Assembly (NCBI RefSeq): GCF_028583425.1
Contig: NC_072793.1
Coordinates: 171,779,681-171,843,680 of the forward strand
Direction of reading: 5' to 3'
Length of the DNA stretch: 64,000 nucleotides
DNA from: Eublepharis macularius
Lineage: Eukaryota > Chordata > Lepidosauria > Squamata > Eublepharidae
Of the stretch, positions 1-64,000 are shown piece by piece. Every line of letters begins with the position of its first letter. Within the stretch, counting starts at the first letter, position 1. Both the position numbers and the translations under genes were made by a program. The notes below the pieces were generated by a model, which had not been told where the DNA came from, did not search any database, and was given only the letters and a program-made list of their open reading frames with translations.

Positions 1-200
1 ACGCTCTCACTGCAGTCTCATGAAAGTCTCTCGCACTCGGTTCTTGCTGCAGCTTGGCTGCCTCAGTTCTGCTTCCACTGCAGACCTCCAGCTTGCTTTT
101 GGTTCTCCCCACAGGACACTCCTTCACCTCAAATCACTCTTCAGAAATCACTTCTCGCCTCAAAAAGTCTCTCCTTGGAGACGCCTCCTCAGATGGACAA
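1..200 (+). repeat. Partial copy of an unclassified ~390-bp interspersed repeat
   Basis: This stretch matches the right-hand halves of the copies at 53,802-54,195 and 55,228-55,620. They share a run of Cys-, Leu- and Ser-rich codons, including the stretch around 'ggttcttgctgcagct', and the ending near 'aaagtctctcc'. The left half is cut off by the window edge. I do not recognise the family; it has no visible coding capacity. Confidence 0.55.
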
Positions 201-689
201 AAAATAAACCCAAACACCCAAAACGAGATTGATTGCACTTTAGCCAGGATTGGAGACAGGCTTGCTGGAAGGAATTATTGGCCAGAGAAAGACAACGCTT
301 GAAACGAGCCAATACAAAAGAAACCGGCAAAGCTCGTAGCCGACAATGCCCATACCTCCGAGTATTGCTTTCAGTTGACAACACCGGAGGAATTTCTACG
401 ACCAACGTTTAATTGTGTGTTTGAAGAAGGCAACACATACAAATCACTGAATAACCAATTCAAGTCCACCAAGCATTTTGAATGAGAAAGAGAACTATGC
501 GACTGGTTATATGTAGTGTAACGATCGGAGGATGTTTCACCCAGTAAATTGAATGGGAAAGTGGACGATATGAGTGTTTATATGGAGTAAAATTGCAATA
601 GACAGACACTGTGTGGTATATTACATTGTTATTGACAAGTGATATATGTATAGAGGGGGTCTGAACGAACCCGTTTTACCTCCTTGAGC

Positions 690-690
<1 letters not shown>
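201..690. other. Intergenic stretch, nothing recognised
   Basis: I see no exon, known repeat or regulatory signal here. It contains only short open frames without family resemblance. It lies between the partial repeat at the window start and the conserved 3' flank of ZNF-1. Confidence 0.4.
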
Positions 691-5691
<5,001 letters not shown>

Positions 5692-8041
5692 GGCGGTTCT
5701 TCTCCCTTCACCACACAAAGGAGGAGGGAATGAACACATCAACAGTGTCTTTTCGATGCAGTCTGGTAGAGAAAGAAAGAGGGTGGGAAACCCTTTTTGC
5801 TACACACAATCCCTCTGTGTGAGTCCCTTGAGGGAACCTCTGTCTGGATTGGCTTTGGGGCACAGCTCGAGAGACTGCATTTGATCTAGGATTGCCTGAA
5901 ATCTCTCCCCCCTCCTCCTGCTTATCCATTCTTTTGAAGGGTGGACCCCCCCCTTCCTTATCCATCCACCCCCTTCCCATCTTTTAAAAGGTTCTTCCCA
6001 ATCTCTGCAAATCCATTCCAGGCCAAGGAGTTCCTGGCCCTGCCCGAAGCCACACTACTCGCTTCTCCTGGCTGAGGGAAGCCAAGCCTCTCTGGCCTGC
6101 CCCACAGAAGTGGCTGAATGAAGTGCAGGGAAGGAGGTGGCCGAGCCTGAGGTGACGGGATGGACAGCCTGACTCGAGGCGGCAACTGGGAGACGTGGGG
6201 AACAAATTAGCCCCCCCCATCAAGTATCACATTTGTGTGAGTCCCCCATTGATGCTGCTGTGCAGATTTAGTCCAAGGGCAATGGAGCTTCCACAGGGCA
6301 GTTTTCCCCACATTTTCCCTGCCCCAGACTCCCAACAGTGCCCTCCATACGCACACACTGGGGAGTTTTCAGTTGGTTTAAAAAATCGGCAATTGGATAT
6401 TGTTCCAACATTATAAACTGATAAAATGAAACATAATATTCAAGTGCTGATGACCCCCCCCCCAAAAAATAGACCCTCCCCTTCCAGCCTAATGGGAGGA
6501 GAAGGGGAAATGGCTTCCATTTGGGATGAAACAGGGGGAGGTGAATTGGCAGCCATTAAGGCTTGCTTGCAAACTTGAACTTGACAACAAAGCAGGTTTG
6601 GATGAGATCAGAGAAAAGCTGAGGAAACTCTGGGATGTCCTCAAAAGCTCCATGATACGGTTGGGAAGCATTAAATTTGGCAAATAATCCCCTGGAAAAG
6701 GCCTAACACATCTGCTTCAATTTCCTCAAACCGCTTTAATACTGAGGAAGAAGACTTCCCCAGAAAAACCCCCTTTCTTCTCTGGTTCTGTTTGTGTGGA
6801 GTTTCCGAGGGTCAAGAGCCACAGTCTCTGTCCCCCACTTAACACTGCCCTTCTCAGCTCCCTTGGGCCTTCCTTCAGCACCTCTCCTGAAAAGACCCCG
6901 CCCCAAAAACCTCCCTCTTAGCCCCCCCAGTCCTCTCTCCCCTCCTGCATATGTGCCCTCCTTCCTCCCTTCCTCCTCTTAACTTTCCTCTCTCCTTTCT
7001 AAAAGTGCCTCTGAAACCACTTGAGCCCTTCCAACCCCAAAAGGAACTGGGTTCAGATCCCGCCCAGGAGCCAGCTGCAGGGAACTGTACTGGCTCTGCC
7101 GAATGGGGCCAAGCAGCTCCCTCTGGTGGGGACCCCCGGTGTGGCAAGGTGAGAACAGGGGGAGAGGGGTCTCTCACAGACACATCTTGCTGCTTGCTTC
7201 CCTCTTCCTTTCTCTCTGCTTTGTTCTTTGCATTGCAGCTAACCCCGCCCCCCCTCACCAGATTCCCTCCCAGCCATTCAAGCAGCAGCCCGGGAGACTC
7301 CAAGGCCGCTTCTGGGGAGGGGGGGCGGTCAGGATCAGACTTTCTCCCATCAACCCCCCCCCCCCCTTGCTTCTCTAAGCGGCTTGTTTGGATTCTGCAC
7401 CTCAAGCCTTTGCAGGGCTTCGTGGCTCTCTTAGATGCAGAATCGAGAACTGGGAGGGATGGGAGATGAGACACTTTCCGCCTGCCCCACGGAACCCTCC
7501 CTCTTTCTCTCTGCTGTGGGCAGCCCCTCGCCATACTTTCCCCATTCACGGCCCCTTTGAACTCACCAAATCCCTCCGTTCCACCAGCAGCAAGGAGACT
7601 TGTGCAGAGGGGAGGGGGACAGCAAATGGCTTTCCCACAATCTACCCTCCCCCCCCCATGTGCCTCTCTAGGACTACAGCGCTCTCTCTTTAACCCTTCA
7701 GCAGCATTTTGGCAGTTTAAGGGACTCAGGAGAGACAATGGGAACACAGCATCTGAGGAAAGGGCAGATAGAAGTTACCCAGCATCAAATAAATATGATA
7801 TCCCACAGCAAGAGATCAGCCTCTATTGCTGTTTCAATGGGATACTCTCATCCCACTCTGTGGGTTTTGATTCTGTGTCCAGAGCACTTATCCCAACCCC
7901 AGGGGCAGTTAAGCCAGTCTGGGGCTCTCATTCCAGACCCAGAGAGGTTTTCACTAAATCAGGTCCACGATTTTATAGCCTGGCAGCCAGGAACATCGCT
8001 GACCCAGGCACTGCAAACCAGGACGACATCAGATTTGATTT
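5692..8041 (-). repeat. Conserved upstream block of the unit, copy 1 (promoter/5' UTR candidate)
   Basis: It lies upstream of the ZNF-1 start exon and is homologous to 30,562-32,955 and 47,621-50,324 in the same order. It is GC-rich in parts with long C runs (about 6,455 and 7,355). The promoter and untranslated first exon of the gene are probably here, but I cannot fix a start site. Open frames in it (for example 6,875-7,747 on the minus strand) are not conserved as proteins between copies. Confidence 0.55.
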
Positions 8042-8290
8042 TAGTTGTTTATTTACATTATTTATAGTCCACCTTTCTCACTGAGACTCAAGGCAGATAA
8101 CACCGTGCAATTCAATATTCAGTAAACAATAGAACAGGGTACAGATTGCAGATATTTCAATGCAAACAAAAATTTGGTCCACTGCTTGAACAATCAATTT
8201 GACATGACTTAATTACATGGAAAGGAACATACTTACAATAACAAATAATACACAGTACCCTAGTCTATGCTCCCTATCACTTTATCAAAC
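8042..8290 (-). repeat. CR1/L2-type LINE 3' end, copy 1
   Basis: On the minus strand this reads as the common squamate LINE tail 'gccttgagtctcagtgagaa' followed by a 'ggtggactataaataatg' end. It is present at the equivalent place in units 2 (32,956-33,190) and 3 (50,325-50,560), so the insertion is older than the unit duplication. Only the 3' end survives. Confidence 0.55.
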
Positions 8291-8418
8291 TATGGTTCAA
8301 GAGCAAGTCCCTGAACATCTGGGTACTCGGACCGCTGGGGTTTACATGAGACTCGTTCTCACCCATTCCACTTTGGAGCTACCTGGCCAAATTAATCCTT
8401 TTTGACAGTCCATCATAT

Positions 8419-9017
8419 TGTCGCCCGAAGGCGGCTGGGCCAGACGGCCAATGCCTTCCTGCCTCAAACCACAAGAAGAGAGACCGAGACTTCGAGCGGT
8501 ACAAGCTGCTGCTTTATTAAAGTACATGGGCCCGTGGGTGCCAATAAGGAACCCAAAGGCTTCATGAACACACATTTTTATAGACTTCAAATCACTACTA
8601 ATAATTGACAGATTCTAAGCATCCTATCCCCGTCCGCAGTTTCCCTCTCCCTTTCCCCATAGGCTGAGGTACTTGGGAGTTACACCTTTCCGGTTTTCGC
8701 CTAAAACTCCGCCTTAGTTTACATCTCCCATTACTTTGATGGCGAAACCCCCTACTCATATTTGTTTTCTACCATACATAGGCTGTCACACATTAGCACA
8801 CACACACATCTCTTCTAGCTTAACCACAGAGAGACCTAGTTTTCGCTTTACTTCCTCAACTATATGTCTGCATATATCTATTTTTAAATGATTGAAACCA
8901 CCGGTTTCCTTCTAAAAGCTAGCTAAAGGTTGATTACATATCTTTGGTTAAGATACTGGTGGGTTCTGAGACAGAAGAGAACAATATAATCTTTTTGTTT
9001 TCTGGTCCTGGTCTACA
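8419..9017 (-). mobile_element. Solo LTR of an endogenous retrovirus (599 bp)
   Basis: On the minus strand it begins TGTAGACC and ends GGGCGACA, giving the TG...CA ends of an LTR. It is flanked by a perfect 4-bp target duplication ATAT (8,415-8,418 and 9,018-9,021). A polyadenylation signal AATAAA lies on the minus strand at 8,513-8,518, leaving a U5 of about 94 bp. Units 2 and 3 lack it at the matching point (near 33,765 and 52,148), so it inserted after the duplication. No internal region remains. Its family is not clear, and it does not match the LTRs at 10,373. Confidence 0.8.
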
Positions 9018-9021
9018 ATAT

Positions 9022-10368
9022 AGATGTGGCAGGCTTAGGTCAGATGCCAATATGCCATTGCTCATGATGAATTTTTGGGACCCCTGGACTTTTGTGCATG
9101 GCTGTCCACTTTGGAACGTCTGGAGACCCCAGGACAAGTGGGCCAGGGGTTAAGAACTTCTGCTGGGAACAGGCTTACAAGAAGCAGAGCAGCAGGAGGC
9201 TCCCCCTTCTCCCTTCCCCGCACAAATTTCCTGCCCCTCCTGCTGCACCCCAGCCTTTAACCTTCATCCAAATACAAATGATAAGCAAGATCTCTTTTCT
9301 ATTCCTCTCTCTTGCAGCTGTGTTTACTCCTCCCATGCTTGTTTTAAGGGAATTTTTTTGGCTTTGCACAAATCTGTTCTCTGGTGCAAGAGAGGACATG
9401 AGGAGAGGGGGAAGAGCAAGACTGGAGGGAAGGGGTTCACCGTCTGCTTCCCCTGTCATTTCAACTGAATTTTCTGGGGTAAAAGTTTTGAGAGTCAAGG
9501 CTCACTTTGTCTAATGCAAAGGAGAATCAAGATCCACTTGTAACACCCCTCCCACCTTTGAGTCATGAAAGCTTGTATCTTGGGAAATTTTGTTGCTCTT
9601 TAAGGAGACTCAAAGTTTGTTCAAAGAACTGATCAAGGGCAGCTCTCATGATAGGATGCAGTGATCTGGTAGTTATTAGTCTTGCCGAATCTCTTGTTGG
9701 AGATCTTGCAGAAGTTTGGTATCTTCTCAAAAGGAAGCAAGAACAATGGCAAAAGTACCACAAAAGAAAAAAAAGGGGACCATTTGCAAAAAGTGACCAT
9801 CAGGGGAAGCTTCAAGGGCATCATTGTTATATTAAATATAAATCCCCACATTGGCAGAGGAGACCAAGAGGACACCGTCAGGTGATAAGCAACCATCATG
9901 ATTTCTGCCTCACAAATTGGCAATTTGTTTGCACAAGTGCCAAATGACAACTTAATAATCTACTATTTCAAATACCCTATTGCCATATCTTCAAGACTGG
10001 TAATTATCGCCTTCTCCGATACTCCTTTCTCGCCTTTCCTCCCTGATTTTCTGAGTTACCCTTATATGTATGCTGTGTATGGTTTTCTGTATGTTTGCAT
10101 TTTTATTTCTCTTTTAATAAAAAAACATTTCTGGTTGAACAGCTGCCACATTTACTTGAGAGTTCTCCAAGGGAATCATCCCATAAACAAAAGTGGAGAA
10201 TCCCAGTTATCCTCTCGCTTGTCTCATTTAACATTAAAAGGTAAAGATGCAAACACCGAGTCATTACTGACCCATGGGGGGGGCGTTGTGTTCAGGATGT
10301 TTTCTTTCACGTTAAATCCCCCTATTAATTAGAAGTCTGACTATTTGGGTAACAGGGTAGGTGCATGG
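9022..10368. repeat. Spacer block of the unit, copy 1
   Basis: No gene recognised. Parts match 52,150-52,290 and 53,360-53,700 (unit 3) and 38,470-39,240 (unit 2). The match continues into 'gtttgaccgg'-free but clearly alignable sequence around 10,085-10,200, near the 'aataaaaaaacatttctggt' stretch. A Lys/Arg-rich open frame at 9,648-9,947 has no family resemblance. Confidence 0.5.
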
Positions 10369-10372
10369 AAAG

Positions 10373-11753
10373 TGTTGCCAAGTAGGCCCCCTCCCCTGCT
10401 TTGAAGCCTGCTATGAACTGTGCTAAAGTTTCCTGCGTTGCTGTTTTACTGCTACACCCAAAGACTGCTGTGCACGTGTGTGTATTCTGATACACGTGTC
10501 AGTTTCCTGCCTGCGTGTCAATTACCCTGCTGCAATAGACTGTGTAGTTTACTGACTCCATGTTTGGTTAACTGCACAAAGGACTCTCTTCCTGGGCAAG
10601 CCCTGCCCTGGCCTGTATCTGGAATTCCCAGTGTGTGTTTGGACTGTGTTCCCCGTGCCTGCTTTGCCATCTGCCACGGACCGTGCCTGTTCCCTGCTTT
10701 GGACTGTGTTTTAAAGTGTTGTTCCCGCTGCCTCCATGGAAGCCTGCCTCATATGGGCCCAAGCCGCTGCTAGCAGCCGGGCGCCTGCCGGGGAAACCTC
10801 CAGCGAGCCTGGCTAGGCGCTCCCTGGTCAGTTCCCGCCTGGAGCCTCCCGCGGGCCGGTCGCCGAGCTTGCCCTCGCTACCGGGCAGCCTGCTATCCAG
10901 CCTTAGCTATGCCCAGCCGGCATCCATGTTCTCAGGCAGCCAGAAGACCCTGGGAAGAAGACTGCTTTGAGAAGCCATTTCGGCGAAGCGGGCACACCAC
11001 GTCCGCAGCGAGAGCCCCTCGCCCCGCTCTGCATATCTTAGGAGCCGCCCCGGAGAAGAACTAAGTGCCGACCATCCCAAGCACTTAGAGAATGCATCTC
11101 AAAGAAACCTCCGCATTCCAGAGCTGATGACATCAGGACAAGCCCTGTCCGCTGGAACATCCTTTCAGCCCACTTGGATTTCCCCCTCCCTCTTTTGTCC
11201 CCTCTTCCTGAGGTGTCACTTATCACAATCTGATTACCAAAGTGGCCCATCCAAGCCATTCAGTAGCCCATTAGACCCTTTGTTTTAATCTGTGAGAACC
11301 ACCAAGTACAGCACCAGCCCCAGGGTACGTTTTGGGGTATTTAAGCTGGTCTCCCAGACCACTCGGTGCCTCGGCCATTCCTATCCAGACTTCCTTGCTG
11401 TCCGTCTGTGGTCCCAGTGCTGGCATTGGGCCACCCTCGCTGCTGCGTCTCTGCTTCGCTCCAGGATAAGTGAGTATTCCCCCTATCATCGTTGGGAACC
11501 AGCTAATGCGAACGTCTCTGTATTTCATACTCTATGTTTCTTAGACCTTGTATGTTCTTGTATGATTGTGCAAGCTAGGCTTACGCTACACTCAATACAC
11601 GTGTTTGGACCTTACTCCTTGTCTGCCTCTTTTTCACTAGAGTGTCTGGGATCGGGACCTCCGTAAACATAGGTTATGATCCTCGCTTAATATTAATAGT
11701 TACAGACTGCTACAGCTAATTCCCCATTATAATAAAGAGCAGTTCTGGTAACA
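10373..11753 (+). repeat. 5' LTR of the endogenous retrovirus
   Basis: It starts TGTTGCC and ends GGTAACA. A TATA-like 'gtatttaagc' at about 11,337 suggests transcription starts near 11,365. AATAAA at about 11,731 lies only some 17 bases before the LTR end, which implies a long R region and almost no U5. A GTGAGT at 11,470-11,475 is a possible splice donor inside R, as used by foamy viruses (inference). Confidence 0.92.
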
Positions 11754-11759
11754 GTTTAC

Positions 11760-11778
11760 TGGTGGAGAATGCGGGCAT
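11760..11778 (+). promoter_or_regulatory. Primer binding site, tRNA-Ala type
   Basis: TGGTGGAGAATGCGGGCAT begins six bases after the 5' LTR. It is the reverse complement of the 3' end (with CCA) of the vertebrate tRNA-Ala(AGC) type ending GCATTCTCCACCA, as I remember that gene. Most retroviruses use Pro, Lys, Trp, His, Leu or Phe tRNAs, so Ala is unusual. Confidence 0.7.
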
Positions 11779-12336
11779 AACCCAGTTCGTGTGAATACAC
11801 GTGAGTCGACACGCGTGTCTTCGGCGAACTGACTTAGAGGAAAATTTTCCAGACCTCAGTGTAAAGAGCGCAATTTAGCTCAGGGAATTAAAAGTGTGAG
11901 TGTGTGTGGCTCTAGCGAGCATTTCTATCTTGTGGGTTGGCTTTTCCCCATTTCCTCCTTCAGCCAGCTTTGGACTACTTGCCTTTTGTGGTGCACCGCG
12001 AGGCCCTCCAGCCGTTATAACCGGTGTACTGTGGGTGAGGACCTCTGAACTGGTGAAGTTCCTGGCCACCTTCCGGGCCGCCTAAACGCGTCTATGTGGG
12101 TGGGATCCCAGAAGTAGGCTCTATAGATTTATATATATCCTGAAGCAGCACATATAAAATTCTTTTCCGCCCTCCCCCGTCTCTCCTAAGTCCGTCCAGA
12201 CCCCGCTCCTGCCAGCACTTAGGCTTCTATCCCCGCTCCGGAGGAAACGTGAAGGGATTGTTAGTCCGTTCGTTTAGTTAGCTTTGGGAATCTAAAGCCA
12301 GGTTCCTGAAGCCCCGCGGCAGCCGGCCGCACCGTG

Positions 12337-12945
12337 CTTGAGAGTTTTAAGTTAGACTCTTGAGCGCTTTTCGCCTGAGAGTTTTAAGGTAGACTCTTGG
12401 GCGCCTTTCCGCTCGCGAGTTTTAAGTCAGACTCGTGAGCACACCTCGCTTGGGAGTCAGTGGGACTCTCGGGCACACTTTTGCTTGGGAGTTGTTTGAA
12501 CTCTTGAGCGCTTTTTCCGCTTGGGAGTACTGTAGTTTTACTCCTGGGCCCTTTCGCTTGGGGACTTGCAGAGGCAGTCCTTGAGCGCATTTAGTCTTTT
12601 GGTCTTGGCTTGGAGACAGTTTAACCGTTTGTCTCTGAGCACGAGGCCTGGGGACACTTTGAGTTTAGTTCTTGGGCAGAGAGCTTGAGAGCATTTGCAG
12701 CTTCTGAGCAGAGGCTTGGAAGCACTTCGGTTCCTGAGTATAGGCTTGGGAGCATTTCTGGTTGCCTGAGCAGAGGCTTGGGAGACCCCCTTAGTAGCAG
12801 TTCCTGAGCAGAGGCTTGGGGACGCTTTTTGGTTTTCCGAGTAGAGGCTTGGGAGACCCCTGAGCTTTGGCTTCTGAGCAGAGGCTTGGGAGCACTGAGC
12901 GTTTTTGGTTCTTGGGCTTAGAGAGCTTGAGAGCACCCTCTGAGC
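12337..12945 (+). repeat. Two degenerate tandem arrays in the retroviral leader
   Basis: The first array (12,337-12,595) has about seven ~37-bp units built on 'gagttttaag...gactcttgagcgctttt'. The second (about 12,600-12,945) has about eight 40-60-bp units built on 'tgagcagaggcttgggag'. Both are imperfect and contain no long coding frame on the plus strand. They lie between the primer binding site and gag, where packaging and translation-control signals usually sit. Their role is unknown. Confidence 0.75.
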
Positions 12946-13255
12946 CAGTAAACTTTTCCTGGTCCCGTGGCTTGTAGGCAAGCTTAAAACGGGAATAGGA
13001 ATTTTCCTTCTCCCCCGGTGGAGAAGAGCCGAGTGTAGAACCCTTAAAAATCCCCTTGTGAACCTAAAAGTAGGACCCTTAAAAATCACCCCTGGTAAAA
13101 ACCCTTGAGGACCTGAGGGAAGGATAAACCTCCCGAAAGGGACATAGAGAGGAAGAAGTTGTTAAAACCCTTGAGCAGCTTTAATCGCCCCACCCCTGGT
13201 GTCGCTGGTCCACTCTTTAACCTCCCCCGAGATCAGCCTTAAACTAAAAAGTAAA

Positions 13256-15241
13256 ATGTACCGGGCAGCCCCCACCGTGCCCCGCCTGGAGAAGTGGCTA
13301 GTTAAGAAGGGAGATTGCCCCTGGGAAGCCGGTTCCTTCAAGGGACCTGACCCGCTCCAAATAGTTAGAAGCGCCTTCCAGGATTTTTGCGAGAAGGAGA
13401 AACCCAGGTCAAGTAAGAAGGATAGGTATGGAGCTTGGGCACTTTTCACCGCCCTACAGGACAGCGTGTCCCTAATTAATAAGCTACAGATAGCTCAGGA
13501 AGAACAGGAACAGGAGATAGAAAAGCTAAGGAGAGAAAAGAAGGAACATGAGGAAAAAGCAGCCGAGTGGCGTTCAGAACGCGTTAACTTCATGCTGGAG
13601 AAGCAGGGACTAGCCGCTGCCCTCCAGGACGCCCAGCACAAGGCTGAAGTAGCCACCGCTCGTGCCGATATGGCTGAGCACGCAGTAATTGAAGGACAAG
13701 AGAAAATTGCAAAATTAACCCATGCTGCCCAGTTCATGGCAGAGCAGAAAGTCGCTAAGATAGCCGCAGCAGACCACTCCGCTTGTAAGAGGGAGCTAGA
13801 GGCCCTAAAACAGCACCTGGGAATGCAGCAGGCCGTAATTTCCGCCGTGCATCCCGCAGCCCTCTTGGCCCTCCCCGAAGGTAGTACCGACAACTGGTCA
13901 CCCCCTTCGCCCCAGCCTGCGGAAGCCCCACAGCCCCTCCATCCGATAGCTACCAAAGAAATAGTCACCACAGACGATGATGGCAGGAAGACAGACCGAA
14001 TAGTTAAGGAGACCCGCAATTGGAGGCCCGATGAGCTCCAAGCCATAGCGGACCGCATGGGACCCCTGAATCGAGACTCAGCTATACAATGGTTTGCACA
14101 CGTGACCATGTCCCAGCCCTCCGCCAGTGGCTCCGATGTAGCTCAGCTGGCTCGCCATTGTGCCAGCCCCGAAATAGTCACCTCCCTCAACGCATATATT
14201 TCTAACCGGAGACTAGCCACTCGCAGTCAGTATGGTGCCATGAAAGAGTTGTGCGCCTTCCTGTGGCCCACCAAGAGTTTAAAAGCCCTGTATATTGCAG
14301 AGTCTCAAAAACCCGGAGAGGATCCAGAGGCATATTTAGCCAGGAAACAGCTCCTAGCCGAACTAGCAGACGAGGTAGATTTAGATTTGAGCGACATGCC
14401 GGACTTCGACGACTTAGAATTCAGGAGGGCAGTCATAGATGGACTCAACAGCACCACTCGCCTAGCCCTAGCAGGAGTCGAGCCCGGGAGCATTACATGG
14501 GGAGAGCTGGAATCCCGCATCAGGAGCATTGCTGGCCTGTTGCGAGAGACCGGCGCCATCCGCCATGTGAAGTCCCCGGCCTCGCGTAGAAAGGAAAGCG
14601 AGCCGATTAGTGCAGTTACCTATGCCAATCATGGCCCCCACTCTCAGTACCGACCACAGGGACGCAGCCCGTATCCGGAGGCAAGGGGAGGAATCCTGAG
14701 GGGAAGGAGCAGTAGCTTTAACCGGGGAAGAGGACCGAGGGACTACCGTCCGGGAGTTTCCTTTGCGCCTACCCCGAGTTACAGTTCCTCCTCCCAGCCG
14801 GGACCCCACGAGCCCCGACTACAGGATGCACCCATAGCCCCTTCTCACTCGCGAGCATCGCACCCGTACCACCATCAGGTCTACCCGCCTCCAGATCAGT
14901 CTAATGCTTGGGGAGCATCGCAGGGCGACCACGAGGGCTACCGGGACCGCGGCAGCACGCCCCAGTCCAGGGACTCCCTCCGTTGGGAACTATGGATGCG
15001 CCTCAAAAACATTGGAGCGAACATGGAGCTCTTCGACGGAAAGCCCACGTCCGTTCTAATGAAGGCGATCATGGAATGGGAAGACCAGCAGCAGCCCCCA
15101 GTACCTCCGTCGGCGCCCCCTTTGCCGCCGGACCCTCCCTTCTCGAGTCCCCCGATAGCTGCGGTTCGGGAACGCCCGAGCCCCAACAACCCCTTTAGAG
15201 GAAGCGCCGCTTCCACCGATCAGGGTGCAGGATCAGAATAG
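13256..15241 (+). CDS. gag: Retroviral gag
   Basis: The open frame starts at the first in-frame ATG (13,256) and gives about 661 residues. Upstream in-frame codons back to 13,199 lack an ATG. Residues about 70-190 are strongly heptad-like and rich in Glu, Lys, Gln and Ala, predicting a long coiled coil. Residues about 330-480 look like a capsid domain and contain a major-homology-like KPGEDPEAYLARKQLL. The C-terminal part has an Arg/Gly-rich segment (around nt 14,650-14,760) and then a Pro-rich tail. I find no CCHC zinc knuckle. Coiled coil plus Gly/Arg-rich nucleic-acid-binding segment without a knuckle recalls foamy-virus Gag. It looks open throughout. Confidence 0.85.
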   Translation: MYRAAPTVPRLEKWLVKKGDCPWEAGSFKGPDPLQIVRSAFQDFCEKEKPRSSKKDRYGAWALFTALQDSVSLINKLQIAQEEQEQEIEKLRREKKEHEEKAAEWRSERVNFMLEKQGLAAALQDAQHKAEVATARADMAEHAVIEGQEKIAKLTHAAQFMAEQKVAKIAAADHSACKRELEALKQHLGMQQAVISAVHPAALLALPEGSTDNWSPPSPQPAEAPQPLHPIATKEIVTTDDDGRKTDRIVKETRNWRPDELQAIADRMGPLNRDSAIQWFAHVTMSQPSASGSDVAQLARHCASPEIVTSLNAYISNRRLATRSQYGAMKELCAFLWPTKSLKALYIAESQKPGEDPEAYLARKQLLAELADEVDLDLSDMPDFDDLEFRRAVIDGLNSTTRLALAGVEPGSITWGELESRIRSIAGLLRETGAIRHVKSPASRRKESEPISAVTYANHGPHSQYRPQGRSPYPEARGGILRGRSSSFNRGRGPRDYRPGVSFAPTPSYSSSSQPGPHEPRLQDAPIAPSHSRASHPYHHQVYPPPDQSNAWGASQGDHEGYRDRGSTPQSRDSLRWELWMRLKNIGANMELFDGKPTSVLMKAIMEWEDQQQPPVPPSAPPLPPDPPFSSPPIAAVRERPSPNNPFRGSAASTDQGAGSE

Positions 15242-18200
15242 GGTTGCCCCGAGTCCCAGTCTCCCTCCGTGGGCATAGTTGCCAAACTAAAGCCGGACAC
15301 ATGGGGGAGACCGACAGTGAAGGCAGGGATCGGGACTCCCGGGGAAAAGAAGAAGCCTGCCACCCTCCTCATAGATACCGGAGCTTCACTTAATATACTC
15401 CGGCCCACCTTAGTCACAAAGGGCACCCAGACCCCCACTACCATGCAGCTCGCCGGTTTTGGGGGCGGCACGCAGGAATCCCCGGTCTGGCAGGATATCC
15501 CCCTCTCCGTTGGGAACCTGGCCACCCGGATTTCGGCGTGCGCAAACCGGGGAGAAGACGATGGAATTTTGGGCATGCCATTTTTCCGTGCCGAGGGACT
15601 GACCATTGACTTAGCGAACGGGCTCCTGTGGCGCATCCCGGGAGGCCCAGACTTTGTTAATGCGGTCCATCGATGCGCAGCCCTCAAGGCCCCCCTTCCT
15701 CTCGCCCCCATCACAGGAGACCCCTGGGCTCAGGACTTTCCCGAAGTGTGGGTGACAGACAAGGCCGAGTGTGGGATAGTGAAGGGCGCCTGCGTCCTGA
15801 TTGAAGGAAAGGACCCCCCTCCCCAAAGACAGTACAAGTACCCAGCAGAAGCTGAGGCAGGGATAGCCAAGACTATAGAAGGACTCCTTGAGTGGGACGT
15901 CATACTCCCGATGCAGTCCATCTGCAACGCCCCATTGTGGCCAGTTCTGAAAGCAGATGGAGTGACCTGGAGAATGACGGTCGACTTCCGTGCCCTGAAT
16001 GCCACCACCCCTCCAGTTGCCCCGGTTGTGGCCAAGTATAATGAGATCCTAACGGCCATTGCCGCTGGGTCCCGGTTCTACTCGGTCATAGACCTGGCCA
16101 ATGCTTTCCACTCCATCCGGTTGCATGAGTCTTGCTGGTACAAGTTCGCGTTCACTTTCCGCGGCCAGCAATACGCATTCAAGCGGACCCCCCAGGGATT
16201 CCACTCCAGCCCCAGCATTTGTCATGCCCATGTAGTTCAGATGTGGGAACGCCTCCAACCCTCCTCGAGGCCCCACGTACTGAGCTACGTGGATGACATT
16301 TTAGTCCACGCCCCCACGGAAGAATTAGCCCGCCAAATCACCAGGGAAGTCCTGGAACTCCTCCGCGAGACTGGGTTCAAGGCTAGCAGGGAAAAGGCCC
16401 AATTGGTTCAGACCAGCGTCAAGTACCTGGGTCTGACCCTGGGACCCGAGGGTCGCACCCCGGACGCCCAGCGAATGGAGGTCATTTCCAAGCTGCCTGC
16501 ACCCACCGATGTCCCCTCCCTCAGAGCCCTTCTAGGAACTTTTAACTTCTCCCGAGACTTCATCGAGTCCTTTGCAGACAAAGCTCGCCCCCTTTATGCT
16601 CTCCTCAAGAAGAACACTCCCTGGGAGTGGGGACCGGAGCAACAGACAGCCTTAGCCGAGCTAAAGCGCAGTCTAGCCGCAGCCCCGGCCCTAGCCCATC
16701 CAGATGTTACCCAGCCCTTCTTTATCCAGTTAGCAGTATCAGACAAGAGCATAGGAGCCACGCTCACCCAGCAGCAAGCAGGAACCGCTAGAGTAGTAGC
16801 CTATGCCTCTCGCAACCTAACTGCAGTAGAAACTAAGTTTAGCCCATGCGAAAAGACATGCCTTGCTCTGGTTTGGAGTCTGACCCATTGGGAATTTATC
16901 ATAGGAGGTTCACGTACAATAGTGCAAACCACTCACACGCCCCTCAAATATATCCTGTCGGGAAAGATACAGGACGGACAAGTTTCAAACGCTCGCATAG
17001 CCCAGTGGACCCTGGCCCTGGTCAACCGCGGAGTAGAATTCAAAAAGGAAACCACTGAGCCACCAGCCCCCTATGGCCTATTGGTAACCGGGACCGAGCA
17101 CGAGTGCCCCCTGGACCCGCCACCACAGGTTGTCTGGCCAGTCACTTGGGGAGTCCCGCTAGAGGAAGCCCGACAGAACGGCTTCACATGCTGGTTCTGT
17201 GACGGCTCCTCCTTTCACGTTGGAGGCTCCCCTCGGACAGGCTACGGCGCCGTGCGAGTGAGCGACGCCCATACCCTCAAAGGTCCAGCCCGTCCCCATT
17301 CCAGCCAAGCGGCTGAGGTGCAAGCGCTTCTGGCGGTGCTTGAGTTTGAGCCCCCAGAAAGCCCACTTGCCATTTACACAGACTCGGATTGGACGGCCAA
17401 AGCCGCCACGGTCTGGCTCCCGGTGTGGCAGAATCAGGGGTGGAGAGCTAGCGATGGGAAGCCCGTAGCCCACCTACAGCTATGGCAGCAAGTAGCAGCA
17501 CTCCTCCAGTCTCGCTCAGGCCCAACGCAGGTGACCCATGTCAAGGGACACCAGAAGACGAACTCAGAGACCGCTTATTGGAATGACCAGGCAGACCTTG
17601 CAGCCAAGGCAGCCGCCACTGAAAGTGCTCCCCCACCGGAACTAGCCACCGATTGTCCCCTCCGCCCTGTCACCACTCGGGCACAAGCCCGCAGCCAAGC
17701 TCAGGGGACCGCAGGAACGCTAGACCTAGCACAACTGCAGCGATCTGACCCAGAAATAACTGACCTCCTAACCGCAGGAAGGGATCAGACAGGAAGACTC
17801 ATGATCAGAGAAGAGGAAGGCATAGTTTGGGCAGTAGATGCAGCCGGCGAACGCCATTGGGTAGTACCATTGGAAGTTAGGGCTGACTTAATTCAGTTTG
17901 TCCACGAGCAGGGACACCGAGGCAAGGATCTGACTCTGGAAAGGGTAAAAGAGGTTGGTTGGTGGCCTGGCATGCGCACCGAAGTAGCGCAATGGGTAGA
18001 CAACTGTCTGTCCTGCGCTATGGTTAATGCAGACCCCACCGGACCTAGAGCTCCCCTCCAGCATCAGAGAATTGATGGACCCTGGGCTCGCATACAGATT
18101 GACTTTATCGGCCCCCTTCCCCCCACTGCTCGCAGCAATCGCTACTGCCTCACTGTCATAGACCCCTTTAGCAAATGGGTCGAAGCGTTTCCGTGCAAGC

Positions 18201-19081
18201 GCAACAATGCAGCCACCACAGCCAAACTACTGTTCAACAATGTCTTTTCAAGATGGGGCATTGTGCGAGTCATGGACTCCGATTTAGGCTCACACTTTAT
18301 CGGAGAAGTTACACAGGAGCTTTGTAAAGCACTAGGCATCCAGCAACGGTTCCACATAGCCGGCCACCCTCAAGCTTCAGGCGCCATAGAAAGAACCAAC
18401 CGGACCCTCAAGGAGGCTCTCCGCAAGATGGTTCGCTCCTCCGGGAGAGACTGGGATGAAAAACTCCCCATAATCCTAATGGCCATTAGAGGCACTACCG
18501 CAGTTCACGGGCTCACACCCCATATGGTAATGACAGGGCGAAGAATGCAACTCCCGGAAGCCTTCTGGCTAGATACGCAGCTCCCTTCCGACATGCAGCC
18601 TGTAGTGATTAATGATGCTTGGGTCCAGGACCTGCTCTCATCCATACACGCCGTCCACATGCAAGTGGCCCAGAAGTTGGGCACAGCTCAGAAGGATATG
18701 GACCGCAAATTGGGATGGGTCAGGAACCCCAGGCAGTGGGAAGAAGGACAGCTCGTTCTGTACAGGAAGTTTTCGCAAAAGGCGCACTCACTAGCAGCCA
18801 AGTGGCAAGGCCCAGTCCCTATCACAAAAAGAGTCTCCCCAGCTGTCTATCAGGTAGCCATCCAGAGAAGGACAGGAGGAACGTGGCTAAAATACTTTCA
18901 TGCCTCTCAGTTAAAAGAATGGAAAGGGAAGCCGCTGCAAACCGCCCCTCCTGTGTACGACCCTGGGGGAACCTCCACCAGTCCAGCCCCCCTCTGCCCA
19001 GTGATTCGCCAGATATCCCTCCACCCTGGGCCAGAGATACCGTGTGTCCCCTTAGACCAGACCTTTGTAGCTTTAGAATAA
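15242..19081 (+). CDS. pol: Retroviral pol (protease, reverse transcriptase, RNase H, integrase)
   Basis: The frame is the same as gag and continues directly after its UAG, the arrangement gammaretroviruses use for read-through. About 1,270 residues are recognisable. In order: aspartic protease LLIDTGASLNIL (about nt 15,370); reverse transcriptase with TPQGFHSSP and SYVDDILVHA (about 16,185 and 16,285); a gamma-like connection region; RNase H with CDGSS, then ALLAVLEFE, then IYTDSDW (about 17,195-17,390); integrase with an HHCC finger (about 17,900-18,020), the DDE residues in QIDFIGPLPP, MDSDLGSHF and GAIERTNR, and a C-terminal KWQGPVPITKR (GPY/F-type) domain. It looks open throughout. Confidence 0.92.
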   Translation, partial: GCPESQSPSVGIVAKLKPDTWGRPTVKAGIGTPGEKKKPATLLIDTGASLNILRPTLVTKGTQTPTTMQLAGFGGGTQESPVWQDIPLSVGNLATRISACANRGEDDGILGMPFFRAEGLTIDLANGLLWRIPGGPDFVNAVHRCAALKAPLPLAPITGDPWAQDFPEVWVTDKAECGIVKGACVLIEGKDPPPQRQYKYPAEAEAGIAKTIEGLLEWDVILPMQSICNAPLWPVLKADGVTWRMTVDFRALNATTPPVAPVVAKYNEILTAIAAGSRFYSVIDLANAFHSIRLHESCWYKFAFTFRGQQYAFKRTPQGFHSSPSICHAHVVQMWERLQPSSRPHVLSYVDDILVHAPTEELARQITREVLELLRETGFKASREKAQLVQTSVKYLGLTLGPEGRTPDAQRMEVISKLPAPTDVPSLRALLGTFNFSRDFIESFADKARPLYALLKKNTPWEWGPEQQTALAELKRSLAAAPALAHPDVTQPFFIQLAVSDKSIGATLTQQQAGTARVVAYASRNLTAVETKFSPCEKTCLALVWSLTHWEFIIGGSRTIVQTTHTPLKYILSGKIQDGQVSNARIAQWTLALVNRGVEFKKETTEPPAPYGLLVTGTEHECPLDPPPQVVWPVTWGVPLEEARQNGFTCWFCDGSSFHVGGSPRTGYGAVRVSDAHTLKGPARPHSSQAAEVQALLAVLEFEPPESPLAIYTDSDWTAKAATVWLPVWQNQGWRASDGKPVAHLQLWQQVAALLQSRSGPTQVTHVKGHQKTNSETAYWNDQADLAAKAAATESAPPPELATDCPLRPVTTRAQARSQAQGTAGTLDLAQLQRSDPEITDLLTAGRDQTGRLMIREEEGIVWAVDAAGERHWVVPLEVRADLIQFVHEQGHRGKDLTLERVKEVGWWPGMRTEVAQWVDNCLSCAMVNADPTGPRAPLQHQRIDGPWARIQIDFIGPLPPTARSNRYCLTVIDPFSKWVEAFPCKRNNAATTAKLLFNNVFSRWGIVRVMDSDLGSHFIGEVTQELCKALGIQQRFHIAGHPQASGAIERTNRTLKEALRKMVRSSGRDWDEKLPIILMAIRGTTAVHGLTPHMVMTGRRMQLPEAFWLDTQLPSDMQPVVINDAWVQDLLSSIHAVHMQVAQKLGTAQKDMDRKLGWVRNPRQWEEGQLVLYRKFSQKAHSLAAKWQGPVPITKRVSPAVYQVAIQRRTGGTWLKYFHASQLKEWKGKPLQTAPPVYDPGGTSTSPAPLCPVIRQISLHPGPEIPCVPLDQTFVALE

Positions 19082-20660
19082 AAGAAATAGTAGAATATGT
19101 AGATATCGGTGTAAATGTTAAAAGTTTTTCCAATTCTATTCTTTGACCTCATTAGGCGGGCCCCACAGTTGGGACCCTTAGGAGAAGACACGGCAATCAA
19201 AGCCAAATAGGACCACCACCGAGAGTGATTCTTAATTGGATCGTAAGCCGCATGTTCGGAAAAAAAATTGCACAGGCAAAAGAGATTTGCTGTGTGTGAA
19301 AGTGGTTGGAGAGGCTTTAGCCCAAAAGTGAATGCGTTTCCAATATTGGAGACACACCAATAAAGGTGATCTCTGTATTTGAAAACATTTCACCCGCCGT
19401 GCTGGTGAAGATCCCGCATCTACGTAGATTCGGGGTCTCACCTGCCAGACCCACGCTTTCGCATGATGGTCGGCTTTGGCTTTGAGGGCCGTGCCTCCCC
19501 TGGAAAAGGATCCCCAAATAGCCCAACATCCCTCTTTTACTAATGTTCATATTCGTCATGGTGAGTTGCTATACGGCGCCACCAGCTAGTACGCTTTAGT
19601 GCAAAAGTAAAAGACCCGCCAGTATTTTATAAATATGTGCCCTCTGGAATGTGTTATTGGGGTGCGTTCGCTACGCACAAGGGGCAGCGTACCTCATTTA
19701 CATAGCCAGAATCCCCTGCGCCAAGATGACCCCCGAACAACCCAGACCCAGTGGCGCCGGCAGATCTCGGCCGCCTCCGCCGCTTTTCGATAAACGCTGC
19801 CGAGCACCTTCGGCTCCACTTCGGCCCTTTCCGCCAGCAGCCGCCCGCCCCACGTAATCTTTTCCCTTGCCCGTACCGCACAAGGGAAAAGAAGGGGGGG
19901 AGACATATTGAAGTTTTAATGAAGCCCTGCCAGGCCTTCCAAGTGAGGGCAACCCAAAAGTACCCCACACCCGTATGCCTCTTGCTCCGTGTATTTTTCT
20001 TTTGGCTCAGTGCATTTTTCTTTTGCTCAGTGTATTTTTCTTTTTGCCCAGTGTACCTTTTTTTTTTGAAACCAGAAGATGGGGCCTCCCGAGGGAGTCC
20101 CCCCCAAAAATTGCTAGTCCTGCAAACATATGACGAAAGCCCATTTTTAGGAAATTAAAGCGAGGGCCCCCGTCTGCAGCAACCCTTATAGTTAAGGGCG
20201 ACCGCTCTTTAGTTTTTTTCGTTTTAAAACGGCAAGGCCAGGCCGAGCCGGACCGACAGCCCTCAGCCCGCAAAATAAAAATAGCCCGTCGCCAAGCAAG
20301 GGGCACCTGGAGGCCACATAGTCCAGGCACCCAGGGACCCCTGGGGCGAGTTTGCATAATCCCGCCTAACGCACAGCCGACCCTTGCCCGACGTAAAGAC
20401 GTCCCCCCTGAAATATACACGCTTTAGAAAGAAACCTTCGCACAGGAGTTCCCCAGAGCAACAAGCTGGAAGGCTCGCTTAGTGCTCCGGGACTTCTCGT
20501 TCGAGCCCCACCTAATAGACAGTGCTGGCAGAAATACGCCCTCCTTTTTCCCCGCTTTACTTCATTTATTTTTGCTGCAATAAACTCAGGGAGCCTGTAC
20601 TTATATCCGCAGGTCTCCCCAGGATATTTTCATCACAAAAAGGAAAAGGAAGGCCAGGAG
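19082..20660 (+). other. Long non-coding pol-env interval of the retrovirus
   Basis: I see no conserved gene in these 1.58 kb. It holds a short array of about three ~23-bp units (19,988-20,056, core 'tgtatttttcttttgctcag'), GC-rich stretches and a pyrimidine-rich stretch before env at about 20,545-20,620 that could serve env splicing (inference). Retroviral pol and env usually abut or overlap, so the length is odd. Remnants of an older insertion cannot be excluded. Confidence 0.5.
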
Positions 20661-23048
20661 ATGAGGCACCTGGCTACTCTGTGTTTGCTCGTGCTGGCAG
20701 GCACCCTAATAGAGGGACGCCCGTCCAAATTAATGCCCTACCCCCACTGGAGATGTATCAATACCCTGGCAGGAAATGAAATGATGGTCTGCAAGGTTGT
20801 GCAGCAGAACAATATGACCACCCCCACGGATCGCACTAACTTCCGCAGCTGTGAAGAGCAGTGGATCCGACCCCCAGAGCTTGTTATTTTATGTGTAGGA
20901 GTCAAAACTCTGTCCCAAGAGCTAGTGTGCTATTCACCTACCGATACAGTTTCACCACTTGCTCCGATTCCTTGTATGTTTCTTCCCCGTATCAGGCCAG
21001 TCCCCACCGCAGTCCCGGTGGTAGACAAATATACCACCCCTGCCAACTTCGAAACCTCGCCATTTGTCACTGAGGCTTTCGGACCATACTGTGAAGTTAT
21101 TTTAGTGTCGGCCGCAGTATGGAAGGCAGGAGACCCCTTTAGAATGACCATCCTACTAGGCACCACTACCACTGAATCTGCATCAGTCACTATCACGCCC
21201 CCTTCAGGTGCAGTTCTCTCCCTTGCTATAGAACGCTGGGAGAACCTGACCTGGATTGTAAAAGAGGAAGACCTAGCCAAACATGGCCCACCCGATTGGA
21301 TTCTGGTTCAACAGACGCCCGAATGCCAAACCAAGCCCCTAGTAGAGAAATTTCACCGGCTTGGGCTGCTCTTTGTAAATTTGACTCACGAACCAGGCAA
21401 TTATTCCCTGCTGATCCGGACCCAGGAGACCCACACCATCCAAATTGACCCTTTGATTGCTAGCAATGAACAATTAAGCCAAGGCGGCACGCATATAGTG
21501 GGCTCCCATGTTTTGAAAACTGACATTCGAGAGAGAGTTCTAGTCCGCCCGCAAATGTCTTTAAAAGAGATCCGCATAGACTTAGCTGAGCTAAATGTAA
21601 CCCAGAGGCTGCCGCAGTGCGCTCCCTATCTGGAGGCCGGTAGCAAGGGTTGGAATGCATGGCTACAACTGTGGATCGATCCCTCCCCCTCTCTCTCGCG
21701 TGCCAGACGAAGCATTGCCGACTGGATTGCTCCTGCAGCCGGAGGCTTAGCAATCATGGATTCGGTCAACATTGAGACTCTCGCTAATAAGTTTGCCCAT
21801 GTTACGACTAGCATCTCTGACTTAGGTAAACCGGTGGTGCAGTCCCTAAATTCCATTTCAAATGGGCAACACGAGATCAGCTCCATTTTAGTTAACTGGG
21901 AGAGTCAAATTGAAAGAGATTTTTCTCTGCTGCTCAAAGGGACACAGTCTTTGGAACGCAACATGTCAATAGCCATGGCATGTATGCAAGCCCAACAATT
22001 AAATCAGGCTGTGGCCATGGGGCTAATTCGGCAAGCCATGGACGGGCACTTGCCCCTGGAAATTAAAAGATTGATTATGCCCAAATTGTCACCCATAGAA
22101 CTGGAGCTTGAATCCTGGTGGTCTCTTGTAAATTCCTCATTCTCACCGACCACCCAGGAGCTTAAATTATTTTTATTAACGGCCAGTACGCACGAGTCAT
22201 TCCATGTGTATCCAGTCGTGCCTCTGGGACTCCAAGTCAGCGACACCGAGGTCCTCTACGCCCGCCACCCCGACCATTGGGCCCGCTTCACCCCGACCGG
22301 ATGGCAGCTCGTCAGCCTCCAAGGGTGCCAGCATCGAGACCAGACTGGCTTCATTTGCCAAGACCAAGCCTTTGCACCGCATCACCCCTGTGTAGCCCCG
22401 CAAGTCGACGCCCTCAACGAATGCTCTTTCGAGGTCGCCCGGGAGAACAGCTCCGCTGTCGTCTACCTTGGGAAAGGATGTGCCTGCGTGCGAACGGCCT
22501 GCGACTTTGTGATCCTGAACTCGTTCCAGCTCAAGCCCGTGATCCCGGGAGTCAATCGCTGCTTTTGCAACCTGTCTTCGGTGGCAGCCTGCGACTTCAC
22601 CTACACGGTACCGGTCTGGACCCAAGAAGAGATCCTGGTGGCACCCTCCATCTATCGCTATGTGAAGCCTGTCTCCCTTGGCATCGGTCTGGAGCTAATC
22701 CACGAGCTCCTGGCCCACCCGCAGCTCCACCGCACCCTCCAGAGCATCCAGAGGGACGGGGACACTACTGCTTTGGTTGTGTCCCACAACGGAAAGGAGA
22801 TTTTGGATCTGGTCCAGCGGATTAAGACCACCGGCGAGCACTCGTGGTGGGAGACCCTCTTTGGTTGGAGCCCCACTGCCACTGGAATTTACAATTTGGC
22901 TTTGCACCCGATCGTTGTGATTTTGGCCTTTCAAGTTTTATTATGTGCCTCATTACTTTATTTGGGCTGTTGGAGCCGCCGACAGCTCCAGCAACTCCAA
23001 CTATCCTACCGTCTGGATCATTACAATCCAGACCTCCTCTTGCCCTAA
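20661..23048 (+). CDS. env: Retroviral env
   Basis: The protein is 795 residues starting at ATG 20,661. Residues 1-19 form a signal peptide (MRHLATLCLLVLAGTL). A furin-type RARR site at about residues 347-350 separates surface and transmembrane subunits and is followed by a hydrophobic fusion-peptide-like SIADWIAPAAGGLAIM. A helical heptad region follows, then a long Cys-rich ectodomain, a membrane anchor at about 757-779 and a short tail. Several N-glycosylation sequons are present. I do not find the CX6CC and immunosuppressive motifs of gamma-type Env, and the ectodomain after the first helix is much longer than in that type. It looks open throughout. The Env family is unrecognised. Confidence 0.85.
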   Translation: MRHLATLCLLVLAGTLIEGRPSKLMPYPHWRCINTLAGNEMMVCKVVQQNNMTTPTDRTNFRSCEEQWIRPPELVILCVGVKTLSQELVCYSPTDTVSPLAPIPCMFLPRIRPVPTAVPVVDKYTTPANFETSPFVTEAFGPYCEVILVSAAVWKAGDPFRMTILLGTTTTESASVTITPPSGAVLSLAIERWENLTWIVKEEDLAKHGPPDWILVQQTPECQTKPLVEKFHRLGLLFVNLTHEPGNYSLLIRTQETHTIQIDPLIASNEQLSQGGTHIVGSHVLKTDIRERVLVRPQMSLKEIRIDLAELNVTQRLPQCAPYLEAGSKGWNAWLQLWIDPSPSLSRARRSIADWIAPAAGGLAIMDSVNIETLANKFAHVTTSISDLGKPVVQSLNSISNGQHEISSILVNWESQIERDFSLLLKGTQSLERNMSIAMACMQAQQLNQAVAMGLIRQAMDGHLPLEIKRLIMPKLSPIELELESWWSLVNSSFSPTTQELKLFLLTASTHESFHVYPVVPLGLQVSDTEVLYARHPDHWARFTPTGWQLVSLQGCQHRDQTGFICQDQAFAPHHPCVAPQVDALNECSFEVARENSSAVVYLGKGCACVRTACDFVILNSFQLKPVIPGVNRCFCNLSSVAACDFTYTVPVWTQEEILVAPSIYRYVKPVSLGIGLELIHELLAHPQLHRTLQSIQRDGDTTALVVSHNGKEILDLVQRIKTTGEHSWWETLFGWSPTATGIYNLALHPIVVILAFQVLLCASLLYLGCWSRRQLQQLQLSYRLDHYNPDLLLP

Positions 23049-24447
23049 TGGTTATTCTTGGCGCCCTCCTTTAACCCTTGTTTGTTTTATTGCTTGTGCC
23101 GGTATGAACTATGATTATGTTTATTATGTGTATGAACCCTGCACCGGCCCCATGGACGCTCTGCTGCCGGACGCCGCTCCGAGGCCCTCTTGTGGACTAG
23201 GGGGGGACATATCTCTCTGCCTCCCAGCCCACGGCCCTTCTCCAAACGACCGCCAGCAACGCCACCGCCATGAGGACTAGAACTGTGTGCCTGAAGCCCT
23301 TCTCGCCGCCTGCCGACCCTGCTCTGCGGATTGACGCAGACAGCAAGGGGGGGTGGAAGTGTGTTTTGGAACACATGGACTAAGTTTGCCTGTTTCTGTA
23401 AATATGCAACCCAGTCTAGCAGCTGTACTGCGGACTGAGCCGTCTGTGATCTTTGCTGCTCTATTGTTTTATGAATTTTCTTTTTATGAATTTTAACTCC
23501 CATGAATTTAGCCCCGAACTAGTCCCTCTCTCTATCTATTGCAAGTGCGCCCATGAACTTTATCCCTATGAATTTGATTTTAACCCTAGGAATTGCCTTT
23601 TTAACCCGACTCCCTCCGCCGAGGTAATTCTAGCATATCCATTATTTTATGAATTTGGTTTTAACCGGGACCCCTCCGGAACGGTCTCTTTTAAAGGTTA
23701 TTTTATTTCTGATTTTAAGCTCGATGAATTTGGTTTTAATCTGACTATATGAGTTGGTCTTTTAATTGCAGAGTTTATTTTTCTGACCCCCTATGAGCCC
23801 TTCCGCCGCTCACCCCTCATGAATTGTTTCCACGCACTTGCTTTTACTCTTGCTGCTTTTATTGGTTTTAACCTCCCGAATCATTGCTTTTAATCCTATG
23901 TATTTATGTATTTATGGTTTTAATTATCTATGAATTGTTCAACCCTTGATGAATTGATCTATGCCTTGCTTGCACACTTCACTTTTATCCTCTATGAATT
24001 GCTTTTACTCTTACATTCATGAATTGTACCCATGAATTGTCTTTGCCTTTAATCCTATGCTTACGAATTATGAATTGCCCCTGGTTTTAGTGTATCAATC
24101 CACCATGAATTACGGACCTCCAGTTATGAATTGATCTATGTACGCAAAATATGAATTATTTCTGCTTGTATACATGAATTGCTATTACCTATGAATTATT
24201 ACTATTTATTCTGACGGTTGCACTTAGCACACCCCCTGGTGTGAACCCAGAGACCTGCAGCCCATTGGCTGATCTAAATTGCACTTATTCGGTTAGGTGG
24301 TTCTCCAAACTAAATTTTTGAGTGACGCCTCCTCCCCCTCCCCTTCCCACTCCTTCTTCGCTCGAAGCTCGACCACCGGACATTGCCGACCACCTCGCCT
24401 TTGAAGTCAAGTTCGGAGACCCGCGCGCCTGACGTCCCGGGGTCTCC
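23049..24447 (+). repeat. Env-to-3' LTR interval with an ATGAATT-rich array
   Basis: These 1.4 kb carry no supported gene. From about 23,466 to 24,197 the heptamer ATGAATT occurs 18 times, all on the plus strand, at irregular spacing, often as 'ctatgaattg' and often with 'ggttttaa' nearby. Chance would give well under one copy in that length. The region is otherwise AT-rich. A 99-residue frame (23,453-23,752) merely translates the repeat into EFxFN-like units. Role unknown: decayed minisatellite, protein-binding array or RNA element. Confidence 0.85.
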
Positions 24448-24459
24448 GAGGGGGGGAAT
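24448..24459 (+). promoter_or_regulatory. Polypurine tract of the retrovirus
   Basis: A purine run 'gagggggggaa' directly precedes the 3' LTR (24,460). This is the expected position and composition of the plus-strand primer. Confidence 0.85.
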
Positions 24460-25840
24460 TGTTGCCAAGTAGGCCCCCTCCCCTGCTTTGAAGCCTGCTA
24501 TGAACTGTGCTAAAGTTTCCTGCGTTGCTGTTTTACTGCTACACCCAAAGACTGCTGTGCACGTGTGTGTATTCTGATACACGTGTCAGTTTCCTGCCTG
24601 CGTGTCAATTACCCTGCTGCAATAGACTGTGTAGTTTACTGACTCCATGTTTGGTTAACTGCACAAAGGACTCTCTTCCTGGGCAAGCCCTGCCCTGGCC
24701 TGTATCTGGAATTCCCAGTGTGTGTTTGGACTGTGTTCCCCGTGCCTGCTTTGCCATCTGCCACGGACCGTGCCTGTTCCCTGCTTTGGACTGTGTTTTA
24801 AAGTGTTGTTCCCGCTGCCTCCATGGAAGCCTGCCTCATATGGGCCCAAGCCGCTGCTAGCAGCCGGGCGCCTGCCGGGGAAACCTCCAGCGAGCCTGGC
24901 TAGGCGCTCCCTGGTCAGTTCCCGCCTGGAGCCTCCCGCGGGCCGGTCGCCGAGCTTGCCCTCGCTACCGGGCAGCCTGCTATCCAGCCTTAGCTATGCC
25001 CAGCCGGCATCCATGTTCTCAGGCAGCCAGAAGACCCTGGGAAGAAGACTGCTTTGAGAAGCCATTTCGGCGAAGCGGGCACACCACGTCCGCAGCGAGA
25101 GCCCCTCGCCCCGCTCTGCATATCTTAGGAGCCGCCCCGGAGAAGAACTAAGTGCCGACCATCCCAAGCACTTAGAGAATGCATCTCAAAGAAACCTCCG
25201 CATTCCAGAGCTGATGACATCAGGACAAGCCCTGTCCGCTGGAACATCCTTTCAGCCCACTTGGATTTCCCCCTCCCTCTTTTGTCCCCTCTTCCTGAGG
25301 TGTCACTTATCACAATCTGATTACCAAAGTGGCCCATCCAAGCCATTCAGTAGCCCATTAGACCCTTTGTTTTAATCTGTGAGAACCACCAAGTACAGCA
25401 CCAGCCCCAGGGTACGTTTTGGGGTATTTAAGCTGGTCTCCCAGACCACTCGGTGCCTCGGCCATTCCTATCCAGACTTCCTTGCTGTCCGTCTGTGGTC
25501 CCAGTGCTGGCATTGGGCCACCCTCGCTGCTGCGTCTCTGCTTCGCTCCAGGATAAGTGAGTATTCCCCCTATCATCGTTGGGAACCAGCTAATGCGAAC
25601 GTCTCTGTATTTCATACTCTATGTTTCTTAGACCTTGTATGTTCTTGTATGATTGTGCAAGCTAGGCTTACGCTACACTCAATACACGTGTTTGGACCTT
25701 ACTCCTTGTCTGCCTCTTTTTCACTAGAGTGTCTGGGATCGGGACCTCCGTAAACATAGGTTATGATCCTCGCTTAATATTAATAGTTACAGACTGCTAC
25801 AGCTAATTCCCCATTATAATAAAGAGCAGTTCTGGTAACA
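24460..25840 (+). repeat. 3' LTR of the endogenous retrovirus
   Basis: It is the same length as the 5' LTR, every open frame in it matches at a constant offset of 14,087, and I found no substitution on reading both. This points to a very recent insertion, unless the assembly forced the two copies to agree. Confidence 0.92.
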
Positions 25841-25844
25841 AAAG

Positions 25845-26992
25845 GAGGCTTGGAGTGGAAGGGCACTAACAGTTCACTGAGCGTGCCATGCAGGGTTTGT
25901 TAGACAAAATGAGGGCTGTCTGGTGTGGCGGTCAACTGGGCCATCCTGTCTCCCCTTCTGAGGGTTGCAGTGGCAGAACATCAGCCTGGCTTTAGTCTTT
26001 CCCCATGTGGCCATCAAACCAGTGACCTTTGGTACAATTCAAATGTTTTTTCAGTGAGCCACCCATTTCTTTGTCCTGGCCTCATATTGCTGGGGTGATG
26101 AATGCCTATGGCCCAACACTTTTCCTCCTTTGCATGGGCTTGGCTGGCCAGGTAGTAAGGGTGCCAGTCTTGGTGTGGTGACCATGAGTTTGAGCCTGGA
26201 CTCTGCCTTATGCTGCCAGTCAAGCTGCTGCCCGGAGACTGGGTGGCCTTTTTGTCTTTGGGCTGCCATTCCTGCCCCCCAGTGGCCTAGACCCACATAT
26301 CACACTTGACACATGTGTGCTCTTTCCCTGGTGGATGGTGTGTGAGGAGATATTAAAGACTTTGTTGGGATGCTGTCATATAGCATCCCCCCCCCCATAA
26401 CCCTGATAGGTAGAGGCAAAATCGGAAGTGTTGTGAGTAGGAAACTCCCAGCTTTAGTTTGAGACATTCATGGAGATTTGGGGTGATTCTTGGAAAGGCA
26501 AGAGTTTTGGAAGAAACACAACAAGATGGTGATGCCATAGGGTCCACTTTATGAAGCTGTCATTTCCTCCAGGGGAAGTGGTCTCTATGGCCGGGAGATC
26601 AGGTATACTTCTGCGAGAACTGCAGGTCCCACCTGGAGGTTGGCAACCCTGCATGATTCATCTGTGGGGGTGTACTGAAGAGTATTGGCTCCTCCGAGAG
26701 ACTTCACACTCCTCTTTTGGGGCTTTGCAGTGACTGTGCCTTCCCTGACTGTCCTCTGTAGATTCAGTGGGGAGGAGGTGGGGGTGGGTGGAAGGGCTGT
26801 GGCTGCACCGGAAAGCACTGGTTGGCGCTGCTTGTTTCTGCCACTTAGAGGGATGTCATTGGGCACTGCTTGGGGACTGGTGAGCGTCACCACAGATGCT
26901 GTGTACTCCCTATGAATCCTGGGCCTCACAGAGTGACAATTTTTTTTTCTCCACCACTGCAGAATATTCATAGGGATCCAATCTGAGCATTT
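25845..26992 (-). repeat. Conserved 3' flank of the unit, copy 2
   Basis: Directly after the retroviral target duplication the unit resumes with 'gaggcttggag', matching 39,270 (unit 3) and 54,265 (unit 4). The part from 26,145 matches the 3' flanks of the other three zinc-finger genes and probably includes the ZNF-2 3' UTR. No gene otherwise. Confidence 0.65.
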
Positions 26993-29900
26993 CTATGCTC
27001 TCTTCCCTTTGTGAATTCTTTGATGGGATTTAAGGTTTCCAATCTGCCTGAAGCTGTTTCCACACTCTGGGCATTTATAGGGTTTCTCCCCTTTGTGAAT
27101 TCTTTGATGGACAGTAAGGTTTCCACTCTGCCTGAATCTTTTCCCACACTCCAGACATTTATATGGTTTTTCCTCTGTGTGAATTCTTTGATGAACAGTA
27201 AGATCTCCACTCTGCCTGAATCTTTTCCCACAATCCAGACATTTATATGGTTTCTCCTCTGTGTGAACTCTTTGATGGATAGTAAGTTTTCCACTTTCCC
27301 TGAAGGCTTTTTCACACAGCAGGCACTTATATGGTTTCTCTCCTGTGTGAACTCTTTGGTGGACAGTAAGTTTTCCACTTTCCTTGAAGCTTTTTCCACA
27401 CTGCAGGCACTTATATGGTTTCTCCCCTGTATGAATTCTTTGATGAACAGTAAGATCTCTACTTTGCCGGAATCTTTTCCCACACTCCAGACATTTATAT
27501 GGTTTTTCTGTGTGAATTTGTTGATGGACAGCAAGTTTTCCACTTTCCTTGAAGCTTTTTCCACACTGTAGGCACTTATATGGTTTCTCCTCTGTGTGAG
27601 TTCTTTGATGGGACTTCAGTTTTCGACACTCACCAAAACTTTTTCCACACTTAAGACATTCATATGGCTTCTCCCCTGTGTGAATTCTTTGATGGACAGG
27701 AAGAGCTCCACTGTTACTGAAACTTTTTCCACACTCTGGGCATTTATATGGTTTCTCCCCTGTATGAATTCTTTGATGGACAGTAAGATCTCCACTCTGT
27801 CTGAATCTTTTCCCACACTCTAGACATTTATATGGTTTCTCCCCTGTGTGAATTCTTTGATGGACAGTACGTTTTCCACTTTCTTTGAAGCTTTTTCCAC
27901 AATGCAGGCATTTATATGGTTTCTCCCCTGTGTGAACTCTTTGATGAACAGTAAGTTCTCCACTCTGCCTGAATCTTTTCCCACACTCCAGACATTTATA
28001 CGGTTTCTCCCCTGAGTGAATTCTTTGATGGGAAATTAGGCTTCCACTGCGACTGAACATTTTCCCACACTCCCCACAATTATATATTTTCTTCCTGTTA
28101 TAGGTGCTCTGTTGAATAGTAATACCTGATTTTTCAGGAACATTTTCCTCTCTAAAAGTGTGCTCTTTCCTATTATCTTTGCACATTTGTTTTTGCTGAG
28201 AATTGTTATCCTGTAAGTGACTAGAATTATTACTTTTATTGGGTGGGGTTTCCCCCTCTTCCTCTCTCTGTTCATCATGTTCAACATAGTCCTTCAAATG
28301 GGGAAATGTATCCTCTTCCGCCATCAAGGGATGCTCTTTTGTTTCATTTGCCATCTCCCACACTCCTCCTGAAAGAAAGAGAAGGGCACACTTTAAGAGA
28401 GGGACAATGTTTCATGTTTCAATATACACGGGAGTGGGTCTGGACAAAGGTGACTTGCCTGAAGGTAATCTAATGTGAACAAGAAACTTGAAATATTCAG
28501 TTATTTCTGTCTGCCTCTTCAGCGTCACAGGGTGGGTTTTAGATCTAGGGAAAGAGGCATATATTTTCTTCATTTTGATTTTTAATCTGCTCAGAAGTCT
28601 GGTGGGTGGCCCACCCATATCAGCAATACTAGGCCCAAGTTTGGAGGGCAACACAGCCTGACGGGTGCCCTTCTAGCACTGGGACCTTTGGATATGCCCT
28701 AGCGCCTCCTAGTGGATGGATTCCCTGAGTTGTCTGATTCTGTTACCAAGAACTTAGTTGCTAGCTAACAAGAGTACAGTTCTAATTCTAGCCTCATTCG
28801 GTTAACAGAAAGTAAACCTGAATTGTGAAAGAGAAAGAGGGCAAACACTGGGGGAGAGTTTGATTCCTTGTTGTGGTCTAGTACCCAGGGAGAGAAAGTA
28901 CTTGGGCTTTGTCATGTAAGCAATGGAGAAATCTTCAGCATTTTCTGTCCTGGGACTTGCGGGGAGGAGGCACTCTGGCTTTAAGGAGGAAAAGCAGCCT
29001 TCTCAGGGCAGCCATGCTTTGAGAAAGGAGTCAGAATTGGTAGAAAAATGAGAAGGGGATGCATAAGGAACGAGGGGGGGGGGTCCCGCCTTTCAAAAGG
29101 AGAGGACAAGTCTTGGCAGAAGCGATCTGATGGGGTAGAAGGTAGTTTCCACTTTCATATGTTCAAAATCGACAGATAAGCATTTCAGGATCTGCATATT
29201 ATCTCATCTCTTTAGAGGAGAAGCAACTGTGAGGATAAACAGTGTCACAGAAATAAACCCACCTTTGGAAGGAGCAGCAGCCCCCACACTGTCCCATGAT
29301 AGACCACAGCTGCTGCCTGCCAATCCCTCCTCTTCATCAGAGGTCAGGGGAAGCAGCTCTTCCTCCTCTTCCAACAAGCATACCAGGTCAGGTTTGGCAA
29401 TTTGTGGAGCTTTTAATCATGGGGTGGGGGCAAAAAACGAAAAGAGAACTATGATTCTTCTGATGTATGTCAGTGCAGCAATTCCAACCCAGGTTATCCC
29501 TCCAGAATACACGGCAGGAAAGCAACAGGGTGGGGTGGAGTACAGTACGGGGTAAAGAATTGTCCATATGGCACTGGAAGTTCTGTGCCTTCTTCTTGCC
29601 CAACTGAGAGGGAAAGGAAGCTGAGAAGTAAAGTTGCAGAGAAGCCTCCACAGCAGCATCTCAGCCCAGGGAAGGGAAGGCCCAGACTGGAGGGAAGCCT
29701 CTGCTTTGACCCTCCCACCTTCTCCAGGCCAAGCATCCTTTGGCACCTCCTCTCATCTGTCCAGTGACAGGACTGCCAGGCAGGGGCTCCCTCACTGCAA
29801 GGAGAGTCCAGAACCCCTCCTACAACAGGCCCAGGCCCATGAAGGGTGGCAGAGATGAGCCACGGGGCCTAAGGCATTCTTCATTCCTTACAGCCACTCC

Positions 29901-30561
29901 TCACAGCAAGAAGGAGACAGCCCAGGAGAAAAGGGATCCTCACCCAGAGCGGCCACGTTCCCAAAATTCTCCAGCATGACTTCCTTGTAGAGAGCTCTCT
30001 GGGCTGGGCTCAGCAGGCTCCACTCCCCTTGGGTGAAATATACAGCCACCTCTTCAAAGGACACCGAATCCTGGAAGAAGAAGGGAGTATTTCTTTACAT
30101 CACTGGAAAGGTGATCCAGGGCCGGGAAAGTGAAAAGCAGAGATAGGAAATTAATACTTGAAGACCAGCACAAAGAAAAGAAGATGAAAGGAGAGCCCCA
30201 TGGGGACATCTGGCTCCCTCCTCTGGCTGTCCATGGGGGATCTTGGAGCCAGAAGGGCTGCCCCATGGCATGGGAAAACTGCTTTGTGGGGAAGAGGCTG
30301 GAGATGTCCATATGGTAATAAACGAAATCATATTTTCTTAGAATGTGGTCCAGTATTGTTTCATAGCCCCTGCTTGAGTTTCTTTGCACATGCCATCCTA
30401 GACAGGGGGTGACAATTTTCCTGCCTATGCAGTGGGCAGCCCCAACCTCTTCCAGCACCAGGGAGCCCCATCCCCTCAGCCTCACAACAGAGAAGGAAGC
30501 ATCCCTGCAGCCCCCCTGCCCATCTTTGCAGTACTCCCCTCTGTACCTGAGCTGGCTGCAT
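26993..30561 (-). CDS. ZNF-2: KRAB C2H2 zinc-finger protein, 13 fingers, 4 coding exons
   Basis: Model: complement of 30,547-30,561 (MQPAQ), 29,944-30,070 (KRAB-A), 29,263-29,409 (KRAB-B-like) and 26,993-28,368, giving 554 residues with consistent phases. KRAB-A carries QGEW where ZNF-1 has HEEW; MLE is kept. The B-like segment is [18 protein letters not shown]. Thirteen fingers occupy residues 192-554; the linker after finger 7 is one residue short (HTEKP). Predicted contact residues (-1,2,3,6): RGSS, QGEV, EGKV, QGDV, NGAV, ERKS, EGKV, QRDV, EGKV, EGKI, QGDV, QGNV, QGNS. All ligands are intact. The linker before the fingers ([16 protein letters not shown]) groups this gene with ZNF-1. The fewer fingers suggest unequal loss or gain within the array. 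Likely a nuclear repressor; target unknown. Confidence 0.88.
29263..29409 (-). other. ZNF-2 exon 3: KRAB-B-like and acidic linker (147 bp)
   Basis: Flanked by acceptor AAAAG and donor GTGGG, phase 1 at both ends. The KPDLV core is kept and the acidic run is longer than in ZNF-1 ([10 protein letters not shown]). The donor is weaker (GTGGGT) than the GTGAGT of ZNF-1 and ZNF-3. Confidence 0.83.
29944..30070 (-). other. ZNF-2 exon 2: KRAB-A box (127 bp)
   Basis: Encodes [22 protein letters not shown] and [14 protein letters not shown]. The acceptor is TTCCAG and the donor GTGAGG. Confidence 0.92.
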
Positions 30562-32955
30562 GGTGGCACTTCTCCCTTCACCACATGAATGAGGGGGGAA
30601 TGAAGGTATCAACAGTGTCTTTTCGATGCAGTCTGGGAGGAAAAGAAAGAAAGAGGGTGGGAAACCCTTTTTGCTACACACATTTTTTCTATGTGAGTCC
30701 CTTGAGTGAACCTTACTCTGGATTAGCTTTGGGGCACAGCTTGAGAGACTGCATTTGATCTAGGATGGCCCCAAATCTCTCCCCCCCTCCTGCTTAGACA
30801 CTCTTTTGAAAGGTGGACCCCCCCTTCCTTATCCATCCATCTCATTCTTTAAAAGCTTCTTCCCAGTCTCTTCCCAGTCCATTCCAAGCCTGACCCTGCA
30901 CATGCCCAACAGAGTAGAAAAACAGCCCCCGAACTACAGGAGATGGGCCAGAACAAGAGTGAATGAGCAAATGTGTTGTGCGGTGTGTGGATACAAACTA
31001 CTTCTCCCCATCAAGTATCACATGTGTGTGAGTCCTCCATTGCTGTTGCTGTGCAGATAAAATCCAAGGGCAATGGGGCTTCCATATAGCAGTTTCTCTC
31101 ACGTTTTACCTGCCCCAGACTCTTAGCAGAGGCCACCCCACCCCCACAACAATTTGGGCTTTTTAAATTGGTCTGTAAAGAAAGAACTGAATATTGTTTT
31201 AAGAATATCACCAGAGAGAGACATTGCTATCACAAAACAACAATATTTAACCGCTGATGAAAAACTCGAAAGACTCTCCAGTCCCAGCTTCCCAGGCTAA
31301 GAGAAGGAGAAATGGCTGTCGTTTGAGCAGGACCAGGGGAACGTGAAGTGGCAGCCGCCCAGGCTTGGTTGCGAACTTCAACTTGGCAGCAAAGCAGGTG
31401 TGGGAAAGATCAGAGAAAAGCTGTGGAAACTCTGGGATGTCCCCTGATGCTCCGTGACGGGCTTGGGAAGCAGGGCGGAATAAATCATTCTTCAAAAGCA
31501 TTAAATTTGGCAAATAATCCATGCGGGAAAAGGCCTAACACGTTAATCTACTTCAGTTTTCCAAAAAGAAAAGGGACCAGTGTTAACAATGAGGAGGAAG
31601 CTTTTCTTGGGATATCTCCCTTCCTACTCCTTGGGCTCTTGTGTGGGGTTTCCGAGAGTCAAGAGCCACAGCTTCTGTCCCACACTCAACACTGCCCTTC
31701 TCAGCTCCCTCGGTCAGTTCTTCAGCACCTCTCCTGCAAAGGCCCCCACATCTTTCCCCTCAGCCTCCCCAGTCCTTTCCCCTTCCTCCAGCTGCGCCCT
31801 GCTTCTTCCCCCAACCCAAATCTCCCCCTCGCTCCCACCACTTTCCTCCCTCCTTCTCCTCCTCCTGTTGTACTTAAGCCCCATCCAGCCTCTAAAGGAG
31901 CTGGGTTCAGATCCTGCCCTTAAGCGAACTGCACGGCCATTGGTGGCTCTGCAGAATGGGGCTCTCTCTGTTGCGGCAGGGTGCGAATAGGGGCAGAGGA
32001 CTGGCTCTCCCGCAAACGCGCTTGGTTTCTTGCTCCCCCCTTCCTTTCCCTCTACCTTGGGTCATGCATTGCAGCTCGCCTCCTCCCCACTCTTCCCCAC
32101 CCCCCCACATCTCCCCCTCCAAAATCCCAGGAGACTCAACGGCGGGAATGGCTTTCTCCCATCCATCCCTCCCCTCTGTTGTCTCTCCAAGCGCCAGGTT
32201 TGGATTCTGCACCTCGACCCCTTGCAGGGCTTCCTGGCTCTTCGATGCAGGAGGGAGTGGGTATTTCTCCACTCCCCCACCGAAGCTTCTCTCGGCTTTG
32301 GGCCTTGCATAGCAGCCCCTCCCCATGCTTTGCCCCTCCCAACCCCCTTCGAGCTCACCAGATCCCAGGCCAAGCCATTCCAGAAGCACCCCGGAGCCTT
32401 GCACAGAGGGGAGGGGGACAAGAAAGGGCTTTCCCACAGTCTGCCGCCCCCCCCCACTCTGCCTCTCTAGGACTGCAGCTCTCTCTCTCGTTAACCCTGC
32501 AAGAGCCTTTCAGCGTTTCAAGGGTCCCAGGAGAGACGATGCGAACACAGCATCTGAGGAAAGGGAGGACGGGTGTTCCCCAGTATCAAATGATATGCTG
32601 CCCCAAAATAAGGGGTCAGCCTATATTGCTGTTTCAATGGGATACTCTCCTCCCACTCTGTGGGTTGTAATTCTGCGGCCAGAGCAACTCCCAGGGGCAG
32701 TCAATCCAGTCGGTGTGAGGGTGCTGTCAACCCTAGACCGTTCCACACTTTCAACTTTCATCACATCTTTTCTGTACTTCCTTGTGTTTCAATGGAGACC
32801 ATGTAAGCCAGTGGGCCTCTGCTTCAGGGCCTGGGGATCAGGGGCTGCTTACTGCAAGTGGGAAGAAGATTTGGGGCAAAGCCTCCCCGCCCCCCATAAA
32901 CCTGGCAGCCAAGAACAGTCAAAGGACCCTGGTACTACAAACCAGAATGACATCA
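30562..32955 (-). repeat. Conserved upstream block of the unit, copy 2
   Basis: Homologous to 5,692-8,041 and 47,621-50,324. A promoter and untranslated exon of ZNF-2 are likely within it but not locatable. Open frames in it (for example 31,981-32,670) do not survive in the other copies. Confidence 0.5.
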
Positions 32956-33190
32956 GATTTTGTTTTATTTATTTATTTACATTAATCAATTGTACTCCAC
33001 CTTTCTCACTGAGACGCAAGACAGATTACACCGAGCAGTTCAATATGATCAACAGCTGAGACATTCAGTAAACAATACAACAGGGTATAGATTGCAGATA
33101 TTTGAAAGCAAGCAGATAAGCAGTTTGACATGATGCGATGTATGTCATGGAAAGGAACGCACTTACAGTAACAGTACACAGTATTGTAGT
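32956..33190 (-). repeat. CR1/L2-type LINE 3' end, copy 2
   Basis: Orthologous insertion to 8,042-8,290: a LINE tail reading leftward on the minus strand, with the 'gtctcagtgagaaaggtgga' core near 33,000. Confidence 0.55.
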
Positions 33191-33767
33191 CTAGAGTCCC
33201 CATACCTTTCTTGCAGGACTAGCAACAAGGCCTACTGTAGGATTTATATAACGGGCAGAGTGGGAGGGTCAGGCATTGCCCCCTCTCCTCCATGCCCTGA
33301 ATTGGGCAGTTGCGGGGCCAGGAGAACTAGAGGGGGTGCAACAGCAGCTGTTCAGCCACCCTGGGCTTTCCTTACACTGGCAGCAGCCTGCTCAGGACCT
33401 CCTCAGCAAGCTGTGTTGCTGAGGACTTGCCTTTTATCCCCATGGAGGGGCGTGCGAGTGCACCTGTGCAGGGATAAAAGGTGAGTCGTTGCCAATACAG
33501 CTAGCCTTTTATATAACAATAGATGGCTCAAGAACGGCGCCCTGAGCATCTAGATCCAGAGGAGTTAGCCGTGTTAGTCTGTAGTAGCAAAATCAAAAAG
33601 AGTCCAGTAGCACCTTTAGTCTTAAAGGTTAGTCTTAAAGGTTAGTCTTAAAGGTGCTTCTGAGCATCTAGGTACTTCAACTCCAGGGGTTTACTTGAGA
33701 AAGACTCTTTCTCACCAATTCCTCTTTGGGGCTACCTGGCAAAATACATCTTTATTGGTCCAGATTT
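33191..33767. repeat. Spacer block of the unit, copy 2, left part
   Basis: Matches 51,790-52,150 (unit 3) and, from 33,660, 8,300-8,410 (unit 1). No gene. It is interrupted by a small retroposon at 33,554-33,659 and ends abruptly at the BEL/Pao element. Confidence 0.5.
33554..33659 (-). mobile_element. Short retroposon with 12-bp target duplication
   Basis: A 106-bp insertion flanked by perfect copies of 'ctgagcatctag' (33,542-33,553 and 33,660-33,671) and absent from units 1 and 3. On the minus strand it shares its ends ('ggtgctactggactc' and 'ctacagactaacacggctaa') with the hammerhead-bearing element at 44,603-44,817 but lacks the ribozyme core. Internally it has three tandem copies of 'ggttagtcttaaa'. 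Confidence 0.75.
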
Positions 33768-34158
33768 GTTGTAGACAAGCGGTAAATTCATGATAGCTGT
33801 TGCATCCTTGCTTGAGGGGAAAAGGTCCGAAGAAAGGGAGGAAGAGGACCATACACTTTTAACACCTTCACAGGAAGCCTACAATAAACTTCTATATTGG
33901 AGGGGGGACTACAATTCCCATGAGTACCAATTGTTAAAGGGACAGCACATAGTTCTGACTACACAGATACTGAGGCTTTCTAAGCTGTGGTTACAGTACA
34001 CTCCCCACCTGGGATCCTATGGATTCCATCCCAACATGCAAGCTAGTGGAGTATCCTAACAATTCTAAGCATATACGTCATGCTACACTATTCTCAAAAC
34101 TAGGCAAATAAGGGCTAAATATAGCATATAGCAACAAATGGCATGCAAAGCTTGAGCT

Positions 34159-35208
34159 TCAGTCTTCAAGATCAGTCTTCTGAACAAGCAGGACCACTTT
34201 GGTGACTGGTCTGGTGAAAATCTTCGGGCTGTCGTGTCTGGCTACACGAACATCAATCTTGCGGACCAACCCGTCCGCGCTGGGTAGAACTCGATCTATA
34301 AGTCCCATGGGCCACGAGTTCCTAGGAGCATCCTTGTCTTTCAGGAAGACGACATCACCTTCTCGTAGGTTGGGCTCAGACTTCTCCAACTTGCGTCGGC
34401 ATTGTAGAGTTGGGAGGTACTCTTGTTTCCATCGCTTCCAAAAGGTGTTAGCGAGGAGTTGAACTTGCCTCCATTGCTGCTTGAACATATCCTTAGAGAT
34501 GAAGTCTCCTTGAGGCCAGGTGCCTGTCTTCTGTGTCAGCAAGGTGGCTGGTGTTAAGATGATAGGGTTCTCAGGATCAGAGGATATTGGAACTAAAGGT
34601 CTGGCATTGATGATAGCGGACACCTCTGCCAGGAGGGTAGCCAAGATCTCATGAGTGAGAGAAGGTTTGCCTGCTAGCATAGAGTCCAATATCCTGCGCG
34701 CAATGCCGATCATGCGTTCCCACACTCCTCCCATATAAGAGGCGTGGGGTGGATTGAAGATCCATTTGCAATTCTGGTCACTCAGGTAGCTGCTGAGGGT
34801 TGGATCAAGATCTGTGCTTCCATTGATTCCCAGCTCCTTGCAGGTGCCAACGAAGTTCATGCCACGGTCAGACCTCAGTAGCTTGACAGGTCCCCGTATG
34901 GCGAGGAATCTTCTGAGGGCATTTATGAAGCTGGAGGCATCCATGGATTCAATCACTTCAATATGTACCACTCGGATGCTCAGACATGTGAATAGCACTG
35001 CCCATCTCTTGCTGTTGGCTTGTCCTCCCCTGGTCTTGCATGTCACTACATTCCAGGGGCCAAATACATCAACATTAGTGAAAGGGGGCTCAATGCTGAG
35101 TCGATCTGGTGGCAGGTCGGCCATTTTCTGCTGCTGATGTGGACCTTTGAGCTTCCGGCATTGTATGCAGGTCTGTAGGACTGCAGCGATGCATCTTTTC
35201 GCTCCCAC
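34159..35208 (-). pseudogene. BEL/Pao integrase region (fossil)
   Basis: About 350 residues resembling BEL/Pao integrase: a CIQCRKLK zinc-binding end, an FTNVDVFGPW core start, an LLRSDRGMNFVG strand and a YMGGVWERMIGIARR segment typical of this clade, then the DVVFLKD C-terminal region. Part of the broken element at 33,768-38,470. Confidence 0.85.
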
Positions 35209-36854
35209 AATCCATAGGCCCGCTGCTCTGATGGCTCCTTCTGTGAAGTGACGTCCTTGATGATGAACCCAAGAGGACAGTCACATGATGTCGAGCTGGA
35301 AGGATGATAGGGTTCGCTACTTTTGAGCCTACATCAGCTGCCTTCAGACGCCCTCCTACCCGAAGTAAGCCTTCATCATCAAGGTAGGGGTTCAGCTTAA
35401 GTAGCGGACTGTTCTTGGGTATAGGCAACCCTTTCTTGGTGTTTTCGAGTTCTTGTACATAGAACTCGTGTTGTACTCTCTGGAAAATCAGGAACTCCGC
35501 CCTGCATCGTACTTCTGACGAGGATGGCTCTGTATTCCGGTGGCAAGAAAAGTGGATGAGGCGTGCCATCCCTAGAACAAGTGGCATCCATTTGGAGAAT
35601 CGTTCGAATCTCTTTGCTTCTAGATGGCGGTCGGTCTCGATTCCCACTTTCATGCAGGTGACTTGAGGCCAAACTTTGTTGTCCTGGTCTGGGTCTAGGA
35701 GCTCGTAGTGTTCCTCCTCGTGCTGTACTGGATTGACCGAATGCAGGAGGAAGTCAGCCAGCTGTGAGGCAGGGATGGACTGTGTTGCATGGTCTGCCGG
35801 ATTCTGATTCGTAGGGACATGTCGCCACTGGTTAGGGCATGTGGATCATCGAATACGCTCTACTCGGTTGCTGACATACACATAGAACCAATGACTTTGA
35901 TTGTGTATGTATCCGAGTACTACTTTGCTGTCTGTGTAAAAGGTGGTGGCATCAAAGGTAAGGTCCATCTCTCTCTCTCTATTATCTCTGCAAGCTCCAC
36001 AGCAAGCACAGCACCGCATAGTTCCAGACGTGGGATGGTGTGTCCCTGTAGTGGGGCTAACTTAGCTTTCCCCAGGATGAAGCCCACGTGGACTTGGTTC
36101 TCCCCGCCAACGACCTGCAGATATGCTACGGCTGCAATCGCTTTCGTTGATGCGTCTGAGAAGACGTGTAGCTCTCTGCGGGAGGCGGCAGCAGGCGAGA
36201 CTGGTACGTAGGTGCGTGGGATCTGGATGGCTTGCAGGCAGTTGAGCAAACCTCTCCAGGCCTCCCATTCCTTTCTTTGGTCAGGGGGAAGAGGCTCATC
36301 CCAGTCTTGGGTGCCTAAGGAGAGAGTGCGTAGGAGATGTTTTCCTTGGATGGTCACTGGTGTAGCAAACCCCAAGGGATCAAACAAGCTGTTCACTGCT
36401 GACAGGACTCCTCGTCGTGTGAACTGTTTCTCTTGGGCTGGTGCTCGGAAGATGAAGGTGTCCTTCTTCAGGTCCTCAGTCCAAGGCTGCGTTGGAGGAG
36501 GGGAGTGTCACCACCCAAGTCTAGGTCCTGTAGTCCTTTGGCATGGTCTTCTGGAGCAAATGCTTCCAACACCTTCATGCTGTTGGATGAAATTTTGTGC
36601 AGCCTAAGATTAGCTGCAGCCAGCATTTGTTGTGTTCTCTTTAGCAGGTCCACAGCTTCTTCCGGAGTGGGTAAGGACTTCAGTCCATCGTCCACATAGA
36701 AGTCCCGTTCCACACATTGCCTTGCGTCCAGGCCGTACTTCCCTTCTCCTATGCGTGCAGTTTGATGCAACCCATAGTTGGCAATTGCTGGGGATGGTCC
36801 ATTGCCGAATACGTGGACTCACATGCGATACTCGGTAATCTTCTGGCTATGCAG

Positions 36855-38470
36855 TTAATCACTGAACCATAAGAAGCATAGGTAGTTGCGGTGACCATCT
36901 CTGACGAGGAAGGAATAGAACATCTGCTGGATGTCCGCCATGATGGCTACGGCTTCCTTCCTAAAGCGGATGAGTACACCAAGTAGGCTGTTGGTCAGGT
37001 CCGGTCTAGTTAGGAGGGCTTTGTTCAACAAGAATCCTTGAAATTGGGCACTGGAATCAAAGACCACTCTGATCTGGCCGGGCTTTTGGGGATGGTATAC
37101 CCCGAAGAATGGCAGGTACCAGCATTCCTCTCCCTCTCGCAGTGGAGGTGCAAGTTCTGCATGCTTATTTTGCAGCATCTTGTCCATAAATTCCACAAAG
37201 TGGGCCTTCATCTCAGGCTTCCTTGCCAGGGTTCTGTGCAAGGTGTTGAGTCGAGATAGGGCTTGTTCACAGTTGTTGGGCAATCGCTGTCTAGGTGTGT
37301 GGAAAGAGAGTGGAGCAATCCAACTTCCAGAGTCGTCTTGCTGAAGTTCCTTTTCCATTAGTTGTAGGAATTGCTTGTCTTCCATAGATGGGGCGAGCAT
37401 GTTATCATCTTTGGTTTTTCGGAACACTGTAGTTCCAAGGCCATAGTCCTCTTCCGTTAGTGTGAAGTGTTCTGGACATGGCTTCAAGTGTGAGGCTCGT
37501 CCGTTATCCATAATGGTTGTGGCGAAGACGCTCATCTGGTTTGGCATCTGTAAGCGATCTACACACATGTTCCCCACTATGACCCATCCTAGGTCATACC
37601 TCTGGGCATGTGGGGTGCCAGGAGGTCTAACAATCACCTTGTGGCAAACTAGCATATCGGTAGCATCTATCCCTAGCAGAAGCAAGATCTGTGCATCTGG
37701 ATCCAGGGCAGGAAGGTGATCTGCAATTGATTGTAGGTGAGGATGATGGAGCACTATGTCTGGTGTTGGAATCTGGTCGCGATCATCTGGTATGGCATCA
37801 CATTCCAACAGTGGAGGTAGAGAGAACTGGATACTGCCATCGAGAGATTCAATTTGGAACCCGGCGGCTCTCCTCCCCGCCGTGCGCTGGACCCCAGCAC
37901 ACGTTTTGAGGGTGTATGGCAGTTCATCCCCTGATATGTTGAAGAGCTCAAAGAATATTGGGTCAACCAGGGACCGGGTACTGTGGCTATCTAGGATGAC
38001 GTACATCTTGATGGCCTGTTCAGGTTGGCCAGCAGGAAAGACTTTGTCGAGACATATCTGATGGCAGGACCGGTTGTTGCTCCCAACACCGCACACTTGA
38101 TTGCAGTGGGCCAAAACAGTCTTCTCCCCTTGGGAGGCAGGGTCGTCAGGCACAACTGGCTGTGTTGGCGTGGCATCCGTGTGCATGGCAGTCAAATGTG
38201 TGTCACTGCTGCACTCGTAGCACTTGATGTCAGCCTTGCAAAAGGTCGATGCAATGGGTGTAACTGGATTCCAGTCTGGAAGAGCAAGAGCCAGAGGAGT
38301 GAGCTGAGGCTCTGTAGATGCGACTGGGATGCCAGGAGCCAGTGGCTGAGGTGCTGCTGGTGAGGCTGGAGTGGCAGGAACCGGTGGAGTACCCAGGGGC
38401 TCTGCAGGTGGAGCCGAAATCCAGATAGCTGAGGAAGGCACAGGATGAGTCAACTCTTCTGGTTTGAGTT
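36855..38470 (-). pseudogene. BEL/Pao gag end, protease and reverse transcriptase start (fossil)
   Basis: About 540 residues. A Pro/Ala-rich start is followed by a Cys/His cluster (KCYECSSDTHLTAMH), a protease-like VILDSHSTRSLV, and a reverse-transcriptase start with IRVVFDSSAQF and ADIQQMFYSF. The rest of the transcriptase and RNase H lies in pieces at 35,090-36,800. Part of the same broken element. Confidence 0.8.
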
Positions 38471-39240
38471 CTTTCAACAGAATTTTCTGGGTGAAAGGTT
38501 TAGAGAGTCAAGGCTCGATTTGTAATCAAGCAACACCCAAGCAATTCAGAAAACCTGGTAACTTTTCCCATCTGGTACTGAAAGGGTTCATCAAGCACCA
38601 TTCACACCTATATTCCACCTCATACAGACCCATTAAGCCCCTCTGGAGCCATACAGACCCATTAAGCCCATTATCCACCTCTGGAGGTAGCCATTGAGTC
38701 ATTGTTTCTGAGGCAAAGACATCAGCTTGCCCCAGGGAGCATTTTGCTCTATATCTGGGCTCCTCAGCCACCAGTGTGTGGGTGTGTGTTCTGGATCCGT
38801 CCACACGCCCCTGAATCCCTTTGAGCCTCTTCACCGTGAACCACTAGTCATTTTGTTGCCTCTGCAGACCCCTATCTTCAAGACTGGTGGCTATCGCCTT
38901 CCTCCCAGATTTTCTGAGTTAGCAGTGTGGTTTTCTATATGTTTGCCTTTTCAATTTAATAAAAAAATTCCGGTTGAACAACTGCCAGATTTACTTGAGA
39001 GTTCTCTAAGGGAATAATCCCCATAAACATAGATGGATGGTTTGACACTGAGAGATCTGTGTCTTTCAGTGCTACACCTCTGAAGATGCCAGTCACAGCT
39101 GCTGGCGAAACGTCAGGAACTACAATGCCAAGACCACGGCAATACAGCCCGGAAAACCCACAACAACCATAGATGGAGAATCCCACTTATCCCCTCTCGC
39201 TTCTTCCATTTAAAGCTAATTTTCCTAATTAATTAGGAGA
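38470..39240. repeat. Spacer block of the unit, copy 2, right part
   Basis: From 'tttcaacagaattttctggg' onward this matches 9,468-10,330 of unit 1, including 'tttcctcccagattttctga' and the 'taataaaaaaattccggttg' stretch. No gene. It contains the small insertion at 39,038-39,167. Confidence 0.6.
39038..39167 (+). mobile_element. Penelope-like retroposon with hammerhead-ribozyme-like core, copy A
   Basis: A 130-bp insertion with 10-bp target duplications 'catagatgga' (39,028-39,037 and 39,168-39,177), absent at the paralogous place in unit 1 (about 10,190). Plus strand: CTGAAGA (39,080-39,086), a GCCAGT/GCTGGC stem II, GAAAC (39,107-39,111) and a GTC (39,112-39,114). This is the order of hammerhead ribozymes described in Penelope-like elements. 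Helix III would be only two base pairs without a loop, so single-molecule activity is doubtful. Confidence 0.7.
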
Positions 39241-40422
39241 TTGCATATTTGGATAACAGAGGAGGTGTGTGGAAGGGAGGCTTGGAGAAGGGCACGGAAA
39301 GTTCACTGAGTGTGCCATACAGGGTTTGTGAAGGAGCATGTCAGACAAAATGAGGGCTGTCAGGTGCAGCTATCAGCTGAGCCATCCCATCTCCCCTTTT
39401 GGGGGTTGCAGGGGCAGAACATCAGCTGCCCATGGCTGGCCTAGTGGCCATCAAACCAGTGACCTTTGGTGCAATCCAAGTGTTTTGGCACTGGGCCACC
39501 CTTCTTTGGCCTGGCCCCATATTGCTGGAGTGATGAATACCTATGCCCCAACAGTGTTCCTTCTTTGCATGTGCTCGGCTGATCAGCTGATAAGGGCGCC
39601 AGTCTTGGGTGTGGTGACTGAGGGTTTGAGCCTGGACTCTGCCTTATGCTGCTAGTGGAGTTGCCAGGAGAATGGGTGGCTGTTCTTTCTTTGGGCGCCA
39701 TTCCTGATCCCCAGTGGCTTGGACCCATATATCACACTTGACTCAGAGGAGCCATTTCCTGGTGGATGATGGGGTGGGGGGTGTTAAAGAATTTGTTGGG
39801 GAAGATGTCATATAACCCCCCTGATTTCTACCATAACCCTGCTTGGTAGAAGCAAAGACAGCAAGAGGCTGTGAGTCAGACCCTCATCGAGTGTTGCCAG
39901 CTTTACTTTTGGACATACATGGAGATTTAGTGGTTCTTAGAGAGGACTGTTTTAGGAGGAGAAGAAACACAACAAGGTTGCGATGCTATGGAGTCCACTT
40001 TCTGAAGCTGCCATTTCCTCCAGGAAAGTGGTGTACATGGGCTGGAGATCAGGGGTAATTCTGGGAGAACTGCAAGCCCCACCTGGAGGTTGGCAGCCGT
40101 ACAGGACTCATCGTGGGGATGCACTGGAGTGCTTTGTCTCCTGACATGTTCATTTGGGATTTTGCAGTTGCTGAGTCTTCCCTGCCTGTCCTCTACAGCT
40201 TCAGTGGGACAGGGGTGGGACAAGGGCCGTGGCTGCATAGGCAGGAACTGTTTGGCTCTGCTTGCTTCTGCCACTCAGAGGGATGTCATTGGGCACTGCT
40301 CTAGGACTGGTGAGAGTTGCCAGAGATGCTGGTGTATTCCCTATGAATTCTGGGCCTCACGGAGTGGCAAGTGTTTTTTCTCCATCACTCCAGAATGTCC
40401 ATAGGGATCCAATCTGAGATTT
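39241..40422 (-). repeat. Conserved 3' flank of the unit, copy 3
   Basis: Contains the retrovirus-free version of the site at 10,369 ('gtgtgtggaagggaggcttg', about 39,266-39,285) and then the block shared with 690-1,647 and 26,145-26,992. The ZNF-3 3' UTR is probably here. Confidence 0.65.
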
Positions 40423-47620
<7,198 letters not shown>

Positions 47621-50324
47621 GGCGGCTCTTCTCCCTTCACCACACGAAGGAGGGAGCAAAGAAGGCATCAACGGTGTATTTCACTGCAGTCCAGGAGGGA
47701 AGGAAAGAAAGAACGTGGAAAACCCTTTGTGCTAGCTACATATACACTTTCTGTCTGAGTCCCTTAAGTGAACCTCTCTCTGGACTGGTTTTGGGGCACA
47801 GCTCAAGAGACTACATTTAATTTTGGAAGGCCATAAAATCTCTCCACTCACTTAGCCATTCTTTTGAAGCCATTCCTTATTTATCCATTCCCAGCCTGAA
47901 GCTATCCACTCCTTCCTCCTGCCTGAGGGAAGCCAAGGCCCTCCGGCCTGCCCCAGAGAAGCAGCAGAATGAGGTGCTGGGAATGAGGTGGCAGAGCCTG
48001 AGGTGACGGGACTCTCTGCACAAGCTATCTCTGAAGAGGAAAAGTTTCGGCCCTCTCTGCCTGTGTTGGCAATGAAGGTTTTTTTGTGTGGTAGGGAGAT
48101 TTTAGAAGAAGGAAAAAGTGTTCCTCCACCTGCAGTCTCCAGGGAAGCAGCCTGGAATCCATGCACGGAAAAAAGACAAGACAAAATGGCCTAAACTAAC
48201 CCCACCCACTCCACCACTTGCGCCTCTGCCAGCTCTTCCTCCTGGATTTCTGGACCAGGTCTGAGACTCAGATTTATACACCTGCCAGGCAAGGACCATG
48301 TCTCCTGCCTGCTGACTCCCAGCAGCGGCCACCCCTCCAGACACACACACAACCACTTGGGCTTTTTTAGTTGTTTTATAAAATAAGCCACTGAATATTG
48401 TTTTAAGAACCAGATAGAGACATTGTTATAACAAAAGAACAATATTCAACTGCTCGTTAACCCCCCCCCCCAAACCTCCCCTCAGCTTCTCCCCAGGAGA
48501 AGGGGAAATTGCTGTCTTTTGAGCAGGACTGGGGGAATGTGAAGTGGCAGCCCCCCAGGCTTGGTTGCAAGCTTGGAAAGATCAGAGAGAAGGCATGGGG
48601 AAATGTGGGATTCCCCCAAGTGCTCCATGATGCGCTTGGGGGAAATAAATCACTTCTCAAAAGCATTAAATAGGGCAAATAATCCATGTGGAAAAGGCCT
48701 AACAGATCAGCTTCACCTCTGAAGAGGTGCTACACCTCTGAAGATGCCAGCCACAGCTGCTGGCGAAACATCAGGAACTACAATGCCAAGACCACGGCAA
48801 TACAGCCCGGAAAACCCACAACAACCATCGTTCTCCGGCCGTGAAAGCCTTCGACAATACATAGATCAGCTTCAGTTTTCCAAAGAGAAAACTGCACAGT
48901 GTTGACACTGAGGAGGAAGGTTTCCTTGGGATATCTCCCTTTCTACTCCTTGGGCTCTTGTGTGGGGTTTCCGAGAGTCAAGAGCCACAGCTTCTGTCCC
49001 ACACTCAACACTGCCCTTCTCAGCTCCCTTGGTCAGTTCTTCAGCACCTCTCCTGCAAAGCCCCCCCAATTTCCCCCTCAGCCCAACAATCCTTCCCTCT
49101 CTTCTACATATCTTCCCCTCACACACCACTGCGTTCCTCCCTTCTTTTCCTCCTCCTAAAAGTGCCTTTTGAACCTGAAGCCACTGAGCCCCATCCAACC
49201 TCTAAAGGTGCTGGGTTCAGGTCCTGCCCTTGAGCCAACTGCATGGCCATTAGGGGCTTTGCAGAATGGGGCTAAGCGGATCTCCCTGGTAGGGCAGGGT
49301 GGGAATAGGGGGAGAGGGGTCTCTCTCACACACAGCTTGCGCTTACTTCTGCCTTCCTTTATCTCGGCCTTGGGTCTTGCATCGCAGCCCCCCTCCGAAG
49401 CCCCAGGACGCTCCAAAGGCCGCTTCTGGGAAAGGGGCGGTCAGGAAATGACTTTTTCCCATTAAACCCCCGCCCCCTTTTTTTGATTCGCTAAGCGCCG
49501 GGTTTGGATTCTGCACCGCAGCCCTGTGCAGGGCTTCGTGGTTCTTAGAAGGAGGGTGGAGAACCGCGGGTGGGGGGGCACTTTCCCTCTCTCTTCTTTG
49601 GCCCTTGCAATGCAGCCCCTCCCCATACTTTCTCCCTCCGAAGCCCTTTGGAGCTCACTAGATCTTCTCAGCCAGCAGCAGCCAGGAGTCTTGTGCAGAA
49701 GGGAGGGGGACAGGAAATGGCATTCCCACATGCCCCCCCCCCCCCCATGCGCCTCTCTAGGACTGTAGCTCTCTCTCGTTAACCCTGCAAGAGCCTTTCA
49801 GCGGTTCGTTCAAGGGTTCCAGAGAGAAAATGCTAACCCAGCATCTGAGGAAAGGGAAGATGGATGTTCCCCAATATCAGCTCCTATGATATCCCACAGC
49901 AAAGGCTCAGGACAGGAGACATGGCTGTTTTAAGGGGATACTCTCATCCCACTAAGGGGTGTTGTGATTCTGCCCCCAGAGCACTTATCCCACTCCCAGG
50001 GACAGTCAATCCAGTCCGGGGGGGGCGGGGGGGCAGTTGTCAGCCCCGACCCAGAGAGGGTTTCTCTAAACCCATCCCACACTTTCATCGTGTCTTTTCT
50101 GTACTTCCATGTGTTTCAGTGCAGACCATGCAAGCCAAATGGCATCCCTGGCTTCCATTTTATCCAATGGGCCTCTGGTTCAGGGCCTGGGGACCAGGGG
50201 CTGTGTACGGCAACCAAGAAGAAGACTGGGGGTTAAGCCTCCCCACCGGTGCACCTGGCAGCCAAGAACGTCGCTGTCCCAGTCAAAGGACCCTGGCACT
50301 GCAAACCATGACAACATCAGATTT
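47621..50324 (-). repeat. Conserved upstream block of the unit, copy 3
   Basis: Homologous to 5,692-8,041 and 30,562-32,955. It carries long C runs (about 48,461 and 49,736) and the insertion at 48,716-48,862. A promoter and first untranslated exon of ZNF-3 are presumed here but not visible. Confidence 0.5.
48716..48862 (+). mobile_element. Penelope-like retroposon with hammerhead-like core, copy C
   Basis: A 147-bp insertion with perfect 12-bp target duplications 'agatcagcttca' (48,704-48,715 and 48,863-48,874), absent from unit 2 at about 31,550. CTGAAGA at 48,738-48,744, GCCAGC/GCTGGC stem, GAAAC at 48,765-48,769. It starts with a second, partial 'cctctgaaga', consistent with the tandem terminal repeats of Penelope-like elements. 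Confidence 0.72.
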
Positions 50325-50560
50325 TGTTATATTTATTTACATTATTCGATTGTATTCCACCTTTCTGAGACTCATAGCAGATTACACCATGCAGTCCGAC
50401 ATAATCAACACCTGGGACATTCAGTGAACAATACAACAGGGTAAAGATTGTAGATATTTGAAAGCAAGCAGAAATTTGATATAGAGCACCAATAAGCAAT
50501 TTGACATAACGTGATAAATGTCATGGAAAGGAACACACAGTAACAGCGCACAGTAGTATT
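50325..50560 (-). repeat. CR1/L2-type LINE 3' end, copy 3
   Basis: Same ancestral insertion as 8,042-8,290 and 32,956-33,190, slightly more decayed around the 'cctttctgagactcatag' core. Confidence 0.5.
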
Positions 50561-50647
50561 GTCTACAGTCCCTATCCCTTTCTCGAAGGACTAGCAACAA
50601 AGCCCACTGTGAGAAAAATACAACTGGCTCAAGAAATGGCAGGACAG

Positions 50648-51452
50648 TGTAACCCTTGTGAGGTTGATTGGTTTGGCCCAGTGGGGTGGAGTCAGAAGCT
50701 GGAGGCAGGCTGCTGAGGAGGATGCTGTTTGCAGGGTAGCTTGATGGATTATGGGCTCTTATCACCTTGAATAAGGTAATCAGATATTGTATGTGAAATA
50801 TGATTTAAGTGGTGTTTGTGTGTTGTGTGTAGCTGGTATTACTGGTGTGAGACTAGCAAATTTTAGTAGAGACCTTGGATCAATCATGTAATTATGAATT
50901 TACACTAGTAAGAGACATAAAATGTATTCTCTATGCATGTCTTAAATAACTAGTCCCCTCAGGGCCTCTGCCTACATACCAAAGAAGAAGGGAGAAGTAT
51001 AGTCTTCAGAAGATAGATAACTGGACATTCCTGAAACGCAGAGGCAGAGGCAGAGACAAAGGAAGAATTATGAGTCCCCCCCTCCCTTTTGAGAAGAGTG
51101 TGTGTGTGCAAAATGTAACAAGTTACAGAACAGAGAGAGATGCTAACATGAAGACAAGGAGGGTAATAAAGATGTCGCGAGACTGAAAAATGGAGAATGG
51201 CCAATCTAAAGGTATAAAAGAGATCAGATGTTTATTTTGAATGTGACTTTCGTTTCTCCAAAATGATGTCATAAGCCCTTAAAAATAGCATGTGCTCCTT
51301 TGTTCTCTGGTACACTCTGAGCTCACTTGTAGCCTGTACCCTATTTGCAAATATACGTTGTTCTTTACATCAGCCCTTGTCTGCCTCATCTCTTTTGCTC
51401 AGCGAATTGGAAGGAGCAAGGGGGAAGGCACTTTTGTGAAACACTGGGGTTG
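50648..51452 (+). mobile_element. Possible solo LTR
   Basis: This stretch is absent from units 1 and 2. It opens TGTAACCC and could close at 'gtgaaaca'. It has 'ggtataaaag' near 51,215, and a U5-like end with 'tttgcaaatatacgttgttc' followed by 'cccttgtctgcctc', similar in style to the U5 of the large retrovirus. I found no clear target duplication, so the ends and nature are uncertain. Confidence 0.4.
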
Positions 51453-52430
51453 TATTGTTTTTGCAGGGCTATAATTCCCAACCAGAAGCCTGAAGCCTGG
51501 CGTACAGCTGCTTCAAATGGATGAGAAAGGACTCATCATCACTTCTTGGATGCCTTTTCAAAGACATTGTTGATTTGGAGTTTTTTTGTATGGTTGTACT
51601 TAAGAGTTAATTTTTTTTGTTAAAGTTGTATTTTATTAATTGTTTTAAAAGTTTAAAGGAAAAAAAAGTTATTTCTTAAAATTTTGTGTAAGTTGCTTCC
51701 TGAGCCCCAATAGAACCCATGTAAAGAGAAGTGACAACAGCAGTGCCGAGCATTGACCACTCCCCCACGCTCAATCAGGACAGGGAGGGAATCGCAGGGC
51801 AGGCATTGCCCCCTCCCCGTGCCCCGAATCGGGCGGCTGTGGGCCCAGCAGCGCTGGGGGTGCTGGCAATAGCTACTCAGTCACCCCTGGGCCTTTCCAT
51901 CACTGGCCTGCTCTGGCCTCAGCAAGCCATGTTGCCAAGACCTTTTATCCCCATTGAGGGGCATGCAATTGCTCCTGCGTGGGGATAAAAAGTGAGTCAT
52001 CAGCAATGCAGCTAGCCTTTTATATAGTGGCTCAAGAACGCAGCCCTGAGCATTTGGGTATTTGGACGCCTGGGGTTTACATGAGAAAGACTCTCACCCA
52101 TTCCTCTTTGAGGCTACCTGGCCAAATTAAGCCTTTTTTATTGTCCATTGTGTAGAGGTGGCTGGCTTAGGTCAGATGTCATTGCCCATAAGTTTCTGGG
52201 ATCTCTGGGCTTTTCTGAATGGGTAACCACTTTGGAATGTCTAGAGACCCCAGGACAAGTGGGCCAGGGGTAAAGACCCTCCACTGTCGTGGTACTGCAA
52301 GGAACTCTGTACATACCCCAAGGAACCTCATACCATCTAGGAAAAGTGTCCTTAGTTGAGGTGGACCAATTTTTTTTCTTTTAAGAGACTGTGTGCACTG
52401 TGAGATCATGTTTTTTATTTTAGCCTGCTT
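51453..52430. repeat. Unit 3 spacer and flanking insertion sequence
   Basis: No gene. 51,453-51,735 is AT-rich, unit-3-specific sequence, perhaps part of the element to its left. 51,740-52,300 matches 33,260-33,760 (unit 2) and 8,300-8,410 plus 9,022-9,150 (unit 1), with neither the solo LTR nor the BEL element in it. Confidence 0.5.
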
Positions 52431-52439
52431 TTATGAATG

Positions 52440-52930
52440 GAGGATGGCTTCATACTTTGATCAGGTCATCTAGGCACATGTATCCTGCCGAAATAACCAT
52501 GTAGCTAGATTACTGTATTGCCTTCCACATGGGTCTGCCCTTGAATCAGAAAGTCCAGCTGGTACAGAATTCTGCAATTCAATTACCATAAGGATCAAGG
52601 CACAGTGTGCATATTAAACACATTCTGCAATCACTCCAATTGCGCCGAATTAATCTTCAGGATCAATTCCCGGTGCTGCTTCTAACCTACAAACGCTTTT
52701 AGGGACTAAGGACCACATCTCTACAGAATCAGCTCTGTAACGCAATCGCTTCACTTCTCTGAGCAAAGCCAATGGTTGAGGTGAAGCCCTTACAGAAGAA
52801 TTCTCTCTTGAGGCTCCCACTTGGAGGAATGGCCCATGCACCTATATCAGGAAGGCTCCCACAACTTCCTCATCCCCCAGACTGCCTAAAAACAAACAGC
52901 TTGAGAGAGCATTTTAATTAGGGGAGCAGG
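52440..52930 (+). repeat. Degraded CR1/L2-type LINE ORF2 fragment
   Basis: One frame reads LDYCIAFHMGLPLNQKVQLV, then QNSAIQ, the LDYC...LQ.VQN segment typical of the C-terminal part of CR1/L2 ORF2. The frame is broken several times further right. It is a relic with no intact domain. Confidence 0.6.
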
Positions 52931-53801
52931 GTGGGAATATTACAGCATAGCCTTGAGGGATGGCAGACGAACGAGTTAAGGGAGCCAGAGAAGCATTATG
53001 CTGGTATACCTGTCACCTATGCCAGCAGATCATGAAGTTATGCCAACAGAGCCATGGAGATGCGGTTGATGACAGCCAGCTGGCCCCAGAAACTCCCAGC
53101 AGTCACAGATTCAGGGGCATCCCTAAAATGCCAATTTGAAAATGTGCAGATCTGATCCAGAAGTTTATGTAAATCTGGTTGTTATCCTCTAGGCGTCTGG
53201 AGGAAAATTCCCCTCCCCACATGGCCAGCCAAGGAGAAAAGTAGCCCACAAATTAGAGGAGCAGGATTTCCAAACAGGAAAGGGAGAAGGAGAAAGGCGG
53301 TGGTGAAGGGCAACAGTCTCTCCAATAGCAAGTACATGTCGGCTTTGCTTGAGGGACTAATGTGGAAGGAGGGGAGGTGTGCGAAGAGACCAGCTGGGGA
53401 CAGGCTTAAGGGAAGAAGGGGAAAAGGAGACTCCCCTCCCCAAATCTCCTACCCTTCCTGCTGCATCCCAGCCTTTAACCATCATCCGAATGAAGAGCAA
53501 GAAGGTCCCTTTCCTATTCCTCTCTCCTGCAGCTGTGTGTTCTCCACCCCCCACCCGCCATCCTGTTTTGGGGGTTTCTTTGGCTTTGCAGAACTTCGGG
53601 GTTCCTAGCGAACTTCTGCGTTCATTCTGCTCCCTCCAAGTCAGTGGCTTTATCATGCACAGATCTTGGGATATTAATAAAAGAACCCACCTTTCTCCCA
53701 CCAACCCAGGTGGAAGGAAAATATCTGGGTCCTGGGTTGGTTACTGGAAAGGGGAAGGTTTGAAAAAGAGAAAAACTAGGCCACCTGTAGCACACTAGCT
53801 T
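52931..53801. repeat. Spacer block of the unit, copy 3, right part
   Basis: 53,360-53,700 aligns with 9,150-9,350 of unit 1 ('ggggacaggctt', 'tgctgcatcccagcctttaa'). The remainder has no recognisable content and no gene. Confidence 0.45.
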
Positions 53802-54195
53802 CGACTACTCCTAACCAAGGGATAATTACCAGTAGGTGAAATAAGAAAAAAACAATTTCAAAGCAACTACAAATCCCATAATCACTTTTAAAAAGCATGA
53901 ATTAAAATACAAACAAGATATATTACAAATGGAAAGACAGATAATTGAAGTAAGGCTCGCATCTATAAAACCAAGGAGGCCACCCGAGACTTTACACTCT
54001 GCCTGCAGTCTCAGGAAAGTCTTTCACACTGGATTCTTGCTGCAGCTCGGCTGCCTCAGTCCTGCTTCCTCTGCAGACCTCCAGCTCTGCTACTGGTTCC
54101 TCTATACTCTCCACGGGATACCCATGCTCCTCAAACAGCTTCTCTCTCTTCAGGAATCACGTATTTCTGCTCAGAAAGTCTCACCTCCTACAGGT
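53802..54195 (+). repeat. Unclassified ~390-bp repeat, copy 2
   Basis: A near-identical direct copy lies at 55,228-55,620, and a partial one at 1-200. All begin 'ctactcctaacca' where the start is visible and end near 'aaagtct'. A TATA-like 'atctataaaacca' sits in the middle. The interval between the two copies is ordinary unit sequence, so they look like separate insertions or a local duplication, not paired termini. Confidence 0.6.
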
Positions 54196-54254
54196 CTGGC
54201 AATCCCCTCAGCAGTGCTGGCATCCAGTCAGCCTGGCTGCTTAGTGAGGCAGGG

Positions 54255-55227
54255 GTGCTGAAGGGATGCTTGGAGTGGAAAGGCACTGACGGTTCTTCGA
54301 GTGTGCCATGTAGGGTCTGTGAAGGGGCATGTCAGACAAAATTAGGGCTGTCAGCTGGTCCATCCCGTCCCCCCTTCTGAGGGCTGCAGGGGCAGAACAT
54401 CACCTGTCTACGACTGGCCTGGCTCTGGCCTCTCCCCAGGTGGCCATCAAGTCAGCGACTTCTGGTACAATCCAAGTGTTTTGGCACTGGGCCATCCCTT
54501 TCTCTGGCCTGGCCCCATATTGCTGGGGTAATTATCTAGGTGTTCAGTTCCCTGGCTGCCATCCCAAGTGCCGCTCACAGCCACTCAGACCCCTAGCAGC
54601 CTTCCCTGGGGAGATCAAACCACCTAGTTGGTTTGAGACTTTCCTGTCTTCGGGTTCCCTTTTTTCTCAGAGTGAATTTGCACACAGCTGGTCAGAAACT
54701 CAAAAGCACTGGTTTACATATGTTGTTTATTAACTCAGCAGAGTGTATGCGAAGTCGGGAACCACTCTGAGGCACAAGCAAAGGCAACAAAATAATAAAC
54801 AACTTCACTGTTTCTTGCTAAAACTCGCGAAGTAAACATATCACAGGCTAACTTGCCGCCCCTCAGAAGAGGCTTGAGTGTTCATCTCTCCCCCCCTCAC
54901 CTGCCTCTCTTCCCCCTTGTTTCTCCCTGAGGAGCCAACTTCCCTCACACTGTCAGCCAGTCAGGGGCCACTTCGCTATCCCTGTTGCTAGGATACGATA
55001 AGACTCCCCCCCCCAAGGGCACTAAGCAGAAATAGGCCTTCAAGAACTTAGGAGCCTGAACCAAGGCACCCAAAATATGTGGCTGGCCTAGACAGGAATG
55101 AATGCTCATCATCACCCCAAAGTGTTCCTCCTTTGCATGTGCTCTGCTGGCCAAGGGTCTTGGGAATGGTGACCATGGCTTTGAACCTGGACTCTGCCTT
55201 ATGCTTCCAGTTCAGCTTCCATTTTAT
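54255..55227 (-). repeat. Conserved 3' flank of unit 4, left part, with an insertion
   Basis: 54,262-54,530 and 55,105-55,215 match the flank of unit 3 (39,268-39,660). Between them about 570 bp (54,531-55,104) are foreign to the other units. That insert has an AATAAA on the minus strand near 54,727 and TG/CA-like ends (TGTTCAG at 54,541, CTAGACA at about 55,094), so it may be another solo LTR, but no target duplication is clear. Confidence 0.5.
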
Positions 55228-55620
55228 CCACTACTCCTAACCAACGGATAATTACCAGTAGGTGAAATAAGAAAAAATCTCTTTCAAAGCAACTATTTCT
55301 AATGCCATAATCACTTTTTACAAGCATGAATTAAAATACAAACAAAATATATTACAAATGGAAAGACAGGTAATTGAAGTAAGGCTCACATCTATAAAAC
55401 CAGGGAGGCCACCCGAGAAATTATGCTCTCCCTGCAGTCTCAGGAAAGTCTCTCGCACTCGGTTCTTGCTGCAGCTCGGCTGCCTCAGTCCTGCTTCCTC
55501 TGCAGACCTCCAGCTCTGCTTCTGGTTCCTCTATACTCCCCGGGGGATACCCATTCTCCTCAAATTGCTTCTCTTTCTCTCTTCAGGATTCACTTTTTTC
55601 TGCTCAGAAAGTCTCTCCAA
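55228..55620 (+). repeat. Unclassified ~390-bp repeat, copy 3
   Basis: Direct copy of 53,802-54,195 with about 5-8 percent visible difference. It inserted into the unit 4 flank after 'cttccattttatcc'. Its family is not recognised. Confidence 0.6.
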
Positions 55621-55945
55621 TAATGCTTGCAACAATAATGCCTCCAATAGCCATAGAGTGCTAAGCTCATACAGTTACGCTCTCCCCCCACAACAGGAAC
55701 TGAGCATCTCAAGAAGATATTTACAAAAATAGCAATTTTAAACATAAACTACTCTTTGAAATATGACATGAAACACATATAATAATAGAAGGAGGCGTCT
55801 AATCTTCCTGGGCAACTATAAGTCATCAGTAAATAAACTCAGGAGCCTCATAATGGCCTCGCCTTTTCAGAATGATGGTGGGGTTTGAACAAATGTCAAA
55901 AATGAAGGAAATCAGACCACCGTCCTGGCCCAGATTGGCTCCAGA
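55621..55945. other. Unit-4-specific stretch, nothing recognised
   Basis: AT-rich sequence between the repeat copy and the L1 relic. I see no gene, known repeat or signal. Confidence 0.4.
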
Positions 55946-58378
55946 CTACCCCTAGATGCGGAGAAAGCTTATGACAATCTCTATTGGCAGCTCATGTTTA
56001 AACAATTTGGAAAGATGCAATGTGGGGAAAATTTCCTCAAAATAATTCAAAAAGTCTATGATAAGCAGAAAACTAGAATATTAATAAATGGGCAATTAAC
56101 AGATCGAATAGAAATCGAGAAAGGAACCAGACAAGGCTGCCCATTAGCCCCTCTTTTGTTCATATTAACACTGGAAGTACTTATGGAAAAGATCCAAAAC
56201 ACAGATGAAATCAGAGGAGCCAAAATTAGGAAGCAAGAATATAAAGTCCAAACATTTGCAGATGACTTAGTATTTATTCTAGAGGATCCTTTAACATCAA
56301 TACAGAAGCTCCTGCAAGAAATTGAGGAATATGGTGCCGTGGCTGGGTTAAAAAATTCAAAAGACAAAGCTGATTACAAAAAATATTCAAAAGCAGCAAA
56401 TGGAAGAACTAGCTCAGAAATCACAAACCGTGACCGACAAGAAGATAAAATATTTAGGAATCTGGATGACTAATAGATGTAGCTCTCTCCATGAAGACAA
56501 TTATATGGTCTTAATGAAAGCAATTTAAAAAGATTTGGAAAGATGGAAGGACTTACACATATCATTTTGGGGAAGAATTGCAGCGGTGACGATGAATATC
56601 CTTCCAAGAGTCCTATTTTTGTTTCAATCTATACCAATAGGGGTTCCCCAAGTATTTTTTAAAGAACTGAATCAGACAGTACAATCCTTTATATGGCAGA
56701 ATAAAAGACCATGAATCAAACTGAAAGCTTTACAAGATACAAAGGAAAGAGCTGGTCTCTCCTTGCCAGACTGGCCGTTATAGTATAAAGCCTGTGCAAT
56801 GACTTGGTTGAGAGAATGGAACACCTTGGAAAATGAAAGACTTTTACATTTGGAAGGACAGGACCTAATGATGGGCTGGCATGGATTTTTGTGGTACAAA
56901 AAATGGGAACATCATAATTAAGCTTCTTATGAGTGGGAAGATGCCCACTTATAAGATGCTACTGAGATTCGCGAGATTGTTATCGAGTTTTCATCTAGGA
57001 GGGTCCGGGACAGTATCCTATATAATTCATACAATGCGGAATTGGACTTTCTGGGAAATAAAGTCAAGATATTGAAGGACATTCCATTTTTAGTGCGGAA
57101 GAAAAGATTTAAGTACAAGATGTTGGCAGCTCTTTTGAGGGAACGGGACATAAAGTACAAATGGCTACTCCCGGAAGGAATCGGGTTTAGTTATAAAGAT
57201 AAAGCTTACAAGATTAATACGGAAGATCAGCTAAGGGATTTTGTGGATAAAAATCCAGAATTTGGACCAGACACCAAGCAAAAAGAAGAGGATCCGAAGC
57301 CTGAAGGGAGGGGGGAGGCAACGAGCACTCCGGTGGTAGCTGCGCAGAGGGAATTGCGCCCGAGGCCCAGGGGAGGGAAAAAGATTTAATTTGAACTGTA
57401 ATTTGTAATTTGTATGATCAACCACTCCGTCACTATTTTATTAAGCTATTTTTTTTTACTGTGGCAGTATGAAGGGAAAGCATTGAAACGTAGTGTTTAG
57501 TGTTTGTAGGTTACCTTCCCCTTTTTTCCCACCCCCCCTTCCCTTTCTCTTTTTTCTCCCTTCCTTCCCATCCCTTGTGCTATTGTAGTCTTTTGTAGTT
57601 ACTGTTTTGTAGGTTATGTATGTATGTAGTAGTTTTGTATGTTAGATATTGAAAAATAAAAAATATTATTAAAAAAAAGGAAAATGAAAGACTTTTACAT
57701 TTGGAAGGACAGGACCTAATGATGGGCTGGCATGGATTTTTGTGGTACAAAAAATGGGAACATCATAATTAAGCTTCTTATGAGTGGGAAGATGCCCGCT
57801 TATAAGATGCTACTGAAACCAGGTGTATTAAAAAATAGAAAAGAAATGACTGATCTAGATAAAGAATTGGGCTGGTGGGGCCAGGCACAATTGGAATCTA
57901 GATTTTAAAAAAGGCAAGACAATGGGTTTCTATGAAATAGAAGAGAAAATTGATATGATAATGTGTGGTACCAATGTTAAAATGGTAAAGAAAATATATG
58001 GTGAGCTTTTAAATGTAAAACTACAGGGGGACGAAGTCAAAGACAATATGATACAATGGGCAGAAAATGTGGGGCATACAATCGATTTGGAGCAATGGTC
58101 GCAAATGAGGAAAGAAAATTTAAGGATGACAAAATCTGCCTCTTTAAAAGAAAATATTTACAAAATGTTTTATAGATGGCACTTGACTCCTATTAAGATA
58201 GCTAACATGTCTCTAAATATGCCAAACAAATGTTGGAAATGTGAAACTAAGGTGGGTACACATTATCATATGTGGTGGACATGTAAAAAAAGCGGTGGAG
58301 TTCTGGAAGATGACTCACAGAATGATCCAGCAAATTCTCAAAATTCCTACACCCAAGGTCATCCAGCTGGCTTCAAGT
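55946..58378 (+). mobile_element. L1-type LINE relic (ORF2 C-terminal half), interrupted
   Basis: 55,946-56,473 encodes the reverse-transcriptase palm in one frame: LDAEKAYDN, then GTRQGCPLAPLLF, then FADDLVFI (about 56,256-56,279). 56,474-56,965 continues ORF2 with frameshifts and stops (FWGRIAAVTMNILPRVLF, then SFIWQNKRP). 57,817-58,378 holds the C-terminus with a CWKCETKVGTHYHMWWTC zinc-knuckle-like end. It is 5'-truncated and lacks its own 3' UTR. A second element sits at 56,966-57,678. Confidence 0.85.
56966..57678 (+). mobile_element. Half-LINE (L1 ORF1 end plus 3' UTR and poly-A) inserted in the L1 relic
   Basis: 713 bp. One frame encodes the last ~115 residues of an L1 ORF1 protein, with KYKWLLPEGIGFSYKDKAYK as the C-terminal-domain signature, ending at 57,389. 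ORF2 is skipped: a pyrimidine-rich 3' UTR and an A-rich tail with AATAAA follow at once. This matches the structure of HAL1-type half-LINEs. It is 5'-truncated. It is flanked by a 138-bp direct repeat with a single mismatch (56,828-56,965 and 57,679-57,816). Confidence 0.8.
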
Positions 58379-58439
58379 AGAGGAGTGAGGAATCAAACCT
58401 GGATCTCCAGATTACAGTCCTGCTGCTCTTAACCACAAC

Positions 58440-58820
58440 AAACTGGCTCTCCAGGGAGGAGATGCCCATGGGCTGGAGATCAGGGGTAATTCTGGGAGAA
58501 CTGCAGGCCCCACTTGGAGGTTGGCAACGCCTCAGGGCTCATCAGTGAGGATGCACTGGAGTACACTGTCTCCTGACACAGACATCATGCTTCTCCTTTG
58601 GGGTTCTGCAGTTGCTGAGTCTTCCCACCCTATCCTCAATAGCTTCAGTGGGGCAGGGGTGGGACAAGGGCTGTGGCTGCATGGGCAGACACTGGTTGGC
58701 TCTGCCTGTTTCTGCCACTCAGAGGGATGTCATTGGGCACTATGACTCCTGGGCTTGACAGAGTAGCAAGTGTTTTTTCTCCATCGCTCCAGAATGTCTG
58801 TAGGATGCAATCTGAGATTT
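58440..58820 (-). repeat. Conserved 3' flank of unit 4, right part
   Basis: Resumes the shared flank with 'gggctggagatcaggggtaa', matching 40,040-40,420, 26,590-26,990 and 1,155-1,647. It probably contains the ZNF-4 3' UTR. Confidence 0.65.
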
Positions 58821-61800
58821 CTATGCTTCCTTCCCTTTGTGGATTCTTTGATGGGATTTAAGGTATCTAATCTGCTTGAAACTGTTTCCACACTCCGGGC
58901 ATTTATAGGGTTTCTCCCCAGTGTGAACTCTTTGATGGGCAGTAAGATTTCCTCTCTGACTGAAACTTTTCCCACATTCCAAACATTTATAGGGTTTCTC
59001 GCCTGTATGAACTCTTTGATGGATAGTACATAGTCCGTTGCTCTTGAAGCTTTTTCCACAATGCAGGCATTTATATGGTTTATCGCCTGTGTGAACTCTT
59101 TGATGGACAGTGAGATGCACAAGCCGCCCATATCTTTTCCCACACTCCAGACATTGATATGGTCTCTCCCCTGTGTGAACTCTTTGATGGACAGTAAGAT
59201 TGCCTATCTGCCTGAATCTTTCCCCACACTCCAGACATTTATAGGGTTTCTCCCCTCTGTGAATTCTTTGATGGACAGTAAGTTTTCCACTTTCCTTGAA
59301 GCACTTTCCACACTGCAGGCACTTATATGGTTTCTCCCCTGTGTGAACTCTTTGATGGACAGTGAGATGCACGCTCAGCTTGAATCTTTTCCCACACTCC
59401 AGACATTGATATGGTTTCTCCCCTGTGTGAACTCTTTGATGGACAGTAAGATTTCCTATCTGATTGAATCTTTTCCCACACTCTAGACATTGATATGGTT
59501 TCTCCCCTGTGTGAACTCTTTGATGGACAGTAAGTTCTCCACTCTGTCTGAATCTTTTCCCACACACCTGACAATTATATGGGTTTTCCCCTGTGTGAAT
59601 TTTTTGATGGACAGTAAGAGGTGCACTGTGCCTGAATCTTTTCCCACACTCCAGACAAGTATGTGGTTTCTCCCTTCTGTGAACTCTTTGATGGACAGTA
59701 AGTTTTCCACTTTCCTTGAAGCTCTTTCCACACTGCAGACATTTATATGGTTTCTCTGAGTGAATTCTTTGATGAACAGTAAGAGCTCCACCCTGCCTGA
59801 ATCTTTTGCCACACTCTACACATTTATATGGTTTCTCCCCTGTGTGAAATCTTTGATGGGCAGTAAGATGTCCACTCTGTCTGAATGTTTTCCCACACTC
59901 CAGACATTTATATGGTTTCTCTCCTGTGTGAACTCTTTGATGGATAATAAGTTTTCCACTTTCCTTGAAGCTCTTTCCACACTGCTGACATTTATATGGT
60001 TTCTCTGAGTGAATTCTTTGATCAACAGTAAGAGTTCCACTCTGCCTGAATCTTTTGGCACAACCTAGACATTTATAGGGTTTCTCCCCTGTGTGAAATC
60101 TTTGATGGGCAGTAAGAGCCCCAGTTTTTTTGATGCTTTTTCCACATTGCAGGCATTTATGTGGTTTCTCCCCTGTGTGAACTCTTTGATGGGAAATTAG
60201 ACTTCCACTGCAATTGAACATTTCCCCACAGTCTACACATTTATATATTTTCTTCCTGTCAAAGGTGTTATGTTGAATATTAACATCTGATTTTTTTGGA
60301 ATGTTTTCCTCTTTTTCAATGTTCTCATTCCGATTATCTTTGTATATTTTTTGCTGTTGAGAATCCTTATCCTGTGAATGACTAGAATTATTCCTCTGTG
60401 TGGGTGCGTATTTCCCCCCATTCTTCCTCAGTTCATCAGAATGCTCAATGTTGTCTTTCAGATGGAGATATGTATCCTCTTTCTCCACCACTGGCTGCTC
60501 TTTTGTTTCGTTTGCCATCTCACACCCTCCTCCTGAAAGAAAGAGAAGGGCACACTCTAAGAGAGGGACAATAGCTCGTGTTTTAATATTTATGAGAGTG
60601 GTTCTGGACAGAGGTGGCTGCCTGATGGAAAAGAAGGCAATTTATTGTGGACAAGAAACTTCAAATATCCAGTAATTTCTGTCTGCCTCTTTAACAATGC
60701 AGAGATGGGATTTAGATGTAGGAAAAAGAAGGATGTGTTTTTATCACCTTGATTTTCAGTCTGCTCAGAGGTCCTGATCGGTGTCCAGGCACATTGGCAC
60801 AGTTGGGCAGAGGTTGGGAGGGCTACAGAGCTGACTGGTGCCCTTCTAACACAGGTGTCTTAGGATATGTCCTTGTGCCACATAGTGCATGGGCTCCCCT
60901 GAGTTCTCTGATTCTGGCACCAAGAGTTTGGTTCCAGGCGGACAGAGTGTGGTTCTAATTCTAGCCACATGGAGGTAACAGAAAGTAAACGACAACTGTG
61001 AAAGGGAACGAGGGGAAACACTGGGGGAGAGTTCGATTCCTGGCTGTGGTCTAGTACCCAGGGAGAGAAAGCTCTCGGGCTGGGTCACATAAGCAATGGA
61101 GAAATCTTTGGCATTTTCTGCCCGGGGACTTGTGGGAAGGAGGCACTCTGGCTTTAAGGAGGAAGAGCAGGCAGACAGCCCAGGGCAGCCAGGCTTGGAG
61201 AAGGCAGTCAGAAGCAACCATCCAGCAGAACAGAGATTCACTGCCAAATGACCGAGTGAGAAACAAGCTGCCAGATAAAGACAGCAGCTGGGTTCATTTT
61301 ATTCTGAAGAACAAGCCACAAACTAAGATGTCAAATGTACTTCTTTCTTTAAACATCACAGAAGTAAAGTGTGAGGAAAGCACTTACATTTTTCCATATT
61401 TGAAGTTTAGTGCTCAGAAGCTGTAGTCTTACAGTGTTCAATTATTTGCCTTTTGTGTATGAACTGAATGGACGTCAGATACCTCCTTATCAATGAAGGC
61501 CCAGGTCACAGCAGTTGCCTGGTCTGCTTTTTTCACCTTCAGCAGGTCAGGCAGCTGGACCCCCTACCTTTCAGCCCCTGAGCTAACAACAGAGATCCAT
61601 GGAATGGTCACCTCCAGGCTGGACTACTGTCACTTGCTCTAGGCAGGGCTTACCTTCGGTCTGCTCCGAAAATTACAACGGGTCCAGAAGGCTGCTGCAC
61701 ACATCTTTACAGGTATTCCATGTAGGGCGCATATCACTTCCATCTTGCAGCAGCTACTCTGGCTCTCTGTGGCGTTCTGGATCAGATTCAAGGTTTTCAT

Positions 61801-64000
61801 TTTGACATGTAAAGCCCTTAGCGGACAGGGACCAGCATACCTCTGGAACTGCCTCTCGCCATATGAACCGCAGAGAGTGCTTAGGTCAGCTGACAAACCT
61901 CTACTGGTGGTCCCTGGCCCCAGGGAGGCTACACTGGCCTTGACCAGAGCCAGGGCCTTTTTAGTCCTGACTCCAACCTGGTGGAACTCTCTGTCAGTAG
62001 ATACACGGGCCCGCCAAGATCTTTTATCCTTTCGGTGGATATGGAAGACTGAGTTCTTCCCCCAGGCATATGATTGAGGCCAGTCCTCTATCCATCTTAG
62101 AGCCACCCTACCAGTCTCTACCGGTATGGCGATCTTGGCGCCTCCCTCACCCCCCATACACTGTTGGCAGTGGTGGTCCACAGTAAACTCTGTTAGAACT
62201 ATGTTCTTTTAATGGAAACTGATGTTGCTATTGTTTTACTGTAGTTTTAACGTGTATTGAAATTGTTGCAAGCCGCCCAGAGCCCACTTGCGGGGAGGGC
62301 TGGCTAGAAGTTTGAATGAATTGCATGCTATACTGTCTACGATAAACAGTCCCCTTTCTGAAACTGGTATCCTTTGATCCTTACACTCCTAAAAACCTTC
62401 ATTCTGGGGCACGTGCTTTATGCAGAATATCTCTTATGAGGGAGAGTTCAAGAATTTCCCCCTACTTCCTTGTTGGCTGATGTAAAGGGAAGGGGGGGTT
62501 GTGATACTATTAAAGAAGGGTTTTTTCATGCACGAAGGCTATAAACCTCTTAGAGGCTTCTGGAGGCAGCTCTGAGAAACATTAAAGGAGTTTTTTTCTG
62601 GTAGGGAGCCATCTTGGTCTGCACTAGAATGTCAAGTTTCGATTCCAGTCAAGACCTTAGAGACCAACAACATTTCCAGAATGTAAGCTTTGAAGAGATA
62701 TCAGATGAAGGAAGGCCTGACTCTTGAAAACCTATGCTCTGGAAATCCTGTTGGTCTCTGAACTGCGACTGGACTTGAAGAAATGGGATGGAATGAGATA
62801 AAGACTGGGCAGAGGTGGTCTCCTTGCTGAGGTGGAGCAATGTAAGCTTACAGCCAGCAGGATAAATCCCTCATTCCCAGAGGCACAACACAGGCCTGCA
62901 GGATCGTTTTACCACAACTGACTTTTGCTCTCCCCTCCTACTAAGATCCCTTTTCCATGTTTCTTGTGGAACTAAGTCCAGTGCCTGACTGGCTTCTGCA
63001 GACAACATGAAACTGGCTGTTCACCGGGAGGGGAAAGTACTGGCTAGGGTGTAAAATACAACGAGGAAGGAAGGATATGGATTATGTATTGGCTTACTGG
63101 TTCTGGATGGCCCAGGCCAGTCAAATCTCGGAAGCTAAGCTGGGCTGGCCCCTGTTAGCGTTTGAATGGGAGACCACCAAGGAAGTCCAGGGTGGTTATG
63201 CAGAGGCAGGAACGGGCAAAGCACCTCTGTGGAGTTCAGAAACATTTGCTAACCTCCTTGGAGTGGAGTACCATTTCTAGATCACCTTCAGCCAATTCGG
63301 TCTTATCTTCACATGTTTTTTGATAAACAGCATATTCTTTTTACAGATGCTACCCTATACTTGATCTGGAAGTTCCATTTTTAAATCTCTTTCCCGATTT
63401 TTTAAAAAAATGTAAAATATAGATTTTTTAATTTGATTGCTGAAAATGTCCTAATCTGGCCTGCTTTATTTCACTCACACCCAGGACTGAAATGTTTAAA
63501 GGTTCCAGTTCTTGTTTTACCATTTACGACTTACCTGGATTCCCTAGTCCTTTCCCAAGGATTTTCAATGCTATCAAAAGGAAGATGCTGGATTTTAGAT
63601 TGGCATACTCAATGCGCCAGAACCTTAGGAGTCACACACAGCACTGCTCCGTGCTGCAGAGGGAGGAAAAATGTGTTCATATGAGAGCTCTCTGGAGTTG
63701 CCTTCAGTCACGCGTCTGCAGTAAAGGACATGCTTAGCTTTGCAGGCCCAGGATCAAGGCCTGGCACCTCCAGTTCAAGGGATCTCGGATGGAAGAGGAT
63801 GGGAAACACACTTGGCCAGACAGCCCCCGCCACCAGGAGAGGAGAAGTCTTGGCAGAAGCGATCTGACGGGGTAGAAGGTAGTTTCCTCTTTCATACGTT
63901 CAAAATCTACAGGCCCCATTTCAGCATCTGCCTATCATCTAGTCTCTTTTGAGGAGAAGCAACAGTGAAGAAGAACAATGCCACAGAAACACACCCACCT
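58821..64000 (-). CDS. ZNF-4: KRAB C2H2 zinc-finger protein, 17 fingers (partial, 5' end outside window)
   Basis: The zinc-finger exon runs 58,821-60,532 (acceptor CTTTCAG). The preceding exon's donor (GTGGGT) lies at 63,993-63,998, so only the last two bases of the KRAB-B-like exon (63,999-64,000) are in the window; KRAB-A and the MQPAQ start exon are expected just beyond. The exon encodes a linker ([20 protein letters not shown], near ZNF-3) and 17 fingers. Finger 3 has Asp in place of its first zinc-binding His, and the linkers after fingers 3 and 6 are one residue short (HSEKP). Predicted contact residues (-1,2,3,6): CGSS, KGAA, QGTV, EGKI, QGHA, QGAV, EGKV, HAPV, QGEV, QGNV, LVHV, EGKV, QGNV, RVHV, SGLI, QGNA, QRYS. 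This array is more varied than that of ZNF-3. Likely a nuclear repressor. Confidence 0.85.
61467..62321 (+). mobile_element. CR1/L2-type LINE 3' fragment in ZNF-4 intron 2
   Basis: Encodes the C-terminal part of ORF2, with frame breaks: SRLDYC, LLRKLQRVQKAAA, FKVFILTCKALSGQGPAYL, then PTWWNSLS and WKTEFF. It ends in a typical tail 'gcaagccgcccagagccc'. Unit 3 reads through at about 43,400 without it, so it inserted after the ZNF-3/ZNF-4 duplication. Confidence 0.75.
62590..62790. repeat. Decayed foldback retroposon (hammerhead-repeat superfamily), copy 2
   Basis: Same insertion as 43,650-43,870, with 'gagaccaacaacatttccag' and 'ctctggaaatcctgttggtc' arms. Confidence 0.45.
63098..63195 (+). 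repeat. 5S-rRNA-derived repeat, copy 2
   Basis: Orthologous to 44,919-45,010: 'tctcggaagctaagctggg', then 'atgggagaccaccaaggaag'. Shared by ZNF-3 and ZNF-4 introns, so older than their split. No transcription terminator or full 5S length, hence not a functional 5S gene. Confidence 0.7.

What the first reader, a model, noticed from the sequence alone, without database searches (positions are those of the whole stretch)
10373..25840. Very young, apparently whole 15.5-kb endogenous retrovirus of unassigned family
Seen: two 1,381-bp LTRs with no visible difference, target duplication AAAG, open gag, pol and env, polypurine tract and primer site. An empty paralogous site is at about 39,268. Known: LTRs are identical at insertion and diverge with age. 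Inference: recent insertion, perhaps polymorphic in the population, of a lineage with an unusual mixture of features.
Basis: partly seen in the sequence, partly recalled or inferred. Interest (0 to 1): 0.88.

Follow-up and report, generated by a model that had tools for sequence, protein, structure and literature searches.

The report
Recently expanded gecko retrovirus family, ~900 copies
A large, unusual retrovirus has entered the genome of a lizard, most likely the leopard gecko, many hundreds of times in the recent past; this copy is one of them, and the family lets us watch a virus turning into part of its host's DNA.

Summary
Confirmed: window 10373-25840 is a whole 15,468-bp provirus with two 1,381-bp LTRs (0 differences), TSD AAAG, and open gag, pro-pol and env. 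It interrupts a host segment whose ~79%-identical paralogue lacks it. It is not a singleton. The host assembly, by published statistics the leopard gecko, holds 885 LTR-primer-site junctions, 3,471 LTR starts, 741 RT motifs and 1,019 env motifs; controls were 0. In 33 other complete copies, picked by pol similarity, 32 LTR pairs differ by 0-4 substitutions and 30 keep 4-bp TSDs. Yet LTRs of different copies differ by 4.1% on average, and env differs at 12-13% of synonymous sites with pN/pS 0.07-0.11. Best reading: many recent germline insertions of lineages that diverged while replicating with a functional Env. Of 73 copies on C1, 11 look like a shortened, RT-less, env-keeping class. Pol joins an ERV of the softshell turtle (support 100/100). 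Gag has no detected homologue and Env one. ERV4 of turtles and crocodiles is the likely named relative, but its typical 5-bp TSD is not met and its pol was not available. Polymorphism was not testable here.

The parts
10369..10372 (.). target site duplication AAAG, left copy (right copy 25841-25844)
   Evidence: 4-bp TSDs also in 30 of 33 other complete copies
10373..11753 (+). 5' LTR, 1,381 bp; TATTTAAG at 11338 and AATAAA at 11731
11754..11759 (+). spacer GTTTAC between LTR end and primer site; the same in all 35 copies read there (window + 34)
11760..11778 (+). primer binding site; 19 of 19 nt match a tRNA-Ala 3' end as recalled; tRNA-like 3' ends matching 15 nt (18 with an added CCA) occur in the host genome
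   Evidence: tRNA identity recalled, anticodon not checked
12339..12894 (+). minisatellite-like repeats (units of 30-70 nt) in the 1.5-kb leader
13256..15241 (+). gag: MHR-like QKPGEDPEAYLAR, PSAP, GR/RG dipeptides, no CCHC zinc knuckle; no homologue found
15239..15241 (+). in-frame TAG (followed by G) between gag and pol, likely read through (inference)
15242..19081 (+). pro-pol: protease (DTG), RT (YVDD), RNase H, integrase (HHCC, DX35E), GPV in place of GPY/F; no dUTPase matched
19082..20660 (+). 1.58-kb region between pol and env without a recognised gene
20661..23048 (+). env: 795 aa, signal-like N-terminus, RARR cleavage-like site, 9 N-glycosylation motifs, long TM part without CX6CC; one homologue (56%)
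23049..24459 (+). 1.4-kb non-coding 3' region ending in a hairpin (predicted 8-bp stem, about 24415-24447) and polypurine tract 24448-24459; tract the same in 35 of 35 copies read, stem predicted in 34 of 35
24460..25840 (+). 3' LTR, identical to the 5' LTR
39228..40774 (+). paralogous host segment without the provirus (empty site)

Best explanation
The element is a complete, recently integrated provirus of a large-genome retrovirus lineage that has entered this gecko's germline many hundreds of times. Mechanism: transcription from the LTR; first-strand synthesis primed at the tRNA-Ala-like site; Gag-Pol made by reading through one TAG (inferred); Env made from a spliced message (inferred); integration with a 4-bp duplication (shown). 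Lineages diverged while replicating under purifying selection on Env, and separate members of this varied population then inserted recently. Shown: structure, motif counts, young insertions in the sampled copies, divergence between copies far above divergence within copies, Env constraint. Inferred: that the Env constraint means spread by (re)infection rather than purely inside cells, and that the RT-less class was carried by full-length helpers.
For: Structure. 885 LTR-PBS junctions, 3,471 LTR starts, 741 RT motifs, 1,019 env motifs, reversed-pattern controls 0. Best-scored copies: 33 of 36 pol and 56 of 57 env frames without a stop. LTR pairs: 32 of 33 complete pairs have 0-4 substitutions; mean 0.072% (33 substitutions in 45,859 sites, window included, one outlier pair left out). 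Between copies: mean LTR difference 4.10% over 55 LTR rows (54 distinct copies), median nearest neighbour 2.02%. Env pN/pS 0.071 in 10 copies from the top-scored list + window (biased sample) and 0.112 in 4 position-chosen gapless copies + window. 30 of 33 have a 4-bp TSD.
Against: LTR dating sampled the copies most similar in pol, so old copies are under-represented; LTRs chosen by position differ from each other by up to 9.3%, and no 3' LTR was read for them. Of 8 position-chosen env pieces, 4 were gapless and open, 1 carries a duplication-like insertion of about 240 bp, 1 an 8-bp deletion, 1 was cut by the stretch end (its held part open), 1 showed no env there. One of 33 LTR pairs differs by 26 substitutions and 4 gaps; three more have one gap. 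The C1 3-8 Mb cluster includes segmental duplication, so not every copy is its own insertion. Low pN/pS may also reflect older exogenous evolution. No expression, particle or polymorphism data were seen.
Confidence: 0.8

Rival explanations
1. The family spread mainly inside cells, as a retrotransposon (IAP or MusD style, recalled examples); Env is a passenger.
For: Very high copy number; a class of apparently RT-less copies (11 of 73 on C1) suggests that mobilisation in trans happens.
Against: Env is under purifying selection in SU and TM alike and in position-chosen copies (0.112; 0.077-0.111 for three partial frames against the window). Env motifs (1,019) outnumber RT motifs (741) at the same tolerance, although RT may simply vary more at the chosen motif.
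Confidence: 0.12
2. The family is old; LTR pairs look identical because gene conversion homogenised them.
For: One pair (C3:31903606/31889519) differs by 26 substitutions despite a matching TSD, so conversion or a mosaic may occur.
Against: 32 of 33 pairs nearly match within the copy while the copies differ by 0.9-4.1% from the window copy; general conversion between copies would remove exactly that difference. CpG in the window copy is hardly depleted and the best-scored frames are nearly all open.
Confidence: 0.06
3. The copy number is mostly segmental duplication or assembly artefact.
For: C1 3.27-3.38 Mb and 4.10-4.20 Mb repeat the same spacing of copies, including two tandem arrays of three LTR starts 14.2 kb apart.
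Against: 30 of 33 complete copies, spread over many contigs, have TSDs, nearly all of differing sequence; median nearest-neighbour LTR difference is 2%.
Confidence: 0.04

Closest known systems
ERV of Pelodiscus sinensis (UniRef 'Gypsy retrotransposon integrase-like protein 1', P0006) and two unnamed contig proteins (P0004, P0005)
   Same: Pol identity 64%, 79% and 71%; one clade with support 100/100; the only Env homologue (P0044, 56%) comes from a contig of the same length, 8,143 bp, as P0004's
   Different: Only proteins were seen; their LTRs, gag, primer site and hosts (two of three) are unknown to me
ERV4 class of crocodilians and turtles (Chong et al. 2014, PMC4299795; abstract, sections 8 and 12 and passages read)
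   Same: No zinc finger in Gag, no dUTPase, env kept, GPY/F not exact; ERV4 is reported from Pelodiscus. The same paper reports a crocodile group (CrocERV29; its class was not stated in the passages I saw) with a captured gene between pol and env, where this element has a 1.58-kb gap
XtERV-S of Xenopus tropicalis (PMC8278194; abstract and first part of Results read)
   Same: Intact with identical LTRs, no zinc knuckle, MHR present, in-frame stop between gag and pol, SU unlike known ones
   Different: 8,012 bp, LTR 705 bp, tRNA-Ser primer, dUTPase, CX6CC in TM; here 15,468 bp, LTR 1,381 bp, tRNA-Ala-like primer, no dUTPase or CX6CC found
ERVs with identical LTRs across vertebrates (PMC10435555; passages read)
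   Same: Same kind of phenomenon: intact, very recent ERVs, most outside recognised genera
   Different: Their criteria include insertional polymorphism, not tested here; 'gecko' does not occur in the main text; its supplements were not seen

Membership tests
Retroviridae, complete provirus | paired LTRs, TSD, primer site, polypurine tract, gag-pro-pol-env order | tested here: met
   gag and env named by position and features, not by homology
ERV4 (PMC4299795) | 5-bp TSD (typical) | tested here: not met
   4 bp in the window and in 30 of 33 complete copies; the paper says TSD length is not consistent within classes
ERV4 (PMC4299795) | no zinc-finger motif in Gag | tested here: met
   no CX2CX4HX4C in the frame
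ERV4 (PMC4299795) | no GPF/Y motif or equivalent after integrase | tested here: inconclusive
   GPV stands in an otherwise GPY/F-like setting; weak SH3_Tf2-1 match below cut-off
ERV4 (PMC4299795) | no dUTPase | tested here: met
   no dUTPase among Pfam matches to pol
ERV4 (PMC4299795) | pol monophyletic with crocodilian/turtle ERV4 | not testable with these tools
   no labelled ERV4 sequence in hand; joins an unlabelled Pelodiscus ERV
Gamma/epsilonretrovirus (class I, ERV1) | 4-bp TSD; gag and pol in one frame with a stop between | tested here: met
Gamma/epsilonretrovirus (class I, ERV1) | zinc knuckle in Gag; GPY/F or MLVIN_C; CX6CC in TM | tested here: not met
   CCHC, CX6CC absent; no MLVIN_C match; GPV instead of GPY/F
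ERV-L / ERV3 (class III) | dUTPase downstream of integrase (some lineages lack it) | tested here: not met
   the two dUTPase-bearing proteins form another clade
Spumavirus | separate pol frame; no MHR | tested here: not met
   gag and pol share a frame; MHR-like motif in Gag; criteria as given in PMC8278194

The most novel reading that the evidence does not exclude
This is a retrovirus lineage with its own Gag and Env types, of about genus rank, in the middle of a very large endogenisation in the leopard gecko: about 900 or more proviral copies, many complete and insertionally polymorphic, fed by a still-circulating infectious population, and accompanied by an RT-less, env-keeping satellite class spread in trans. 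Its 6-nt invariant gap between LTR end and primer site implies unusual trimming of the U5 end by integrase.
Probability: 0.35. Interest if true: 0.85.

Novelty: new variant of a known kind. Interest (0 to 1): 0.66.

Why it matters
How a retrovirus becomes part of a genome is usually reconstructed from old wrecks. Here one widely kept reptile carries hundreds of close copies, many of them young and open, with ages, selection on genes, probable solo LTRs and deletion satellites readable, and two independent assemblies of the species are published. That makes the rate of insertion, the need for Env and the rise of parasites of the virus directly countable. It also extends a lineage related to a softshell-turtle ERV to lizards, which points to transfer between orders or to an old shared lineage.

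Tried and rejected
Singleton provirus: rejected. Nested insertion as the cause of the 15.5-kb length: not favoured; among the 40 LTR matches listed, 13 pairs, the window's 14,087 included, lie 13.97-14.31 kb apart (a few others 11.4, 19.4 or 25.5 kb). Captured gene in the leader, pol-env gap or 3' region: 10 ORFs searched in Pfam, 0 families. Known RNA families in the window: 0 at gathering cut-offs. Relatives in IMG/VR: none confirmed. Env structure: model useless, mean pLDDT 29.6, so no fold search was made. Env by profile in PDB: 0 matches. Gag homologues: none at E <= 0.001 among 7,996 candidates scored. Readthrough structure after the gag stop: fold z-score -1.5, 21 of 200 shuffles as good, not convincing. 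The exact 21-nt tRNA-Ala 3' end as I first recalled it: 0 places in the genome; a looser form gave 26 places, 3 without mismatch. Never answered by the busy genome tool: gag protein search, gag motif count, pol-env gap DNA, PPT junction count, conservation of the gag stop.
Full report
What is there. The two LTRs (10373-11753, 24460-25840) are 1,381 bp and identical; the ends are TG...CA and the target duplication is AAAG. The internal region holds gag (13256-15241), pro-pol in the same frame behind one TAG (15242-19081) and env (20661-23048), all open. Pfam sees protease-like, RT, RNase H and integrase domains in pol and nothing in gag or env. In the PDB search the best chains for the RT are p80 RT/RNase H chains (254 bits; MLV/XMRV type, as I recall), then a Gag-Pol chain 8wus (211), Ty3 (210), Pr125Pol 7o24 (203; foamy virus, as I recall), and far behind HIV-2 (60). 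Three long non-coding stretches (1.5-kb leader, 1.58 kb between pol and env, 1.41 kb after env) make up much of the 15,468 bp; 10 ORFs from these stretches, their margins and the LTR match no family.

Insertion. The provirus sits in a cluster of C2H2 zinc-finger arrays on the minus strand. Joined without one TSD copy, its flanks align through the junction with the paralogue at 39228-40774. CpG observed/expected is 0.53-0.77 in the proviral parts, 0.24-0.25 in the flanks.

Host. The window lies at C4:171779681-171843680 of a 2.2367-Gb assembly. From the contig lengths printed (falling with the contig number), the sixth contig has 145,573,841 bases and the first six, not the first five, pass half of the total, so N50 is 145.57 Mb and L50 is 6. 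A table in PMC13148402 (passages read) gives 145.57 Mb, L50 6 and 2.2 Gb for Eublepharis macularius. I take the host to be the leopard gecko; that is inference, though a strong one. The table gives 75 scaffolds, the set here holds 72.

A family, not a singleton. LTR-PBS junctions: 885 (<=2 mismatches of 28). LTR starts: 3,471 (<=3 of 30). RT motif: 741. Env motif: 1,019 (both <=1 mismatch, third bases free). All reversed controls: 0. If each junction marks one provirus with two LTRs, roughly 1,700 LTR starts remain for solo LTRs, copies with altered primer sites and relatives (inference). Of the copies scored best, 33 of 36 pol frames and 56 of 57 env frames have no stop; these lists are cut at the top of 21,729 and 1,550 first-look candidates.

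Age against divergence. For the 35 other copies with the best pol I read both LTR regions; one 3' LTR was partial and one 5' LTR was not in the stretch, leaving 33 pairs. Twelve have no substitution (one of them one gap), 20 have 1-4 (two of them one gap), one has 26 with 4 gaps. Thirty have a 4-bp TSD. Leaving out the outlier and adding the window: 33 substitutions in 45,859 sites, 0.072%. At a recalled, uncertain 1e-9 per site per year the mean age is 0.36 My (0.16-0.72 My for 2.2e-9 to 0.5e-9). Different copies, in contrast, differ by 4.1% on average in 55 LTR rows (54 distinct copies, one was in both samples), 57 times more. In env the synonymous difference between copies is 0.12-0.13 and the nonsynonymous one 0.009-0.014, a ratio of 0.071 for 10 copies taken from the top-scored list (biased towards conserved proteins) plus the window, and 0.112 for the 4 gapless of 8 copies chosen by position on C1 plus the window. 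Three partial frames give 0.077-0.111 against the window. The copies therefore diverged before they inserted, and while Env mattered. That pattern fits repeated germline entry by a replicating viral population better than intracellular copying. It does not say when the last entry was.

Satellite class. Some listed LTR pairs are about 11.4 kb apart instead of 14.1. Two such copies keep env and the 3' region, so what they lack lies upstream. For the 73 junctions listed on C1 up to 117.4 Mb, 39 have the env motif 10.7-11.5 kb away and 34 of these have the RT motif; 11 have it 8.26-8.97 kb away and 0 of these have the RT motif; 14 fall elsewhere (7 with RT) and 9 have no env motif within 20 kb (3 with RT). 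The lists show only matches without mismatch, so a missing motif can also be a changed one, as in 5 of the 39 full-spaced copies. In one search one further copy at 9.4 kb, with the RT motif, was counted as short; one search used a narrower band. I read the 11 as internally deleted copies that needed help to spread (inference); the breakpoints were not read.

Cis signals. After the 5' LTR all 35 copies read there carry GTTTAC and then the primer site. The window's site matches a tRNA-Ala 3' end as I recall it over 19 nt. The genome holds tRNA-like 3' ends of this form with CCCGC or CCCAC, and the copies' sites vary at the same base (31 of 35 with the C form, some with another change, 2 with the T form, 2 with an extra AT), as expected if the site is copied from the primer. 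I could not check the anticodon. LTR ends 6 nt from the primer site would mean that 6 nt are removed from the U5 end and 3 (AAT) from the U3 end. Retroviruses usually lose 2 (recalled), so this is unusual. A hairpin with a predicted 8-bp stem directly before the polypurine tract is kept in 34 of 35 copies read, the tract itself in 35 of 35.

Relatives. Pol: P0004 79%, P0005 71%, Pelodiscus P0006 64%, next 36%. In a tree of 25 proteins these three and the window form a clade (100/100). A bird group (4 of 7 named birds) is its neighbour with 92/97, on a long branch. Apart stand a group in which three of four bear PF18697 (MLVIN_C, as I recall), a dUTPase-bearing pair and a pair with a Xenopus protein; the deep order is open, and the program warns of long branches. 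Gag: nothing. Env: P0044, 56%, from a contig of the same length as P0004's. Chong et al. 2014 (PMC4299795; abstract, sections 8 and 12, passages) define ERV4 in crocodilians and turtles, Pelodiscus included, by pol phylogeny, and list a 5-bp TSD, no zinc finger, no GPF/Y and no dUTPase as typical. The TSD is not met here, GPF/Y is doubtful, the phylogeny could not be tested. I file it as a lineage allied to a turtle ERV and possibly ERV4, not as ERV4.

Literature. Searches of the held library showed no listing whose title or abstract start describes this family. PMC5080775 (draft leopard gecko genome, passages) reports 3.18% LTR elements; no family is named in the passages seen. Absence from these listings is weak evidence of novelty. 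PMC10435555 and PMC6001957 were read in passages only.

Verdict. The thing is a retrovirus of a known kind with an unusual set of parts. Its importance lies in the number, youth and constraint of its copies.

Noticed in passing
window 34159-35208 (-): Frame with DUF5641 and a weak integrase-core match (below its cut-off), as in BEL/Pao retrotransposons (the assignment is recalled); a 540-aa frame at 36855-38477 (-) gave no Pfam match.
   Followed up: partly
window 1648-3612, 26993-28363, 40423-42462, 58821-60518 (all -): Four C2H2 zinc-finger arrays with 13-20 matched fingers each, alike in DNA: a zinc-finger gene cluster into which the provirus inserted.
   Followed up: partly
G000 C1:3.2-8.0 Mb: Dense cluster: 23 of the first 100 listed LTR-PBS junctions, with segmental duplication and tandem proviruses sharing LTRs at 14.2-kb spacing.
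   Followed up: no
L041/L042 (C3:31903606 / 31889519): One provirus with matching TSD but LTRs differing by 26 substitutions and 4 gaps, perhaps gene conversion or a mosaic.
   Followed up: no
11 of 73 copies on C1; two read in part: L117, L118: Apparently RT-less, env-keeping class about 2.7 kb shorter.
   Followed up: partly
window 24415-24447 and 33 of 34 other copies: Hairpin (predicted 8-bp stem) abutting the polypurine tract, nearly invariant; role not known to me.
   Followed up: partly
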